Shown one piece after another: positions 1 to 63,241 of a DNA stretch of 63,241 nt. Location: the NCBI GenBank assembly GCA_944388145.1, contig CALXHQ010000013.1, positions 1 to 63,241 of the forward strand, read 5' to 3'. Both the position numbers and the translations under genes were made by a program. Source of the DNA: an uncultured Gemmiger sp. (lineage in GTDB: Bacteria > Bacillota > Clostridia > Oscillospirales > Ruminococcaceae). Position 1 is the stretch's first letter, and every line of letters starts with the position of its first letter. The notes beneath the pieces are model-generated. The model saw only the letters and a list, made by a program, of their open reading frames with translations, had not been told where the DNA came from and made no database searches.

Positions 1-60
1 AAACGCCAAAGTGCGAAAAACCTTGTAAATACAGCATTTTTTAAGGAGATGTAGAGATAT

Positions 61-1191
61 ATGAAATTAGGAATCGTCGGCCTGCCCAACGTGGGCAAAT
101 CCACTTTGTTCAATGCACTGACCAACACCCAGAACGCCCAGGCGGCCAACTATCCCTTCTGCACCATCGAGCCCAACACCGGCATCGTGCCGGTGCCCGA
201 CCCGCGGCTGGACAAGCTGGCCGAGGTCTGGCACACCGACAAAAAGACCCCTGCCATCGTCGAGTTTGTGGACATTGCCGGCCTGGTGAAGGGCGCCTCC
301 CACGGCGCCGGCCTGGGCAACAAGTTTTTGGGCCATATCCGGGAGTGCGACGCCATCGTGCATGTGGTGCGCTGCTTTGACGACGACAACATCGTTCACG
401 TGGTGGAGGATGTGAACAAGCCGGAGAGCGTCGATCCCATCCGGGACATCGAGGCCATCGACATGGAGCTGATCCTGGCCGACCTGGAGGCGGTGACCAA
501 CCGTCTGGGCCGCCAGAGCAAGGCCGCCAAGACCGGCAACAAGGCCGCTGCCGCCGAGGCCGCCTGGCTGCAGGAGCTGGCCGACCATCTGGAGGCCGGC
601 AAGCCCGCCCGCACCTTTGAGACCGACCCCGCCGACGAAGCCCAGGTCAGGGCGCTGAAGGAGCTGGGCCTGCTGTCCGCCAAGCCGGTGATCTACGCCT
701 GCAACGTGGGCGAAGATGATCTGCTGGGCGGCATCGGGAACAACCCCTACTTCCCGCAGGTCCAGGCCCGCGCCCGGGAGGAGCACGCCCAGGCCATGCC
801 CATCTGCGCCAAGACCGAGGAGGACATCGCCGGGTCCAGCGAGGAGGAGAAGCTGGCCTTCCTGCACGAGATGGGCATCGAGGCCACAGGTCTGGACAAC
901 CTGATCAAGGCCAGCTATGAGCTGCTGGGCCTGATCAGCTTCCTCACCGACGGCAAGAAGGAGTGCCGCGCCTGGACCATCCGCAAGGGCACCAAGGCCC
1001 CCCAGGCCGCCGGAAAGATTCACTCGGACTTCGAGCGGGGCTTCATCCGCGCCCAGGTCATCCCCTACGACACGCTGGCCGAATGCAACTTCGACTACGC
1101 CGCCGTCAAGGCCAAGGGCCTGCAGCGCACCGAGGGCAAAGAGTATGTTGTCCAGGACGGCGATATTATCGAGTTTTTGTTCAATGTCTGA
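61..1191 (+). CDS. ychF: Redox-regulated ATPase YchF (Obg-like GTPase superfamily)
   Basis: This is a 376-residue P-loop NTPase of the YchF/OLA1 family, which prefers ATP over GTP and associates with ribosomes. The Walker A motif GLPNVGKST is at residues 7-15, and the G3-like segment [10 protein letters not shown] follows near residue 71. The C-terminal third carries the family's TGS-type domain, ending in DIIEFLFNV. The length matches the family norm of about 365 residues. An AAGGAG box lies upstream of the ATG. The next gene, mtnN, starts 19 bases after the stop, so the two may be co-transcribed. The family is highly conserved and the assignment is secure. Confidence 0.97.
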
Positions 1192-1210
1192 TCGCAGAAA
1201 GGACTTTGCC

Positions 1211-1897
1211 ATGACTTACGCGATTATGGGCGCCATGCCCGAGGAGGTGGCGCAGATCTGCAGCCGCCTGTCCGATGTGACCAAAGAGACCTATGCCGGG
1301 GTGGAGTATTTTACCGGCAGCCTGACCGGCAAGCAGGTGGTGGTTTGCTGCGCCGGTATGGGCAAGGCAAACGCCGCCTCCACCGCCCAGGTGCTGATCA
1401 CCCGCTACGGCGCCGGGGCCATCATCTTCTCCGGCGTTGCGGGCAACCTGTCGTCGAAGATCGGCATCGGCGACATGGTGGTGGGCAGGATGGTGCTTTA
1501 CCACGACGCCGACATGGACATGCTGGACCAGAGCGCGCCCTTCCTGGACGAGTACCCCGGTGACCCCGTGCTGGTGCAGACCGCCATGGACGCCTGCGCC
1601 GCCTGCGGTGTCAAGGCCATTGCCGGGCGCATTGCCACCGGCGACCGTTTTGTGGGCGACACCGCCACCAAGAACGCCATCGCCGCCGCCTGCCACCCCG
1701 ACTGCGTTGAGATGGAGGGTGCGGCGGTCAGCCAGATCGCGGCGCGCAACGGTGTGCCCTGCGTCATTCTGCGCGCCATGAGCGACAACGCCGACGAGAC
1801 CGGCTACGAGACGCTGGTGGTCAAACAGTTTTCCATCGATGACTTTGTGCACACCGCCACCGAGGTGGTGCTGCGGCTGATCGAGACGCTGAATTGA
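1211..1897 (+). CDS. mtnN: 5'-methylthioadenosine/S-adenosylhomocysteine nucleosidase
   Basis: This 228-residue enzyme should cleave adenine from methylthioadenosine and S-adenosylhomocysteine, recycling by-products of SAM-dependent reactions. The start MTYAIMGAMPEEV is the family N-terminus and holds a catalytic glutamate. The segments IIFSGVAGNL and VEMEGAAVSQIA form the nucleoside-binding region, and RAMSDNADE carries the catalytic aspartate. I chose the ATG at 1211 because GAAAGGA lies at the right distance; an open frame extends upstream into ychF without a better start. The gene sits directly behind ychF. Confidence 0.95.
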   Translation: MTYAIMGAMPEEVAQICSRLSDVTKETYAGVEYFTGSLTGKQVVVCCAGMGKANAASTAQVLITRYGAGAIIFSGVAGNLSSKIGIGDMVVGRMVLYHDADMDMLDQSAPFLDEYPGDPVLVQTAMDACAACGVKAIAGRIATGDRFVGDTATKNAIAAACHPDCVEMEGAAVSQIAARNGVPCVILRAMSDNADETGYETLVVKQFSIDDFVHTATEVVLRLIETLN

Positions 1898-2056
1898 ACA
1901 TTGAACACTGTGTAAATAAATGTCAAAATAGTGTCGAGTCAGCGCAAAATCCCGCGGGAATTGGCGGGCAAATCTCCGCCGCGGCAAGAATTTAACAGAA
2001 TGTTCACAACGTGATAATATTTTTTTCGCAAGTATTGGGTATTCTATAATCACAGG

Positions 2057-2158
2057 AACGGAGCCGCAACCGTTACCTGTAACATGATTCCTCCTCACAC
2101 CAAAACGATACCCCAACGCCCCCTCCCGTTGCCGCAAGCGGGAGGGGGCAATCTTTTT
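2057..2158 (+). ncRNA. Candidate small RNA with exposed anti-Shine-Dalgarno segment
   Basis: A TATAAT box at 2045-2050 is followed by a 5' hairpin (AACGG 2057-2061 with CCGTT 2070-2074), an unpaired stretch with CCTCCTC at 2090-2096, and a strong intrinsic terminator. No open frame of useful size lies inside. The -35 region is a T-run and is weak. The CCTCCTC segment could pair with AGGAGG ribosome-binding sites, as C-rich loops of Gram-positive regulatory RNAs do. The unit is inferred from sequence only and could instead be the 3' untranslated region of mtnN. Confidence 0.4.
2118..2158 (+). terminator. Intrinsic terminator
   Basis: An 11-bp GC-rich stem (2118-2128 with 2139-2149) with a 10-base loop is followed by AATCTTTTT. 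It ends the candidate small RNA or reads out from mtnN. Confidence 0.85.
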
Positions 2159-2163
2159 GCCCG

Positions 2164-2201
2164 GGCCTGTACCTGCACTGCCATGGTACAGGCCTATTTT
2201 T
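2164..2201 (+). terminator. Second tandem terminator-like hairpin
   Basis: GGCCTGTACC at 2164-2173 pairs perfectly with GGTACAGGCC at 2185-2194 and is followed by TATTTTT. It stands six bases after the first terminator's T-tract, so transcription entering the GH3 region from upstream should be blocked twice. Confidence 0.7.
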
Positions 2202-2218
2202 GGTACTTTTGTCGGGGT

Positions 2219-2247
2219 GCACAATGCAAGCCGAAAACGCATTGTGC
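2219..2247. promoter_or_regulatory. Inverted repeat, candidate operator upstream of the GH3 gene
   Basis: GCACAATGC (2219-2227) and GCATTGTGC (2239-2247) form a perfect 9-bp inverted repeat with an 11-base spacer. A related half-site, ATTGTGCA, recurs at 2312-2319, and a TACAAT -10-like box follows at 2349-2354. The rest of the 1898-2531 gap holds nothing further that I recognise. A regulator-binding site for the beta-glucosidase-type gene is an inference. Confidence 0.45.
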
Positions 2248-2531
2248 AAAATGTACACAAAAAATGTAATTATTTTGAGATGAAATGCAGATTATGCGCC
2301 CAAACCGACAAATTGTGCATTTTCTGTGATGAAAATGTGTTTCCATGCTACAATATAGCCAACGAAGGGCAGCTCTTCTCAATGGATGGCGCGGACCGGA
2401 ACGCGCCATTTGCAACCCGAAAAGCGGCGGGCGGTCTCAAGGCTGTGCAGACAGCAGAACCCCGCTGCCCCTGCGGCGCTATGCAGCTACAGCGGGTACC
2501 GTGATTGCAAACAACTAAGGAGGGATTTTTC

Positions 2532-5500
2532 TTGGCAAAGGCAAAAAAGAAGATGAGCGCAAAAAAGTTCACCTTGATTGTGTCTCCGCTTCTGGCAATT
2601 TTATTGGTGTTTTCCATCGTGCTGGACACGGTGACCACCGCCAACTATGACTTGGTTCTGCGTGATATCTTCGGCGAGACCAAATTTGATATGGGCAACC
2701 CCGCAAATGGCGTGGATGCCACCTACTACACCCGCGACATCACCGATTCTGCCGAGCTGCAGGCTGCCGAGCAGGCCTACACCCGCAAGGCCGGCGCCGA
2801 AGGCTTTGTGCTGCTGTACAACAAAAACGAGGACGGCAAGGGCCTGCCGGTGGCTGCCGGCTCTAAACTGAGCCTGTTCTCGGCTTCTTCCATCAACCTG
2901 CTGGCCGGCGGCACCGGCTCCGGCGTCAGCACCATCTCCAGTGATATGCGCACCGCGCTGCTGGAGCAGGGCTTCACCATCAATGAATCCCTGTGGAACT
3001 TCTACACCGCAAATAAGGACACCTACACCCGCGGCGGCGGCGCGATCATGTACGGCATGGCCGAGGACTGGTCCATCAACGAAGCGCCCATCGACGCCAT
3101 CCCGGAGGAAGCCAAGCAGGAGGCTGTGGGCACCACGCCCGTCTTCTTCATCTCCCGTACCGGCGGTGAGGGCCGTGACCTGGGCCGCTATATGGGCGAT
3201 TCGGCTGCCACCGATGCAGACCGCGACAAGCACTACCTGGAGCCGGATTCCGTCGAGCTGGGTGTGATCGACTACCTGAACCAGAACTTTGACAATGTCA
3301 TCATCGTTGTCAACACCAACAACGCCTTTGAGCTGGGCTGGATCTCGGATTACGAGAATATCTCCACCGTGCTGTGGGCGCCTGGTGCCGGCGGTGATAC
3401 CTGCCGCTCCATCGCCGATGTGCTCAGCGGCAACATCCATCCCTCCGGCCACCTGGTGGATACCTTCGCCTACGATGCCTTCTCCTCCCCGGCCATGCAG
3501 AACATGGGCGATATGATGCTGGTCAACAACGGCGAGGATGCTGGCAACGCCGTCTTTTACGACGAGGGCATCTACGTGGGGTACAAGTACTACGAGACCC
3601 GCTACTTTGACAAGATGCTGGATCAGGGCAACGCCGGCGACTATGACTATGCCGCCACCGTGCAGTATCCCTTCGGCTACGGCAACACCCTGACCACCTT
3701 CCAGTGGTCCGACTTCCAGATGAGCAGCATGGACGCCGACGGCAACATCCAGATCAGCGTCACCGTCACCAACATCGGCGATACCGACGGCCGTGACGTG
3801 GTGCAGGTTTACCTGAACGCGCCCTACACCGACTACGACAAGGCAAACTATGTGGAAAAGTCCGCCGTCTCCCTGGTGGGCTTTGAAAAGACCGGTGACC
3901 TGCAGCCCGGCGAGTCCGAGACTGTCACCGTCACGGTCAACCAGAAAGACTTCATTTCCTACGATGACGTCAACGCCAAGACCTACATCCTGGAGGCCGG
4001 CGATTATCTGCTGACCGCCGCCACCAACGCCCATCACGCGGCCAACAACTTCCTGGCTTACCAGGGCGCCGCAAACGACGGCCTGTTCGGCACCCCCAGC
4101 GCGGACTTTGTCGGCGTTTGGACTTACGGCTACGCGGGCAACGGCGGCGTGGACAATGTCTCCTACGCCACCAGCGAGACCGGCGTGGCCATCACCAACC
4201 AGTTCGACCATGCCAGCTATGACGAGCTGACCCCCCGTGACCAGTACCTGACCCGTCAGGATTGGGTGGGAACCTTCCCCAAGACCCACGGCAATCAGGA
4301 CAGCCAGCGTGCCAGCGAGTACAGCGAGAAGAACGGTTATGTCTGGGAGGTGGAAGTCTCCGACGATATCGCCAATCAGATCGCGCTCAAGGGCGCGGAG
4401 GCCTCTCTGAACCCCATGTCTGAGGAGGAAGCCGCATCCATGGCCGGTGAGTACAGTCAGGACGGCGATCTGGAACTGATCGACTATCGCGGCCGCGATT
4501 ATGACGAGGTGGAAGCCGAAGGCGGCTGGGACCTGCTGATTAATCAGATGGATGCGGCAGATATGGAGAATATCATCCGCAACGGCGGTTACCAGACCCT
4601 GGCCAACACCGAGACCGGCAAACCCCGCGCCATCGACTTTGACGGCCCCTCCGGCCTGAACGAGGGCGGCGTCACCCACGAGCCCTACTCCATCACCTAC
4701 CCCTGCGCCACCAACCTGGCCGCCAGCTGGGACCGCCAGAACTCCTACCTGCACGGCTACTACGTGGGCGAGGATGCGCTGGCTGCCGACGGCAACTGGG
4801 GCGACCACTCCTACATCGGTATCATCTCCGGCTGGTATGCGCCTGCTATGAACATCCACCGCACCCCGTTCGCCGGCCGCAACTTCGAGTATTACTCTGA
4901 GGATGGCTTCATGTCCGGCGAGATGGCTTTGGAGGCCACCAGCGCCTGCGCCGAAAAGGGCGTCTATGCCTACATCAAGCACTTTGCCCTGAACGATCAG
5001 GAGGACCACCGTAACGGTGTGGCCACCTTCTCTAACGAGCAGGCCATCCGCGAGATTTACCTCAAGCCCTTCCAGACCTGCATTGAGGAACGCCCGATGA
5101 CCACCATCAAGCTGCAGCAGTACGATCCCGATACCGACACCTACACCGAGACCACTGCCGAGATCCCGGCCGTCATGGCAGTCATGTCCTCCTACAACCG
5201 GATCGGCTGCACCTGGGCCGGCGGCAACTACAACCTGCTCACCGGCGTGCTGCGCAACGAATGGGGCTTTGACGGCACCGTCATCACGGACTACGACAAC
5301 GGCGGTTATATGGACACCGAGCAGTGCATCCGCGCCGGCGGTGACCTGAAGCTGACCGGCTATGCGGTGGATGCCCCGCTGGATATCACCAACCCGGCCT
5401 CCCAGTATTATTCCCGCCAGGCTATCAAGCACATCATGTATACCACCGTCAACTCCAACGCGATGAACGGTGTGGTTCATGGCACCGAGATCGTTGAGCT

Positions 5501-5618
5501 GCCGTTTGCCAACTACTACTTCATCCTGATCGGTGAGAACATTGTGGCTGCAGCGCTGATTATCTGGGGCGTGATCGCCATGCGCCGCCGCTGGAAAGCG
5601 AAAAAAGCAGCGAAGTAA
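2532..5618 (+). CDS. Membrane-anchored, circularly permuted glycoside hydrolase family 3 protein
   Basis: This is a 1028-residue GH3-family protein, probably a beta-glucosidase-type glycosidase. The usual domain order is reversed. A GH3 C-terminal alpha/beta domain (roughly residues 100-330, with IIVVNTNNAFELGW and LWAPGAGGD) comes first. A fibronectin III-like domain follows (about 383-477, DVVQVYL). The GH3 catalytic barrel is last (about 690-950), with the nucleophile motif ITDYDN and Asp920. A hydrophobic segment near residues 14-35 and another close to the C-terminus, followed by RRRWKAKK, suggest anchoring at both ends with the enzyme outside. TTG at 2532 was chosen because AAGGAGG lies 9 bases upstream. 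Substrate is not predictable. Confidence 0.88.
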   Translation: MAKAKKKMSAKKFTLIVSPLLAILLVFSIVLDTVTTANYDLVLRDIFGETKFDMGNPANGVDATYYTRDITDSAELQAAEQAYTRKAGAEGFVLLYNKNEDGKGLPVAAGSKLSLFSASSINLLAGGTGSGVSTISSDMRTALLEQGFTINESLWNFYTANKDTYTRGGGAIMYGMAEDWSINEAPIDAIPEEAKQEAVGTTPVFFISRTGGEGRDLGRYMGDSAATDADRDKHYLEPDSVELGVIDYLNQNFDNVIIVVNTNNAFELGWISDYENISTVLWAPGAGGDTCRSIADVLSGNIHPSGHLVDTFAYDAFSSPAMQNMGDMMLVNNGEDAGNAVFYDEGIYVGYKYYETRYFDKMLDQGNAGDYDYAATVQYPFGYGNTLTTFQWSDFQMSSMDADGNIQISVTVTNIGDTDGRDVVQVYLNAPYTDYDKANYVEKSAVSLVGFEKTGDLQPGESETVTVTVNQKDFISYDDVNAKTYILEAGDYLLTAATNAHHAANNFLAYQGAANDGLFGTPSADFVGVWTYGYAGNGGVDNVSYATSETGVAITNQFDHASYDELTPRDQYLTRQDWVGTFPKTHGNQDSQRASEYSEKNGYVWEVEVSDDIANQIALKGAEASLNPMSEEEAASMAGEYSQDGDLELIDYRGRDYDEVEAEGGWDLLINQMDAADMENIIRNGGYQTLANTETGKPRAIDFDGPSGLNEGGVTHEPYSITYPCATNLAASWDRQNSYLHGYYVGEDALAADGNWGDHSYIGIISGWYAPAMNIHRTPFAGRNFEYYSEDGFMSGEMALEATSACAEKGVYAYIKHFALNDQEDHRNGVATFSNEQAIREIYLKPFQTCIEERPMTTIKLQQYDPDTDTYTETTAEIPAVMAVMSSYNRIGCTWAGGNYNLLTGVLRNEWGFDGTVITDYDNGGYMDTEQCIRAGGDLKLTGYAVDAPLDITNPASQYYSRQAIKHIMYTTVNSNAMNGVVHGTEIVELPFANYYFILIGENIVAAALIIWGVIAMRRRWKAKKAAK

Positions 5619-5675
5619 TTTCCAACCCGAAACAAAGCAGTGACAGGCGCTGTGCCGCCTGTACCCCGCCCCAAA

Positions 5676-5724
5676 GGCTGCGTCTGGCTTCTGCTTGCAG
5701 GCAGACGCCAGGCGCAGCCCTTTT
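5676..5724 (+). terminator. Terminator-like hairpin between the two GH3 genes
   Basis: GGCTGCGTCTGGC (5676-5688) pairs with GCCAGGCGCAGCC (5707-5719) with one G-T wobble, followed by CTTTT. It probably attenuates transcription into the second GH3 gene. Confidence 0.7.
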
Positions 5725-5746
5725 CTATTGCAAAGGAGCTTGCAAC

Positions 5747-8185
5747 ATGCCTGATGCAAAATCGATCATTCAAAACCTGACTCTGGAACAAAAATGCGCC
5801 CTGCTGTCCGGTGCGGCCACCTTCCAGACCAGGGCCATGCCCCAGTACGGCATCCCGGCCATCTGGCTGTCGGACGGCCCTCACGGCCTGCGCAAGCAGG
5901 CGGGCCCGGCGGACCATCTGGGCTTAAACCCCAGCGAGCCGGCCACCTGCTTCCCCACGGCGTCCGCCATGGCCTCCAGCTGGGACACCACCCTCGGCGA
6001 GGAGGTGGGCCGCGCCCTGGGCGAGGAGGCCGCCGCCCAGGATGTGGCGGTGCTTCTGGGCCCGGGCCTGAACACCAAGCGCAGCCCGCTGTGCGGCCGC
6101 AACTTTGAATATTTCTCCGAGGACCCCTACCTCTCCGGCAAGATGGCCGCCGCCTACATCCGCGGCATCCAGGCAAACGGCGTGTCCGCCTGCCCCAAAC
6201 ACTTTGCCGCCAACAATCAGGAGCTGCGCCGTATGGCCACCGATTCCATCGTGGACGAGCGCACCCTGCGGGAACTGTACCTGACCAACTTTGAGATCGC
6301 CGTCACCGAGGGCCATCCCAAAACCATCATGACCAGCTACAACAAGGTCAACGGCACCTACGCCAACGAGAACGCCCACCTGCTCAAAGAGATCCTGCGG
6401 GATACCTGGGGCTTTACCGGCGCCGTCGTCACCGACTGGGGCGGTTCCAACGACCATGCCCTGGGTGTGAAAAACGGCTCCACGCTGGAAATGCCTGCCC
6501 CGGGGCTGGACTCGGTGCGGGAGCTGATCAAGGCGGTGCAAAACGGCAAAATCAGCGAGGTGGACGTGAATGCCCGCCTGGAGGAATACCTGGATCTGGT
6601 CGAATCCACCACCGCCGCGCTGGCAAAGGCTCCCAAGACCATCGACTGGGACGCCCACCACGCTCTGGCTCGCAAGGCCGCGGCGGAAAGCGTCGTCCTG
6701 CTGAAAAACAAGGGCCGCCTGCTGCCGCTGGACCCCGGCGCCAAGATCGCCGTCATCGGCGACTTTGCCGACAAGCCCCGCTACCAGGGGGCGGGATCCA
6801 GCCTGGTCAACGCGCCGAAGGTGGACAGCTTCCGCCAGGTGTTCGAGGCCAGCGGCCTGCGCGATGCGGGCTTTGCCAAGGGCTTTGAGCGCGGCGGCAA
6901 GGCAAACGCCGCCCTGCAGGCCGAGGCCGTGGCCCTGGCCGAAAAGGCGGACGTGGTGCTGCTCTTCCTGGGGCTGGACGAAGTCAAGGAGAGCGAGGGC
7001 CTGGACCGCAGCGATATGAAGCTGGCCCAAAATCAGATCGAACTGCTTTTGGCTGTCCACCGGGTCAACCCCCGCGTGGTAGTCATCCTCAGCTGCGGCA
7101 GTGCGGTGGAAACCGGCTGGGCCAGCCACTGCCAGGGCCTGGTCTGGGCCGGGCTGGGCGGTCAGGCCGGCGCCGACGGCCTGCTGGATGTGCTGACCGG
7201 CAAGGTGGCCCCCGGCGGCAAACTGGCCGAGACCTGGCCCGCCCGCCTGGAGGACAACCCCAGCCTGAACAACTTTGGCAAGGACGGCAGCACCGTTGAG
7301 TACCGCGAGGGCCTGTACGCAGGCTACCGCTACTACCAGACCGCCGGCGTGTCGGTGGCCTATCCCTTCGGCTACGGGCTGAGCTACACCACATTTGCGT
7401 ACAGCGACCTGCACGCCGCCCCCACAGGCGTCAGCCTGACGGTGAAAAACACCGGCAGCATGGCCGGCGACGAGGTGGTACAGGTTTACATCTCCAAACC
7501 CGACGCCAAAGTTTTCCGCCCCATGCAGGAACTGAAGGGCTTTGCCCGCATCCACCTGGAGGCGGGGGAGAGCAAGACCGTCTCCATCCCGCTGGACGAC
7601 AAGGCCTTCCGCTACTGGAACACCCCCGCCGACCACTGGGCGGTGGAGGGCGGCAGCTACACCGTGCGGGTGGGCGCCTCCTGTGAGGATATCCGCCTGG
7701 AGGCCGTCATCACGGTGGAAGCCTCCGGCGACGCCAACCCCTACGACGGCCTGGCCCTGCCCCACTATGCCAGCGGCCAGGTGCAGGACGTGCCGGACGG
7801 TGAGTTCACCGCGCTGCTGGGGCATCCCATCCCGCAGGAAAAAGTTACCATCGACCGCAACATGACCCTGGGCGAGATTGGCCACGGCCGCAGCCCGCTG
7901 GGCTGGCTGATCCATGTGATCCACAAACATCTGCTGGTCAAGAGCCTGAAATCCGGCACCCCCAACCTGGATCTGCTGTTCAACTACAATATGCCGCTGC
8001 GGGCCATCGCCAAGATGACCGGCGGTATGGTCAGCATGGGCATGGTGGACGGCCTGGTCATGGAGCTGAAGGGCTTCTGGATCATCGGCATCCTGCGGGT
8101 GCTGTTTGAGCTGGTCAAGAACATGATCCTCAACTCGTCGATGGAAAAGCGCCTGAAAGCGGGCGGCAAGGAGGGGCAGCAATGA
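5747..8185 (+). CDS. Glycoside hydrolase family 3 beta-glucosidase-type enzyme
   Basis: This is an 812-residue GH3 enzyme with the ordinary order: catalytic barrel (about 1-300), GH3 C-terminal domain (about 305-520), fibronectin III-like domain (about 560-640). WLSDGPHGLRKQ and KHFAANNQE bind substrate. VVTDWGG contains the nucleophile Asp230. There is no signal peptide, so it is likely cytoplasmic. Beyond residue 690 an extra tail of about 120 residues follows, with a hydrophobic stretch (GFWIIGILRVLFELV) that could touch the membrane and is not part of a standard GH3. An AAAGGAG box precedes the ATG. Its stop overlaps the start of the next gene (ATGA), showing translational coupling. Confidence 0.93.
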   Translation: MPDAKSIIQNLTLEQKCALLSGAATFQTRAMPQYGIPAIWLSDGPHGLRKQAGPADHLGLNPSEPATCFPTASAMASSWDTTLGEEVGRALGEEAAAQDVAVLLGPGLNTKRSPLCGRNFEYFSEDPYLSGKMAAAYIRGIQANGVSACPKHFAANNQELRRMATDSIVDERTLRELYLTNFEIAVTEGHPKTIMTSYNKVNGTYANENAHLLKEILRDTWGFTGAVVTDWGGSNDHALGVKNGSTLEMPAPGLDSVRELIKAVQNGKISEVDVNARLEEYLDLVESTTAALAKAPKTIDWDAHHALARKAAAESVVLLKNKGRLLPLDPGAKIAVIGDFADKPRYQGAGSSLVNAPKVDSFRQVFEASGLRDAGFAKGFERGGKANAALQAEAVALAEKADVVLLFLGLDEVKESEGLDRSDMKLAQNQIELLLAVHRVNPRVVVILSCGSAVETGWASHCQGLVWAGLGGQAGADGLLDVLTGKVAPGGKLAETWPARLEDNPSLNNFGKDGSTVEYREGLYAGYRYYQTAGVSVAYPFGYGLSYTTFAYSDLHAAPTGVSLTVKNTGSMAGDEVVQVYISKPDAKVFRPMQELKGFARIHLEAGESKTVSIPLDDKAFRYWNTPADHWAVEGGSYTVRVGASCEDIRLEAVITVEASGDANPYDGLALPHYASGQVQDVPDGEFTALLGHPIPQEKVTIDRNMTLGEIGHGRSPLGWLIHVIHKHLLVKSLKSGTPNLDLLFNYNMPLRAIAKMTGGMVSMGMVDGLVMELKGFWIIGILRVLFELVKNMILNSSMEKRLKAGGKEGQQ

Positions 8186-8745
8186 ATCTCTGGAATAACT
8201 TTGCCGCAAAACACCCCGCCGCCGCCAAGTGGGTGCGGGAGGGCGGCCTGTTCGTGATCGTCAGCAACCTGATCACGGTGTTCAAGTACCTGATGCTGCA
8301 GTTTTTGCCCGCGGCCTTTGCCGGGCTGGGGGACGCAAGCTTCGGCTGGCCGGGCATCCCGCTGACCCTGTTCGGCAAGACGTTTGAGTGGAACATTCTG
8401 GGATATGACCAGTCCCAGGGCGGGCTTGCCTATTTCTGCGCCTACATGGTGGCCATGGTCATCGGCGAGTGCATCAACTTCCCCATCCAGCGCAACTTTG
8501 TGTTCCGCTCCAAGGGCAAGCTGGCCCCGCAGATCGCCTGGTACCTGGTGGCCTTCTGCATCATCACCTGCATCGTCAACTCGATCAACTGCATCTGGGT
8601 CGCGGTGGCCGGTATGTTTGTGCCCGATTTCATCTACAACATCGGCACCACGGTGCTCAACGGCGGTGTCTCGATGGTGGTGTTCTTCTTTGTGAACAAG
8701 ATTATCTTCCCTTCCGCGGACAGCGCGCCCAAAAAGGCCGCGTGA
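8182..8745 (+). CDS. GtrA-like small multi-pass membrane protein
   Basis: This is a 187-residue protein with about four predicted membrane segments. The segment INFPIQRNFVF resembles the conserved loop of the GtrA/PF04138 family, whose members help move lipid-linked sugars or associate with glycan assembly. The gene overlaps the stop of the GH3 gene by four bases and is surely in the same transcript. With the membrane-touching GH3 tail upstream, a shared role in handling a surface or imported glycan is possible but inferred. The GtrA assignment is moderate because only the loop motif is visible. Confidence 0.7.
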   Translation: MNLWNNFAAKHPAAAKWVREGGLFVIVSNLITVFKYLMLQFLPAAFAGLGDASFGWPGIPLTLFGKTFEWNILGYDQSQGGLAYFCAYMVAMVIGECINFPIQRNFVFRSKGKLAPQIAWYLVAFCIITCIVNSINCIWVAVAGMFVPDFIYNIGTTVLNGGVSMVVFFFVNKIIFPSADSAPKKAA

Positions 8746-8820
8746 CCGCAGCCTGAACCGGCACCCCCCGCCCCTGCCATGACCTCTCAGGGCGGCGGTG
8801 TGCCCCTGTCGGCCCGATAC

Positions 8821-8854
8821 AGAACGCCCCGGCTGGAAACAGCCGGGGCGTTCT
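8821..8854. terminator. Perfect 15-bp hairpin, likely terminator
   Basis: AGAACGCCCCGGCTG (8821-8835) pairs perfectly with 8840-8854 around a GAAA tetraloop. The downstream T-tract is short (GTTT), so it may act as a terminator or as an RNA-stabilising 3' end for the GH3-GtrA transcript. Confidence 0.65.
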
Positions 8855-8982
8855 GCGCCGTTTGAGGAAACATATGGGGGCCAAACCCATCCAAAATTGT
8901 TTTTGGAACGCACACAAATGCCCGCCGATTTTCCCAAAAGGAAACTTTTGGCGGGATGGCGGCAAATTTTGTCTGCGCCTGG

Positions 8983-9012
8983 TTGACAATCCCCGGCAAA
9001 CTGCCCTAAAAT
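8983..9012 (+). promoter_or_regulatory. Sigma-A-type promoter for the serine dehydratase genes
   Basis: TTGACA (8983-8988) and TAAAAT (9007-9012) are separated by 18 bases, about 50 bases before sdaAB. The 8746-9063 gap otherwise holds only the hairpin at 8821. Confidence 0.65.
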
Positions 9013-9063
9013 AAGATCAAATTTTGTGAAATCACCCCAGGCGGGTGGGGGAGGGAACGCCGC

Positions 9064-9723
9064 ATGAATGTGTTTGACATCATTGGCCCGGTGATGATCG
9101 GGCCTTCCAGCAGCCACACGGCTGGCGCGGCCCGCATCGGCGGGGTGGCCAGGGCGCTTTTGGGCGCCCAGCCGGTGCGGGCAGACATCGGCCTGCACGG
9201 CAGTTTTGCCCGCACCGGCCGCGGCCATGGCACCGACAAGGCCATTGTGGCAGGGCTGCTGGGCTTTGCCCCCGACGATACCCGCCTGCGCAACGCGCTG
9301 GACATCGCAGCGGAGCAGGGCATGCAGGTGGAGATCCACCCGGTGGAGATTGACGGCGCCCACCCCAACACGGCACTGCTGCACCTGGAGACTGCCGGCG
9401 GCCGCACGCTGGAGGTGCAGGGCAGCAGCGTGGGCGGCGGCAGCATCCGCATCACCAGCATCGACGGCATGGAGGTGCAGCTTACCGGCGAGCGCCCCAC
9501 CCTGATTGTGGTGCACCAGGATATGCCGGGCATCATCGCAGCCGTTACCGAGACAGTGGCCGGCTGGCAGCTGAACATCGGCAGCTTTCGCCTGACCCGC
9601 CAGAGCCGGGGCGGCACCGCCGTTATGGCGCTGGAGATGGACGGCGCTGTCGGCCAGGAGGTGGCCGCGGCGGTTTCGGCGCTGCCCCATGTGATGCACG
9701 TGACATTGCTGCAGCCGGTGTGA
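9064..9723 (+). CDS. sdaAB: L-serine ammonia-lyase, iron-sulfur-dependent, beta subunit
   Basis: This 219-residue subunit pairs with the alpha chain encoded next to deaminate L-serine to pyruvate and ammonia. The N-terminus MNVFDIIGPVMIGPSSSHTAG is diagnostic, with the serine-binding PSSSHTAGA motif. The C-terminal part (from about residue 140, LIVVHQDMPGIIAAVTE) is an ACT domain. A purine-rich GGGAGG box lies upstream of the ATG. The alpha subunit starts 31 bases after the stop, so the two genes form an operon. Confidence 0.96.
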   Translation: MNVFDIIGPVMIGPSSSHTAGAARIGGVARALLGAQPVRADIGLHGSFARTGRGHGTDKAIVAGLLGFAPDDTRLRNALDIAAEQGMQVEIHPVEIDGAHPNTALLHLETAGGRTLEVQGSSVGGGSIRITSIDGMEVQLTGERPTLIVVHQDMPGIIAAVTETVAGWQLNIGSFRLTRQSRGGTAVMALEMDGAVGQEVAAAVSALPHVMHVTLLQPV

Positions 9724-9753
9724 CCGGACGAACGCCTGGAAAGGGGAATCACC

Positions 9754-10647
9754 ATGCAACTGGAATATACATCGCTGGCTGCGCTGCTGGACGCGGCTGA
9801 ACAGGCCGGCAAACCGCTGAGTGAGCTGGTGCTGGCCCAGCAGGCCGAGGAGTTGGAACAGGACCCCCGGCAGGTTTATGACCGGATGGCCCGGTGCTAT
9901 CAGGTGATGGCGGACGGGGTGGAACCCGGCTGTGACCCGGCACTGCGCAGCACCAGCGGCCTGACCGGCGGCAATGCCGCCAAAATGAAAGCCGCCGTGC
10001 AGGCGGGCCGCACCCTGACCGGCCCGGTGCTGGGCGGCGCGCTGACCCGCGCTTTGGCCATCAGCGAGCTGAACGCCGCCATGGGCCGCATTGTGGCCGC
10101 CCCCACCGCAGGCAGCTGCGGCATCCTGCCCGCAGCGCTGCTGACCATGGAACAGGAGAAGAGCTGCGCCCGCCATGCCTGTGTGATGGCACTGTTCACC
10201 GCCAGCGCGGTTGGGCTGGTCATTGCCAAAAACGCCTGCCTGGCCGGGGCCCAGGGCGGCTGCCAGGCCGAGTGCGGCAGCGCCGCCGCCATGGCTGCCG
10301 CCGCCATTGTGGAGCTGGCCGGCGGCAGCCCCAAGATGGTTGGCGACGCGGTGGCCATCGCGCTGAAAAACGTGCTGGGCCTGGTCTGTGACCCGGTGGC
10401 CGGGCTGGTGGAAGTGCCCTGCGTCAAGCGCAACGCCGCCGGGGTGGCGGGGGCCTTTGTGGCCGCCGAGCTGGCGCTGGCCGGTATTGGCAGCGTAATC
10501 CCGCCGGATGAGGCCATCCTGGCCATGAAGCGGGTGGGCGACGCCATGAGCCCGGCCTTGAAGGAGACCGCGCTGGGCGGTCTGGCCGCCACCCCCACCG
10601 CCTGCCGCCTGCGGGACCAGCTGCTGGGGCGGGACGCCTGGCAATGA
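9754..10647 (+). CDS. sdaAA: L-serine ammonia-lyase, iron-sulfur-dependent, alpha subunit
   Basis: This 297-residue catalytic subunit carries the oxygen-labile [4Fe-4S] cluster that binds serine. Family cysteines are visible in GSCGILPA, GGCQAECGSAAAM and VCDPVAGLVEVPC. The STSGLTGGNAAKM segment near residue 66 is the typical substrate loop. GAAAGGGGA precedes the ATG. Transcription probably ends at the AT-rich hairpin 10676-10714. Confidence 0.96.
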   Translation: MQLEYTSLAALLDAAEQAGKPLSELVLAQQAEELEQDPRQVYDRMARCYQVMADGVEPGCDPALRSTSGLTGGNAAKMKAAVQAGRTLTGPVLGGALTRALAISELNAAMGRIVAAPTAGSCGILPAALLTMEQEKSCARHACVMALFTASAVGLVIAKNACLAGAQGGCQAECGSAAAMAAAAIVELAGGSPKMVGDAVAIALKNVLGLVCDPVAGLVEVPCVKRNAAGVAGAFVAAELALAGIGSVIPPDEAILAMKRVGDAMSPALKETALGGLAATPTACRLRDQLLGRDAWQ

Positions 10648-10675
10648 TAAAAAGCACGAAGATGCGATTGTTTGT

Positions 10676-10715
10676 AAAAGATGCTGCGACCGGTTGACGG
10701 CTGCGGCATCTTTTT
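10676..10715 (+). terminator. Terminator after sdaAA
   Basis: AAAAGATGC (10676-10684) pairs with GCATCTTTT (10706-10714), with more pairing inside. The T-tract overlaps the spacer of the next promoter. Confidence 0.65.
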
Positions 10716-10722
10716 GTATGAT
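10694..10722 (+). promoter_or_regulatory. Promoter of the acyl-carrier-like gene
   Basis: TTGACG (10694-10699) and TATGAT (10717-10722) with a 17-base spacer lie 45 bases upstream of the start codon. The promoter is embedded in the terminator of sdaAA. Confidence 0.65.
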
Positions 10723-10767
10723 GAAGGCAGACAAACAGGCGGCGCTGCCGCCGGAAGGGAGACATCC

Positions 10768-11019
10768 ATGCAGTACAATGACCTGTTGGAGATTTTGGCC
10801 GAGCAGTTCGACTGTGAACCCGACGACCTGACCGAGGATACCGACCTGACCGAGGACCTGGGCGCCGACGAGCTGGACGCCACCGAGCTGGCCTGGAACG
10901 TGGGGGAAGGCATCGGCCGGGAAGTGCCCCAGGAGGACATGGCAGCCTGCCGCACGGTGGGGGATGTGTGGCGGTATATTTGCGAGAATACCTGGCATAC
11001 CGCCCAGGGATCTTTCTGA
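10768..11019 (+). CDS. Acyl carrier protein homologue lacking the phosphopantetheine serine
   Basis: This 83-residue acidic four-helix protein aligns with bacterial acyl carrier proteins along its length: LTEDTDLTEDLGAD, then helix II, then TVGDVWRYI. In true carriers the motif is GADSLD and the serine accepts 4'-phosphopantetheine. Here it reads GADELD, with Glu35 (codon GAG) at the serine position. It cannot be loaded in the usual way unless another residue is used. It is monocistronic, with its own promoter and a strong terminator. It could be a regulatory or decoy carrier, or a relic; no acyl-synthesis gene is adjacent. Confidence 0.8.
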   Translation: MQYNDLLEILAEQFDCEPDDLTEDTDLTEDLGADELDATELAWNVGEGIGREVPQEDMAACRTVGDVWRYICENTWHTAQGSF

Positions 11020-11034
11020 TCCGGGACGAGGGGA

Positions 11035-11062
11035 GCCGCCGGCAGCCTGCCGGCGGCTTTTT
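11035..11062 (+). terminator. Terminator of the acyl-carrier-like gene
   Basis: GCCGCCGGC (11035-11043) pairs with GCCGGCGGC (11049-11057) around a 5-base loop, followed by TTTTT. Confidence 0.85.
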
Positions 11063-11136
11063 CTCTGCCTGGCTGGGGTGCGGGTGTTGTTTTTTCCATT
11101 CGGCAGTGGCGGGCGTTCTTCTTTCATCACTGAAAG
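11062..11136. repeat. Dispersed intergenic repeat, copy 1
   Basis: This stretch matches 23243-23317 closely, sharing TCTCTGCCTGG, TTTTTTCC, TTCGGC, GTGGCG and GCGTTCTTCTTTCATCAC in the same order. On the minus strand both copies could encode a peptide beginning MKEER with PNGKN inside. The downstream part to 11380 shows no gene that I can support. Confidence 0.7.
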
Positions 11137-11384
11137 CAGAGCCAAGAAAGGTGCCCCCGAGCAGGCCGGGGGGATCGTGTTACTCCCACGACTGCCTGCC
11201 GGAGGGTTATAGCGGGATTTGTAACAGCTGCCCGACGTTTGGTTTCTCTGGTGGTCTGTTGCGTTTGCCGAGGGGCATGCTGGTAAGATCAACCTCCTCG
11301 GGCCGATGCAAATATCGGCCCCCTACGGAACCTGCCGGCAGCAACCGGGGGGCAGACAACGTCCCCTCCGCCCTGCTAATGGAT

Positions 11385-11420
11385 GTATAAATATGCAGAA
11401 TATTCAAAATATACAACTTT
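11385..11420. promoter_or_regulatory. Candidate ArgR operator upstream of argF
   Basis: An AT-rich island in GC-rich DNA contains TATAAATATGCA and GAATATTCA, close to the ARG-box core TGAATATTCA. It lies immediately upstream of the -35 element of argF, where ArgR/AhrC sites are typical. The match is by eye and imperfect. Confidence 0.45.
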
Positions 11421-11424
11421 TCTC

Positions 11425-11453
11425 TTGAAAAACCGCCCCCGCTGTGCGATACT
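11425..11453 (+). promoter_or_regulatory. argF promoter
   Basis: TTGAAA (11425-11430) and GATACT (11448-11453) are 17 bases apart, followed by an untranslated leader of about 115 bases. Confidence 0.55.
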
Positions 11454-11575
11454 GAAAGCAGACACTGCAACCGCGGCCCTCGGCTTATGCCCCTGGCAAA
11501 CCCTGCCGGTATCCCCCCGCGGGAAGGGCCGCTTTGGGCCGATTCGGCCATTTTGGAGAAAAGGAGAGCATCACG

Positions 11576-12568
11576 ATGAACCTGAAAGGCAGAGATTTTC
11601 TCAAGCTGCTGGATTATACCCCCGAAGAGATCGGCTACCTGCTGGACCTGGCCGCCCGGCTGAAGGCCAAAAAGAAGGCCGGGGAGCTGCACGATGTGCT
11701 GCGGGGCAAAAATGTGGCGCTGATCTTTGAAAAGACCTCCACCCGCACCCGGTGCAGCTTTGAGGTGGCCGCCCATGACCTGGGCATGGGCACCACCTAT
11801 CTGGACCCCACCGGCAGCCAGATCGGCAAAAAAGAGAGCATCGCCGACACCGCCCAGGTGCTGGCCGGGATGTTTGACGGCATCGAGTACCGGGGGTACG
11901 GCCAGCAGATTGTGGAGGAGCTGGCCCGCTATTCCAAGGTGCCGGTCTGGAACGGCCTGACCAATGAGTTCCACCCCACCCAGATCCTGGCCGATTTCCT
12001 CACCCTCCAGGAACACTTCGGCCATCTCCGGGGGCTCAAGTTTGTGTATATGGGCGATGCCCGCTACAACATGGGCAATTCGCTGATGGTGGGCTGCGCC
12101 AAGATGGGGCTGCACTTTGTGGCCTGCGCCCCAAAAGCCTACTGGCCGGAACAGGCGCTGGTGGACCAGTGCCGCGCCATTGCCGCCGGGACCGGCGCCA
12201 CCATTGATTTTTCGGAGGATACCGCCGCCGTGGCCGGGGCCGACGCGGTCTACACCGACGTGTGGGTCAGTATGGGCGAGCCGGAGGAGGTCTGGGCGCA
12301 GCGCATCCATGACCTGGCCCCCTATCAGGTCAACGGTGAGCTGATGGCCCAGGCCGGACCCGGGGCGGTGTTCATGCACTGTCTGCCCGCCTACCACGAC
12401 CATAAGACCCAGGTGGGCCGCACCATGGGCGAAAAGTTTGGCCGTGACGCCATGGAGGTCACCGACCAGGTGTTTGCCGGTCCCCAGAGCGTTGTGTTCC
12501 AGGAGGCCGAAAACCGGATGCACACCATCAAGGCCGTGATGGCTGCCACCCTGGGCGCCGAGCTGTAA
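11576..12568 (+). CDS. argF: Ornithine carbamoyltransferase
   Basis: This 330-residue enzyme transfers the carbamoyl group to ornithine to make citrulline. The carbamoyl-phosphate motif STRTR sits in [15 protein letters not shown]. The HPTQ motif follows in [11 protein letters not shown], and the ornithine-loop motif is HCLP in [11 protein letters not shown] chose ATG 11576 because AAGGAG lies 10 bases upstream. It is monocistronic with no other arginine gene nearby. An ArgR-like box upstream suggests arginine control. It could serve biosynthesis (argF) or catabolism (arcB); the sequence alone does not settle that. Confidence 0.94.
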
Positions 12569-12667
12569 TACCCCCGTTACAGGGGGCGACACCGCCGATT
12601 TTTCCCGCTCTTCAAACAAATTTTACAAAAATCGGGGGAATCGCGTTAAAGAAATGTCAATAAACTC

Positions 12668-12696
12668 TTGCGAAACGGACCCGCGGTGCGTATAAT
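12668..12696 (+). promoter_or_regulatory. Promoter upstream of pgk
   Basis: TTGCGA (12668-12673) and TATAAT (12691-12696) are 17 bases apart. A repeat element (12739-12900) lies between this promoter and pgk, so the leader of the pgk transcript would contain it. Confidence 0.65.
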
Positions 12697-12738
12697 AAAA
12701 TCAGACCCGTGGGCCGGTTTGGAATCGCGGGATTGCAA

Positions 12739-12900
12739 GGGTGTATTTGACAAACCAAAAGTGCTGGGAAATTCGCTAAAAAGTAGCGGATGCAAGGCGC
12801 GAAACCGCGGAAATACTCGATGCATTTCAAGGGTGAGCAACGCAGCAGGCGCTGCTTTTTAATAGAATTGAACCGTGCTGGGGATTTGTCAGATACACCC
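12739..12900. repeat. MITE-like element with long imperfect terminal inverted repeats
   Basis: The 162-bp unit begins GGGTGTATTTGACAAACC and ends GATTTGTCAGATACACCC, whose reverse complement is GGGTGTATCTGACAAATC. Similarity between the arms continues inward for about 60 bases (AATTC followed by TAAAAAG and AGCG on both). It has no coding capacity. Related single ends occur at 25118 and 31150-31221. It lies in the 5' leader of pgk. Confidence 0.7.
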
Positions 12901-12928
12901 AAGGTATAACCGAGAGGAGATTTTTGCT

Positions 12929-14137
12929 ATGGGATTAGGTAAAAAGACCATCGATGATGAAAATTACGCGGGCAAGCGGGTGCTGGTCCGCTGCGATTTC
13001 AACGTCCCCATGAAGGACGGCGTCATTACCAACGATAACCGCATCAACGCGGCCCTGCCCACCATCAAAAAGCTGATCGCGGACGGCGCCAAGGTCATTC
13101 TGTGCAGCCACCTCGGCAAGCCCAAGAACGGCCCTGAGGCCAAGTTCAGCCTTGCCCCCGTGGCAGTGCGTCTGTCTGAAAAGCTGGGCCAGACCGTCAC
13201 CTTCGCGGATGACGACGAGGTCGTCGGTCCCAAGGCAAAGGCTGCCGTCGCCACCATGGCGGACGGCGACGTGGTTCTGCTGCAGAACACCCGCTTCCGC
13301 AAGGAGGAAACCAAGAACATCGACACCTTCAGCGAGGAGCTGGCTTCCCTGGCGGACGCCTATGTGGATGACGCCTTCGGCAGCTGCCACCGCGCCCACT
13401 GCTCCACCGCCGGCGTCACCAAGTATATCAAGGACACCGCTGTGGGCTACCTGATGGAGAAGGAGATCAAGTACCTGGGCAACGCGGTCAACGACCCCGT
13501 CCGCCCCTTCACCGCCATCCTGGGCGGCGCCAAGGTCGCCGACAAGCTGAACGTCATCTCCAACCTGCTGGAGAAGGTGGACACCCTGATCATCGGCGGC
13601 GGCATGGCTTACACCTTCCTCAAGGCCGAGGGCTACGAGATCGGCAAGAGCCTGTGCGACGATACCAAGATCGACTACTGCAAGGAAATGATGGCCAAGG
13701 CCAAGGAGAAGGGCGTCAAGCTGCTGCTGCCCGTTGACACCGCCTGTGTCAAGGACTTCCCCGATCCCATCGACGCCCCTGTCGAGACGGTCATCGTCCC
13801 CGTGGACAAGATCCCCGCCGACATGGAAGGCTGCGACATCGGTCCCGAAACCATGAAGCTGTTTGCCGACGCTGTCAAGGGCTCCAAGACGGTTGTCTGG
13901 AACGGCCCCATGGGCGTGTTTGAGAACCCCACCCTGGCCGAGGGCACCCTGGCTGTGGCCAAGGCCATGGCTGAGAGCGACGCCACCACCGTCATCGGCG
14001 GCGGTGACAGTGCTGCTGCCGTGCAGCAGATGGGCCTGGGCGACAAGATGACCCATATCTCCACCGGCGGCGGCGCCTCTCTGGAGTACCTGGAAGGCAA
14101 GGAGCTGCCCGGCATCGCCTGCATCCAGAACGCGTAA
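12929..14137 (+). CDS. pgk: Phosphoglycerate kinase
   Basis: This 402-residue glycolytic enzyme makes ATP from 1,3-bisphosphoglycerate. It starts with [16 protein letters not shown], the family substrate motif, and has [11 protein letters not shown] and the nucleotide-binding GGGDSAAAV near the C-terminus. I chose ATG 12929 because GAGAGGAGA is well placed. It is followed by tpiA and gpmI in the same direction, a common clostridial glycolytic run, though here a terminator separates pgk from tpiA. No gap or eno gene is in this window. Confidence 0.97.
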
Positions 14138-14216
14138 ACCCGGCGTTTTCGCGCCGTACCCGGCGCGCTGATGCGGCAGGCCCCGCGAGCCTTTCCCGCA
14201 AAACCGCAATGTTGTG

Positions 14217-14265
14217 CGGCGCGGCGGCCTGACGCAAAAACGTCATGGCGGCCGCGCCGTTTTTT
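14217..14265 (+). terminator. Terminator or attenuator between pgk and tpiA
   Basis: CGGCGCGGC (from 14217) pairs with 14251-14259, with an inner TGACG/CGTCA stem (14230-14234 with 14241-14245), followed by TTTTTT. Confidence 0.75.
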
Positions 14266-14315
14266 GCGGGCAGCCGCCCAAACGATCATAATGATATTAT
14301 TTTGGAGGTTTTACC

Positions 14316-15086
<771 letters not shown>

Positions 15087-15231
15087 TCCCCGCCGCGGAA
15101 ACCACCGTTTTCCCAGCGTAAAGCCGGCATCCGAGCCGCCGGGACTGCCCGACGGCATTGGACGCCGACAGACGCCTGCACCGGGGTGGGAAAGTGTCCC
15201 CGGCAGGTCAAACAAAGGAGTACGACAACTT

Positions 15232-16758
15232 ATGGCTAAAAAACCTGTTCTTCTCTGCATTATGGACGGCTTCGGCTGGACGCCGGACCAGACCTACGGC
15301 AACGCCGTGGCCGCCGCCAATAAGCCCCGTCTGGACGAGATCTTCCAAAAGTATCCCATGACCACCATCAATGCCTCCGGCATGGCGGTGGGCCTGCCGG
15401 AGGGCCAGATGGGCAATTCGGAGGTGGGCCACACCAACATGGGCGCCGGCCGCATCGTCTACCAGCAGCTCACCCTCATCACCAAGAGCATCCAGGACGG
15501 CGAGATGAAGAAAAACCCCGTGCTGGTCAAAAACATGAAGGCCGCCATCGATGCCGGCAAGGCCATCCACCTGATGGGCCTGGTGGGCACCGGCGGCGTC
15601 CACAGCCATGCCGACCACTGGTTCGGCGTGCTGGATATGGCCAAGCACTTGGGCGCCACCAAGGTCTATCTGCACTGCATCATGGACGGCCGTGACACCG
15701 ACCCCCATTCCGGCGAGGGCTTCCTGGCCGACCTGCAGGCCAAGCTGGATGAGCTGGGCATCGGCCAGATTGCCACCGTCACCGGCCGCTACTACGCCAT
15801 GGACCGCGACAAGAACTGGGACCGCGAGGAGAAGGCCTACGCCGCCTTTGTCTACGGCGAGGGCAACCATGCCGCCAACGCCAAGGAGGCCATCGAGAAG
15901 AGCTACGCCGACGGCGTGACCGACGAGTTCGTGGTCCCCTGCGTCTGTTGCGAGGGCGGCCGCGTCCAGGAGGGTGACACTGTCATCTTCATGAACTTCC
16001 GCCCCGACCGTGCCCGCCAGATGACCCGCATCTTCGTGGACGATAACTTCGACGGCTTTGAGCGCCGCTACGGCCGTTTCCATGTGAACTACGTCTGCAT
16101 GGCCGAGTACGACGCCACCATGCCCAACGTGGAGGTGGCCTACCCGCCCGTCGAGCTGAAGAATGTTCTGGGCGAGTGGCTGTCCGCCCACGGCAAGACC
16201 CAGCTGCGCATCGCGGAGACCGAGAAGTACGCCCATGTGACCTTCTTCTTCAACGGCGGCGTCGAGGCCCCCTACGAGGGCGAAGACCGCAAGGTTGTCC
16301 CCAGCCCGAAGGTTGCCACCTATGACCTGAAGCCGGAGATGAGCGCCCCTGAGGTGGCTGAGGAGTGCGCCAACCGCATCGAGAGCGGCAAGTACGACGT
16401 GGTCATCCTGAACTTTGCCAACTGTGACATGGTCGGCCACACCGGCGTGTTTGACGCCGCCGTCAAGGCCGTGGAGGCCGTGGACGCCGCGGTGGGCAAG
16501 GTGGTGGACGCCACCCTGAAGATGGGCGGCGTAGTCTTCCTGACCGCCGACCACGGCAACGCCGAGAAGATGAAGAACCCCGACGGCACCCCCTTCACTG
16601 CCCACACCACCAATGTGGTGCCCTTTGCGGTGATCGGCGCCGGCGATGTCAAGCTGCGCGAGGGCGGCTGCCTGGCCGACATTGCCCCCACCATGCTGCC
16701 CTATATCGGCCTGCCGGTGCCCCCGGAGATGACCGGCAAGAGCATCATCGTGGACTGA
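15232..16758 (+). CDS. gpmI: 2,3-bisphosphoglycerate-independent phosphoglycerate mutase
   Basis: This 508-residue Mn-dependent enzyme of the alkaline phosphatase superfamily interconverts 3- and 2-phosphoglycerate. It contains LCIMDGFGW at the metal-binding N-terminus, GQMGNSEVGHTNMGAGR with the phosphoserine, HCIMDGRDTDP, NFANCDMVGHTG and LTADHGNAE. I chose ATG 15232 because AAAGGAG lies 10 bases upstream; the frame is open further upstream but without a supported start. A terminator follows at 16809. Confidence 0.97.
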   Translation: MAKKPVLLCIMDGFGWTPDQTYGNAVAAANKPRLDEIFQKYPMTTINASGMAVGLPEGQMGNSEVGHTNMGAGRIVYQQLTLITKSIQDGEMKKNPVLVKNMKAAIDAGKAIHLMGLVGTGGVHSHADHWFGVLDMAKHLGATKVYLHCIMDGRDTDPHSGEGFLADLQAKLDELGIGQIATVTGRYYAMDRDKNWDREEKAYAAFVYGEGNHAANAKEAIEKSYADGVTDEFVVPCVCCEGGRVQEGDTVIFMNFRPDRARQMTRIFVDDNFDGFERRYGRFHVNYVCMAEYDATMPNVEVAYPPVELKNVLGEWLSAHGKTQLRIAETEKYAHVTFFFNGGVEAPYEGEDRKVVPSPKVATYDLKPEMSAPEVAEECANRIESGKYDVVILNFANCDMVGHTGVFDAAVKAVEAVDAAVGKVVDATLKMGGVVFLTADHGNAEKMKNPDGTPFTAHTTNVVPFAVIGAGDVKLREGGCLADIAPTMLPYIGLPVPPEMTGKSIIVD

Positions 16759-16808
16759 ACCTGACGTTCCCTTAAAGTTTCATGCTCAAAGGGGTGCACA
16801 CCCCGCAG

Positions 16809-16849
16809 ACAGCCCGCCCGGCTTTTTGTGAACCGGGCGGGCTGTTTGC
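16809..16849 (+). terminator. Terminator of the glycolytic run
   Basis: ACAGCCCGCCCGG (16809-16821) pairs perfectly with CCGGGCGGGCTGT (16833-16845). Confidence 0.8.
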
Positions 16850-16860
16850 AGTCCGGGCGG

Positions 16861-16889
16861 TTGCATTCCCGGCGCCGGCGTGATAGAAT
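16861..16889 (+). promoter_or_regulatory. Promoter P1 of the ABC exporter
   Basis: TTGCAT (16861-16866) and TAGAAT (16884-16889) with a 17-base spacer. Confidence 0.5.
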
Positions 16890-16922
16890 GATGCTTTGCC
16901 TGCGGCAATCCGGCGAAAAACA

Positions 16923-16951
16923 TTGCCCGGCGGTACAAAATGTGGTAAAAT
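16923..16951 (+). promoter_or_regulatory. Promoter P2 of the ABC exporter
   Basis: TTGCCC (16923-16928) and TAAAAT (16946-16951) with a 17-base spacer, about 70 bases before the permease gene. Two promoter-like pairs stand in tandem here. Confidence 0.5.
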
Positions 16952-17023
16952 AAATGGAACCATTGCCGCAGGGGGCACGCCCCGGCAGGCAAGAAAAGCC
17001 AACGGTTGGAGGTCATTCTGCTG

Positions 17024-17824
17024 ATGAAGGATTCGTTTGGGACATCTCTTGAGAGATTTCTGGCCCACCTGAAAACATACCAGCCACTGATCCATGAGCT
17101 GGTCTCCCGCGACCTGAAGGTCAAATACCGCCGCAGCTTTCTCGGCTATGTGTGGAGCATCCTGAACCCGCTGCTGATGATGGTGCTGCAAACCATCATC
17201 TTCAGCTTCATGTTCCGCAACGACATCCCCAACTATCCCCTGTACCTGATCTGCGGCAACACGCTGTTCACCTTTTTTAACGAGAGCGCCAACATGGGCC
17301 TGACCTCCATCATCTACAATGCGGCGCTGATCAAAAAGGTGTATATCCCCAAGTTCATCTTCCCGCTCAGCCGGGTGGTGTCCAGCTTTGTCACCATGAG
17401 CTTCAGCCTGGTGGCGGTTTTGCTGGTCATGCTGTTCACCGGGTCGCCGCTGCACTGGACCATCCTGCTGTTTTGGGTGCCGCTGCTGTTTGAGCTGCTG
17501 TTCTGCTGCGGCATCGCGCTGGCGCTGTCCAGCCTGACAGTCTATTTCCGGGATATGCAGCATCTGTTCAGCGTGCTGACCCTGGGCTGGATGTACGCTA
17601 CCCCCATCTTCTACCCGCTGGAACAGCTGCCCGGCTTTGCCCAGACGCTGATGAAGTTCAACCCCATGTACCACTACATCAACCTGTTCCGCAACCTGGT
17701 CATGTACGGCAACATCCCCGGTCCCAACACCTGGCTTGCCTGCGCGGTGGCGGGGGTTGGCATGCTGGCCATCGGGCTGCTGGTGTTCCGCAAACTGCAG
17801 CGCAACTTTATCCTGTATATTTGA
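17024..17824 (+). CDS. ABC-2 type polysaccharide/teichoic-acid export permease
   Basis: This 266-residue integral membrane protein belongs to the ABC-2 permease family (TagG/Wzm-like) that moves lipid-linked polymers out of the cell. The cytoplasmic start RDLKVKYRRSFLGYVWSILNPLL is the family signature, and six hydrophobic segments follow. The ATP-binding partner starts 15 bases after its stop. I chose ATG 17024 behind TTGGAGG; a TTG upstream is also open. The exported glycan is unknown. Confidence 0.9.
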   Translation: MKDSFGTSLERFLAHLKTYQPLIHELVSRDLKVKYRRSFLGYVWSILNPLLMMVLQTIIFSFMFRNDIPNYPLYLICGNTLFTFFNESANMGLTSIIYNAALIKKVYIPKFIFPLSRVVSSFVTMSFSLVAVLLVMLFTGSPLHWTILLFWVPLLFELLFCCGIALALSSLTVYFRDMQHLFSVLTLGWMYATPIFYPLEQLPGFAQTLMKFNPMYHYINLFRNLVMYGNIPGPNTWLACAVAGVGMLAIGLLVFRKLQRNFILYI

Positions 17825-17838
17825 GAGGGGGCTGAACC

Positions 17839-18597
17839 ATGGATCCGAATACACTGCCTCTTGTGGAGGTCAATGATGTGTCGATGCGGTTCAACCTGGC
17901 CCAGGAAAAGACCGAGACGCTGAAAGAATATGTGGTCAAACTGCTTAAGGGTAAACTGCTGTTCAATGAGTTTTACGCCCTGAAACACGTGAGCTTTACC
18001 GTCAACCGGGGCGAGGCTGTGGCGCTGATCGGCCGCAACGGCAGCGGCAAAAGTACCATGCTCAAGGTGATTGCCGGCGTGATGTATCCCAGCACCGGCA
18101 GCCGTGTTGTGCGGGGAACCATCGCCCCCATGATCGAGCTGGGCGCCGGGTTTGACATGGACCTGACCGCCCGGGAAAACATTTATCTCAACGGCGCGGT
18201 GCTGGGCCACGACCGTGCCTATATGGACGAACATTTTGACAGTATCATTGAATTTTCCGAACTGCGGGACTTTATCGATGTGCCGGTGAAAAATTTTTCC
18301 TCCGGCATGATCGCCCGCCTGGGCTTTGCCATTGCCACCGAGGTGCGCGCCGACTTGCTGGTGGTGGACGAGGTGCTGGCGGTGGGCGACTTTATGTTCC
18401 AGCAAAAGTGCATGAAACGGCTGGAGTCCATGCTGGCCGACGGCACAACGCTGCTGTTTGTCAGCCACGATTCCAACGCGGTGCGCAAGCTGTGCAGCCG
18501 TGCCATCTGGCTGGACCACGGCGACAAGCGGGCGGACGGCCCCGCCGACGAGGTGTGCACCCTGTATGAGGAGGCCATGCGCAGCGGCAAGGCCTGA
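17839..18597 (+). CDS. ABC polysaccharide/teichoic-acid export ATP-binding protein
   Basis: This is a 252-residue ATPase of the TagH/Wzt type. Walker A is GRNGSGKST, the signature is NFSSGMIARL, Walker B is LLVVDEVL, and the H-loop is FVSHD. MRFNLAQEKTETLKEYVVKLLKGKLLFNEFYALKHVSF at the N-terminus is typical of polysaccharide exporters. There is no extra C-terminal substrate-binding domain, so the exporter probably does not read a capping group. It forms an operon with the permease. Confidence 0.93.
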   Translation: MDPNTLPLVEVNDVSMRFNLAQEKTETLKEYVVKLLKGKLLFNEFYALKHVSFTVNRGEAVALIGRNGSGKSTMLKVIAGVMYPSTGSRVVRGTIAPMIELGAGFDMDLTARENIYLNGAVLGHDRAYMDEHFDSIIEFSELRDFIDVPVKNFSSGMIARLGFAIATEVRADLLVVDEVLAVGDFMFQQKCMKRLESMLADGTTLLFVSHDSNAVRKLCSRAIWLDHGDKRADGPADEVCTLYEEAMRSGKA

Positions 18598-18624
18598 GCC
18601 GCCGGCACAAACCATCGAAAACAG

Positions 18625-18666
18625 AAAAAGGGCGGGGACCCCCACAGCAGGGTCCCCGCCCTTTTT
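18625..18666. terminator. Bidirectional terminator
   Basis: AAAAAGGGCGGGGACCC pairs with GGGTCCCCGCCCTTTTT around an 8-base loop. It serves both the ABC operon and the convergent hsp20 gene. Confidence 0.9.
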
Positions 18667-18698
18667 ACAGACCGGACAAAGCTGGCCCGCCCGAGAAT

Positions 18699-19145
18699 TT
18701 ACTCAATGGCGATGGTGTTGTTTTCGGGCAGCTTCTGCTGAGCAGCCTTCGGCAGCGTCAGCTTCAGGATGCCGTCCTCAAACTTTGCGTGCACGTCCTT
18801 GGGCTCCACATTGTCGCCAACGTAGAAGCTGCGGCTGCACTGGCCGGCATACCGCTCCTGGCGGATATAGCGGCCCTTCTTGTCCTTCTCGTCCTTGTCC
18901 AGGCCCTTGGCGGCGCTGATGGTCAGGTAGCCGTCCTTCAGGTCGATCTTGACCTCGTCCTTCTTGAAGCCGGGCAGGTCGATGTCGACTTCGTAACCGT
19001 TATCCGTCTCGCGGACATCGGTCTTCATCACAGCCTTGGCGTGCTTGCCGTACAGGGCGTTGTTCACGTCATACAGCGGGCGCATCGAGAACGCATCATC
19101 AAACAGATCATCGAACAAATTCTCACCAAAAATGACAGGCAACAT
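18699..19145 (-). CDS. Small heat-shock protein, Hsp20/alpha-crystallin family
   Basis: This is a 148-residue chaperone that holds unfolding proteins. The alpha-crystallin domain spans about residues 38-140, with the typical VDIDLPGFKKDEVKIDLKD and FYVGDNVEPKDVHAKFEDGILKL. The C-terminal IAI matches the I-X-I motif that links oligomers. The start MLPVIFGENLFDDLFDD is usual for clostridial members. Upstream on this strand are a good promoter and CIRCE-like operators, so HrcA repression is likely. Confidence 0.95.
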   Translation of the reverse strand: MLPVIFGENLFDDLFDDAFSMRPLYDVNNALYGKHAKAVMKTDVRETDNGYEVDIDLPGFKKDEVKIDLKDGYLTISAAKGLDKDEKDKKGRYIRQERYAGQCSRSFYVGDNVEPKDVHAKFEDGILKLTLPKAAQQKLPENNTIAIE

Positions 19146-19322
19146 AAGTCATTCCTCCAATCCGTTTTCAAACGGCTCGTAGCTGTGTGGGAGAAACCTC
19201 ATCGCGGTAGCGAGCTTCTGTTACCCGCCGCCCTGCCGGGCGGTTCATTTTTGACTCCCGGGAGCCGGACGGCACCCCGGGCACATCGCCCGCGCGCCAT
19301 CCCTCTCTCAAGGTGCATCTTT

Positions 19323-19364
19323 AGTATAATCCTGAAATTAGCAATGTCAATAGTAGAGTGCTAA
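19323..19364 (-). promoter_or_regulatory. hsp20 promoter overlapped by a CIRCE element
   Basis: Read on the minus strand, TTGACA (19345-19350) and TATACT (19323-19328) are 16 bases apart. A CIRCE-like operator overlaps the -35: TTAGCAATG (19338-19346), 9-base spacer, GAGTGCTAA (19356-19364). The consensus is TTAGCACTC-N9-GAGTGCTAA, so one arm is perfect and the other matches six of nine. Confidence 0.75.
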
Positions 19365-19445
19365 AATTCATAAAACCATCACAAATTTTGAGAATCTTCT
19401 CATAAACCGTGGGATTTCGGCAAACATGGCCCAAAATAGAAAAAA

Positions 19446-19472
19446 TCAGCAATAGAATTGTGAGAGTGCTAA
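19446..19472. promoter_or_regulatory. Second CIRCE-like operator
   Basis: TCAGCAATA (19446-19454), a 9-base spacer and a perfect GAGTGCTAA arm (19464-19472) repeat the architecture of the first site about 108 bases away. It lies between hsp20 and the divergent acetyltransferase gene. Confidence 0.55.
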
Positions 19473-19507
19473 CTGTTTGTGCTGCCGCGGATGCCCGGCG
19501 GGGCCGG

Positions 19508-19536
19508 TTGCGCCGCGGGGCAAGGTATGCTATCAT
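19508..19536 (+). promoter_or_regulatory. Promoter of the acetyltransferase gene
   Basis: TTGCGC (19508-19513) and TATCAT (19531-19536) with a 17-base spacer, 55 bases before the start codon. Confidence 0.5.
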
Positions 19537-19591
19537 CAACATGACAGGGCGGCGCGGGCCGCCAACCCCAAACCCGTCACGGAGGTGCCCC

Positions 19592-20200
19592 ATGGATCTG
19601 GAAGAAAGCCTTGCCCGCAAGGACAGCGGGAAACTGTATTTCTGCGACCAGCTGCTGGTGGATGTGCAGCAGGGCTATCTGGAACTGCAGTACGATTTCA
19701 ATGCCACCCGGCCCAAAGAACAGCAAAAGCGGCAGCAGCTGCTGCGGCAGATGTTTGCCGAAATCGGGGAGGGCTGCTACATCGAGCCGCCGCTGTATGC
19801 CAACTGGGGCGGAAAGAACGTGCATTTCGGCAAAAACGTCTATGCCAACTTCAACCTGACGCTGGTGGATGACACCGACATCTATGTGGGGGACAACGTG
19901 CTGTTTGGCCCCAATGTCATCCTTTGCACCGGCACCCATCCGGTGGACCCCGGCCTGCGGGCCCGGCAGGCACAGTACAACCTGCCCATCCATGTGGGGG
20001 ATAACGTCTGGATCGGCGCGGGCAGCATCGTATTGCCCGGGGTCACCATCGGGGAGAACACCGTCATCGGTGCGGGCAGTGTGGTGACCAAGGACATCCC
20101 CGCCAACGTGGTGGCGGTGGGCAGCCCCTGCCGGGTGCTGCGCCCCATCACCGAGCGGGACAAACAGTACTATGACAAGGGCCGCGCGGTGGATGTTTGA
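19592..20200 (+). CDS. Maltose/galactoside O-acetyltransferase family protein
   Basis: This 202-residue left-handed beta-helix enzyme transfers acetyl from acetyl-CoA to a sugar hydroxyl. The N-terminal helical region (about 1-60) is the Maa domain. Hexapeptide repeats follow (VHFGKNVYANFN, VGDNVLFGPNVIL, VGDNVWIGAGSIVLPGVTIGENTVIGAGSVV). The catalytic histidine is in GTHPVDPGLR. CACGGAGGTG precedes the ATG at 19592. The true sugar acceptor cannot be told. It is divergent from hsp20 and upstream of glycan-type genes. Confidence 0.9.
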   Translation: MDLEESLARKDSGKLYFCDQLLVDVQQGYLELQYDFNATRPKEQQKRQQLLRQMFAEIGEGCYIEPPLYANWGGKNVHFGKNVYANFNLTLVDDTDIYVGDNVLFGPNVILCTGTHPVDPGLRARQAQYNLPIHVGDNVWIGAGSIVLPGVTIGENTVIGAGSVVTKDIPANVVAVGSPCRVLRPITERDKQYYDKGRAVDV

Positions 20201-20235
20201 GCGGCTGGCAGCATAGGCAGAAGGGGAGAACAAAT

Positions 20236-22062
20236 ATGCATGTTTTGACATGGTGCCGGCAGCTTTCTGACCGGTATGAGCTGACGCCGCTGCGGTGGAT
20301 TTGCTGTGCAGGGCTTTTTGTGGCGGCGTTTTGCCTGTCCACCTGGCTGGAGCTGGGCGGCACGGCGGGGGCGCTGGTGCTGTTTGCCGGGTATTTCTGG
20401 CTGGCCCGGCGGGAATGGCGCGTCCCCTCCCCGATGCACGCCCGGGTCTGGGGCGGCATCTACGCGGCGCTGCTGGCGGCAGCCCTCACCGTGGGGCGGC
20501 TGGTGCGGGGCACGGGCGATGCCCGGGGCAAGCCGGATGTGAACTATATTGATTGGGAGGGCAAAAAGGATCTGCTTCTGTTTCTCCCGCTGGCGCTGCT
20601 GCTCTGGCTGGCGTTTTTGCAGCTGCGGCGGGTCTGCGCGGCCCACACCCTCACCGGACGCGCCCAAAGGCCCCGTGGCCGCCGCTGTTTTGTTGCAGCC
20701 TGGGCGCTCATTTTTCTCTGCTGGACACCCTATCTGCTGGCCTTCTGGCCGGCAGGGCTGGTGGGGGACGGCGCCCATACCCTGGAGGAAGCCCTGACCC
20801 CCGGCGTGCCTGCCGGCAACCACTGGGTGGTGCTGTATATCCTCACGCTGCGCTTCTTTGTGTGGCTGGCGGCGGTGTTTGGCGGCGGCCTGTCGGTGGG
20901 GTTGTGCCTGTACGCAGTGGCGCAAAGCCTGGCGCTGGCGGCAACCTGCGCCGCGGTGGTCTGGCAGCTGTACCGCCTGGGGGTGCCCCGCCTGCTGGTG
21001 GCGGCCGCGGCGGCCATGTACGGCCTGTCCGGCTTTTTTGCCACCTACGGCATGGTCACCTGGAAGGATACCCTCTTCTCGGCGGCGGTGGTACTGCTTG
21101 CCCTGCAGCTGTGGTCCTTTGCGGCGGATGGATACCGCCGCGGCGCCGCCCTGGCGCTGGCGGGCACCGTGCTGTTCCTCTGCTTCTGGCGCAACAACGG
21201 CCTGTATGTGGTGGTGCCCACGCTGGTGGTGCTGGCCATCGCCTTCCGCAAAAAGGCGGCGCGCCTGCTGGCCGCAGGGCTGGCGGCTGTGGTGCTGGCC
21301 CTGGCCATCCAGGGCCCCGGCTACGATGCGCTGGGCATCGAGAAGGATGCCCTGACCGAGTCGGTCTCGATCCCGCTGCAACAGATGGCGGCGGTCATCT
21401 ATGAGGACCGCCCTCTCACCGAGGAGCAGAGCGAGTTCCTGTTTGCCCTGATCCCGGAGGAAACCTGGAAAGCCAACTACTGCCCCAGCCTGTCCGATGA
21501 CCTGAAAAGCGCGCTGGACAGCCGGTTTTTGCAGGACAATCTGGGCGAGTTCCTCAAGGTGTGGGCACAGCTGCTGCCCGCCAACCTGGATGTCTACATC
21601 GAGGCATACCTGATGCAGACCACCGGCTTCTGGCAGCCGGGCAGCTGGTGGGGCAACTATGCAGAGTTCTTCACCGGTGTGCAGGACCTCTATTCCCATG
21701 GTATCCACACAGTGGACTGGTTTGAGCAGTGGACCGGGCACGGTTTGCTGCCGGTTTTAAGCGGCCTGACCCGGTTTGTCAGCTCCGGCACCATGGTGTG
21801 GATCTTTCTGGGCGGCTTTTTCTTCTGCCTGGCCAAACCCCTGGGCCGGCGCAAAAATGAGCTGCTGATGCTGACGCCCTTCCTGTTCTGCTGGCTGACC
21901 CTGATGATCTCGGTGCCCATCTCCCACTCCTACCGCTACATTTTTATGCTGCCGCTGGCCCTGCCGCTGTTCTGCCTGGTGTTCGTCCGCGAACGGACCG
22001 CCGGCGCGGCCGTGCAGCCCGGGGGCAAGCCTTCCCCCGCGGAGGATTTTGTGGTAAAATAA
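20236..22062 (+). CDS. DUF6020-type multi-pass membrane protein (GT-C-like)
   Basis: This 608-residue protein has a dozen or more hydrophobic segments and a short soluble region of about 100 residues before the last segments (near [20 protein letters not shown]). It resembles the Firmicutes family annotated DUF6020, whose topology recalls GT-C glycosyltransferases. Early features include [12 protein letters not shown]-like loop residues and [36 protein letters not shown] precedes the ATG. gmd follows 62 bases downstream. A role in surface glycan assembly is inferred from context. Confidence 0.7.
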
Positions 22063-22124
22063 CCCTATATATGACTGTTTCAAAACCACAGCGGCGCCCT
22101 GCGCCTGCAGAAAGAGGTATCCCC

Positions 22125-23213
22125 TTGAAAAAAGCACTCATCACCGGCGTGACCGGCCAGGACGGCAGTTATCTGTCCGAATTTTTGCTGGAAAAGGGCT
22201 ACGATGTCCACGGCATCATCCGGCGCTCCTCAGTGGATTTCCGGGAGCGCATCGCCCACCTGGAGGGCAACCCGCATTTTCACCTGCATTTCGGCGACCT
22301 GAGCGATTCCATGAGCCTGGTGTCGGTGATCGGCAGCGTGCGCCCGGACGAAATCTACAACCTGGCGGCCCAAAGCCATGTGCAGGTCAGTTTTGACGTG
22401 CCCGAGTACACCGCCGATGTGGACGCCACCGGCGTGCTGCGCATTTTGGAGGCAGTGCGCCTGTGCGGCCTGGCCAAGACCTGCCGCATCTATCAGGCCT
22501 CCACCTCCGAACTGTTCGGCAAGGTGGAGGAGGTGCCCCAGAACGAGAATACCCCCTTCCACCCATACAGCCCCTACGCGGTGGCCAAGCAGTACGGGTT
22601 CTGGATTACCCGGGAATACCGGGAAGCCTACGGTATGTTTGCCTGCTCCGGCATTTTGTTCAACCATGAGTCCGAGCGCCGGGGCGAGACCTTCGTCACC
22701 CGCAAGATCACGCTGGCGGCTGCCCGCATCAAACAGGGCAAACAGGACAAGCTGTACCTGGGCAACCTGTCCAGCCTGCGGGACTGGGGCTACGCCAAGG
22801 ATTATGTGGAGTGCATGTGGCTGATTTTGCAGAACGACAAGCCGGAGGACTTTGTCATCGCCACCGGCGAGCAGCACAGTGTGCGGGAGTTCTGCCAGCT
22901 GGCCTTCCACTATGCGGGCATCGAGCTGGAGTTTACCGGCGAGGGCATGGACGAAAAGGGCATCGACAAGGCCACCGGCAAGGTGCTGGTGGAGGTCAGC
23001 CCCGATTTCTACCGCCCCACCGATGTGGTCAACCTGTGGGGCGACCCCAGCAAGGCCAAACGGGAGTTGGGCTGGAACCCCACCAAGACCAGCTTTGCCG
23101 AGCTGGTGCGCATTATGGTGGAGCACGATATGCAGAAGGTTGCCGTTGAGCGCGCCGAGGAACACATCCGCTGCAATCTGGAGGAGTATCTGGAAAAGGG
23201 CGTTGTGAAGTAA
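22125..23213 (+). CDS. gmd: GDP-mannose 4,6-dehydratase
   Basis: This 362-residue short-chain dehydrogenase converts GDP-D-mannose to GDP-4-keto-6-deoxymannose. The NADP-binding motif is [10 protein letters not shown]. The Ser-Tyr-Lys triad appears as STSELFG and [11 protein letters not shown], and the [17 protein letters not shown] segment is specific for GMD. TTG 22125 is the preferred start because AAAGAGG lies 8 bases upstream. The usual next gene, fcl for GDP-fucose, is absent here, so the product may become fucose or rhamnose through a distant gene. It is part of a glycan neighbourhood. Confidence 0.95.
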
Positions 23214-23242
23214 AAACGGCAGGATGCCGTGGGGCCGGGTTC

Positions 23243-23317
23243 TCTCTGCCTGGTTGGGTTTGGGGTGCTATTTTTTCCGTTCGGCGGTGGCGAGCGTTCT
23301 TCTTTCATCACCGAAAG
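23243..23317. repeat. Dispersed intergenic repeat, copy 2
   Basis: This is the second copy of the unit at 11062-11136, in the same orientation. The minus-strand reading again gives MKEER and PNGKN. The remaining part of 23214-23664 contains the cysS promoter and no supported gene. Confidence 0.7.
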
Positions 23318-23554
23318 AGGAACGCCCCCGCCGTAGAATGGCAAACTCGAAATCACTCACCCCGCCAAGTTGAGAAAAAGCACCCCGGCAGCCCGCCGGT
23401 AAAGTCGAAACCATCTGCCCCGCCTGGCAAACCAAAGTCAAGGGGGCGCCCCAACCCTTCCGCCGACAGCGCGGCAGGCGGGGCTCTCTGCGCAGCCTGA
23501 ACCGAATGTTCGGGCAGGACGGGCCGCCTCCGGCGCAGTTTTTTTCTCCAGCGG

Positions 23555-23583
23555 TTGCACCCGCCGCCCGCCGCGGCTATAAT
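23555..23583 (+). promoter_or_regulatory. cysS promoter
   Basis: TTGCAC (23555-23560) and TATAAT (23578-23583) with a 17-base spacer, about 80 bases before cysS. I saw no convincing T-box leader in this short interval. Confidence 0.7.
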
Positions 23584-23664
23584 AAAGACAGTTATGTTAT
23601 ATAAGGTATCTTGTACGTGATCAAACCCCAATCCGGCCCCGGCCGGCAGGAAGGAAGCCATCCT

Positions 23665-25059
23665 ATGCAGATTTTTAATACCATGACCCGCCGCAAGGAG
23701 GAGTTCGTTCCCCAAACCCCCGGTAAATACCGCATCTACGTCTGCGGCCCCACGGTCTACAACTATATCCACATGGGCAACGCCCGCCCGCTGGTGGTGT
23801 TCGACACCCTGCGCCGCTATCTGGAATACCGCGGCAACAAGGTGATCTTTGTCTCCAACATCACCGACATTGACGACAAGCTCATCAACCGCGCCAAGGA
23901 GGAGGGCGTCTCGATGGCCGAGGTGGCCAAGCGCTACACCGAGGAGTACCTCAAGGACTCCGACGGCCTGAACGTCAAGCGCCCCACCGTCCAGCCCCGT
24001 GCCACCGAGCATATCCAGGAGATCCTGGGCATTGTGGCCGACCTGGTGGCCAGCGGCCATGCCTATGTGGCCCGCAACGGCGATGTCTACTTCCGCGTCA
24101 AGTCCGACCCGGAGTACGGCAAGCTGAGCCACCTGAATCTGGACGACCTGGAAAGCGGCAACCGGGAGCTGCGCAGCCAGATGGACGATGACCTGAAGGA
24201 GGACCCTGCCGATTTTGCCGTCTGGAAGGCCGCCAAGCCCGGCGAGCCCTACTGGGACAGCCCCTACGGCAAGGGCCGCCCCGGCTGGCACATCGAGTGC
24301 AGCGCCATGGCCCGCAAGCATCTGGGCAAGACCATCGACCTGCACGCCGGCGGCCAGGACCTGGTGTTCCCCCACCATGAGAACGAGATCGCCCAGTCGG
24401 AGTGCGCCAACGGCTGCACCTTCGCCCGTTACTGGATGCACAACGGCTTTTTGAACGTCAACAACCAGAAGATGTCCAAGAGCCTGAACAACTTTTTCAC
24501 CGTGCGGGAGGTGGCCGACAAGTACGGCTATGAGCCCATCCGCTACTTTATGCTCACCGCCGGCTACCGTATGCCGCTGAACTACACCGTCGACCTGATC
24601 GAGAGCTGCAAGAACTCGCTGGAACGGCTGTACACCTGCCGCGACAATCTGGATTTTGCCATCCAGCACGCCCACGGGGACTCCGACGCGCTGGTGGAGA
24701 AGGCGGAACAGGCCAAACAGAAGTTCATCACCGCCATGGACGACGACCTGAACACCCCCGACGCCCTGGCCGCACTGTTTGACTTTGTCAAGGACATCAA
24801 CACCCTGTCCGACGCGGCGTCCCGCCCCGCGCTGGAACAGGCCGCCGCCATGTTCGACGAGCTGGCCGGTGTGCTGGGCCTTCTGTACAACCGCAAGAAG
24901 GACGAGGTGCCCGCCGAGGTGACCGACCTGGTCAACGAGCGCGCCGCCGCCAAAAAGGCCAGGGACTGGGCCAAAGCCGACGCCATCCGCGCTCAGCTGG
25001 CCGGCATGGGCTGGACGGTCACCGACACCGCCCAGGGCCCCAAGGTATCCCGGGCGTAA
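23665..25059 (+). CDS. cysS: Cysteinyl-tRNA synthetase
   Basis: This 464-residue class I synthetase charges tRNA-Cys. It shows [18 protein letters not shown] (HIGH-type motif HMGN), zinc ligands including Cys in [23 protein letters not shown], the [10 protein letters not shown] segment, and KMSKSLNN (KMSKS motif). I chose ATG 23665 behind AGGAAGG. The length is typical for the family. A GC-rich hairpin follows the stop. Confidence 0.97.
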
Positions 25060-25073
25060 AGACAAAACAGGAT

Positions 25074-25096
25074 CGATGGGGCGCACTGCGCCCCAT
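25074..25096 (+). terminator. Hairpin after cysS
   Basis: GATGGGGCGC pairs with GCGCCCCATC around a very small loop and is followed by TTCTGGTTT. The T-tract is poor, so termination may be partial. Confidence 0.5.
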
Positions 25097-25117
25097 CTTC
25101 TGGTTTACGGCATTTCC

Positions 25118-25142
25118 AGGGTGTATCTGAAAAATCCCCAGC
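25118..25142 (-). repeat. Single end of the MITE-like element
   Basis: GGGTGTATCTGAAAAATCCC followed by CAGC matches the reverse complement of the right end of the element at 12739-12900. It stands directly before the ribosome-binding site of the next gene. Confidence 0.5.
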
Positions 25143-25158
25143 AAAGGAGGGCGCGCCC

Positions 25159-28100
25159 ATGCCCAACCAAACCGAACTTGCCCGGCGCCGGCAGGCACTG
25201 CTGTGTGTGCTGGTGCTGGCCTTTGCCGCGCGTCTGGCGCTGGCGGCCGTCACTGCGGGCTACCCCTATGACTTGAGCTGTTTCACCGCCTGGGGCGACA
25301 AGCTGCTGGCCCAGGGCCCGGCCAATTTTTATGCGGAGGGGTATTTTGCCGACTATCCCCCCGGTTACCTGTACCTTCTGTGGCTGGCGGCGGCGGTGCG
25401 GCGGCTGCTGGGCGTCGCGGCGGACAGCGGGCTTTCCCGCCTGCTGCTGGCCATTGTCCCCGCCGCCTGTGACTGCGGCTGCGCGGCGTTGATCTGGCAT
25501 TGCGGCGTCCGTGCCCTGCCGGACGAGGGTGCCCAGCGCCGGCTGACGCTGTTTGCCGCCTTCAGCCCGCTTTTGCTGTTTGCCACCGGCGTTTGGGGGC
25601 AGGTGGATGCGGCGCTCACCCTGCCGCTGCTGGCCTGCTTTGCCCTGCTGGAACGCCACCGCTGGCTGCCGGCGGCGCTGCTGTACGGCGTTGCGCTGGC
25701 GGTCAAACCTCAGGCACTGCTGGCAGGGCCGGTGCTGGCTGTCTGCTTTTTGGCAGGCATTGCCGCCGCACCGGGCCACACCGCCAGGCTGCGCATGATC
25801 GGCCGAACCCTTACCGGCATTGTGCTGGCCCTGGCGCCGGCGCTGCTGGCCGGCCTGCCCTTTTTTGGTGCGGCGGAGCTGGTCCCCGGGCTGGTGGCCA
25901 AGTACATCGGCACGGCGGGCGGCTATCCCTACGCCACAATCAATGCCTTCAACTGGTTTGCGGCGCTGGGCGGCAACTGGGTAGCCCAGGACACGGCGCT
26001 GGTCGGCCCCATCACCTGGGAAATGCTGGGTGTGCTGCACATTGCGCTGCTGACCGCAGCGCTGGCGGCGGCGGGCTGGTATGCGCTGCGGCGGGGCCGG
26101 TTTTCGCCGGTGCTGCTGGCGGCAGCCTATCTGGCGGGGGTGTTCACCTTCGCCCACAATATGCACGAGCGCTACCTGATCCCCGCCGTGGTGCTGACCC
26201 TGTGGGCGGCCGCCCGCTGGAACGATCGGCGGCTGCTGGGGGCCGCCGCCGGCATGACGCTGACCGGCTTTGTCAACCTGTGCGCAGTGTATGTGTCGGT
26301 GGGAACCGACGACGAGTGGCTGACCTCGGCGGCCAGCGGCATCCTCACCCGGGTGGCCGGCCTGGCCGAGACCGCCTTCTGTGTGCTGCTCTTGTTTGCG
26401 GTCTGGGACATTGTGGTCCACGGCCGCACCGTCCCGCTGGCGGGGGAAGCCGCCCCGGCGGGGGAGAACACCGCCGCTCGCCGCCTGCGCCGCACCCCTG
26501 CCCGCCCGCCCCGCTGGCGCAGAAAGGAGCTGCTGGCCCTGGCCGGGGTGACACTGGCCACCGGCGTGCTCAGCTTTGCCTACCTGGGGGAGATGACCGC
26601 CCCGCAAAATCCGCTGGACGCCACCGGCGGCACCCGGACGGTGCAGTTTACCATCGACAGCGACCAGCAGCCCGCCACCCTGTGGATCTACCCCGGCGTC
26701 AACGCGGGGGACACCCTGACCCTGACCGACGGGGCCGGCAATGTGGTGTATCAGGGGCAGCTGGGGTCGGTGTTTTGCTGGCAGGCGGTGGCGCTGCCCG
26801 CCTCGCAGGGGCAGGCGTGGACGGCCAGCCTTTCCGGCGGGCAGGTGTTTGAACTGTCGCTGCGGGACGCCGCCGGGAACCCCCTGCCGGTGACCACCAC
26901 CGCCGGGGACCCCGGCCTGTTCGACGAGGCCGCCCTGGTGCCGGATACCATCAGCCAGCTCAACAGCATGTACTTTGACGAGATTTACCACGGCCGCACC
27001 GGCTACGAGATGCTGCACCAGATGCCGGTGTATGAGACCACCCACCCGCCATTGGGCAAGGACTTTATCATGCTGGGCATTGCCATCTTCGGCATGACAG
27101 GCTTCGGGTGGCGGTTTTCGGGCACGCTGTTCGGGGTGCTGCTGGTGCCGCTGGCCTGGTGCTTTGCCCGCCGCCTGACCCGCCGCCGCTGGGTGGGGCT
27201 GGTGGCCGGCTGCCTGCTGGCGCTGGATTTCATGCGGTTTTCCCAAAGCCGCATCGCCACCATCGATATTTACGGCACCTTCTTTATCCTGCTGGGAGCC
27301 CACTGCATGGTCTGGTACGCCCAGACCGCGCTGCAAAAGGGGATTGACCGGGCGCTGCTGCCCATGGCCCTGGGCGGGCTGGCTTTCGGGCTGGGATGCG
27401 CCTCCAAGTGGACGGGGATGTATGCCGGCATCGGGCTGGCCATCCTCTATTTCGGGGTGCTCTATGCCCGTTGGCGGCAGGGGAAGCCCGGCTTCCGGCG
27501 GGAGTTTGCCACCGCCGCCTGGGGCGGGGTGCTGTTTTATGTTCTGCTGCCCTTTGTGATCTATCTGGCGTCCTATCTGCCCTATGTGTGGCGGGACCCA
27601 TCCTTCAGTGTGGGGGACTGGTGGAACTGCCAAACCTATATGTACAATTACCACTCCACCCTCAACGCCACCCACCCGTTTGAAAGCCGCTGGTACACCT
27701 GGCTTTTGGACCTGCGCCCGGTGTGGTATTATCAGAACGGCAACCTGCCCGGCAACCTGCGGGGCAGCATTACCGGTATGGGCGGGCCGGTGCTGTGGCT
27801 GGCGGGACTGTACTGCATCCTGCTGCTTGCCTGGCGGCAGCTCACCGGCCGGGGCAGCCGCCGCGGCGCCGGGGTGCTGATCCTGTACGGCGCCCAGCTG
27901 GTGCCCTGGATGTTTGTGGCACGCTGTACCTTTTTGTACCATTATTTCCCCAGTTCCATGTTCTGCCTGGCCGCCATCGCGGTGGTGCTGGCCGACATGG
28001 CCGACCGGAAAAAGGCCCGGCGCATCGCGGTGGGGCTGGTGGCCGCCTCGGCGGCGCTGTTTGTCTGGTTCTACCCGGCGCTGTCCGGCCTGCCGGTACC

Positions 28101-28161
28101 CAAGCTCTGGGCGGCCAGCACCCTCTGGCTGCCCAGCTGGGGATTCTACTGGATCGGCTGA
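25159..28161 (+). CDS. Bimodular GT-C glycosyltransferase (PMT/GT39-like C-terminal half)
   Basis: This is a 1000-residue membrane protein that looks like two GT-C enzymes joined. Residues 1-440 have about ten hydrophobic segments, with GYPYDLSCFTAWGDKLL and FADYPPGYLY as in polyprenol-phosphate-sugar-dependent transferases. An arginine-rich linker near 445-455 and a beta-rich extracytoplasmic stretch follow. Residues 600-1000 are PMT-like, with FDEIYHGRTGYE (acidic pair near 607) and HPPLGK near 629. It should move mannose or another sugar from a lipid carrier to an outside acceptor. AAAGGAGG precedes the ATG. Confidence 0.85.
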   Translation: MPNQTELARRRQALLCVLVLAFAARLALAAVTAGYPYDLSCFTAWGDKLLAQGPANFYAEGYFADYPPGYLYLLWLAAAVRRLLGVAADSGLSRLLLAIVPAACDCGCAALIWHCGVRALPDEGAQRRLTLFAAFSPLLLFATGVWGQVDAALTLPLLACFALLERHRWLPAALLYGVALAVKPQALLAGPVLAVCFLAGIAAAPGHTARLRMIGRTLTGIVLALAPALLAGLPFFGAAELVPGLVAKYIGTAGGYPYATINAFNWFAALGGNWVAQDTALVGPITWEMLGVLHIALLTAALAAAGWYALRRGRFSPVLLAAAYLAGVFTFAHNMHERYLIPAVVLTLWAAARWNDRRLLGAAAGMTLTGFVNLCAVYVSVGTDDEWLTSAASGILTRVAGLAETAFCVLLLFAVWDIVVHGRTVPLAGEAAPAGENTAARRLRRTPARPPRWRRKELLALAGVTLATGVLSFAYLGEMTAPQNPLDATGGTRTVQFTIDSDQQPATLWIYPGVNAGDTLTLTDGAGNVVYQGQLGSVFCWQAVALPASQGQAWTASLSGGQVFELSLRDAAGNPLPVTTTAGDPGLFDEAALVPDTISQLNSMYFDEIYHGRTGYEMLHQMPVYETTHPPLGKDFIMLGIAIFGMTGFGWRFSGTLFGVLLVPLAWCFARRLTRRRWVGLVAGCLLALDFMRFSQSRIATIDIYGTFFILLGAHCMVWYAQTALQKGIDRALLPMALGGLAFGLGCASKWTGMYAGIGLAILYFGVLYARWRQGKPGFRREFATAAWGGVLFYVLLPFVIYLASYLPYVWRDPSFSVGDWWNCQTYMYNYHSTLNATHPFESRWYTWLLDLRPVWYYQNGNLPGNLRGSITGMGGPVLWLAGLYCILLLAWRQLTGRGSRRGAGVLILYGAQLVPWMFVARCTFLYHYFPSSMFCLAAIAVVLADMADRKKARRIAVGLVAASAALFVWFYPALSGLPVPKLWAASTLWLPSWGFYWIG

Positions 28162-28184
28162 GCAGTCCTGCAACAATACAACAC

Positions 28185-28238
28185 AACCCACCCGGCCCCG
28201 GGCAGTGCGCAATGGCACCGCCCGGGGCCGGGTGGGTT
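28185..28238. terminator. Strong bidirectional hairpin
   Basis: A perfect 19-bp stem (28185-28203 with 28220-28238, AACCCACCCGGCCCCGGGC) lies between the convergent GT-C and phosphofructokinase genes. Confidence 0.8.
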
Positions 28239-28303
28239 GCTGTTAGGCTTAACCTTGAGAGGCAGAAGATGGCAGGTTTCGGGGCGAAAACGCCCGCGCC
28301 GGG

Positions 28304-29536
28304 TCACTCCGGCAGATAGATGTGGTGGGGCAGCCCCTCCACATAGATGGGGGTCAGTTCCGCCTGGATCAGCGGCATGGCATAGGAGATAAACTCCGGC
28401 GTCATATCGGTGTGGTCGGCGTTGATCCACTCCAGCGGGACCTTCTTTTCCAGGTTGGCCACCTCGCTGATGGGGTGCAGCTCGGTGGTGCACTGGTAGG
28501 GTGCGTTGGAGGTGCGCTTGAGAGCCACCATCTCGCCGGTATGGCCCTCAAAGGCAGCCTTGGCGGCAGCACCGCCCACCTGGTAGGCCTCGGTGATGTC
28601 GGTACGGCTGGTCAAATGGCCGGCACAGCGCTGCAGGGTGGACAGCTCGATGCAGCGGGTCTTGGTGTCCAGTCGGCGGGCCACGGTGTTTGCCAAAAAG
28701 CGGGCGGTGCCGGTCAGCGCCTTGTGGCCGAAGGCGTCCACCGCATGGACATCGTCGGCCAGCTCGCAGACATAGCGTCCGTCCTCCAGCTTGACGCCTT
28801 CGCTTACCGCAATGACGATGCTGGGTTTTTTGGCCTGCATGCAGGCCACTTTTTCCACAAAGCGGTCCACGTGGAAGGGAATCTCGGGCAGGCAGATCAT
28901 GTCCACACCCTCACAGTCCTCGGCGCGGGCCAGGGCAGCGGCGGCGGTCAGCCAGCCGGCGTTGCGGCCCATGATCTCCACAATGGTCACATAGTTGGTG
29001 CCGTAGACGGTGGCGTCGCGGATGATCTCCTTCATCACCACGCCGATGTACTTGGCGGCGCTGCCGTAACCGGGGGTGTGGTCGGTGACCATCAGATCGT
29101 TGTCGATGGTCTTGGGCACGCCCATAAAGCGGATCTCGCTGCCGATGTGCCGGCCGTACTCCGCCAGCTTGCCGATGGTGTCCATGCTGTCGTTGCCGCC
29201 GATGTAAAAGAAATAGCCGATGTCCAGCTCTTTCAAAATATCGAACAGCTTTATATAGACGGCCTCGCCCTCGGGGGCGTGCCAGTCGGGCAGCTTGTAG
29301 CGGCAGCTGCCCAGATAGCTGGACGGCGTGCGCTTGAGCAGCTCAATGTCCATGGCGGTTTTCAGGTGCTCATCCAGCACGGTCCAGCGGCGTTCCAGCA
29401 GGCCCGCCACGCCATGCATCATGCCGTAGACTTTGCCGGCGCCCCGGCGCTTGGCGCTCTCATACACGCCGGCCAGGCTGGCGTTGATGACCGAAGTCGG
29501 GCCGCCCGATTGGCCCACAATCGCGTTTTTTGCCAT
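28304..29536 (-). CDS. pfp: 6-phosphofructokinase, probably PPi-dependent
   Basis: This is a 410-residue phosphofructokinase. The phosphate-donor loop reads GGNDSMDT rather than the GGDGS of ATP enzymes. The active-site segment is GVPKTIDND, with the lysine typical of pyrophosphate-dependent enzymes where ATP enzymes have glycine. It should reversibly phosphorylate fructose 6-phosphate with PPi, as is common in anaerobic gut Firmicutes. It is monocistronic and convergent with the gene to its left. Donor specificity is inferred from these two motifs. Confidence 0.9.
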   Translation of the reverse strand: MAKNAIVGQSGGPTSVINASLAGVYESAKRRGAGKVYGMMHGVAGLLERRWTVLDEHLKTAMDIELLKRTPSSYLGSCRYKLPDWHAPEGEAVYIKLFDILKELDIGYFFYIGGNDSMDTIGKLAEYGRHIGSEIRFMGVPKTIDNDLMVTDHTPGYGSAAKYIGVVMKEIIRDATVYGTNYVTIVEIMGRNAGWLTAAAALARAEDCEGVDMICLPEIPFHVDRFVEKVACMQAKKPSIVIAVSEGVKLEDGRYVCELADDVHAVDAFGHKALTGTARFLANTVARRLDTKTRCIELSTLQRCAGHLTSRTDITEAYQVGGAAAKAAFEGHTGEMVALKRTSNAPYQCTTELHPISEVANLEKKVPLEWINADHTDMTPEFISYAMPLIQAELTPIYVEGLPHHIYLPE

Positions 29537-29845
29537 GTGTACATCCTCCCTGTCGGTTGTCGGTTCCGGGGGCGTGCCCCTGTCTTTGTCCTATTCAGTG
29601 TAGCACGCCCGAACGCGTTTGCCCATTGCAGGGGTTGCGCAGGGGCAGGCCCCGGCAAAAGGGGAGGTGTTCCGCCATGCGGAACCCGGGGAGCCTCCGG
29701 CCCGCTGCGGGCGGAGCGGTGGTTCCACTGTGCGGAACCGCCGCGCGTGAAAATTTTCGCAATCAGAAATTTTATCAAGGAATGTTACATTGCAAAAATT
29801 GCCACGCCTGCCGACAGGCCGCCGGAGCACCGGCGGGGGCCGCTC

Positions 29846-29874
29846 TTGCCCATGGGGGAAAATGCTGGTATACT
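29846..29874 (+). promoter_or_regulatory. Promoter of the DEAD-box helicase gene
   Basis: TTGCCC (29846-29851) and TATACT (29869-29874) with a 17-base spacer. The 5' leader of about 70 bases carries a GGGGCGC/GCGCCCC hairpin. The rest of 29537-29951 holds no gene that I can support. Confidence 0.65.
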
Positions 29875-29951
29875 ATATATAGTAACCTTCAAACCTGCAA
29901 TGTGAGAATTTGGGGCGCCGGCGCGCCCCGCAGAAAGGCTGACGAACCCCT

Positions 29952-31136
29952 ATGCAGTTCCGTGAACTTTCCATCAACCCCGAGCTGATCCGTGCCACTC
30001 AGGCCATGGGTTTTACCGAGATGACCGAGATCCAACAGAAGGCCATCCCCCTGATGCTGGCGGGGCACGACATGATCGCCAAGGCCCCCACCGGCACCGG
30101 CAAGACGGTGGCCTTCGGTATCCCCATCCTGAACCAGGTGGACGTGACCCGCAAAAAGCCCCAGGCCGTGATTTTAAGCCCCACCCGGGAGCTGGCCCAG
30201 CAGATCGCCGCCGACCTGCAGGACCTGGCCCAGTTTATGGATGGGGTGCGCATCGTCTGCGTCTACGGCGGCGCCGGGCTGGAAAAGCAGCAAAAGCAGC
30301 TCAAGGCCGGCTGCCAGATCGTGGTGGCCACCCCCGGCCGCCTGATGGACCACTACCGCCACCATGCCATTGACCTGTCCGACGTTGAGACCGTTGTGCT
30401 GGACGAGGCCGACGAGATGCTGAACATGGGCTTTTACAAGGATGTGCGCCATATCATCGACCTGATGAAAAACCGCAAATCGCTCTCGATGTTCTCGGCC
30501 ACCATCAGCCGGGAGGTGCTGGACATCGGTTGGCTGTACCAGAAAAACGCCGCCGAGGTGGATGTGCAGCCTATGCAGGAGAGCATGCCCAAGATTGACC
30601 AGTACAAGCTGCTGACCACCGGCCGGGACAAGCTGTCTGACCTGGCCCAGATCATCTTGAGCCAGGGCTACAAGCGGGTGATGGTGTTCTGCAACACCAA
30701 GTACAACACCGCCATGCTGGCCAACCAGCTGGCCCGGCTGAACTTTAACGTGGACTGCCTGCACGGCGACCTGTCCCAGGCGGAGCGCAATCGCATCATG
30801 GGCCGGTTCAAGGCGGGGGAGATCGCGGTGCTGGTGGCCACCGACGTGGCGGCCCGGGGCATCGACGTGTCCGACGTGGACGCGGTTATCAACTATGACG
30901 TGCCCGAGGACAACGAGCATTACACCCACCGCATCGGCCGCACCGGCCGCGCCAAGCGGGAGGGCGCCAGCTACCTGTTCTACACCAGGGAGGAGGAAAA
31001 GCGGGTGGAGACGCTGCTGCGCCTGACCCGCAACACCGACGACTGCCGCAGCGTGAAATTTGACTTCAACCATGAAAAGCTCATCGTGGAGGACAAGCCA
31101 CAGGGCGACAAGTTCCAGATCCGCAGTTATTTCTGA
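29952..31136 (+). CDS. DEAD-box RNA helicase
   Basis: This is a 394-residue ATP-dependent RNA helicase with only the two-RecA core and no RNA-binding tail. Motifs in order: Q motif (FTEMTEIQQKAIP), I (APTGTGKT), Ia (PTRELAQQ), II (DEAD in VLDEADEML), III (SAT), V (ATDVAARGID) and VI (HRIGRTGRA). It lies last before tRNA-Val. A long leader with a hairpin would suit cold-shock-type control, which is inference. Its exact subfamily (CshA/DbpA-like) cannot be fixed. Confidence 0.95.
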   Translation: MQFRELSINPELIRATQAMGFTEMTEIQQKAIPLMLAGHDMIAKAPTGTGKTVAFGIPILNQVDVTRKKPQAVILSPTRELAQQIAADLQDLAQFMDGVRIVCVYGGAGLEKQQKQLKAGCQIVVATPGRLMDHYRHHAIDLSDVETVVLDEADEMLNMGFYKDVRHIIDLMKNRKSLSMFSATISREVLDIGWLYQKNAAEVDVQPMQESMPKIDQYKLLTTGRDKLSDLAQIILSQGYKRVMVFCNTKYNTAMLANQLARLNFNVDCLHGDLSQAERNRIMGRFKAGEIAVLVATDVAARGIDVSDVDAVINYDVPEDNEHYTHRIGRTGRAKREGASYLFYTREEEKRVETLLRLTRNTDDCRSVKFDFNHEKLIVEDKPQGDKFQIRSYF

Positions 31137-31149
31137 GCGGGGAACGGAT

Positions 31150-31221
31150 GGATTCAAGATGCCGGACAATCCGCCCCGGTGGGATGGAACCGTGCCGGGG
31201 ATTGTTTCAGATACATCCTCG
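31150..31221. repeat. Degenerate copy of the MITE-like element
   Basis: The right part AACCGTGCCGGGGATT, then GTTTCAGATACATCC, matches the right end of the 12739-12900 element almost base for base. The left part begins GGATTC and is poorly matched. Confidence 0.5.
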
Positions 31222-31264
31222 GCGGGCAGGACGACAAAAAATTGAAAAAAATTCGCTGGAAGAC

Positions 31265-31293
31265 TTGACAGCGGGCAATGTACCTGCTATAAT
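31265..31293 (+). promoter_or_regulatory. Consensus sigma-A promoter of tRNA-Val
   Basis: A perfect TTGACA (31265-31270), a 17-base spacer and a perfect TATAAT (31288-31293) stand 21 bases before the tRNA. Confidence 0.9.
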
Positions 31294-31314
31294 AAACAAG
31301 TCGTCAAGCGATAT

Positions 31315-31390
31315 GCGCGGTTAGCTCAGCTGGTAGAGCATCTGCTTGACGTGCAGGAGGTCACAGGTTCGAGTCCTGTACCGCGCACCA
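31315..31390 (+). tRNA. tRNA-Val (anticodon GAC)
   Basis: The 76-nt gene folds as a full cloverleaf. The acceptor stem is GCGCGGT/ACCGCGC, the anticodon loop TTGACGT gives GAC, the T-arm contains GTTCGAGTC, and the 3' CCA is encoded (31388-31390). The conjugative element begins a few hundred bases downstream, so its 3' end is a plausible attachment site. Confidence 0.97.
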
Positions 31391-31395
31391 TATTG

Positions 31396-31427
31396 ATTGG
31401 CCGATTTTACTGTCGGCCAATTTTTTA
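31396..31427 (+). terminator. Terminator of tRNA-Val
   Basis: ATTGGCCGA (31396-31404) pairs with TCGGCCAAT (31413-31421), followed by a T-run. Confidence 0.9.
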
Positions 31428-31458
31428 TTGTTGTATCGTCAAAAAATGACGTTTTGGA

Positions 31459-31480
31459 GCCTGCTGAGTGCAGGCTTTTT
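31459..31480 (+). terminator. Second terminator
   Basis: GCCTGC (31459-31464) and GCAGGC (31470-31475) around TGAGT, followed by TTTTT. Confidence 0.75.
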
Positions 31481-31706
31481 CCGTTACTGTCACCACCGTT
31501 TTCGGTCGGTTTTGGCAGGCTTTTCCACATAAGACAGGCCGTCAGGCTCCCCTCTTCCGGGAGTTTGGCGGCCTTTTTTCAGTTTTGGGCGAAAAAATCG
31601 CTGCAGAAATATGGAAAATTTTCCGGCGGGATTTTGTTGGTTCTGCCGGTTTTCAGATAAACGCAGTAAAAGTATAAAAATTTCAATAGCGCATCGCCAT
31701 TCGCAA

Positions 31707-31752
31707 CCCGGTATCTGGCATTGATTACATTGCTGGATGCCGGGCTTTTTTT
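31707..31752 (+). terminator. Third terminator-like hairpin before the ICE genes
   Basis: CCCGGTATC pairs with GGATGCCGGG (one wobble) and is followed by CTTTTTTT. With two others upstream, it insulates the first ICE genes from tRNA transcription. The rest of 31391-31844 has no gene. Confidence 0.65.
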
Positions 31753-31844
31753 CGTTTGCTCTCTTAGCTACCCAGCCGGGAACAAGTTTCCGGCCTTGTA
31801 GATAGATTTAATTTTATCCTGCACAAAGAAAGTGAGGTCTCCCT

Positions 31845-32771
31845 ATGATCATCGGCATCGACCACGGCTACTACGCCATCAAAACACGAAACTGTTCCTT
31901 CCCGGCCGGCATTACGCCTTTCGGTGACCGCGAACCCTACACCTGCCAGAACATGCTTACGTTCGGCGGGTGTTTTTTTGTTTGCGGCAGCGGACGGCAG
32001 CCAATCCAGCGGGACAAGACCGCCAACGACAACTACTACCTGATGACGCTGGCCGCCATCGCGCAGGAGCTGCAAGCCCGCGGCGCGCTCCGTGAGGGCA
32101 GCGTGACCATCGCAGCGGGGCTGCCCCTGACGAGCTACGGCCGGGAGAAACCCGCCTTCCGAAAATACCTGCTCCGCAATGCGGGCCAGCCGACCGAGTT
32201 TGGCTATGAAGGCAAGAAGTACCGCATCACGATCGAGGATGTGCTGCTTTTTCCCCAGGGGTTCACCGCGCTCATGACCCAGCCCGACCTGTTGGTAGAC
32301 GAACCCTCCATGCTGCTGCTCGACATCGGAGGGTGGACGGTGGACCTTATGCGCATCGACAACGGCAGGCCGATCATAGACACCTGCCACAGCCTCGAGT
32401 TCGGCATGATCCGCTGCATTGATGAGGTGCGGGAGCGAGTACGCCAGAACACTGGTCTCTCCCTGACTGATGCGCAGATTGAGCAGGTACTGGCGGGCCG
32501 CCCCTGCAGTCTGGAGGAAACGGTGCGCAGCCTGATCCGTGAACAGGGCCGCCTCTACACCGAGCGGTTGCTCTCCGCCGTACTGGAAGCGGGCTTTGAT
32601 TACCACGCGCTCCCTGTTGTCATGATGGGCGGCGGCGCATCGGTTGTAAGCCGCCATATCCGCCCCACGGACGCGATTTGTCGCACCGTGACCCTGCTGG
32701 ACGACCGTGTCAACGCCCAGGGGTATGAGCGCGCTGTGGCCGCGCTTTGGGGCGATGACGCGCAAGGGTGA
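31845..32771 (+). CDS. ParM/StbA-like actin-family partition ATPase
   Basis: This is a 308-residue actin-fold protein. Phosphate-1 motif IGIDHGYYAIK is at the N-terminus, phosphate-2 LLDIGGWTVDLM near residue 163, and the adenosine motif MMGGGASV near residue 264. Such proteins polymerise to separate low-copy replicons. The next gene overlaps its stop by four bases and resembles the small DNA-binding partner. In an ICE this pair probably stabilises the excised circle. GAAAGTGAGG precedes the ATG. Confidence 0.85.
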   Translation: MIIGIDHGYYAIKTRNCSFPAGITPFGDREPYTCQNMLTFGGCFFVCGSGRQPIQRDKTANDNYYLMTLAAIAQELQARGALREGSVTIAAGLPLTSYGREKPAFRKYLLRNAGQPTEFGYEGKKYRITIEDVLLFPQGFTALMTQPDLLVDEPSMLLLDIGGWTVDLMRIDNGRPIIDTCHSLEFGMIRCIDEVRERVRQNTGLSLTDAQIEQVLAGRPCSLEETVRSLIREQGRLYTERLLSAVLEAGFDYHALPVVMMGGGASVVSRHIRPTDAICRTVTLLDDRVNAQGYERAVAALWGDDAQG

Positions 32772-33055
32772 AGCGCCCGCAATTCGTCTTCCGCCCCAAC
32801 CTGCGCGACCCGGCCCAGCGCCGCGCCTGGCGGCTCTTACAGGAGCAGCCTGCGGGCGAGCGCAGCGCTTATCTGGCCGCCTGCATCCTCAAGGCCAGTG
32901 ACCTTACCGCCGCGCAAAAAGAGCTGCGTGCCATGCTGCGGGAAGAACTTGGCAAAATCCAAGTCACCGCCGCGCCCGCGGAACCCAAACCGAAGAAAGC
33001 CGTGCCCAAATCAACGCTGGATTTCTTCTCTGCCTTGCAGCAGGACGAACAATAA
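32768..33055 (+). CDS. Small ParR-like partner of the partition ATPase
   Basis: This is a 95-residue basic, helical protein starting at GTG 32768, overlapping the parM-like stop (GTGA). The start MKRPQFVFRPNL and the helix-rich middle, followed by a Lys/Pro-rich linker and a C-terminal peptide STLDFFSALQQDEQ, fit a centromere-binding adaptor whose tail touches the actin filament. The family cannot be confirmed by eye; the position is the main evidence. Confidence 0.55.
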   Translation: MKRPQFVFRPNLRDPAQRRAWRLLQEQPAGERSAYLAACILKASDLTAAQKELRAMLREELGKIQVTAAPAEPKPKKAVPKSTLDFFSALQQDEQ

Positions 33056-33100
33056 ACCCAATTTTACAAGCAACCAAAGCTGGCAGGAGGTCCGAACAAA

Positions 33101-33994
33101 ATGTCCGTATTTCGCATAGAACGCAACAAAAACTATACCGTCATGAGCAATTACCACCTGCGCGACACGACGATCTCGCTGAAGTCCAAGGGCCTTCTGT
33201 CCATGATGCTGTCCCTGCCGGACGAGTGGAACTACACCACCCGCGGCCTGGCCAAGATCTGCAAGGAGGGCGTGGACGCCATTGGCGGGGCGCTGCGTGA
33301 GCTGGAAAAAGCCGGTTACATTGTCCGCCGCGTGGTGCGCAACGAGCGCGGCCGCATCTGCGACATGGAGTACACCATCTACGAACAGCCGCATCCCCGG
33401 CAGCCTGATCCGCCCCGGCCGGATACAACCGCACTGGATACGGGAAACTCGGATATGGTGACCCAGGGGCCGGAAACCACCGCGCAAATAAATAAAGATA
33501 GAGAAACAAAAGATCAATCAAATACCGATTCGCTTCCTTTCCGGGCGGCTGAGCCGCCGGAAGCGAAGCGAACCGAATCATGTGCGGCTGAACGGATGGA
33601 GGATTATCGAGAGTTGATCCGCGACAACATCCAGTACCCGCTGCTGGTGGCCCAAGACCCGGACGATGCCGACCTGATCGATGAGATCGTTGAGCTCATG
33701 ACCGAGACTGTCTGCGCCCGTCGCAAGACCACCCGCGTCTGCGGCTCTGACTTCCCGGCCGAGGTGGTCAAGTCCCGGCTGCTCAAGCTGGACGCCGAAC
33801 ACATCCGCTTTGTACTCAAGTGCCTGCACGAGAACACGTCGAAAATAAAAAACATCAAGCAATACCTGCTGGCGACGCTGTACAACGCGCCGGTGACCAT
33901 CAACAGCTACTACAGCGCGCTGGTCAGCCATGACCTGGCGGAACCGGCTGGAAAAGCAACCGCGAAGGGGGTGGTGCCTATGCTTGCCTATTGA
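33101..33994 (+). CDS. Winged-helix replication-initiator-type protein of ICEs
   Basis: This is a 297-residue protein. Residues 1-90 form a winged helix-turn-helix (LKSKGLLSMMLSLPDEWNYTTRGLAKICKEGVDAIGGALRELEKAGYI), as in DnaD-like and RepA N-terminal domains. A variable linker rich in Pro, Asp and Asn follows, and then a helical C-terminal domain (about 165-285, EHIRFVLKCLHENTSKIKNIKQYLLATLYNAP). Proteins of this build are standard in Tn1549-like elements and may start rolling-circle or theta copying of the excised form. TGGCAGGAGG precedes the ATG. Confidence 0.75.
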   Translation: MSVFRIERNKNYTVMSNYHLRDTTISLKSKGLLSMMLSLPDEWNYTTRGLAKICKEGVDAIGGALRELEKAGYIVRRVVRNERGRICDMEYTIYEQPHPRQPDPPRPDTTALDTGNSDMVTQGPETTAQINKDRETKDQSNTDSLPFRAAEPPEAKRTESCAAERMEDYRELIRDNIQYPLLVAQDPDDADLIDEIVELMTETVCARRKTTRVCGSDFPAEVVKSRLLKLDAEHIRFVLKCLHENTSKIKNIKQYLLATLYNAPVTINSYYSALVSHDLAEPAGKATAKGVVPMLAY

Positions 33995-34164
33995 TGCGTC
34001 AAAACGACTGCCATATGTACATTTCGCCCTTGTTGGTATTGCTTTCTTTTGCACAATCGTTGCATTCGTTCTTTGTTGGGTCTTGGCATAGCTTTCCATT
34101 GGCCTTTGGAGTATGCTTGCGTTGCAAGCCAAAACAAACGCAGGCATGACAGAAAGGAGAGGCA

Positions 34165-34719
34165 ATGGAAACCAAAGGCGTGACCTGCAAGATTCCACTC
34201 GATCTGCACAATCGCATCACCGAGGAAATCAAGCAGAACGAAAGCACGATGAGCAAATTCATCGAACAGATCATCTTGGAGCACTATGCGAAAGGAGTCA
34301 CAAACATGGGCAAAACACGGACAATGGCCTTCCAGGTCAGCGAGGAACTCTTCCAGCAGATCAAGGACTACCTGGCCCGCTACGAGCAGGTCTACCACCG
34401 CAAACTCACCCAGAAGGAATTCGTCATCGGCCTGATCGAGCAGGCGATCGAGGAAGCGGACGAGGAATTCGAGGCGGCGGAGGCCGCCGAGGCCGAGGAC
34501 GCGACCGAAGCTGTGGAAGCTGGCGATACAGTGGACGAAATCGAAGATTATGGCCAGGAAGATGAGGTGACCAACGATGTCGAGATGGGCGAGGATGCGC
34601 AACCGGCTGATGCGCCGGAAAGCGATGCGGAAGCAGATGCGGCTCTGGCGGATTGCGCAGGCGGAGATGCGGGCAATGACGGCCCTGCATTCTGTGCAGA
34701 TGCTGCTGGAGCGGTATGA
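34165..34719 (+). CDS. Putative DNA-binding protein with two ribbon-helix-helix-like segments and an acidic tail
   Basis: This is a 184-residue protein. Residues 1-45 (TCKIPLDLHNRITEEIKQNESTMSKFIEQIILEHY) and about 50-95 (MAFQVSEELFQQIKDYLARY, then TQKEFVIGLIEQAI) each look like a beta-helix-helix unit. The second half is very acidic and low in complexity (Ala, Glu, Asp). It may regulate the ICE or act in partition. GAAAGGAGAGG precedes the ATG. The upstream gap 33995-34164 is AT-richer and holds a GCTTGC/GCAAGC inverted repeat. Confidence 0.55.
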   Translation: METKGVTCKIPLDLHNRITEEIKQNESTMSKFIEQIILEHYAKGVTNMGKTRTMAFQVSEELFQQIKDYLARYEQVYHRKLTQKEFVIGLIEQAIEEADEEFEAAEAAEAEDATEAVEAGDTVDEIEDYGQEDEVTNDVEMGEDAQPADAPESDAEADAALADCAGGDAGNDGPAFCADAAGAV

Positions 34720-34934
34720 CCGCAAACGGCGATGAGATCAAACCGGGAATGCACCTTGTAACGGATGACGGCGACAAAATGTTCGTTTTCAGCCTGCCCA
34801 GCCTGTACATTGTCGCAGACCAGGGCAGCTGGGAAGATAATCTGGCCTATGCGGCGGAGTGTATCCGCACCGGCCAGGGTGAGTTCTACCCGCTGGACTT
34901 CCTGCTGCTCCAGTACTGGGAAATCAAAAAGTAA
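34716..34934 (+). CDS. Small ICE protein of unknown function
   Basis: This 72-residue acidic protein starts at an ATG overlapping the stop of the previous gene (ATGA), so it is translationally coupled. It begins MTANGDEIKPGMHLVTDDGDKM, resembling a small beta-barrel, and ends in LLLQYWEIKK. I do not recognise a family. Confidence 0.55.
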   Translation: MTANGDEIKPGMHLVTDDGDKMFVFSLPSLYIVADQGSWEDNLAYAAECIRTGQGEFYPLDFLLLQYWEIKK

Positions 34935-34946
34935 ATAAGCAACACC

Positions 34947-34970
34947 GGCCCGCTCAATGCGGGCCGTTTT
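34947..34970 (+). terminator. Terminator-like hairpin before the DNA methyltransferase
   Basis: GGCCCGC (34947-34953) pairs with GCGGGCC (34959-34965), followed by GTTTT. Confidence 0.6.
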
Positions 34971-34993
34971 CGGTTAAGGAGTGATGCAAAACC

Positions 34994-36043
34994 ATTCGTT
35001 TTATCGATCTATTCGCCGGCATTGGCGGCTTCCGAGAGGGGCTGACCCGTGCCGGCGGTTTCACCTGCGTGGGACACTGCGAGTGCGATAAATACGCCGA
35101 ACGCAGCTACCGCGCTCTGTTTAATTGCATAGGAGAGTGGTACACAGAAGATGCCAGAAAAACCGACCCCGACACCATGCCCGGCTTCGACCTGCTCTGC
35201 GGCGGTTTTCCTTGCCAGAGCTTCAGCAGTGCTGGAAAACGCCGCGGCTTCGGAGACCCCCGCGGCACCCTCTTCTTTGAGCTTGCCCGCCTGGCTGAAG
35301 CCCGGAAGCCTCGCTATCTGCTGTTTGAAAACGTACCCGGCCTGCTTAATCATGACGGCGGCCGGACGTTTGCGGCGATCCTCAATGCGCTGGACCGATT
35401 GGGGTATGCTGTGGAATGGCAGGTGCTTAACAGCAAAGATTTTGGCGTCCCTCAATCCCGCCGCCGCGTATACATTGTCGGATTTCTTGACGCCCGATGT
35501 GCCGGAAAGATACTACCTTTCACCACAGCAACAGCAGCGCCTGCTGCCCGACGGCTGGAGGACGGCTTCCCGGTAAAGGAGGCCACCCGCAAAGGGTACA
35601 AGCTGGCCTACCCCGGGGACAGCATCAGCCTGGCTTATAGGACCACAGCCCGCCGCGGCCGGGTGGGGCATGGCATCGCCCATACCCTGACGACCTCACC
35701 CGACCAGGGTGTGCTCTGCTTCGTGGACATGAACGAGAATCCCGATTGCACCAGTCTGGCCCGATGCCTGACCGCCAAGCAAAACGGCGGCATCCACAAT
35801 CACAAGCGGGAAGCCTCCGGCGTGCTGTGCGGTAACCGCATCCGCCGCCTGACGCCGCGGGAATGTCTGCGGCTGCAAGGCTGGCAGGATGACCGCATCG
35901 ACAGGATTTTGGCCGTCACCAGCGAGGCCCAGGCATACAAACAGGCTGGCAACGGCGTGACCGTCAATGTGGTGGAGGCTATTGGCCGCAGGCTGGCGGC
36001 GGTGGATGCCGAGCTGAACGGAGAAACAACCGTTGCCCCTTGA
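34994..36043 (+). CDS. C5-cytosine DNA methyltransferase with non-canonical start
   Basis: This is a Dcm-type enzyme of about 349 residues that methylates cytosine at C5 using SAM. Motif I is RFIDLFAGIGGF, motif IV GGFPCQSFSSAGKR holds the catalytic Cys, motif VI is ENVPG, motif VIII is QSRRR, and motifs IX-X are RRLTPRECLRLQG and QAGNGV. The family N-terminus TIRFIDLFAGIGG is intact, but no ATG, GTG or TTG is in phase before it. An AAGGAG box at 34976-34981 is followed by an ATG that is one base out of phase. ATT 34994 is the nearest possible in-phase start. Starting at GTG 35069 would remove motif I. Confidence 0.85.
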   Translation: MRFIDLFAGIGGFREGLTRAGGFTCVGHCECDKYAERSYRALFNCIGEWYTEDARKTDPDTMPGFDLLCGGFPCQSFSSAGKRRGFGDPRGTLFFELARLAEARKPRYLLFENVPGLLNHDGGRTFAAILNALDRLGYAVEWQVLNSKDFGVPQSRRRVYIVGFLDARCAGKILPFTTATAAPAARRLEDGFPVKEATRKGYKLAYPGDSISLAYRTTARRGRVGHGIAHTLTTSPDQGVLCFVDMNENPDCTSLARCLTAKQNGGIHNHKREASGVLCGNRIRRLTPRECLRLQGWQDDRIDRILAVTSEAQAYKQAGNGVTVNVVEAIGRRLAAVDAELNGETTVAP

Positions 36044-37001
36044 CTTCCGCGACCAGAAGTTCGGCTGCGAGATCGAGATGACCGGCATCACCCGGCAGCA
36101 GGCCGCCGAGGCGGTGGCTGCACTGTTCGGTACCTCGGCCCGCCAAACGTATGAGTCTCGCATCTACGACCCCTGGGAAGTGGAGGACGCAGACGGAAAG
36201 AAATGGCGCTTTGTCTATGACGGCAGTATCCAGGCCACCCAGCGTGTTGGTCGGCGTCAGGAACCAGCCCGAAGCTCGACTTACAAAGTCGAACTCAACT
36301 CGCCAGTGTTGGAATACGCCGAGATGGGCAAACTGCAGGAGGTCGTGCGGGCGCTGCGCCATGCCGGGGCGGTGGTCAACCCCAGCTGCGGGCTTCACGT
36401 CCACATTGACGCGAGTAAGCACACACCGCGCAGCCTGCGCAATCTGATGTCGATCATGTACTCCAAAGAGGACCTGATCTTGGAGGCCGTGGGAACCCAG
36501 CAGCGACGGGTGGAACAGTATTGCCATCTGTCGCGGGAAAACGTGATGAAGGTGATCCGCAATATGCCGCCCAGCCTGACAATGGAGCAGCTGCGCCGCG
36601 CCTGGTACGAGGGGCGTGACGGTGCGCACGACCATTACAACTGGTCGCGCTATTACGCCCTCAACCTTCATTCGGTGTTTTACCACGGAACCGTGGAATG
36701 GCGTTGCTTCGAGAGCACGCTGCACGCCGGGGAGGTCCGCGCCGACATCACCCTGGCGCTGGCTATGTCGGCTCAGGCAATCAACCTGGAAAAGACGGTG
36801 GCCCGCAAGACGCCGGTGGGAGATAACCCGGCCTTTGCGTTCCGCACCTTTTTGCTCCGGCTGGGGCTCATCGGCCCCGAATACAAAAACGTGCGGATGC
36901 ACCTGCTCAAGCGCCTGCCCGGCGACCCTGCCTGGCTGCGAGACCGCAACCAGTATGAAAGTTACCAGCGCCGCCATACCCGCGGCGGCGTTGCCAGATA
37001 G
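36033..37001 (+). CDS. Amidoligase-family protein
   Basis: This is a 322-residue protein of the putative amidoligase family (PF12224), distant relatives of glutamine synthetase and glutamate-cysteine ligase. The start FGCEIEMTGITRQQA holds metal-binding glutamates. VNPSCGLHVHID supplies the conserved histidines, and FYHGTVEWRCFESTLHAGEV is the C-terminal core. Family members are predicted to make amide bonds on peptides or surface polymers. TTG 36033 overlaps the previous stop. It sits directly upstream of the giant adhesin; a joint role is inference. Confidence 0.85.
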   Translation: MPLDFRDQKFGCEIEMTGITRQQAAEAVAALFGTSARQTYESRIYDPWEVEDADGKKWRFVYDGSIQATQRVGRRQEPARSSTYKVELNSPVLEYAEMGKLQEVVRALRHAGAVVNPSCGLHVHIDASKHTPRSLRNLMSIMYSKEDLILEAVGTQQRRVEQYCHLSRENVMKVIRNMPPSLTMEQLRRAWYEGRDGAHDHYNWSRYYALNLHSVFYHGTVEWRCFESTLHAGEVRADITLALAMSAQAINLEKTVARKTPVGDNPAFAFRTFLLRLGLIGPEYKNVRMHLLKRLPGDPAWLRDRNQYESYQRRHTRGGVAR

Positions 37002-37046
37002 GAGGATGATATCCTGACCGGACACAACAAACCATTGAAACGCCAA

Positions 37047-37079
37047 GCCCGCTGTGCAAAGATGCAGCGGGCTTTTCCT
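37047..37079 (+). terminator. Terminator before the adhesin gene
   Basis: AGCCCGCTG pairs with CAGCGGGCT around an AT-rich loop and is followed by TTTCC. Confidence 0.65.
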
Positions 37080-37103
37080 TTGTGAGACAAGGAGAAAGCT
37101 AAT

Positions 37104-38249
37104 ATGCATAGGAAACACACAAAACTGTACCGCATTGCAGCCGGATTGCTGGCAGGCATCTGTCTGCTGACAGGCACCGGTGCGACCGCTCTGGTCGCCA
37201 ATGCCGCTCCTGACGGCAGCGCCCCTGTAACAGCCGCCACAGCCACGCCGGAGACCGCCACCCCCGAAACGGCCCTCGGCCCCGAGGCGCAGGCGTTTAT
37301 CGACGCTGTCAACGCGCTGGATCGGGAGTCGATCCTGGCTGCCGTGCGGCAGTGGGCCATTGCCAGCGCCGCCTGGCAGGCCGACCCGGACAATGCCGAA
37401 CTGGAAGAAACATTGAACAAAGCCATTGAAGCATCCGACGCCGCTGCCGCGCCGGTGTATGCCGCCGAAGATCTCTACTACGCCATCCCGGAACAGGAAC
37501 AGCAGGGTGACGAGGTACAGGCCGCCTACACCGCCCTGGCCGCGCTGGTCGCCTCGATGCAGCTGGCGATGGAGCAGCCGGAACTGCCCGAGGATACCGG
37601 CACACCGCCCGATGACAACGAGATGTACGAAGTCCTCTACGGCGATCTGCCGGATGCCCCCACCGGCAACTACATGGGCCGCTATGGCCTGCCGGTTGCC
37701 ACCGGCGATACCAGGATCGGCCTGTCGCTGTGGGCCGAAAGCCTGCTCACCGATGAGAGCACCGGCCGCATGGATGCCGATGCCCTCAACGCGGACAGCC
37801 TGACCGTCACGGTGCCGGTGGAGGACGGCGAGGACTATGCCATTGTGCCGATCATGCTGCAGGTGGAATACCCCGCCAACAACAGCACTACCCAAGTGAT
37901 CCTGCCGGAAAATGTCACGGTTCTGGCGCTTGACAGCCAGGGCCAACTGACCACAGTGGAGGACCCTGCCAGTGTGCTGAACGCGACTTATATGGAGACC
38001 TCCGCCGCCGTGACCGGCATCTATGTGCAGGCCGGAGAAAACTTTACGGCTGAACTGGTCTATACGGCAGAAGATGGCACAACACTGACCAAAACGCTGG
38101 ACGTGGTTGTGGATAGAACGCCGGGCAATGCTATGAGTGTCAGCACCTACGAGGAACGTCCGGTGCCCGATGTTCTGACCGGCAAGATCACGTCGGTGCA
38201 GAAGGTCAATGGCACCTGGCTGATCTGGTTCAACGGCCAGGAGGCCTAA
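37104..38249 (+). CDS. Secreted N-terminal fragment of a giant Cna-B adhesin, cut by an in-frame stop
   Basis: This is the first 381 codons of a larger gene. A Sec signal peptide is clear: basic MHRKHTKLYR, hydrophobic core, and cleavage after VANA near residue 35. A Thr/Pro/Glu-rich stretch and a helical region follow, and then a beta-rich domain. The frame ends at TAA 38247-38249 just after WLIWFNGQEA. The same frame stays open on the other side for another 1651 codons, so this looks like one gene split by a nonsense codon. ACAAGGAGAA precedes the ATG. As it stands the fragment would be secreted without a wall anchor. Confidence 0.85.
   Translation: MHRKHTKLYRIAAGLLAGICLLTGTGATALVANAAPDGSAPVTAATATPETATPETALGPEAQAFIDAVNALDRESILAAVRQWAIASAAWQADPDNAELEETLNKAIEASDAAAAPVYAAEDLYYAIPEQEQQGDEVQAAYTALAALVASMQLAMEQPELPEDTGTPPDDNEMYEVLYGDLPDAPTGNYMGRYGLPVATGDTRIGLSLWAESLLTDESTGRMDADALNADSLTVTVPVEDGEDYAIVPIMLQVEYPANNSTTQVILPENVTVLALDSQGQLTTVEDPASVLNATYMETSAAVTGIYVQAGENFTAELVYTAEDGTTLTKTLDVVVDRTPGNAMSVSTYEERPVPDVLTGKITSVQKVNGTWLIWFNGQEA
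38247..38249 (+). other. In-frame TAA stop inside the adhesin reading frame
   Basis: Codon 382 is TAA, followed without frame change by TGT TGC ACC CAT GGC (CCTHG). Related thioester domains have an aromatic residue then Cys here, so a TAT or TAC (Tyr) changed to TAA is the simplest explanation. Both sides are coding in the same frame. Confidence 0.85.
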
Positions 38250-38390
38250 TGTTGCACCCATGGCGCCCAGGGTACGCCCAACGGCTGCCCGACCTATACC
38301 TATGCCTACACCTCCATCATTGGCGCTGAACAAATCACCCCCGGCGACCACTATGCCAACCAGGTCAATATTTGGGGTGGCCTTGGTCAG

Positions 38391-41300
38391 TTGTCGTTGA
38401 ATCTGTTGACCGTCCAACATGAGGGAGCGTTCTCTGCCTCTACTTTCAGTCTGGATGGCGAATCGGACGAGACCAATCAGGCAGCCTACACCTATTACGA
38501 TGACCTGCAGCTGTGGATCATGCAGCATTACCCCGACAGTATAGCTGCGCAGGCTTATCGCCAATCCGCAGCCCAGCTTGCCGGCGGCGTGACCACCTAC
38601 CAGGCAGACAGCGACTATTACTCCTACATTTACGTTCCGCCCGCCGGTATGAACTGGCAGACGGTCGCCCTGATCGGCCCGCCCACCGGCAGCACCAACC
38701 CGGATATTCCGGAGACCACGCCGGACTATTACGCCTCCTGGTCGGCTGGCCCGCAGACAGCCAGCGGCTCGCTGGATCTGAGCTACGGGTTGAATCTTCG
38801 CAAGGTCGGCCTTGTTACCGGCGAGACGATTGACGAAGCCACCTTTGAGATCACGCCCTCGGCCACCGGCGGCACCATCGACGGCGGCAGCTGGAGCCTG
38901 ACGCCTGCCGGCAGCCAGACGGTGACTACCAGCGGCCACGTCATGGACGATACCTACCACACCACCGGCGGCAACGCCTCGGCCAGCTGGAAGCTCAACT
39001 ACTCAGTCAGCAAAACCAGCGGCAGTGACAGCGGCAACGTGGGGCCGTATTCGTCCCAAGAAGAAGCCAACGCGGCAGCCAGCGCGGCTCAGAGCAAAGC
39101 GGTCAGCCGGCTGCAGGGCGAGGCGCAGGCGGCCGTGGATGCGGCCATTGCATCGGCCAAATCTCAGCTGGCAAACATCACATTTACAGTGAAAGAAACC
39201 AGCGTCCCCCACGGCTTTGACGCCTACACGGGCAGCACCGGCAGCGAGCAGCAGGTTTCCGTGCCCGCGGACGGCAGCACCGATGCGACCATCTACAACG
39301 ATGAGTGGAGCATCCAGGTCAACATTGCCAAGATCGACAGCGAGACCCGCCAGCCCATTGCGGCGGACGCCAAGTTTGCCGTGTTTGAGTGGGATACGGT
39401 CGAACAGATGTACATTCCCTTCGGCGGGTACAACCAGTATACGGTCGTCCGCAACGAGGACGGTACATACTCTGTCGCCAACGGCAGCAGTTACGCCGCC
39501 GACAGCCCGGCCAACCGCACCCTCTATTACACCCAGCGCAATGAGGGCAAGTTTATCATCGTGGAGACTCGCGCCCCGGAAGCCTACTATGGCGATTGGA
39601 CGGACGTCTCTCAGCCCGGCACGGCTGGACAGGTGGAGGGCAAGCGCGCCTATGCGTTCACCATCTCCAAGGACAATGACGGCTCGGTCATCGACCTGTC
39701 CAATACCGGCTACAACGCCGCCATCGGTACCGCCGACAACGGCGGCACCCTGCTGCGCACGCCGGAGGGCAACACCGTCACGGTTTCGCTGTATGACGCG
39801 CCGCAGGATGCCACCCGTGTCTATACAACCGACAGCACCGGCCTGGCAAACAATGAGGACACCTACACCAGCACCCCGGTCAGCGGCAAGTTTACCAATG
39901 ACCGCGTGATCGGTCAGATCATCCTCGCCAAAGCCGACCTCGACCAGTTGAAGAAGTCGGTGCCGCGTGCCCTGGCCGATGTGGAGGGCAACGAGGTCAC
40001 GATCCCGGGCGGCGAGCTGCACGGTACTGCCAGCATCGAGGGGGCGGTGTATGACCTCTATGCCGCCGAGGACATCCAGCACCCGGATGGTGTCAGCGGC
40101 ACGGTGGACTACAGCAAGATCGTGGATGCCAACGGCAACCCGATCTGGCACACCACCGTGCTGACCAACGGCGGTTGGGATACCGACTATCTGCCGGTTC
40201 TTGCCAAAGACCACCTGGTCGCCAGCGCCGAAATCAAGGACGGTGTGCTGGTGTTCAGCAACTTGTATCTTGGCAAATATTATCTGGTCGAACGCGCGAC
40301 CGGCATTGTTCTGCCGCTGGACGGGGATGGACAGTATTATGTCTCCGGCCAGTATCCTGTACTGGACAGAACCTTGCAGGCCACTGGCGAGTACAAGCCG
40401 TTGGCCACCAACAGCCGTGGCGAGTACACTGATTACGTCTACAAAAACCAGTACAGTGCCGTGGCCGAGGGCCGCGCGCTGACCGGCATCAAGACCTACG
40501 ATGGGTATTACCTCAGCTTTGCCGAGGGGTATCTGTGCGATGAAAACAACCACTATGAGACCTTGACCTACGGCGGCGAAAGCCAGTATGTCATCCGTGA
40601 AACGGATGGCTCCAAAGACGCGGTGTTGAAATCCGGCTTCTCCATCCAGAAGGTTGTCAGCACAACCGGCCCCGGCAGCCCTGCTCTCAAGCTGGAAGGC
40701 GCGGGCTTCACGGTCTATCGTATCTGGGACCTGAGCAAAGTGGACGAATTCCAGAAAAATGCCGACGGCACCTACAATGTGCAGAGCATTCTCGATGCTT
40801 ACCGCAAGGACAACTACGACAACGACACCCCGAAGTACGATTTCAGCGGCGAGGGCGCGGCAGTTGCCCGGATGTATGAGTTTGACCAGGCACTGGTGGA
40901 AGAATATAACGCGACATTGACCGCGGCCTACGACTTTGCCAACGGCCAGGGTAATGGCTGGGTGCCGACTCAGAACATCAACGAATACCGCTTGTCTGAA
41001 CTGTTCACCAACGAAGAAGGTATTATCCGCGTGACCGGCCTGCCCTATGGCCAGTACCTGATCGTGGAAACAACGGTGCCGCAGGATGTATTCCAGTGCG
41101 ACCCGTTCATGGTGACAGTCGATTCAGCTGCGCCGCAGAGCGTCCTGTGCCAGCCAGTCGGCACGGTTACAACACCCAGCAACAGCTACATGGCCTACAA
41201 CGTCCTCAATGAAGAGTTGGAAGGCTATTTGCAGCTCATCAAGATCGACGCTGAAACCGGCAAGCCGGTCAAAATCGCCGACACCGCGTTCCAGATTTAT

Positions 41301-43205
41301 CGCATTCTGGATGACGGGACGGAAGAACTCATTGAAATGCCCGACCCGGATTCCGGGAATGCCACCGCCAAGACTTCTACCTTCTATACCGACGCGGACG
41401 GCTACCTCAAGACGCCCGAAAAGCTGCCGTTGGGCCGCTATCGCGTGGTCGAACTGGAAGGCCCGGCAGGCTTCTTCAACGACACCGCCTATAACGTGGT
41501 CTTTGAACTGACTTCGGAACGTGCATGGGAAGTCGTTGGTAACGCCACCGACGATATGGACGACTACATCCTCACCGAAGAATACAGCAACCACGAGACG
41601 CTGGGCCAACTCACTATTCGCAAGATCGGCAACGTCCTGACCGGGTATGAGGACGGCCAGTTTATCTATGAGCAGACCAATCTTGCCGGGGCTACCTACG
41701 AAATCCGCGCCCACGGCGACATTACCACCGGCGACCGCCAGGGCACACTCTGGTATGCCGACGGCGACCTGGTTGCCACAGTGACCACGGGCGAAGAAGG
41801 CCAAGTGGACGAGGTGAAATTCAGCCCCACCCGCACCCAGGCTACCTACGATTTCCTTTCGGTCCGCCACGATGGCACCACCGGCGAAGTGACGATCACC
41901 CTGCCGCTTGGTTCCTACGACATCACCGAGGTGCAGGCCCCCTACGGCTTTGTGTTGACTGACCAAACCTACACTGTGACCTTTGGTTGGAATGACCAAA
42001 GCAACGATGTGGTGCTGGCCCAGACCATCGTGGACCACACCCAGGACGGCGATGAAACCTACAGCTACGGCATCGTCAATGTGTCCAACGCGACCGAGGA
42101 TGAATTGGGCAATCTGCCCGGTACCATCGTGTTCGAGAACGCCCGTGTGCTTCCCGTGCCTGAGACGCCGGAGAATCTCGTGGACAAAATTGGCATCGGC
42201 ATCCACAAGCAGGACGCAGAAACCAGCCAGCCGCTGGCCGGGGCCGTGTATGAACTCTACACAGTGGACGCGATCTATGACGTAAACGGCAACAAGCTGG
42301 CCGATGCCGGAACCCTGCTCGCCACCAGCAGCCCAACCGATGACACCGGCTTTGCCTGGTTCGATGTGGACGTGCCCATCCGCGGTGAGGCCTACGTGGA
42401 CGATGAGACCAAGCCAGCAGACGGCGTCTGGAACGCCCGCTATAACAGCGGCAACTATCAGATTGTTGAAATCACCGGTCCTGACGGCTACCTGCTCGAC
42501 CCGACGCCCATTGCGGTCAGCTTCACCTACCCCGGCCCGCGGGTTTCCTGGCAGGTGGTCGCCGCTACCCAGGCTGACCAGCCGCTGGACAGGCTGACCA
42601 TCCACAAGACCGACGTCGGCGGCAAGGAACTGCCCGGCGCGGAGCTGACCGTCACCACGCTGGAGGGTGACCCCATTGACAGCTGGGTGAGCGAGGAAAC
42701 GCCGCACGCACTGCCCATTCTGGAACCTGATGCCGAGGAACAGGACGGTGCGATCCGTTACTCGGATGCAGATAACGAGTTTGTCTACATCCTGCATGAG
42801 GACGCCGCGCCGGATGGCTATCTGGTTGCCACGGACATCCAGTTCAAGGTGGAACAGGATGAAGATGGCCGCATTACAGTGTACATCCGTGCGACCTCTG
42901 CCGACAGCTGGCACAAGGTGGACGGCGCGTCTGTGACAATGGTCGATACGGCCAAGCCGCAGCCCGCCCCGACGCCCACACCCACCACGACCGTTACGGT
43001 CACGGCCACGCCTACGCCGGCTCCCGTCTTCCATGTTCCGCAGACCGGGGACAGCACACCGCTGCTGGCAATCGTGATTGTGACCGCACTGGCCGCCACT
43101 GGCTTTGTGGTTCTGTTGGCAATTCGCCGCCGCGGAAACCGGCTGCAAGAAGAAAACGACCCGCAGCTCGAACCGCGGGATGACCCGGAGAATACCAATG
43201 AGTAA
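38391..43205 (+). CDS. Thioester/Cna-B-repeat surface protein with VPQTG sortase signal (downstream part)
   Basis: The open frame actually begins at 38250, right after the TAA; TTG 38391 is only the first usable start codon. Counted from 37104, Cys383 and Cys384 and the LQLW segment with Gln469 fit a thioester domain that can bind host surfaces covalently. About seven Cna-B/SpaA-type domains follow, each opening like KIDAETGKPV or KQDAETSQPLAGAVYELY. A Thr/Pro-rich stalk leads to VPQTGD (from residue 1978), a membrane segment and RRRG. An acidic tail after the anchor is unusual. Translation from 38391 would lack a signal peptide, so this part is probably not displayed. Confidence 0.85.
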   Translation: MSLNLLTVQHEGAFSASTFSLDGESDETNQAAYTYYDDLQLWIMQHYPDSIAAQAYRQSAAQLAGGVTTYQADSDYYSYIYVPPAGMNWQTVALIGPPTGSTNPDIPETTPDYYASWSAGPQTASGSLDLSYGLNLRKVGLVTGETIDEATFEITPSATGGTIDGGSWSLTPAGSQTVTTSGHVMDDTYHTTGGNASASWKLNYSVSKTSGSDSGNVGPYSSQEEANAAASAAQSKAVSRLQGEAQAAVDAAIASAKSQLANITFTVKETSVPHGFDAYTGSTGSEQQVSVPADGSTDATIYNDEWSIQVNIAKIDSETRQPIAADAKFAVFEWDTVEQMYIPFGGYNQYTVVRNEDGTYSVANGSSYAADSPANRTLYYTQRNEGKFIIVETRAPEAYYGDWTDVSQPGTAGQVEGKRAYAFTISKDNDGSVIDLSNTGYNAAIGTADNGGTLLRTPEGNTVTVSLYDAPQDATRVYTTDSTGLANNEDTYTSTPVSGKFTNDRVIGQIILAKADLDQLKKSVPRALADVEGNEVTIPGGELHGTASIEGAVYDLYAAEDIQHPDGVSGTVDYSKIVDANGNPIWHTTVLTNGGWDTDYLPVLAKDHLVASAEIKDGVLVFSNLYLGKYYLVERATGIVLPLDGDGQYYVSGQYPVLDRTLQATGEYKPLATNSRGEYTDYVYKNQYSAVAEGRALTGIKTYDGYYLSFAEGYLCDENNHYETLTYGGESQYVIRETDGSKDAVLKSGFSIQKVVSTTGPGSPALKLEGAGFTVYRIWDLSKVDEFQKNADGTYNVQSILDAYRKDNYDNDTPKYDFSGEGAAVARMYEFDQALVEEYNATLTAAYDFANGQGNGWVPTQNINEYRLSELFTNEEGIIRVTGLPYGQYLIVETTVPQDVFQCDPFMVTVDSAAPQSVLCQPVGTVTTPSNSYMAYNVLNEELEGYLQLIKIDAETGKPVKIADTAFQIYRILDDGTEELIEMPDPDSGNATAKTSTFYTDADGYLKTPEKLPLGRYRVVELEGPAGFFNDTAYNVVFELTSERAWEVVGNATDDMDDYILTEEYSNHETLGQLTIRKIGNVLTGYEDGQFIYEQTNLAGATYEIRAHGDITTGDRQGTLWYADGDLVATVTTGEEGQVDEVKFSPTRTQATYDFLSVRHDGTTGEVTITLPLGSYDITEVQAPYGFVLTDQTYTVTFGWNDQSNDVVLAQTIVDHTQDGDETYSYGIVNVSNATEDELGNLPGTIVFENARVLPVPETPENLVDKIGIGIHKQDAETSQPLAGAVYELYTVDAIYDVNGNKLADAGTLLATSSPTDDTGFAWFDVDVPIRGEAYVDDETKPADGVWNARYNSGNYQIVEITGPDGYLLDPTPIAVSFTYPGPRVSWQVVAATQADQPLDRLTIHKTDVGGKELPGAELTVTTLEGDPIDSWVSEETPHALPILEPDAEEQDGAIRYSDADNEFVYILHEDAAPDGYLVATDIQFKVEQDEDGRITVYIRATSADSWHKVDGASVTMVDTAKPQPAPTPTPTTTVTVTATPTPAPVFHVPQTGDSTPLLAIVIVTALAATGFVVLLAIRRRGNRLQEENDPQLEPRDDPENTNE

Positions 43206-43653
43206 ACCTGCCAAGATGCGCGTTGTCATTGTGGAGCCGGGCAAATATGCCCGCGAAGCCGAGATTGACAACACGCTGGAGGCTGAACAGGCGGTGGTGG
43301 GCGGCCTGATCGACGCCATTTGCCCCTGGCCGGAGGATAAGGCCTGCCTGATCCTCAATGACGAAGGCAAGATCATCCCGCTGGAACCGAACCGGGCATT
43401 GCCCGAATATGAGGACGTGGTGTTCGGCACCTTCTTCATCTGCGGCGACGGCGGAGAGGATTTTTGCGGTTTGACCGAGAAACAGGTCGAGCGCTATCTC
43501 GCACGTTTCCGGCGGCCGGAGATTATTCTTGACACGCCAACCGGCATCCTTTGCGTACCTTGCACACCGAAACGCTATGAGCAATTCATGGAAAAAGTAC
43601 AAGGTGAGAACGGACCGAACCATCCCGATCACAAAGACGGACCGTCCAGATAA
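43198..43653 (+). CDS. DUF3846-type ICE protein
   Basis: This is a 151-residue protein overlapping the adhesin stop by eight bases. The run VVIVEPGKYAREAEIDNTLEAEQAVVGGLIDAI with CLILNDEGKIIPLEPNRAL and DVVFGTFFICGDGGEDF is typical of the DUF3846 family, found in clostridial ICEs and phages. Its function is unknown. A 10-bp hairpin follows its stop. Confidence 0.75.
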   Translation: MSKPAKMRVVIVEPGKYAREAEIDNTLEAEQAVVGGLIDAICPWPEDKACLILNDEGKIIPLEPNRALPEYEDVVFGTFFICGDGGEDFCGLTEKQVERYLARFRRPEIILDTPTGILCVPCTPKRYEQFMEKVQGENGPNHPDHKDGPSR

Positions 43654-43667
43654 TGCACCAACACCAG

Positions 43668-43691
43668 GGGCGCAGCCAGGCGGCTGCGCCC
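43668..43691 (+). terminator. Hairpin upstream of the ICE SAM synthetase
   Basis: GGGCGCAGCC (43668-43677) pairs perfectly with GGCTGCGCCC (43682-43691) around AGGC. The following TACATTTATTATAAAGGAG is AT-rich and contains the ribosome-binding site. Confidence 0.6.
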
Positions 43692-43717
43692 TACATTTAT
43701 TATAAAGGAGAAATTCT

Positions 43718-44860
43718 ATGACCCATTTTTATTCCGCCGAATCGGTGACCGCTGGCCACCCCGACAAACTCTGTGACCAGATCGCCGACGCGGTGCTGGA
43801 CGGATGCTTGGCTCTCGACCGCAATGCCCGGGTGGCCTGCGAGGTTCTGGCAACCAAAGGCCACATTGTTCTGGCAGGCGAGATCAGCACCGCGGTCATG
43901 CCGGATATTGGAAAGTTGACCCGCGAGACACTGGAAAACGCCGGATACAATTCCAAAGATTTTGAGATCGAAAGCCTGATCCACCCCCAAAGCCCTGACA
44001 TTGAGGCCGCTGTCAATGACCCGCTGGACGCCGAAACCGACCCCGACGCCATCGGCGCGGGCGACCAGTGCGTGGTGGTTGGCTACGCCACCGACGAGAC
44101 CCCCGAAATGCTGCCGCTGCCGGTCGTGCTGGCCCACCGCCTGACCAGCTGCCTGACGCTTGCCCGGCTGACCGGCGCGGTACCGGGGCTTGGCCCCGAC
44201 GGCAAGGCAATGGCCATCGTCGAGTATGAGGATGACATCCCGGTGAAAGTCGCCAAAATCGTGCTGTCTTTTCAACACACCCCCAAAGTGGACCCCACCG
44301 ATCTCACAGAGCCGATCTGGAAAAATGTGATCCTGTCGGCCCTCAAAGGGATGCCCTACGATGACAGCCTGGAGCTGATTCTGAACCCTGGCGGCCATTT
44401 TGTACTGGGCGGCCCGGAGGCCGATACCGGTCTGACCGGCCGCAAGCTGGCCGTGGATGCCTACGGCCCCTTTGTGCCCACCGGCGGCGGGGCGTTCTCC
44501 GGCAAGGACCCGACCAAGCTCGACCGCAGCGGGGCCTACATGGCGCGGTGCGTGGCGAAAAACATCGTGGCCAGCGGCATTGCGCAGCGGTGCCAGGTCA
44601 CGTTGACCTACGCCATCGGCATGGCAAAGCCGCTGGCCGTGGAGGTGGATACCTTCGGCACCGGCCTGCTCTGTGAGGACGACTGCCTTGCATTGGCGGT
44701 GCAGACGGCGTTCGATCTGACCCCGGCCGGGATCATTACGGAACTGGACCTGCAGCGGCCCATCTACGCCCGTACCGCGGTGGGCGGCCACTTTGGCCGC
44801 GAAGATTTCCCCTGGGAAAAGCTCGACCGCACCGGCCTGCTGATGGCGACCATACGGTAA
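43718..44860 (+). CDS. metK: S-adenosylmethionine synthetase carried on the ICE
   Basis: This is a 380-residue enzyme that makes SAM from methionine and ATP. Family motifs are ESVTAGHPDKLCDQIADAVLD, GAGDQCVVVGYATDE (the GAGDQG-type ATP motif with Cys at the last glycine), GGHFVLGGPEADTGLTGRK, and GGGAFSGKDPTKLDRSGAY. The phosphate-binding P-loop GGGAFSGKD is intact. It is clearly diverged from a housekeeping copy, for example in GYATDETPEMLPL. It stands between the two DNA methyltransferase genes of this element, which use SAM. TAAAGGAGAA precedes the ATG. Confidence 0.92.
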   Translation: MTHFYSAESVTAGHPDKLCDQIADAVLDGCLALDRNARVACEVLATKGHIVLAGEISTAVMPDIGKLTRETLENAGYNSKDFEIESLIHPQSPDIEAAVNDPLDAETDPDAIGAGDQCVVVGYATDETPEMLPLPVVLAHRLTSCLTLARLTGAVPGLGPDGKAMAIVEYEDDIPVKVAKIVLSFQHTPKVDPTDLTEPIWKNVILSALKGMPYDDSLELILNPGGHFVLGGPEADTGLTGRKLAVDAYGPFVPTGGGAFSGKDPTKLDRSGAYMARCVAKNIVASGIAQRCQVTLTYAIGMAKPLAVEVDTFGTGLLCEDDCLALAVQTAFDLTPAGIITELDLQRPIYARTAVGGHFGREDFPWEKLDRTGLLMATIR

Positions 44861-44861
44861 T

Positions 44862-45854
44862 ATGCCCGGCGTTACCAAAGAACAGGTCGCCGCCGCACGG
44901 CGGATGACGGCCATCGAGTTTTTGCGCCGCTACCGGGCGGACGATCTTGTCAAGAGCAGCGCCCGCGGCGAGTTTGAGCTGAAAAGCCACGACAGCTTCA
45001 AGATCAACGGCGAGTCGAGCCTCTGGCACTGGAAAAGCCGGGGGATTGGCGGCAAGTCGGCACTGGATTACCTCATGCACGTGGAGGGCTGCTCTTTTGT
45101 GGAGGCAGTGCGCTTGCTCTGTGAGGAGCAGCCGGTATTTACACCGCAGAAACACGCCGATGTGGAGCACCAGCGCCCGCCGTTTGAACTGCCCGAAAAA
45201 TCCCCGACTACCACGCGGGTGGAAGCCTACCTGCGCTGTCGGGGCATCTCGCAGCCCGTGATCGACCATTGCCTGAAAGCCGGCATCCTATACGAGAGCC
45301 TGCCCTACCACAATTGTGTGTTTCTCGGCCGGGATGCGGACGGTGTGCCGAGGTATGCTGCCCTGCGCAGCACCTACACCTACGGTAAACAGTTCAAAGC
45401 AGAATCCACCGGAAGCGATAAGAAATTTGGCTTTTGTATCGAACCAACGGAAAAAAGTAAAACAGCGGCTGTGTTCGAAGCCGCTATCGATGCAATGGCC
45501 GAGATGACGCTGGCCGGGGATGCGACGGACAAGTACCGCCTGTCCCTCGGCGGCATCTACGCGCCGGAAGAAGGCCGCGACATCCACCCGCCTGCCGCGC
45601 TGGAAGAATTCCTGCGCCGCCACCCACAGGTGGACCGCATTGAGTTCTGCCTCGACAACGACCCGCCTGGCCGTGCTGCGGCGGTCGCCTTGGCTCGCCT
45701 GTACGGCAAACGGTACCAGGTGGCGGTGCGCCTGCCGCCGATTGAGGGCTTCGACTATGGCGACCTGGCGCAGGCGGCACTGGAATACCGCACAAAGAAC
45801 AAAGCAACAAGCTGTGCAAGAAAGCAAAACAAATTCAAAGACAATGTGAGGTGA
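44862..45854 (+). CDS. DUF3991/TOPRIM-domain protein
   Basis: This is a 330-residue protein. The N-terminal region (about 1-100, with LKSHDSFKINGESSLWHWKSRGIGGKSALDYLMHVEG) resembles a primase-type zinc-ribbon or DUF3991 segment. The C-terminal part is a TOPRIM fold, with FEAAIDAMAE and FCLDNDPPGRAAAVALAR giving the acidic DxD-like metal site. Proteins of this type are regular in Tn1549-like elements and may serve in priming or processing of transferred DNA. It follows metK by one base and has a weak ribosome-binding site, so it is probably coupled. Confidence 0.8.
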   Translation: MPGVTKEQVAAARRMTAIEFLRRYRADDLVKSSARGEFELKSHDSFKINGESSLWHWKSRGIGGKSALDYLMHVEGCSFVEAVRLLCEEQPVFTPQKHADVEHQRPPFELPEKSPTTTRVEAYLRCRGISQPVIDHCLKAGILYESLPYHNCVFLGRDADGVPRYAALRSTYTYGKQFKAESTGSDKKFGFCIEPTEKSKTAAVFEAAIDAMAEMTLAGDATDKYRLSLGGIYAPEEGRDIHPPAALEEFLRRHPQVDRIEFCLDNDPPGRAAAVALARLYGKRYQVAVRLPPIEGFDYGDLAQAALEYRTKNKATSCARKQNKFKDNVR

Positions 45855-45858
45855 AGCA

Positions 45859-46983
45859 ATGGAAAACTTGACTTTCAAACTGTATTCTCCGCTGACGGCG
45901 GAACTTCTGCCGGACGAGAGTGAGTTTTGGCGGGAGGATGATCTCATTGAACTGCGCGGATACGAAATGGCCGACTATCTGGAAGCCATTACTGAGCAGA
46001 TCGAGCGGGAAGGCGACCGCCTGGAACAATACCTCGACAGTGAGAATGCCCCCTACCTGGCTACCCATGTGAAAAGCATCCGGCTTTCGGTCGAGGAACG
46101 GGATGGTGAGCTGTGCGGCTGCGCCACCGTGATCGTGGATGAGGATCTGACCGAGCACGGCTGGAACGATCTGCAGGAGTATCTCTCCGGTCAGTATTCA
46201 GACGGATGGGGCGAGGGTTTTGAGCAGCGGGACATCCGCGTGGAAGATGGTATCCTCAATGTCCACTTCTGGCAGCCGGAGCATTTTGCCTTTACGGTGG
46301 AACAGTTGACGGCAGAACCGCAGGTGGAGATGGTCGGACAGGAGGCGCTGTCCAAATCGGATGTGGACCAAACCCGGAATTCAGCTGAGCCTTCCCAATC
46401 TACAAAGAAGTATGAAATCACCGACATCGCCCACCCGGTCTACCCCGAACTCCACCGCATCCGCGCCTTGCGGCAGGTAAGCACCGATGTGCCCTGTGGT
46501 GCCCTCGGCGGCTATGTGCAGAGCGAGTCCAATCTGTCACAGGAAGATGACGATGCCTGGATTTATGGGGAGGCCATTTGCCGCGACGATGCCCTTGTCT
46601 GCGAAGGGGCATTTTTGACGGATCACGCTCAGGCCAGCGACTCCGCCCTGATCGAAAAGGATGCTGAGGTCGGCGGCTGGGCCAGGGTTCGTGACAATGC
46701 CGTTGTCTCCGGGGCCATCGCACAGGAAAATGCCCTGATTTGCGGCGATGCCGTCCTTCGCAAAAGCCAGCGCACCGAATATGCCCCGGTGGTGGAAGGT
46801 AATGCCACCGTCATGGGCACGGTGTCCGGCGTGGTACACCTGATGGGCGAAGCATTTATTCTGCCGGGCTGTGTGTTGGAAAATCCCACCACGGACGTAC
46901 TGGGGATTCATGGAACTCACGCTCATCTGTACCGCACCGAAGCGCCTAACCGTCCCAAATCGCCTGAACACCCCGAACGATAA
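45859..46983 (+). CDS. ICE protein with a C-terminal beta-helix repeat domain
   Basis: This is a 374-residue protein. Residues 1-150 are an acidic alpha/beta domain common in these elements (YLSGQYSDGWGEGFEQRDI). Residues 200-340 are a left-handed beta-helix-like run of six-residue turns (AWIYGEAICRDDALVCEGAFLTDHAQ and onward), as in YdcK-type or polymer-forming proteins. I cannot assign a function. GTGAGGTGAAGCA precedes the ATG. It lies between the TOPRIM protein and the adenine/cytosine-N methyltransferase. Confidence 0.65.
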   Translation: MENLTFKLYSPLTAELLPDESEFWREDDLIELRGYEMADYLEAITEQIEREGDRLEQYLDSENAPYLATHVKSIRLSVEERDGELCGCATVIVDEDLTEHGWNDLQEYLSGQYSDGWGEGFEQRDIRVEDGILNVHFWQPEHFAFTVEQLTAEPQVEMVGQEALSKSDVDQTRNSAEPSQSTKKYEITDIAHPVYPELHRIRALRQVSTDVPCGALGGYVQSESNLSQEDDDAWIYGEAICRDDALVCEGAFLTDHAQASDSALIEKDAEVGGWARVRDNAVVSGAIAQENALICGDAVLRKSQRTEYAPVVEGNATVMGTVSGVVHLMGEAFILPGCVLENPTTDVLGIHGTHAHLYRTEAPNRPKSPEHPER

Positions 46984-46999
46984 CAGAAGGAGGATGCCT

Positions 47000-47800
47000 T
47001 TGACCAAAACTCCCGAAACCAACATTGTATTTGGCCCGCAGCCTAAATTTGAAATGCCCGAACACACCGGCGGTGACGGCTGGACGATTTTGTACGGCGA
47101 CTGCCTGCGCCTGATGCGCCAGATGCAGGACGGCGTGTTTGACGCCGTCATCACTGACCCGCCCTACGCCTCCGGCGGCAGCACACCCGCCGAAAAGACC
47201 CGCTCGACTAACCAGAAATACAGCTCGATGTCCCCCGACAAAGCCCTTCCCGACTTTGCCGGCGACCAGATGGACCAGCGCAGCTGGACCAACTTCATGA
47301 CTGATTGGCTGAACGAAGCCTACCGCCTGTGCAAGCCCGGCGCGCCGATCTGCCTGTTTATTGATTGGCGGCAGCTGCCCTCCATGACGGACGCCTTGCA
47401 GCGTTCCGGCTGGATCTGGCGCGGCATTGCTGTGTGGGACAAGGCAACTTGCCGCCCGCAGAAAGGCCGCTTCCGCCAGCAGGCAGAGTTCATCGTCTGG
47501 GGCTCGAAGGAGGCCATGCCCCTGCAGCGCAATGTCGGGTGCTTGCCCGGCGTCTTTCGGCACACGAACCCTGCCAACCGCATCCATGTAACCGAGAAGT
47601 CCCTGCCGCTGATGCGGGACATTGTCCAGATTTGCGAGCCAGGCGGGCGCATCCTCGACCCGTTTGCCGGGGCAGGAACGACGATTTTGGCGGCTGTGCG
47701 CGAAGGGTATGAAGCTGTCGGCATCGAAAAAACGGCCGCTTACTACAAACTTGGCTCCGATCGGGTCAAATTTGCGTTGGAGGCGGGAAAAATCTCTTAA
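47000..47800 (+). CDS. N6-adenine/N4-cytosine DNA methyltransferase
   Basis: This is a 266-residue beta-class amino-methyltransferase. Catalytic motif IV DPPYASGG occurs near residue 52, and the SAM-binding motif I FAGAGTT near residue 222, after it, as the beta class requires. No restriction endonuclease gene is adjacent, so it is an orphan that may protect the element from host restriction or regulate it. TTG 47000 is preferred because AAGGAGG lies 6 bases upstream; ATG 46994 is in frame but touches the ribosome-binding site. Confidence 0.9.
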   Translation: MTKTPETNIVFGPQPKFEMPEHTGGDGWTILYGDCLRLMRQMQDGVFDAVITDPPYASGGSTPAEKTRSTNQKYSSMSPDKALPDFAGDQMDQRSWTNFMTDWLNEAYRLCKPGAPICLFIDWRQLPSMTDALQRSGWIWRGIAVWDKATCRPQKGRFRQQAEFIVWGSKEAMPLQRNVGCLPGVFRHTNPANRIHVTEKSLPLMRDIVQICEPGGRILDPFAGAGTTILAAVREGYEAVGIEKTAAYYKLGSDRVKFALEAGKIS

Positions 47801-47820
47801 TAACCTCAAAAAATTAGGGT

Positions 47821-47882
47821 GGATTCCAATAGGAATCCATCCACAGAAGTAAGCTGTGCGGGTAGGATTCCTATTGGAATCC
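47821..47882. repeat. Paired palindromes forming a nested inverted repeat
   Basis: GGATTCCAATAGGAATCC (47821-47838) and GGATTCCTATTGGAATCC (47865-47882) are exact reverse complements of one another, and each is itself a 7-bp hairpin. The unit can fold as one 18-bp stem or two small ones. It follows the methyltransferase stop by 20 bases and may be a terminator, a protein-binding site or part of the transfer origin region. Confidence 0.7.
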
Positions 47883-47923
47883 TGCCCGCCATTTTATGTG
47901 AAATCTGAAAGGAGAACATCGAT

Positions 47924-48262
47924 ATGAAACGACCCTGGGCCTTTATTTGTGCTGCGACCAGCACCAAATCCGAGACGTTGCGCCGCTATTGCCGCGCATT
48001 GTACGCGCTGGGCTATGTGCCGGTCTGCCCGCCGATCCAGGATGGCCAGTATTTGGTGCTGGCCGACCCCACCGAACGGTCCGATTACGATGAGATCGTC
48101 CGCGAAAAGATCCTGCGCTGCCCGCTTTTGGTGCTTTGCGGGCAGAAAACCGATGCCACCACCAACGCACAGATCGGTCTTGCCAGGAAATACGGGCGCA
48201 TTGTCTCCAGCCTGCATGGCCTGCAGTCTGCAGCCGAGAGGGGAGAGCCCCTCCCCCACTGA
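47924..48262 (+). CDS. DUF4406-like small protein
   Basis: This is a 112-residue protein whose start WAFICAATSTKSETLRRYCRALYALGYVPVCPPI recalls DUF4406 and nucleoside 2-deoxyribosyltransferase-like folds. YDEIVREKILRCPLLVLCGQKTDATTNAQIGLARKYG continues the match. Such proteins are common in phages and ICEs. AAAGGAGAAC precedes the ATG. Catalytic activity cannot be inferred. Confidence 0.65.
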   Translation: MKRPWAFICAATSTKSETLRRYCRALYALGYVPVCPPIQDGQYLVLADPTERSDYDEIVREKILRCPLLVLCGQKTDATTNAQIGLARKYGRIVSSLHGLQSAAERGEPLPH

Positions 48263-48309
48263 GACCCCACCGGCTGGCGCATTACCTGCTGGCAAGTTTT
48301 GCTAGCATA

Positions 48310-48351
48310 GCGTTTGGACGTCCAAACGCAGATTCTTGGGGTGTGCCCCAA
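48310..48351. other. Candidate origin of transfer (oriT)
   Basis: A perfect 20-bp palindrome GCGTTTGGACGTCCAAACGC (48310-48329) is followed by TTGGGG-TGTG-CCCCAA (48336-48351) and then ACCCCC. Inverted repeats ending in a short GC-rich hairpin just before mobC and the relaxase gene are typical of relaxase target sites. The nick position cannot be fixed here. Confidence 0.5.
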
Positions 48352-48394
48352 ACCCCCGTTTCAAAACGATTGACGAAAGGACTTGGTGATACCC

Positions 48395-48787
48395 ATGAGA
48401 GGATTTGAACTTCGCGCCAAATTTTACCCGCTGGTGCCGACGCTGGCCCAGCTTGCCGAGGAAGCACAGGAGGGCGTGGACTATCCGTTTGAAGTGCGGC
48501 AGGTATTGCAGTTGCAGAATAAAGAGTATCAACAGCTTTGCAAGGCACTCGATAAAGGCTACGGCTTTGAACGGATGCTGCCGGAGGAAGGGTATGACCC
48601 GGTGTATGGCTCTTTTATCTGCGTGCTGGTCACAACAGCAGCCAGAAAGCAGGGTATCCTGATGGCGCGGTCGTACAATACGCTCTTTGGCGCTTTCTTG
48701 CCGGACTGCACACTGCTGGATCTGGAGAATGTGCCGTGCCAGCAAATCCCGCTGGATGTGCCGCCAGTACGCGAGGCTGTCCGCTGA
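48395..48787 (+). CDS. ICE protein of unknown function upstream of mobC
   Basis: This is a 130-residue protein beginning MRGFELRAKFYPLVPTLAQLAEEAQEG, mixed alpha/beta, with no recognised motif. Its position next to mobC is constant in elements I recall. TTG 48383 and GTG 48386 are also in frame; ATG 48395 is chosen because AAAGGA and GGTGAT lie upstream at good distance. Its end overlaps mobC. Confidence 0.6.
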   Translation: MRGFELRAKFYPLVPTLAQLAEEAQEGVDYPFEVRQVLQLQNKEYQQLCKALDKGYGFERMLPEEGYDPVYGSFICVLVTTAARKQGILMARSYNTLFGAFLPDCTLLDLENVPCQQIPLDVPPVREAVR

Positions 48788-49101
48788 CAGCTAAACGCAA
48801 GCGTTCGCACCAGATCGCCTTGCGGCTCAATGACCAAGAACTGTGCCACCTCAACCGGCAATCGAATCTGAGCGGGCTGTCCCGTGAAGCGTATATCCGA
48901 AGTCTAATCATGGGCAGCGAACTTCATCCACGCCCCTGCACCCACCACGCTGACCTGCTCCGCAAGGTGGCGGGACTTTGCAACAACGCCAACCAGCTCG
49001 CCCACCGTGCCAATTCCACCGGCGTGGCGGGACAGGAAAGCGTGGACAGGATGACAGCGCTGGCCGCGGAAGTCTACCGCGTTGTCAAGGAAACCTGGTG
49101 A
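48736..49101 (+). CDS. mobC: MobC-family relaxosome protein
   Basis: This is a 121-residue basic protein. The core AKRKRSHQIALRLNDQELCHLNRQSNLSGLSREAYIRSLIMG is a ribbon-helix-helix as in MobC/TraJ-type accessory proteins. The C-terminal half (LLRKVAGLCNNANQLAHRAN) matches the MobC signature. It should bind oriT and help the relaxase nick. GTG 48736 is the only in-frame standard start upstream of the core; it overlaps the preceding gene. The relaxase gene follows six bases after its stop. Confidence 0.85.
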   Translation: MPANPAGCAASTRGCPLTAKRKRSHQIALRLNDQELCHLNRQSNLSGLSREAYIRSLIMGSELHPRPCTHHADLLRKVAGLCNNANQLAHRANSTGVAGQESVDRMTALAAEVYRVVKETW

Positions 49102-49107
49102 GGTCGC

Positions 49108-50430
49108 ATGGCTTACACCTCTCTCATCCCCGTGCGCCGCCTGGACCGGGCTATTACCTATGTTCGGGATAAGGCCAAAACCACAAAGCCAAGATCGTTG
49201 GAAGAAGCGGTGGACTATGCCCTCAACCGCGACAAGACCGAGTCTGTCTGCTTTGAGACGGGCCTGAGCTGCCTGTGCGAAACGGCGTTTACCGACATGA
49301 AGGAAAATGTGCAGCGCTGGCACAAGACCGGCGGCGTGCAGGGTTACCACCTTGTCCAAAGTTTTGCCGAGGGTGAAGTCACGACGGAGCTGGCCCACCA
49401 GATCGGCGTGGAACTGGCCGACCAGCTGTTGGGCGGGCGGTATCAGGCAGTGGTGACTACTCACCTCAACACCCGTCACATCCATAACCACATTGTATGG
49501 TGTGCGGTGGCGCTGGATAATGGCCGCAAATACCACAGCAACGCCAAAAGCTATTACACCGAGGTGCGGGCCAGGTCAGACGCTCTGTGCCGGCAGTATG
49601 GACTGTCGGTGATTGAAACGCCGGAATCGGAGCGCGGCAAGCGCCAGTATGCCAAATGGCAGGCGGAAGCCAACGGCCAGCCGTCCTGGCGCACCGCCAT
49701 CCGTATGGATGTGGATGAGGCCATCGCGCTGGCGCTGACCTGGCGGCAGTTTCTGGCGGTTTTGGAACGAAAGGGCTACGAAATCCGTATGGGCCGCAAA
49801 TACCCGACACTGCGTCCACCCGGCAAGGAACGCTTCGTACGGTTCAAAACACTGGGCAAATCGTATACGCCGGAAGCCATCCGGCGGCGGATTTTGTATC
49901 CGAAGCGCCCTTTTACACCTCCAGCAGTATGGCATGGACGTTTGCATGGTGCATACCGCAAAGCCCGCAAGCTCACCGGCCTGTGGGCTTTGTATTATCG
50001 GTACCTGTACGAATTGGGCGCGCTGCCACGCAAGCCCCAACGCCCCCGCTATGCCGTGCGGCAGGACATCCGCAACCTGGACAAGCGCATCCGGCAGATG
50101 GAATTTTTATCTCGCCATGAAATCGACACGCTTGACCAGTTGGATGACTACCGCCAGACGCAGGAACAGGCCGTGGCGGCTCTGTTGGCCGAGCGCCGCC
50201 AGCTGCACCGTGCCGAACCGAGCGATGAGATCAAGGCCAGGCTGGCTCAGATCACGCAAGCTCTCAAACCGCTGCGGCGGGACATCCGTCTTTGCCGCCA
50301 GATTGCAGAGCAATCGGTGCAGATGCGGGAGCGGCTGATACAGCGGGCCGAAAAGTTGCCTGAACAGAATCCCGAACAGGAGAGAACTACAGAACGAGAA
50401 GTTAATAGGGAACCCAATCAAAGCAGATAG
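49108..50430 (+). CDS. mobA: Relaxase/mobilisation nuclease (VirD2/MobP-like)
   Basis: This is a 440-residue DNA-nicking transesterase. The N-terminal relaxase domain (PF03432-like) covers about residues 1-180. The metal-binding triad is in TRHIHNHIVW (His124, His126, His128). QGYHLVQSF lies before it, and a tyrosine among the N-terminal segments should carry the covalent DNA. A basic, coiled C-terminal region (RQDIRNLDKRIRQMEFL onward) follows. It nicks oriT and pilots the strand to VirD4. A GAGG-type ribosome-binding site overlaps the end of mobC. Confidence 0.92.
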   Translation: MAYTSLIPVRRLDRAITYVRDKAKTTKPRSLEEAVDYALNRDKTESVCFETGLSCLCETAFTDMKENVQRWHKTGGVQGYHLVQSFAEGEVTTELAHQIGVELADQLLGGRYQAVVTTHLNTRHIHNHIVWCAVALDNGRKYHSNAKSYYTEVRARSDALCRQYGLSVIETPESERGKRQYAKWQAEANGQPSWRTAIRMDVDEAIALALTWRQFLAVLERKGYEIRMGRKYPTLRPPGKERFVRFKTLGKSYTPEAIRRRILYPKRPFTPPAVWHGRLHGAYRKARKLTGLWALYYRYLYELGALPRKPQRPRYAVRQDIRNLDKRIRQMEFLSRHEIDTLDQLDDYRQTQEQAVAALLAERRQLHRAEPSDEIKARLAQITQALKPLRRDIRLCRQIAEQSVQMRERLIQRAEKLPEQNPEQERTTEREVNREPNQSR

Positions 50431-50453
50431 CAGAGAATGATGGAGGAATGCTT

Positions 50454-50753
50454 ATGAGAGGTGATTTGAACAACCCCAACCGGTGGTCCTACCGCCGTGC
50501 GTATGCCGAGCGCAATTATCCGCCCGGCACGCGGGTGCGACTTGTGAGTATGCCGGACGATCCCGACCCGGTGCCGGAGGGCACCTGCGGCACCGTCCTG
50601 GCGGTGGACGGCGCGGGCCAGCTGCTCATGCGGTGGGACAATGGCCGCAGCCTGTCGCTTCTGCCCGGGGTGGACAGCTTCGAGGTGCTGGAGCGGCCGC
50701 CGCATCGAGACACCCCGGCGCACAGCGCCCGTAACAAAGGAGATGCCAGATGA
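50454..50753 (+). CDS. DUF4314-type small protein
   Basis: This is a 99-residue protein; YPPGTRVRLVSMPDDPDPVPEGTCGTVLAVDGAGQLLMRWDNGRSLSLLPGVDSFEVL is a small beta-barrel of the DUF4314 family, common in Tn1549-like elements. ATG 50454 is preferred over 50448 because GGAGG lies 7 bases upstream. Its stop overlaps the PcfB start. Confidence 0.8.
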   Translation: MRGDLNNPNRWSYRRAYAERNYPPGTRVRLVSMPDDPDPVPEGTCGTVLAVDGAGQLLMRWDNGRSLSLLPGVDSFEVLERPPHRDTPAHSARNKGDAR

Positions 50754-51541
50754 ACCTGGGCTCCGACCCGGCTGACCAGGTCGTCCGCTATACGCTGGAG
50801 GGCAGCGAGTTTGCCCTCCGGATGACCGGCACGGCCGCCAAAAACTTTGCGGTCTTTGTCGCTGCCGTCCTGCGCGACCAGAAAAAGACCCGCGGCAAGA
50901 CCAATCTGACCCGGCTGCTGCGGGCGGGCAAGCCGCTGAAGTTCTTCTCGGTGGCCGAGGAGCGGATGCGCGAGTTCACGCAGGAGGCCAAGCGCCACGG
51001 CCTGCTGTTCGTCCCGATGCGCGACCGCACCAATCCCGGCAGCATCGAGATCGCCATTTGGGCCGACGATGCGGCTAAGGTGGAGCGGATCATAGACCGG
51101 ATGCAGTTGGATATGGTCGAAACCGGCGAAGCCGAGATCATGACGGATATTACGCCCGACCAGCCTACAGAGGAACAAGTTCCCCAAGAACAGCAGCCTG
51201 CACAAGCTGCTGATAACAGTCCCACTCCGTTCGAGCCGGATGGCACCGACTACGACCTGGGTTTTACCCAACCGGCCCCGCCGCCCGCGGAGCCGGACAG
51301 CCCGCCGCCTTCCCGCTCGACCCGGAGGACCGGCCCTCCGTCCGCGCCACCCTCCGCCAGCAGAAGCAGCTCGCCCAATATTTCGCCCGCGCCGCGCGCC
51401 GACTGGGTTCGGGCCAGGGGTGAGCGCCCCAGCGTGCGGGACGAGCTGCGGGAGATCAAAGCGATGCTGCGCGCTACACAGCCGGTGGCACCCAAACCCA
51501 AAGCGCCCATCCGCATCCACCGCAGCGACCAGGCGCGGTAG
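50750..51541 (+). CDS. PcfB-family conjugation protein
   Basis: This is a 263-residue protein (DUF3801/PcfB family). LGSDPADQVVRYTLEGSEFALRMTGTAAKNFAVFVAAVL is the family start; the folded part ends near residue 135. A long Pro/Ser/Arg-rich low-complexity tail follows. In Firmicutes plasmids PcfB works with the coupling protein and relaxase. AAAGGAGATG precedes the ATG. Confidence 0.85.
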   Translation: MNLGSDPADQVVRYTLEGSEFALRMTGTAAKNFAVFVAAVLRDQKKTRGKTNLTRLLRAGKPLKFFSVAEERMREFTQEAKRHGLLFVPMRDRTNPGSIEIAIWADDAAKVERIIDRMQLDMVETGEAEIMTDITPDQPTEEQVPQEQQPAQAADNSPTPFEPDGTDYDLGFTQPAPPPAEPDSPPPSRSTRRTGPPSAPPSASRSSSPNISPAPRADWVRARGERPSVRDELREIKAMLRATQPVAPKPKAPIRIHRSDQAR

Positions 51542-51660
51542 GCCGGAAGTTTTCCGTTTGTTTTCAATTAGGGGATAGCTTTTTAAGGAGAGATACAGTA
51601 GTGTTGATACTGAAAAAGACAAACAACAGCCGGGCCCCTCCCGGCAGATCGGAGGATACC

Positions 51661-51975
51661 ATGCGTCGCAACAACATCCGAATCATGAAGATGAATCGCA
51701 ATAATCGCAGTATTTTGATGTGGGCATTGTATGCGGATTTTTGTGCCAACCGGGCGGCGGGGCGGCCTTATGGCAACCTGGCCGCCCTCATCACGAAGCT
51801 GCACGAAACGCAGCCCGGCAAGCTGCCGCTGGACGATGCCGAGTACCGCCTGGTCCGCAACGCCCTCAACCATCTGCGCAACGAACGGATCGCCACGGGT
51901 GGTTACACAGACGCCGCGGATGCGGCATTGCTCAAACTGGTCAAGGCCAAACCGCGGCTGTGGCCGTTTGGGTGA
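51661..51975 (+). CDS. Small ICE protein of unknown function
   Basis: This is a 104-residue basic helical protein (MRRNNIRIMKMNRNNRSILMW, then LPLDDAEYRLVRNALNHLRNERIATGGYTDAADAALLKLV). A start at GTG 51601 behind AAGGAG is also possible and would add 20 residues; ATG 51661 is favoured because GGAGG lies 5 bases upstream. I recognise no family. Confidence 0.55.
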   Translation: MRRNNIRIMKMNRNNRSILMWALYADFCANRAAGRPYGNLAALITKLHETQPGKLPLDDAEYRLVRNALNHLRNERIATGGYTDAADAALLKLVKAKPRLWPFG

Positions 51976-51988
51976 ATTTATAAATTCT

Positions 51989-52834
51989 ATGGGAAGCCTG
52001 GATCACCTGTCTGGGTTTCCGTTACGTCAGGAGGTGCTTGAACCCAACAACAAAACTATACAAAAGGATAAGCCTGTTCTGACCGTTGCCTCGCTCTCAG
52101 GCGGGAAGGATTCCACAGCTATGTTACTTCGCCTGCTGGAGGAAGGCCGCCAGGTGGATGAGATCCTCTTCTGTGACACTGGCCTCGAGTTTCCGCAGAT
52201 GTACGCCCATCTGGAAAAGCTGGAACGGTATATCGGCCGCCCCATCACCCGGCTGAAAGCGCCCTATACCTTCGAGCAGTATTTCTACGAATACCAGGCC
52301 AAAGGCGATGCGGCATTGGCCACCAACCGGGGCCTGAGCTGGCCGTCCCATGCCTGCCGCTGGTGTACCGGCCGCCTCAAGGCCCATGTCATCGCCAAGC
52401 ACCTGCGGGGATTGAAACGGCAGTACCACCTGGTTCAGTATGTCGGCATTGCGGCAGATGAAGCCCACCGCTGCAAAGACCTGCACTATCCACTGGTGGA
52501 GTGGGGCATGACCGAGGCGGATTGCCTCAATTACTGCTATGCCCGTGGCTTTGACTGGGGCGGGCTGTACAAGATCTTCCGGCGGGTGTCTTGCTGGTGC
52601 TGCCCGCTGCAGCCGATCTCGGAACTGCGGAAACTTCGTAAGCATTGCCCTGACCTGTGGCAAAAGCTGCTGTACATGGACGCCCACACCTGGCAGCCGT
52701 TCCGCCCCGACTATACCGCGCAGCAGCTGGAAGAACGGTTCGCGCTGGAGGAAGAACGAGCCGCCCAGGGCCTGCCCAACAAGGGGCGGGCCTTTTATGC
52801 TGCCCTGCACAAACGATGGGAGGAATGTACATGA
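51989..52834 (+). CDS. Phosphoadenosine-phosphosulfate-reductase-family PP-loop protein
   Basis: This is a protein of about 281 residues with an adenine-nucleotide alpha-hydrolase fold. The PP-loop is SLSGGKDSTAM, followed by FCDTGLEFPQMY. Cysteines in HACRWCTGRLK and RRVSCWCCPLQP could hold an iron-sulfur cluster, as in DndC and related enzymes. Sulfate assimilation is unlikely in this context. ATG 51989 lacks a good ribosome-binding site, whereas an AGGAGG at 52029 is followed by no in-phase start. The next gene overlaps its stop by four bases. Confidence 0.75.
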   Translation: MGSLDHLSGFPLRQEVLEPNNKTIQKDKPVLTVASLSGGKDSTAMLLRLLEEGRQVDEILFCDTGLEFPQMYAHLEKLERYIGRPITRLKAPYTFEQYFYEYQAKGDAALATNRGLSWPSHACRWCTGRLKAHVIAKHLRGLKRQYHLVQYVGIAADEAHRCKDLHYPLVEWGMTEADCLNYCYARGFDWGGLYKIFRRVSCWCCPLQPISELRKLRKHCPDLWQKLLYMDAHTWQPFRPDYTAQQLEERFALEEERAAQGLPNKGRAFYAALHKRWEECT

Positions 52835-53625
52835 CGCAAAACGAGTTTTGGGCCATCATCGACCGCGCCCGGCAGCGCGCCGCCCCGAACAGAGAACCGG
52901 CCATGCTGGACGCACTGTACGGGGAATTAGTGAAACTGCCCACTCTGAAACTGTCCGCCTGGCAGAACTTGCAATACGCCTACATGGATCTGGCACATAC
53001 ACCCAAATTGTTTGCTGTCGCCGTCCTGATTAACAGTGGCAGCTCAGATGACCGCTTTTTGGACTTTACAGCATGGCTTGTAATGCAGGGACGCGAGGTA
53101 TACGAAGCAGCGTTGGCCAATCCGGATTCTCTTGCAAAGGCAGACCTGCCCTTTGATAGCGCCGAATGGGAACTCTGCGGCTCTATCGCAGACAATGCGT
53201 ATACTGGCAAGCAGTATCTGGCCCTGTTTGAACCAGATGCCCCGGCAGGCCAGTTGCTGCGCCGCCACTACCCGGAACGGACCGACCTGCGCACCCATGT
53301 GGAGCGCATTTGCAGGGACGAGGCCCTGGGTCGTCCGTTTTACCCGGTGGGCGGCGACCAGGACATCGAAGGGCTTTTGCTGCAATGGAATATCTGTCAG
53401 TGCATTTTTCACAGCGGTATCTCCCGATACAACGAGGACTTCATTCCGGATCGGCAGGCTCGCGAGGAACTGCGGACCGAGCTGGCCAAGGGCCTTGCCA
53501 TCCAGCGTAGCCCGGCCGGCGAGAACCTGAAAGAATCGCTGCCCCAACTGTGGCAGAAGCGGACCGCCTGGGAAGAAGCCCGGGCCGCCGAGCATCCCCA
53601 TCCCCACAGGGACCGGGAGCGGTAA
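52831..53625 (+). CDS. DUF4240-domain protein
   Basis: This is a 264-residue protein. The start MTQNEFWAIIDRARQRA and the helical region to about residue 130 match the DUF4240 family, whose function is unknown. The second half is acidic and helical and not recognised. It overlaps the PP-loop gene (ATGA) and is followed by the coupling protein gene, so it is likely cargo expressed with the transfer operon. GGGAGGAATGTAC precedes the ATG. Confidence 0.7.
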   Translation: MTQNEFWAIIDRARQRAAPNREPAMLDALYGELVKLPTLKLSAWQNLQYAYMDLAHTPKLFAVAVLINSGSSDDRFLDFTAWLVMQGREVYEAALANPDSLAKADLPFDSAEWELCGSIADNAYTGKQYLALFEPDAPAGQLLRRHYPERTDLRTHVERICRDEALGRPFYPVGGDQDIEGLLLQWNICQCIFHSGISRYNEDFIPDRQAREELRTELAKGLAIQRSPAGENLKESLPQLWQKRTAWEEARAAEHPHPHRDRER

Positions 53626-53628
53626 CCG

Positions 53629-55482
53629 TTGCAAAAACGCTCCCCCTGGTGGGTCTGGCTGCTGCCGCTGCCGCTCGTCTGGTGGGCATCGGCCGGGCTG
53701 GCCATGCGGTGGGAGGCCGCGGCGGGATTGGCTGGCATCCTGGCTGCTGTCAACGATTTACTGGCACAGCCGCTGACCATCCAATGGACAAGCCAGACCC
53801 CACGATTCCTGTTGCTTGGCACCGCGCTCTATGCGGTCATCGCTATCGTCATCACATCCGACCACAAAAATACCCGCCCCGGCGAGGAACACGGTTCCGC
53901 CCGCTGGGGTAATGTTTTTGCCCTGAACCGAAAGTATGCCGACAAGGCAGGTCCTAACCTGCTTTTGACCCGGCACTTCCGCATCGGGGTGGACGGATAC
54001 AAACACAAGCACAACACCAATATTTTAGTGGTGGGCGGTTCCGGCGCGGGCAAGACCCGCACCTATGCGGTACCCAATGTGCTGGAAGCCGCCAGGGCTG
54101 GGCCGGACGTGAAGGGCTGCTCGCTGGTTATTACAGATCCGAAGGCCGAAATTTTACGCAAGACTGGTGCTTACCTGATCCGCCAGGGCTACGAAGTGCG
54201 GGTGTTTGACCTCATTGACCCCAGTGCCTCCTTCTGCTATAACCCGTTTGTGTATGTGCAGGATGACAAAGACGTACTGCAGCTCATCACCAACCTGATC
54301 CAAAACACCACACCGCCCCACGCCCAGAGCGCGGACCCCTTCTGGGAGAAGTCCGAGACCGCCCTGCTGCAAGCCCTCATGCTCTATTTACTGCATGAAG
54401 CTCCACCGCGTGAGCAGAACTTCGGTATGGTCATGGAGCTGCTGGAAAGCGCGGAGGTCAAGGAGGAAGATGAAAACTATCAGTCACCGCTGGACGTGCT
54501 GTTCGAGCGGCTCGAGGAACGGGAGCCGGACAGCATTGCCGTCAAGCAATACCGCGTCTTCAAGCAAGCCGCCGGCAAAACAGCTAAGAGCATATTGGTG
54601 AGCGTCGGTGTGCGGCTGGCGGCCTTCAACCTGCCGCAGATCAACCGGCTGACCATGACGGATGAGCTGCACCTGGACGAGCTGGGGGAGAAAAAGGTAG
54701 CGCTGTTTTGCTGCATCCCGGATTCGGATAAATCGCTCAACTATCTCGTTGGCATGGTGTATACGCAGCTCATCCAGACATTGTACCGCCAGGCCGACCG
54801 CGTCCACAAGGGACGGCTGCCGGTGCCGGTCCATTGCCTGATGGATGAGTTCGCGAACGTCTCGCTGCCCAAAGACAGCTTTTTGTCGGCGCTGGCAACG
54901 ATGCGTTCCCGCAGCGTTTTCTGTTCCATCATCGTGCAGAACATCAGCCAATTGAAAGCCATGTACAAGGATAGTTGGGAATCACTGATCGGCCTGTGCG
55001 ATGAATTCCTCTATTTGGGCGGTAATGAGCAGAGTACGCACAAGTACGTCTCCGAGTTGATCGGCAAAGAAACTGTCGACACAACGAACCACAGCCGCAG
55101 CCGGGGGCGCAGTGGCAGCTACAGCACGAGCGAGCAGCAGGCCGCCCGCGACCTGTTGACGCCGGATGAGGTACGCCTGCTGCCGGACGGCAAAGCCGTT
55201 CTGTTTGTGCGCGGCGAGCGGCCGGTCATCGACGACAAGTACGACCTGCTGCGCCACCCCTGCATCCGCTTCACCGAGGACGGTGGCGCGGCCCCCTACG
55301 ACTACACCGCGGCCGAGCAGGCGGCGGACGACCTGCCCGGCGATGCCAGCGACTGGGAGTTGCTGGACATGGACGATTTTCTGCCGCAGGCCAAGCGTCC
55401 GCAACCACCTTTCCGAACCATTCCACATAAAACTATGAGGAGGTCTGCCTATGAATCGCAAAAACCAAAACCGACCGAATAA
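53629..55482 (+). CDS. VirD4/TraG-type conjugative coupling protein
   Basis: This 617-residue ATPase links the relaxosome to the secretion channel. Two membrane segments lie in the first 75 residues. Walker A is VGGSGAGKTRT near residue 136, and Walker B is CLMDEFANV near residue 403. IIVQNISQLKAMY follows. The start is TTG 53629 behind GGGAGCGG, which overlaps the end of the previous gene. The C-terminal region is acidic and proline-rich. Its end overlaps the Maff2 gene by 32 bases. Confidence 0.93.
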   Translation: MQKRSPWWVWLLPLPLVWWASAGLAMRWEAAAGLAGILAAVNDLLAQPLTIQWTSQTPRFLLLGTALYAVIAIVITSDHKNTRPGEEHGSARWGNVFALNRKYADKAGPNLLLTRHFRIGVDGYKHKHNTNILVVGGSGAGKTRTYAVPNVLEAARAGPDVKGCSLVITDPKAEILRKTGAYLIRQGYEVRVFDLIDPSASFCYNPFVYVQDDKDVLQLITNLIQNTTPPHAQSADPFWEKSETALLQALMLYLLHEAPPREQNFGMVMELLESAEVKEEDENYQSPLDVLFERLEEREPDSIAVKQYRVFKQAAGKTAKSILVSVGVRLAAFNLPQINRLTMTDELHLDELGEKKVALFCCIPDSDKSLNYLVGMVYTQLIQTLYRQADRVHKGRLPVPVHCLMDEFANVSLPKDSFLSALATMRSRSVFCSIIVQNISQLKAMYKDSWESLIGLCDEFLYLGGNEQSTHKYVSELIGKETVDTTNHSRSRGRSGSYSTSEQQAARDLLTPDEVRLLPDGKAVLFVRGERPVIDDKYDLLRHPCIRFTEDGGAAPYDYTAAEQAADDLPGDASDWELLDMDDFLPQAKRPQPPFRTIPHKTMRRSAYESQKPKPTE

Positions 55483-55801
55483 TCTCCATAACCCCCGCAA
55501 AACTGTTTTCCTGCGCCGCAGCTTTGCGCTGTATGCTGCCGCTATTTCCGCCTGTTCGCTGGCCATGCCCGCGCTGGCCGCCACCACTGACCCGCTGACC
55601 GTTATCGGCAACTTGAACACCTTTATTTTCAGTGTCATCCGCGCCGTTGGCCTGATCCTGCTGGGCTGGGGCATTGTCCAGATTGGTCTGTCGCTGCAAA
55701 GCCACGATCCCAGCCAGCGCAGCCAGGGCTTTTTGACGTTGGCGGGCGGCATCATTATCACTTTTGCGAAGGAGATTCTCGACCTGATTGTCGGCCCGTG
55801 A
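55451..55801 (+). CDS. Maff2-family small membrane protein
   Basis: This is a 116-residue protein with an N-terminal basic region and signal-like segment (ending ALAAT), then two hydrophobic helices (FIFSVIRAVGLILLGWGIVQIGLSL and GGIIITFAKEILDLI). This is the Maff2 family, a VirB2/VirB6-region companion in Tn1549-type elements and possibly a pilin-like or channel subunit. ATGAGGAGG precedes the ATG. Confidence 0.85.
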   Translation: MNRKNQNRPNNLHNPRKTVFLRRSFALYAAAISACSLAMPALAATTDPLTVIGNLNTFIFSVIRAVGLILLGWGIVQIGLSLQSHDPSQRSQGFLTLAGGIIITFAKEILDLIVGP

Positions 55802-55833
55802 CCATGCCGCGGCAGGGAAGGTGGTGATGCAAT

Positions 55834-56670
55834 ACGAATAATAATTGGATCGTCGACAACCTGACCAATGCCCTCAACACCTGGAACGACAAGCTCAATG
55901 AAATATGGCGGATGCTGACGGTCAGCCCGGTCAGCTACAACGGCGGCGCGGTGTGGAGCGTGATGACCGGCATCCACGGCACGCTGCAGGCCATCGCATA
56001 TGGGTTGTTGGTGCTGTTCTTTGCCGCCGGTGTGGTCAAGACCTGCGGCAGCTTTGTAGAGGTGAAAAAGCCGGAGCACGCCCTCAAGCTGTTCATCCGC
56101 TTTGTGCTGGCCAAGGCGGCGGTGGATTTCGGCATGGACCTGATGCTGGCCGTCTTCAATATTGTACAGGGCATGATCTCACGGGTGATCAGCGCATCCG
56201 GCGCAAGCGGCATCGGCAGCACCACGCTGCCGCAGGAACTCATCGACACAATCAACGCCTGCGGATTCTGGGAGAGCATCCCGCTGTGGGCGGTGACGCT
56301 GATCGGCAGCCTGCTCATCACGGTGCTGTCCTTTGTCATGGTGCTGACCGTCTATGGCCGGATGTTCAGCCTTTGGATGTACGCCGCCATCGCGCCGGTG
56401 CCGCTCGCCGCCTTTGCGGGCGAACCCACCAGCAGCGTGGGCAAGAACTTCCTACGCAGCTATGCGGGGGTGTGTTTGCAAGGTGTGGTCATTGCTTTGG
56501 CCTGCATCATCTTCTCTGCCCTCGCCACCAGCGCGCCCACGGTGGCGGCCGGAACCTCGGCCATCACGGCGGTATGGTCGTATGTCGGCTCGCTGGCGTT
56601 CAATCTGTTGGTGCTGGTGGGGGCGGTCAAGGGGTGTGACAGGATCGTCAAAGAGATCATGGGGCTGTAA
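55834..56670 (+). CDS. TrbL/VirB6-like conjugal membrane protein with non-canonical start
   Basis: This is a polytopic protein of about 278 residues with six or so membrane helices, in the position of the VirB6/TrbL channel component. The stretch NNNWIVDNLTNALNTWNDKL before the first in-frame ATG (55912) looks like the conserved family N-terminus, yet it has no ATG, GTG or TTG. A GGAAGGTGG box precedes an ATG at 55827 that is one base out of phase and meets TAA after four codons. ACG 55834 lies at the right distance. If translation starts at 55912 the protein has 252 residues and lacks this segment. Confidence 0.8.
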   Translation, partial: TNNNWIVDNLTNALNTWNDKLNEIWRMLTVSPVSYNGGAVWSVMTGIHGTLQAIAYGLLVLFFAAGVVKTCGSFVEVKKPEHALKLFIRFVLAKAAVDFGMDLMLAVFNIVQGMISRVISASGASGIGSTTLPQELIDTINACGFWESIPLWAVTLIGSLLITVLSFVMVLTVYGRMFSLWMYAAIAPVPLAAFAGEPTSSVGKNFLRSYAGVCLQGVVIALACIIFSALATSAPTVAAGTSAITAVWSYVGSLAFNLLVLVGAVKGCDRIVKEIMGL

Positions 56671-56671
56671 A

Positions 56672-56705
56672 AAACCAGGAGCCTGCCGAAGCAAGCTCCT
56701 GGTTT
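56672..56705. terminator. Bidirectional terminator
   Basis: AAACCAGGAGC (56672-56682) pairs with GCTCCTGGTTT (56695-56705) between the TrbL-like gene and the convergent doc gene. Confidence 0.85.
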
Positions 56706-57082
56706 CATTTCTGGTGTTGGATGATCCACTGCAAAAGGTCGGCGGCGCTCGCTTGGCTGGAAGCAACCGCAAAAATCATGTCGATAAGTTCCTGCTGTGT
56801 GTAGGAAAGCTCGATACCATTCAGTGCAAGAAAGACCAGCATGACATGGGTGCCGATCCGCTTGTTGCCATCCACAAAGGGATGGTTGCAAACCAACCCG
56901 AACCCAAGTTGCGCCGCCTTGGCCTGCACAGACGGGTAGAGGCTTTGCCCGTCAAACGTCTGAAACGGTGCTGCCAGCGCCGAATCCAGTAAGCCTTCAT
57001 CGCGGATGCCAGGTGTTCCGCCGAACTCCTGCAGCAGCTGCTCGTGGAGCAGAAGAACCTGCCGTTTTGTCAGCCGCTTCAT
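56705..57082 (-). CDS. doc: Doc-type toxin (Fic/Doc fold)
   Basis: This is a 125-residue protein. The motif HPFVDGNKR at residues 67-75 matches the Doc/Fic catalytic loop HxFx(D/E)GNKR. The length and fold suit Doc, which phosphorylates EF-Tu. Its ATG overlaps the stop of the antitoxin gene by four bases. It is inserted against the direction of the transfer genes. Confidence 0.92.
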   Translation of the reverse strand: MKRLTKRQVLLLHEQLLQEFGGTPGIRDEGLLDSALAAPFQTFDGQSLYPSVQAKAAQLGFGLVCNHPFVDGNKRIGTHVMLVFLALNGIELSYTQQELIDMIFAVASSQASAADLLQWIIQHQK

Positions 57083-57330
57083 TTGGCCAGCACCTCATAG
57101 GCCTCCTTGTTCTTGGCCATGAGGCGTCTGGAAATCGCCAGAACGTCCTCGTCGGAAGCCTGTTGTTCGCTTTCCAGTTGGCTGAACTCGATCAGGACGT
57201 AGCGAGGCGTATTGTTCTTAAGAATGACGGCAGCGCCGCTCTCATCCACCAGCCTTGCCACGCGGGAAAAGTTCTGGTTGGCTTCGGTGATGGACACCAG
57301 ATTGTCTGTATTGATGACCATGTCAGGCAC
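57079..57330 (-). CDS. phd: Phd/YefM-family antitoxin
   Basis: This is an 83-residue protein. The N-terminal DNA-binding part (NTDNLVSITEANQNFSRVARLVDESGAAVILKNNTPRYVLI) is typical Phd/YefM, and the C-terminal helix should neutralise Doc. A strong AGAAGGAGGTG box precedes the ATG. The promoter at 57345-57373 probably contains an autoregulatory site. Confidence 0.92.
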   Translation of the reverse strand: MPDMVINTDNLVSITEANQNFSRVARLVDESGAAVILKNNTPRYVLIEFSQLESEQQASDEDVLAISRRLMAKNKEAYEVLAK

Positions 57331-57344
57331 CTCCTTCTGTTACC

Positions 57345-57373
57345 AGTATACACAAAAAGTAGGAGAAATACAA
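57345..57373 (-). promoter_or_regulatory. phd-doc promoter
   Basis: On the minus strand TTGTAT (57368-57373) and TATACT (57345-57350) are 17 bases apart, just before phd. Confidence 0.7.
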
Positions 57374-57387
57374 CCTATAAAAAGGAG

Positions 57388-57852
57388 ATGGTTGCTATCG
57401 AAATCAAAATTCCCAAAGAAATCCGCAACTACCATGAGAACATCTTTTTCGGGCTGAACACCCGGCAATTCGTCTGCTCACTGCTGGCGCTTGGCGCGGC
57501 GGTGGGCCTCTATTTTTGCCTGCGGCCCATCGTTGGCGCCGAGCAGGTGGGCTGGATGTGTATCCTTGGCGCTGCGCCGTTTGCGGCCTGCGGATTCTTC
57601 AGCTACCACGGCATGACGGCAGAACAACTGCTGTGGGCATGGATCAAATCTGAAATCCTCATGCCCAAACGATTGGTATTCAAGTCGGACTGCCTGTACT
57701 ACCAGATTATGCAGCCCGCCATTGCCGAGGGCTGCAAGCGCAAAAAGCACACGAACAAAACCAAATTGAAACGGAGGAATCGCATGACGAAACCCAAACC
57801 TAAAACCAATCAGAAGCCTGACGCCAACACTACCCCGGAGGCCCGCCCTTGA
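57388..57852 (+). CDS. PrgI-family conjugation membrane protein
   Basis: This is a 154-residue VirB3-like protein. The start IEIKIPKEIRNYHENIFFGLNTRQFVCSLLALGAAVGLYF is diagnostic of PrgI, with two membrane segments in the first 75 residues. A Lys-rich tail follows. The ATG directly abuts the AAGGAG box with no spacer, so initiation may be weak. Its stop overlaps the virB4-type start. The phd-doc insert separates it from the TrbL-like gene. Confidence 0.88.
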   Translation: MVAIEIKIPKEIRNYHENIFFGLNTRQFVCSLLALGAAVGLYFCLRPIVGAEQVGWMCILGAAPFAACGFFSYHGMTAEQLLWAWIKSEILMPKRLVFKSDCLYYQIMQPAIAEGCKRKKHTNKTKLKRRNRMTKPKPKTNQKPDANTTPEARP

Positions 57853-60185
57853 CCAAAACGCTGGCAACTGCCAGGCGTCAGGAGCGCGAGAAGTTCAAGG
57901 TACCGCGCTCGGTACAGGACGCCATCCCCATCCGCCGCATCTGGCCGGACGGGATCTTCCAGGTAGGCAACCAATACAGCAAAAGCTGGTCGTTCACCGA
58001 CATCAACTACGCCATCGCGGACAAAGACGACAAGATGGCGATGTTCCTTGACTACTGCGCCCTGCTCAACGCGCTGGACTCCGGCGCATCCGCCAAGATC
58101 ACGATCCACAACCGCCGCATCGACAAGGAGGCCTTCGAGCGGTCGGTGCTGCTGCCGCTGCACGGCGACGCCCTCGACCACTACCGCGAGGAATTCAACG
58201 AGATGCTGCGCGCCCAGGTCACCGGCACCAGCAACAGCATGATCCGCGAGAGGTACCTCACTATCAGCATCGTCAAACGCAATATCGACGAGGCCCGCAC
58301 CTATTTTGCCCGCGTGGGCACTGATCTCGTCACCCACCTGGCCAAGCTCAGCTCGGTGGCAACGGAATTGTCCACGCCCGACCGCCTGCGGCTGCTGCTG
58401 GACTTTTTCAAAGCGGGGCAGTCGCCTGCGTTCGACTTCGATCTGCGCCAGCACGCCAAACGTGGTCACAGCTTCAAGGACTGGCTCTGCCCTGACAGCC
58501 TCGAGTTCGCCGCCGACCACTTCAAGATCGACGGCCGCTTTGGCCGGGTGCTGTATTTGCAGGACTATGCGAGCTACATCAAGGACAGTTTTATTTCCGA
58601 ACTCTGCGACCTCGACCGCAGCATGATGCTCTCCATCGACATCCTGCCGGTGCCCACTGATGAAGCGGCCCGCCAGATGCAAAACACTCTGCTGGGGGTG
58701 GAGACAAACATCGCCAACTGGCAGCGCAAGCAGAACGCCGCCAACAACTGGTCGGCCACCATCCCCTACGACATGGAACTCCAGCGCAAGGAAACGAAAG
58801 AAATGCTGGACGACCTGACCACCCGCGATCAGCGCATGATGTTCGGCCTCGTTACGCTTGTTCACATGGCGGACAGCCAACAGCAGCTCGACAGTGACAC
58901 CGAGACGCTGCAATCGGTGGGGCGCAAGCACCTGTGCCAGCTCTCGACGCTGCGCTGGCAGCAGAAGGACGGCCTTGACACCGTGCTGCCCTACGGCCTG
59001 CGCCGCATCCAGGCGCTGCGCACGTTGACCACCGAGAGCACCGCCGTCCTGATCCCGTTCCGCGCGCAGGAGATCTTGCAGCCCGGCGGCATCTACTACG
59101 GCCAGAACGCCGTCAGCAAGAACATGATCGTGGCTGACCGAACCAAGCTGCTCAACGGCAACAGCTTTCGCTTGGGCGTGTCGGGCTCCGGCAAGTCGAT
59201 GAGCGCCAAAGAGGAACTGGTGCAGATCGCGCTGGCCACCGAGGATGACATCCTGATTCTCGACCCGGAAAGCGAGTTCGGCCACCTGACCCGCGCGCTG
59301 GGCGGCGAAGTCATCCAGATCTCGGCCACCTCCGACACCCACATCAATGCGCTGGATATGGACCGCAGCTACGGCGACGAGCGCAACCCGATCGTGGCAA
59401 AAAGTGAGTTCGTGCTGTCGCTGTATGAGCAGTTGGTCGGCGGCGGGCAGGTGACGGCCAAGGAGAAATCTATTTTGGGAAGATGCACCGAGCTGGTTTA
59501 CCAGCCCTACATCCGCAACGGCTACCAGGGCACGCCGCCGACGCTGCGGGACTTTTACCGCCTGCTCAAGATGCAACCTGAACCCGAAGCGCAGGGTCTG
59601 GCGTTGGCCAGCGAGCTGTTCATCACGGGCACGCTCAATACCTTTGCCAAGTATACGAACGTAGACACCCAGGCCCGCATCATCGACTATGACATCCGGG
59701 AGCTGGGTGAGCAGCTCATGCCGCTGGGGATGTTGGTGACACTGGACGCCATCTACAACCGGGTCATCCAGAACCAGAAGCGCGGCAAGCGCACCTGGAT
59801 CGTGGCAGACGAGTTCTATATTTTGTTTCGATATGAGTACAGCGCCAACTTCTTCTACAAATTGTGGAAACGCATCCGCAAATACAACGGATTGATCACC
59901 GGCCTGACGCAGAACGTGGATGAGCTGCTGCGCTCCGACACCGCCCGCCTGATGCTGGCAAACAGCGAGTTCCTGATCCTGCTCAACCAGAGCGCCACCG
60001 ACCGGGAGGAACTGGCAAAGCTGCTCCACATCTCGGACACCCAGCTCGGCTACATCACCGATGTCCCCGCCGGCTGCGGCCTGATCCGCTGTGGCGGGCA
60101 GCTCGTGCCGTTCACCAATTCGTTCCCGCAGAATACCGACCTCTATCGGTTGATGAGTACCCGACCCGGTGAGATGCTGAACTGA
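57849..60185 (+). CDS. VirB4/TraE-type conjugation ATPase
   Basis: This is a 778-residue ATPase that powers the type IV secretion channel. Walker A is GVSGSGKSMSAKEE near residue 443. Walker B-like segments are ILILDPESEFGHL and TWIVADEFYILF, and ITGLTQNVDELL is also characteristic. The N-terminal 350 residues are the CagE/TrbE-type domain. It starts at TTG 57849 with CCGGAGG upstream, overlapping the PrgI stop. No sign of damage is seen. Confidence 0.93.
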   Translation: MTKTLATARRQEREKFKVPRSVQDAIPIRRIWPDGIFQVGNQYSKSWSFTDINYAIADKDDKMAMFLDYCALLNALDSGASAKITIHNRRIDKEAFERSVLLPLHGDALDHYREEFNEMLRAQVTGTSNSMIRERYLTISIVKRNIDEARTYFARVGTDLVTHLAKLSSVATELSTPDRLRLLLDFFKAGQSPAFDFDLRQHAKRGHSFKDWLCPDSLEFAADHFKIDGRFGRVLYLQDYASYIKDSFISELCDLDRSMMLSIDILPVPTDEAARQMQNTLLGVETNIANWQRKQNAANNWSATIPYDMELQRKETKEMLDDLTTRDQRMMFGLVTLVHMADSQQQLDSDTETLQSVGRKHLCQLSTLRWQQKDGLDTVLPYGLRRIQALRTLTTESTAVLIPFRAQEILQPGGIYYGQNAVSKNMIVADRTKLLNGNSFRLGVSGSGKSMSAKEELVQIALATEDDILILDPESEFGHLTRALGGEVIQISATSDTHINALDMDRSYGDERNPIVAKSEFVLSLYEQLVGGGQVTAKEKSILGRCTELVYQPYIRNGYQGTPPTLRDFYRLLKMQPEPEAQGLALASELFITGTLNTFAKYTNVDTQARIIDYDIRELGEQLMPLGMLVTLDAIYNRVIQNQKRGKRTWIVADEFYILFRYEYSANFFYKLWKRIRKYNGLITGLTQNVDELLRSDTARLMLANSEFLILLNQSATDREELAKLLHISDTQLGYITDVPAGCGLIRCGGQLVPFTNSFPQNTDLYRLMSTRPGEMLN

Positions 60186-60207
60186 CGATGAAAAGAGTGT
60201 ACAAAAA

Positions 60208-60233
60208 TAAGGGGCCACCCCAGCGGTCCCTTA
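60208..60233. terminator. Bidirectional terminator-like hairpin
   Basis: TAAGGGGCC (60208-60216) and GGTCCCTTA (60225-60233) pair with one mismatch between the VirB4 gene and the convergent toxin gene. Confidence 0.65.
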
Positions 60234-60545
60234 TCCTTGAAAAATTACCCGCATATAATCGGTTCGCCCATCCAGAATTCGGATAATCGAAACCGTTTGC
60301 TTGCCTTCCTCCACGCGGTAAAACGCGATTTGGTCGCCACAGACGAGATAGCGTAAATCGGTATCGCGGCCCGCCTTTTCGGAAAGAGCTGCACCCATCC
60401 GGGGCTGGTCTTTTAGCCGCGTGCAGCTCTCCATGATTCTGGCGGTAAAATGCTGGGCTGCGACCGGGCTTTTTAGCGTGTGGGCGATATAGTCCCGCAT
60501 AGCGCGCAGGTCGGCGCGGGCAGCCGGCGTGTAGCGAAGTCTCAT
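60231..60545 (-). CDS. RelE/ParE-superfamily toxin
   Basis: This is a 104-residue protein. LRYTPAARADLRAMRDYIAHTL is the ParE/RelE start, and LRYLVCGDQIAFYRVEEGKQTVSIIRILDGRTDY the core. It lies after the RelB-like gene with a four-base overlap. RelE-type (mRNA cleavage) and ParE-type (gyrase) activity cannot be told apart by eye. It faces the transfer genes. Confidence 0.9.
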   Translation of the reverse strand: MRLRYTPAARADLRAMRDYIAHTLKSPVAAQHFTARIMESCTRLKDQPRMGAALSEKAGRDTDLRYLVCGDQIAFYRVEEGKQTVSIIRILDGRTDYMRVIFQG

Positions 60546-60865
60546 GCCGGCCCCGCAAATTCTGCCAGCATTTCATCCTCGCTGACCCAGTCGCTTTCGC
60601 ATTGCACCGAATCTTCCCCGCGCTTGAGTTCGGCCATCAGCAGGGCGACCGCCTGTTCATGCAGTGCCTGCTGGCTGTTTTGAGTGACCAAAAACGGCAG
60701 ACCGCCGGTATTGAGCGACTGCTGCAAAAAAATGTTGACGGCGTCGGTCAGGGTCAGGCCGCAGCGGGCAAAAATCTCCTCCGCCCGCTGTTTGACCTCG
60801 GGGTTGATGCGCATCTGAAACGAAGCGGTTTTTGGCATAGCAGCCACATTCATTGATTCTGCCAT
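60542..60865 (-). CDS. RelB/DinJ-family antitoxin
   Basis: This is a 107-residue protein. ASFQMRINPEVKQRAEEIFARCGLTLTDAVNIFLQQSLNTGGLPF is the ribbon-helix-helix RelB/DinJ domain. The acidic C-terminus should bind the toxin. It has a perfect promoter upstream, and AGAGAGG precedes the ATG. Confidence 0.92.
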   Translation of the reverse strand: MAESMNVAAMPKTASFQMRINPEVKQRAEEIFARCGLTLTDAVNIFLQQSLNTGGLPFLVTQNSQQALHEQAVALLMAELKRGEDSVQCESDWVSEDEMLAEFAGPA

Positions 60866-60889
60866 GATCGTACACCTCTCTTTACGTTC

Positions 60890-60918
60890 AGTATACGTCC
60901 TGCATCTTCACTTGTCAA
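60890..60918 (-). promoter_or_regulatory. Promoter of the RelBE-type pair
   Basis: On the minus strand a perfect TTGACA (60913-60918), a 17-base spacer and TATACT (60890-60895) precede the antitoxin. The stretch 60919-61150 beyond it holds nothing I recognise. Confidence 0.85.
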
Positions 60919-61194
60919 TACATCGTCACTACAATTTTGCGTGGGCTGTCCACCCTGCCCTGGACTCGTCATTCGAGATCTGGTGTTTCCCACGGTATCG
61001 GCATTCGCCCGGCCTTTACAGTTGGGCATCATACGGCTGGACATGGCAAAGGGATTCTTCCCGCTCTAAAGGGTGCATCTCCCAAATTCGACACTCACGG
61101 CCATTTTCGAGAAGAACACCGTTGTCAATTTAGTTGAACCAATCGTATCAACTAAAAAGCTTTTCGTTGACTTTAAGGATAGGACACAAAATGG

Positions 61195-62028
61195 TTAATA
61201 TTCCCGATGATTTTTGCTGCTTAAGGCCCAACTCATAGCGAGCAATATCACCCATATAAACCAAAAGCCAAGCCGAATGCAATACTTGGGGGTATAAAAC
61301 CATTTTGCGCAAAACGCGGTAAAGACATCCCATAAACCGGTTTTATCCAGTATTTCTTGGATAATCATCAATAACAGAGAAATTGTTAGAAGTGTTACAA
61401 AGTAATTTGGGATGAAGCTCTGAATAAAGGGAATTAGCATGATAGCAATGGCAGAGCTTAGGATGGCAGAAAAAGAATCTTTTATGGCAAAATACAGTGT
61501 AAAATTTAGAATTAAGCCAAGGGCGATAGAACTCGCCAATCCGGCCCCCTCAATGTTGCTCAAAAAATGGTTGGTTAAATACAGAGTGAAGTTTTCAGAA
61601 GGAATAGCCATCAGAGCAGTAACAAACACGCTCATTATAGCGAAAAGGAATCCGTTAATTGTGAGGAGTGATTCATCCATTCCGTGAAAAATAATGTTCC
61701 GTATCAGCCAGAGACATATGGCCGCCAAAATTGAACTTGAAAACAAGTAGATGTAAGGGGCAAATTGATTATTATTGGCGTCCGCCTGGATTGAAGCCAA
61801 ATCAAAAATGGGAATGTCAATAAAGTAACTTAAAGGATTGGCATCTTTCGTTAGGAAAACCAACGCGAAAAAGGTTACAAGAGATACAGCGATACACCGT
61901 ATGCGAAAAGAGTGATTTGATAACGGACGCTTTTCTAACCCCGAAGTAAAAGGCTGAATCAGGGGAAGAAAGAGCCTTCTGATGGATTCTGGATACGGGT
62001 GGGTCCAAACATAGCGAATCAAATTCAT
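61195..62028 (-). CDS. AT-rich multi-pass membrane protein of unknown function
   Basis: This is a 277-residue protein with about six or seven hydrophobic segments and a basic start (MNLIRYVWTHPYPESIRRLFLP). Base composition is far more AT-rich than its neighbours, with codons such as AAA, ATT and TTA, which points to recent acquisition from a low-GC host. It stands against the direction of the transfer genes, between virB4 and the hydrolase-position gene. ATG 62028 is preferred because GAGGAGG lies 8 bases upstream; TTG 62037 touches that box. I recognise no family. Confidence 0.75.
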   Translation of the reverse strand: MNLIRYVWTHPYPESIRRLFLPLIQPFTSGLEKRPLSNHSFRIRCIAVSLVTFFALVFLTKDANPLSYFIDIPIFDLASIQADANNNQFAPYIYLFSSSILAAICLWLIRNIIFHGMDESLLTINGFLFAIMSVFVTALMAIPSENFTLYLTNHFLSNIEGAGLASSIALGLILNFTLYFAIKDSFSAILSSAIAIMLIPFIQSFIPNYFVTLLTISLLLMIIQEILDKTGLWDVFTAFCAKWFYTPKYCIRLGFWFIWVILLAMSWALSSKNHREY

Positions 62029-62135
62029 AACAATCAACCTCCTCGTTACATTTAAACATTCGCCTAACCAGTCTCTGCAAGAGAAGAAGAAACTTCAAAC
62101 AAATTATCACCAAAGTGTGAAGGGGGCAAAATGAC

Positions 62136-63241
62136 ATGGTAGAACCCAAACAGAAACTGGCAGGCAAGCCTGTCCATACGGCGGATCAGGTGCGCATTCC
62201 GCGCACCGCGATGCGCGCAGTTTGGCTGCGCACCCGCGAGGGTACGCGGCAGCTTCTGGCCGAGGATCACCGCGACGGCCGATACCAGGAGGCAGCCGCC
62301 CGCGAGGAACGTGCTGTGGATGCGGTGGGCTCCACAGCGGAAACAGCCGCCGGTGCAGCGCTGCGCAGCGGCAAAAAGCTGGCGCAGCAGGCCGCCCAAA
62401 AGCGGAGATCAGAAAAGGCAGCCGGGCAGGCCGAACAACCAGCAATGAGTGCGGACACTCCGCCGTCAACGACTATGCCGGGCAATCCAGATGCCAGAAA
62501 TTCCGCAGCTTCACCTTATTATAATAGGCAGAACAGGCAAAGCCAGCCTGTGCAGAGACCCTCCACCTCATCCGCCACGAATATGGCTGCACATCAGGCG
62601 CGGCGGGCGGAAGCTGCTGATCTCCACCAGAGCCGCCTGCGGCAGGATTCCATCGACCGCTTCAAGCTGACCACGCGCAAAAAGCCGCGTCCAGCCCCGC
62701 CGCCCAAAACCGCCGAGACCGCTGCAAAGAAAGCTGCCGATGCCAACAAAGCCCGCAAAAAAGCTGCCAGGGCAGCCCAACGGGCCAAGCAGGCAGCACA
62801 GGCGGCCAAAGAGACGATCAAGAAAGTGGCAGACATCATCATGGCCGGGCTCAAAGCCCTGTGGGCGGGCACACAGGCGCTTGTGGTGGCCATCGCGGCG
62901 GGCGGGTCAACGGCGGTTCTCGTCATTGTGGTGATCTGCATGATCGCGCTGGTGCTGGCCTCCGCCTTTGGCATTTTTTTTGCGGACGAATCCAGCGGTT
63001 CAGGCATCTCCATCCAGGAGGCCGTCACCCAGCTGAACGGCGAATATCAGAACCGGCTGGAAGAAATCGAAAATAACGTACCCCACGACCGCCAGGAGAT
63101 CGAGTCCAACGATGGCAGCTACGCCATCGCGTGGCAGGATGTCCTGGCGGTTTTTGCTGCCCGCACCAGCGGGGCGGAGGACGGGGCCTCGGTCGCAGTG
63201 ATCGACGCGGATAACCTGGACCGGCTGCGCGACATTATGTG
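62136..63241 (+). CDS. Conjugation cell-wall-hydrolase-type protein, 3' part outside the window
   Basis: An open frame runs from ATG 62136 to the window end (368 codons) with no stop. A basic Ala/Arg/Lys-rich region (about 1-230) precedes one membrane segment near residue 250 (LVVAIAAGGSTAVLVIVVICMIALVLASAFGIFF). The extracytoplasmic part begins DESSGSGISIQEAV and continues YAIAWQDVLAVFAARTS. This build is that of the VirB1-like, CHAP/NlpC-ended hydrolases after VirB4 in Tn1549-type elements. The catalytic domain lies beyond the window. A GGGGG run precedes the start. Confidence 0.75.
   Translation, partial: MVEPKQKLAGKPVHTADQVRIPRTAMRAVWLRTREGTRQLLAEDHRDGRYQEAAAREERAVDAVGSTAETAAGAALRSGKKLAQQAAQKRRSEKAAGQAEQPAMSADTPPSTTMPGNPDARNSAASPYYNRQNRQSQPVQRPSTSSATNMAAHQARRAEAADLHQSRLRQDSIDRFKLTTRKKPRPAPPPKTAETAAKKAADANKARKKAARAAQRAKQAAQAAKETIKKVADIIMAGLKALWAGTQALVVAIAAGGSTAVLVIVVICMIALVLASAFGIFFADESSGSGISIQEAVTQLNGEYQNRLEEIENNVPHDRQEIESNDGSYAIAWQDVLAVFAARTSGAEDGASVAVIDADNLDRLRDIM

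What the first reader, a model, noticed from the sequence alone, without database searches (positions are those of the whole stretch)
38247..38249. In-frame TAA splits a ~2,033-residue adhesin one codon before its thioester cysteines
Seen: the frame from 37104 to 43205 is continuous apart from one TAA, and the residues after it (CCTHG) match what thioester domains have after an aromatic residue, with a partner-like LQLW segment at Gln469. Known: such domains need Cys and Gln. Inference: a Tyr codon became TAA, either silencing the adhesin, or as a variant in part of the population, or with readthrough. The position at the reactive site is striking, because it leaves only a secreted stump without sortase anchor.
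Basis: partly seen in the sequence, partly recalled or inferred. Interest (0 to 1): 0.72.

Follow-up and report, generated by a model that had tools for sequence, protein, structure and literature searches.

The report
Nonsense-broken thioester adhesin on mobile element
A gut bacterium's mobile DNA element carries a very large sticky surface protein gene cut in two by a single stop codon right at its predicted chemical grip site; the related copies examined lack that stop, so this copy is most likely a recently switched-off gene.

Summary
Confirmed: one in-frame TAA at 38247-38249 divides an otherwise open 2,033-codon frame (37104-43205). None of 26 other copies read at that codon has a stop there; the closest relative found, L015, is intact. 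The gene sits among conjugation genes of an integrative conjugative element in a Gemmiger-type commensal and looks like a surface, probably mating, adhesin: signal-peptide-like start, Ig-like region, thioester-like head, five SpaA stretches, VPQTG anchor. The stop falls on the [YFL] position of the [YFL]C motif. No UAA-reading tRNA, conserved readthrough, repeat or re-initiation site was found. Selection on the window's branch is unrelaxed, so the stop is young, or a base error. Eight of 40 homologous copies are damaged, including other single stops in G341 and G058, against 0 of 23 VirB4 controls from genomes with the adhesin; not significant after length correction. Best reading: a recent loss-of-function allele of a conjugation adhesin. 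Thioester-domain membership rests on motifs; profile tests were negative and fold models poor.

The parts
37104..38246 (+). 5' piece of the adhesin: 381 codons, ATG preceded by AAGGAG; signal-peptide-like N-terminus and Ig-like region; ends just before the stop
   Evidence: in AF2 of the intact relative L015 only the Ig-like part (residues 71-180 of the fragment, block means 64-91) is reasonably confident
38247..38249 (+). in-frame TAA at the [YFL] position of the [YFL]C(hydrophobic)(hydrophilic) motif
   Evidence: motif as quoted in PMC8092201 and PMC6194298
38250..43202 (+). 3' piece: 1,651 open codons; rest of head, stalk and anchor; first in-frame starts after the stop are TTG 38391 and ATG 38520, behind the Cys
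38250..38252 (+). predicted thioester Cys (first of CC), invariant in 20 of 20 aligned heads; the second Cys is not
38358..38375 (+). NQVNIW, fits the QxxPhiW helper motif of thioester domains
   Evidence: motif from PMC6194298
38505..38522 (+).
38655..38672 (+). WQTVAL: predicted bond-forming Gln519 in PhiQ(zeta)PhiPhi; W and Q invariant in 20 of 20 heads
40983..42878 (+). five SpaA (prealbumin-like) stretches of the stalk
43035..43118 (+). VPQTG sorting signal and hydrophobic anchor segment
   Evidence: (LPXTG_anchor 14.5 bits, under the cut-off 15.9)
35069..37001 (+). C5 DNA methylase and amidoligase, upstream neighbours in the element
43105..45854 (+). DUF3846, SAM synthetase, DUF3991/Toprim, downstream neighbours
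49108..60185 (+). relaxase, VirD4, TrbC-like, PrgI and VirB4 genes of the conjugation machine; frames open against the G220 element

Best explanation
The window carries a recently inactivated allele of the surface (probably mating) adhesin of an integrative conjugative element. Shown: a single nonsense codon in an otherwise open, conserved frame; intact copies in relatives; no other broken large gene in the part of the element that could be compared. Inferred: translation ends at the TAA, giving a secreted 381-residue stump without reactive Cys, Gln, stalk or anchor; the 3' piece is not exported. Without its covalent head the element should make mating contacts less well, as shown for the pLS20 thioester adhesin of Bacillus subtilis, while its transfer genes stay intact.
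For: 0 of 26 other copies have a stop at the site; sense codon in 17 of 17 loci. No second stop in either piece. ARAGORN named 43 of the 44 tRNA matches of the genome and none reads UAA (the 44th, C6:3721-3786, was not named and gave no Rfam hit); the same frame uses TAA as its terminal stop. No direct or inverted repeats at 37900-38700. dN/dS window-L015 0.19 (5' piece) and 0.125 (3' piece); window-branch changes in the 3' piece 147.6 synonymous and 53.4 nonsynonymous against 146.3 and 51.7 on the L015 branch, so unconstrained evolution covers about 0.3% of the branch (97.5% bound 5.8%). Neighbouring ICE genes also flank the adhesin in L015 and L017-L021; compared large ICE genes are unbroken against G220. 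pLS20 precedent: passages of PMC8092201.
Against: A base-calling or assembly error is not excluded; no reads were available. The window-L015 comparison is mosaic (0 to more than 50 mismatches per 300 bases), so the dating is rough. No transfer role has been shown for this family, and L016 shows no other matching ICE gene in the 13 kb held. The thioester assignment fails profile tests and has no confident fold.
Confidence: 0.76

Rival explanations
1. Sequencing or assembly error: the strain has a sense codon and the adhesin is intact.
For: The window is one contig of a 29-contig draft; no relaxation of selection is visible, which an error would also give; no second lesion.
Against: No repeat at the site and no homopolymer; substitution errors in draft assemblies are rare (general knowledge); other copies carry independent breaks, though some of these could be errors too.
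Confidence: 0.13
2. Phase or population variant: part of the population has the stop, part an intact adhesin, selected back and forth.
For: The lesion is a single codon with both halves conserved; other copies are hit independently.
Against: No repeats or invertible segment found at the site. Not testable here without reads.
Confidence: 0.06
3. Programmed readthrough at TAA yields a little full-length adhesin.
For: 3' piece under purifying selection on the window branch.
Against: Stop not conserved in any copy read; no UAA-reading tRNA named; TAA followed by T, recalled as a tight terminator; same frame ends in TAA.
Confidence: 0.02
4. Two genes by design: a secreted stump and a separate downstream protein.
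For: Both halves conserved.
Against: Comparable relatives encode one protein; the first in-frame starts after the stop lie behind the Cys and show no clear ribosome site.
Confidence: 0.02

Closest known systems
TIEpLS20 (p34), class II thioester-domain adhesin of the conjugative plasmid pLS20, Bacillus subtilis (PMC8092201, passages read)
   Same: Large secreted multi-domain surface protein encoded among conjugation genes of a Gram-positive mobile element; N-terminal [YFL]C motif and a conserved Gln near the end of the head; stalk of Ig-like/CnaB-type domains.
   Different: No detectable profile similarity of the heads; ours has a sortase-type anchor, SpaA stretches and about 2,000 residues, TIEpLS20 has 767 residues in the record used (778 in the paper) and is said not to be sortase-coupled; Cys-Gln spacing 136 (window, L015) against 188.
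Class I and II thioester domains (PMC6194298, passages read)
   Same: Three motifs in the same order: [YFL]C(hydrophobic)(hydrophilic), QxxPhiW, PhiQ(zeta)PhiPhi; followed by a stalk of isopeptide-type domains and a cell-wall anchor.
   Different: Pfam TED and TED_2 match none of the copies tested; an extra Ig-like region precedes the head; no structure.
Nonsense pseudogenes of bacterial surface proteins in general (recalled)
   Same: Single premature stop in an otherwise conserved gene.
   Different: The stop lies at the predicted reactive site, and other copies of the same family are also broken.

Membership tests
Bacterial thioester domain (TED) adhesins | Invariant Cys in [YFL]C(hydrophobic)(hydrophilic) | tested here: met
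   Cys invariant in 20 of 20 chosen heads and the preceding residue fits [YFL] in all 20; the window has the stop in place of that residue
Bacterial thioester domain (TED) adhesins | Invariant bond-forming Gln in a PhiQ(zeta)PhiPhi context near the end of the head | tested here: met
   WQ invariant in 20 of 20 heads; window WQTVA at 38655
Bacterial thioester domain (TED) adhesins | TQxxPhiW helper motif between them | tested here: inconclusive
Bacterial thioester domain (TED) adhesins | Match to Pfam TED (PF08341) or TED_2 (PF20610), or to a known TED profile | tested here: not met
   no match for window pieces or the intact relatives tested, while TIEpLS20 matches both; hhalign of 27 heads against a 9-row TIEpLS20 family: probability 0.0
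Bacterial thioester domain (TED) adhesins | TED fold with Cys and Gln in bonding distance | tested here: inconclusive
   AF2 on intact L015 with 6-row alignments: mean pLDDT 45.9 and 39.0, head mostly below 50; no fold search was run
Bacterial thioester domain (TED) adhesins | Thioester bond (17 Da loss) | not testable with these tools
   needs mass spectrometry
Sortase-anchored SpaA/CnaB surface proteins | SpaA domains and C-terminal sorting signal | tested here: met
   SpaA E 1.3e-56, five stretches; VPQTG plus hydrophobic segment, though LPXTG_anchor scores 14.5 bits, under its cut-off of 15.9
Conjugative-element mating adhesin (TIEpLS20-like role) | Encoded within the conjugation region | tested here: met
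   between amidoligase/methylase and DUF3846/SAM synthetase, upstream of relaxase, VirD4, VirB4; parts of the block flank it in L015 and L017-L021, not in the held stretch of L016
Conjugative-element mating adhesin (TIEpLS20-like role) | Needed for efficient transfer | not testable with these tools
   needs a gene-removal and mating experiment

The most novel reading that the evidence does not exclude
ICE-borne thioester adhesins of gut Clostridia are repeatedly switched off after the element has settled (nonsense, stalk deletion, decay, head swapping), so that loss of the covalent mating head is a selected step, trading horizontal spread for lower cost or for escape from phages, immunity or clumping in the host.
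Probability: 0.13. Interest if true: 0.55.

Novelty: new member of a known kind. Interest (0 to 1): 0.33.

Why it matters
It gives a natural loss-of-function allele in a divergent family of thioester-like adhesins that current profiles miss and that is carried by conjugative elements of gut commensals. If the heads are real thioester domains, covalent mating adhesins are wider spread than the profiles show, and the broken and head-swapped copies form a ready comparison for asking what such heads do for transfer.

Tried and rejected
Readthrough, recoding, re-initiation, slippage and inversion were considered and rejected or found unsupported. Copies in other collections: the 5' piece has no match in plasmids; the 3' query no relative in viral contigs; profile A3 one weak viral-contig match, L158; the intact L015 head two unannotated 'Bacteriophage sp.' records from human faeces (not followed up). 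AF2 on 6-row alignments twice gave poor models. PDB sequence search with A2 gave one chance-level hit, E 0.43. hhalign against the TIEpLS20 family found nothing. Literature searches 'thioester domain + pseudogene + premature stop codon', 'conjugation adhesin + loss-of-function ...' and 'Tn1549 + SpaA + adhesin + isopeptide' listed nothing on point in the 12 rows shown each.

The idea that adhesin copies break more often than a core gene: 8 of 40 against 0 of 23 VirB4 copies from genomes with the adhesin, Fisher 0.023, but 0.19 after a rough length correction; one search used 36 instead of 40 and is superseded on this point. Of the 40 copies, 10 are cut by contig ends or chimeric (G297:C35, G297:C25, G303:C30, G303:C19, G309:C63, G127:C4, G320:C20, G320:C67, G321:C134, G304:C201) and 2 (G302:C120, G308:C32) end just after FPQTG without a hydrophobic anchor and were left unscored; 20 end in an anchor-like tail.

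Full report
What is there. The window is contig 13 of a 2.73 Mb, 29-contig draft genome. Eight of the ten named records with relatives are labelled Gemmiger, and a same-genus genome, G220, has a contig of the same length as the Gemmiger formicilis An812 record, so the host is a Gemmiger-type bacterium; that these are gut commensals is recalled. An ATG at 37104 behind AAGGAG opens a frame of 381 codons that ends at TAA 38247-38249; the same frame continues for 1,651 codons to a second TAA at 43203-43205. The 3' piece has SpaA stretches (E 1.3e-56, five), a weak pilin D1 match, a VPQTG signal and a hydrophobic anchor. It is the only match of this head in the genome; SpaA matches also lie on C1, C2, C3, C6 and C24.

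Surroundings. The gene sits in a conjugative element: ParM-like actin, DUF6017, C5 methylase, amidoligase, adhesin, DUF3846, SAM synthetase, DUF3991/Toprim, N6/N4 methylase, relaxase, VirD4, TrbC-like (below cut-off), PrgI, VirB4. Parts of the same block flank the adhesin in L015 and L017-L021 as far as their stretches reach; in L016 only adhesin matches were found in the 13 kb held. Against the sister element of G220 (contig C88) I saw no other broken large gene; two small apparent stops lie before the likely real starts of their genes, and the stretch 60190-62086 has no counterpart there.

Relatives at the site. Loci with both halves show one sense codon between them in 17 of 17 (16 distinct copies). 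With a profile of six intact heads, 14 of 396 family genomes, 15 of 35 genus genomes, 2 of 11 genomes of G341's genus and 2 of 394 order genomes matched (overlapping sets; the window's genome is). One search read all 27 copies at the site: the window's is the only one with a stop. The 13 further copies show no stop inside the match, except a TGA in the G319 remnant. L015 is 94% (5' piece) and 89% (3' piece) identical and intact to its anchor.

The head. These are the three motifs given for thioester domains in PMC6194298 (passages). So the reactive Cys would be the first of CC and its partner Gln519; Gln469 is kept in 18 of 20 and may instead belong to the helper motif. Against membership: no Pfam TED match to any copy tested, although TIEpLS20 matches both TED profiles; no hhalign similarity to nine TIEpLS20-type heads; two poor AF2 models. 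I therefore call it thioester-like by motif.

Age and fate of the stop. dN/dS between window and L015 is 0.19 (5') and 0.125 (3'). On the window branch the 3' piece has 147.6 synonymous and 53.4 nonsynonymous changes, on the L015 branch 146.3 and 51.7; unconstrained evolution can cover only a few per cent of the branch (point 0.3%, 97.5% bound 5.8%). The divergence is mosaic, so this is a rough bound. It fits a very young mutation, an error, or a protein still made; for the last I found no support: no UAA-reading tRNA among the 43 of 44 that were named, the stop is not conserved, and no repeats lie at the site.

Other damaged copies. Of 40 copies matched, eight are damaged: the window; G341:C138, a TAG 10 codons before the site, in a syntenic element; G058:C79, a single TAG 834 codons after the site with the frame then open to a VPQTG signal; G274, stalk end lost and fused to other sequence; G054, tail lost; G316, fused to unrelated DNA, possibly misassembled; and near-identical decayed remnants in G151 and G319. 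Twenty end in an anchor-like tail, ten are cut by contig ends or chimeric, two end just after FPQTG without a hydrophobic anchor and were not scored. In genomes with the adhesin, 0 of 23 scored VirB4 copies have a stop (at most two scored per genome, some from other elements); in genomes without it six listed VirB4 rows do. Fisher 0.023 for 8 of 40 against 0 of 23, 0.19 after length correction: suggestive only. G220 carries the same stalk with a different, shorter head, so heads are also exchanged.

Mechanism. In pLS20 a thioester adhesin in the conjugation operon is needed for efficient transfer, and changing its Cys abolishes function (PMC8092201, passages). By analogy the window's element has lost its covalent head, stalk and anchor and should mate less well while its transfer machine remains. 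This step is inference.

Verdict. The more interesting parts are the recurrent damage and the divergent thioester-like heads.

Noticed in passing
L167 (G058:C79), stalk of adhesin: Single in-frame TAG in the stalk of a homologous adhesin, then an open frame to a VPQTG sorting signal.
   Followed up: partly
L162 (G341:C138): Independent TAG 10 codons before the same site in a syntenic element; contig ends 225 codons after the site.
   Followed up: partly
L165 (G274:C1:1502000-1510000): Adhesin region 99.6% identical to the G054 copy up to base 3134, then different: stalk end lost and fused to other sequence.
   Followed up: partly
   Followed up: no
L020 / L159 (G220:C88): Stalk 83% identical to the window's with a different, compact head that carries thioester-like motifs: head exchange.
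   Followed up: partly
window 31315-31390: tRNA-Val (gac); similarity to the G220 element begins at 31356, inside its 3' part, suggesting the element's attachment site.
   Followed up: no
window 51731-53625: PAPS-reductase-like and DUF4240 genes between conjugation genes; this stretch has no counterpart between the aligned blocks of the G220 element: probable cargo.
   Followed up: no
G000:C23:22827-25130: Second, distant VirB4 (37% identical) in the same genome: another conjugative element.
   Followed up: no
window 34524-35450 and 37074-37500: Blocks nearly identical to L015 next to blocks up to about 18% different: recombination mosaic.
   Followed up: partly
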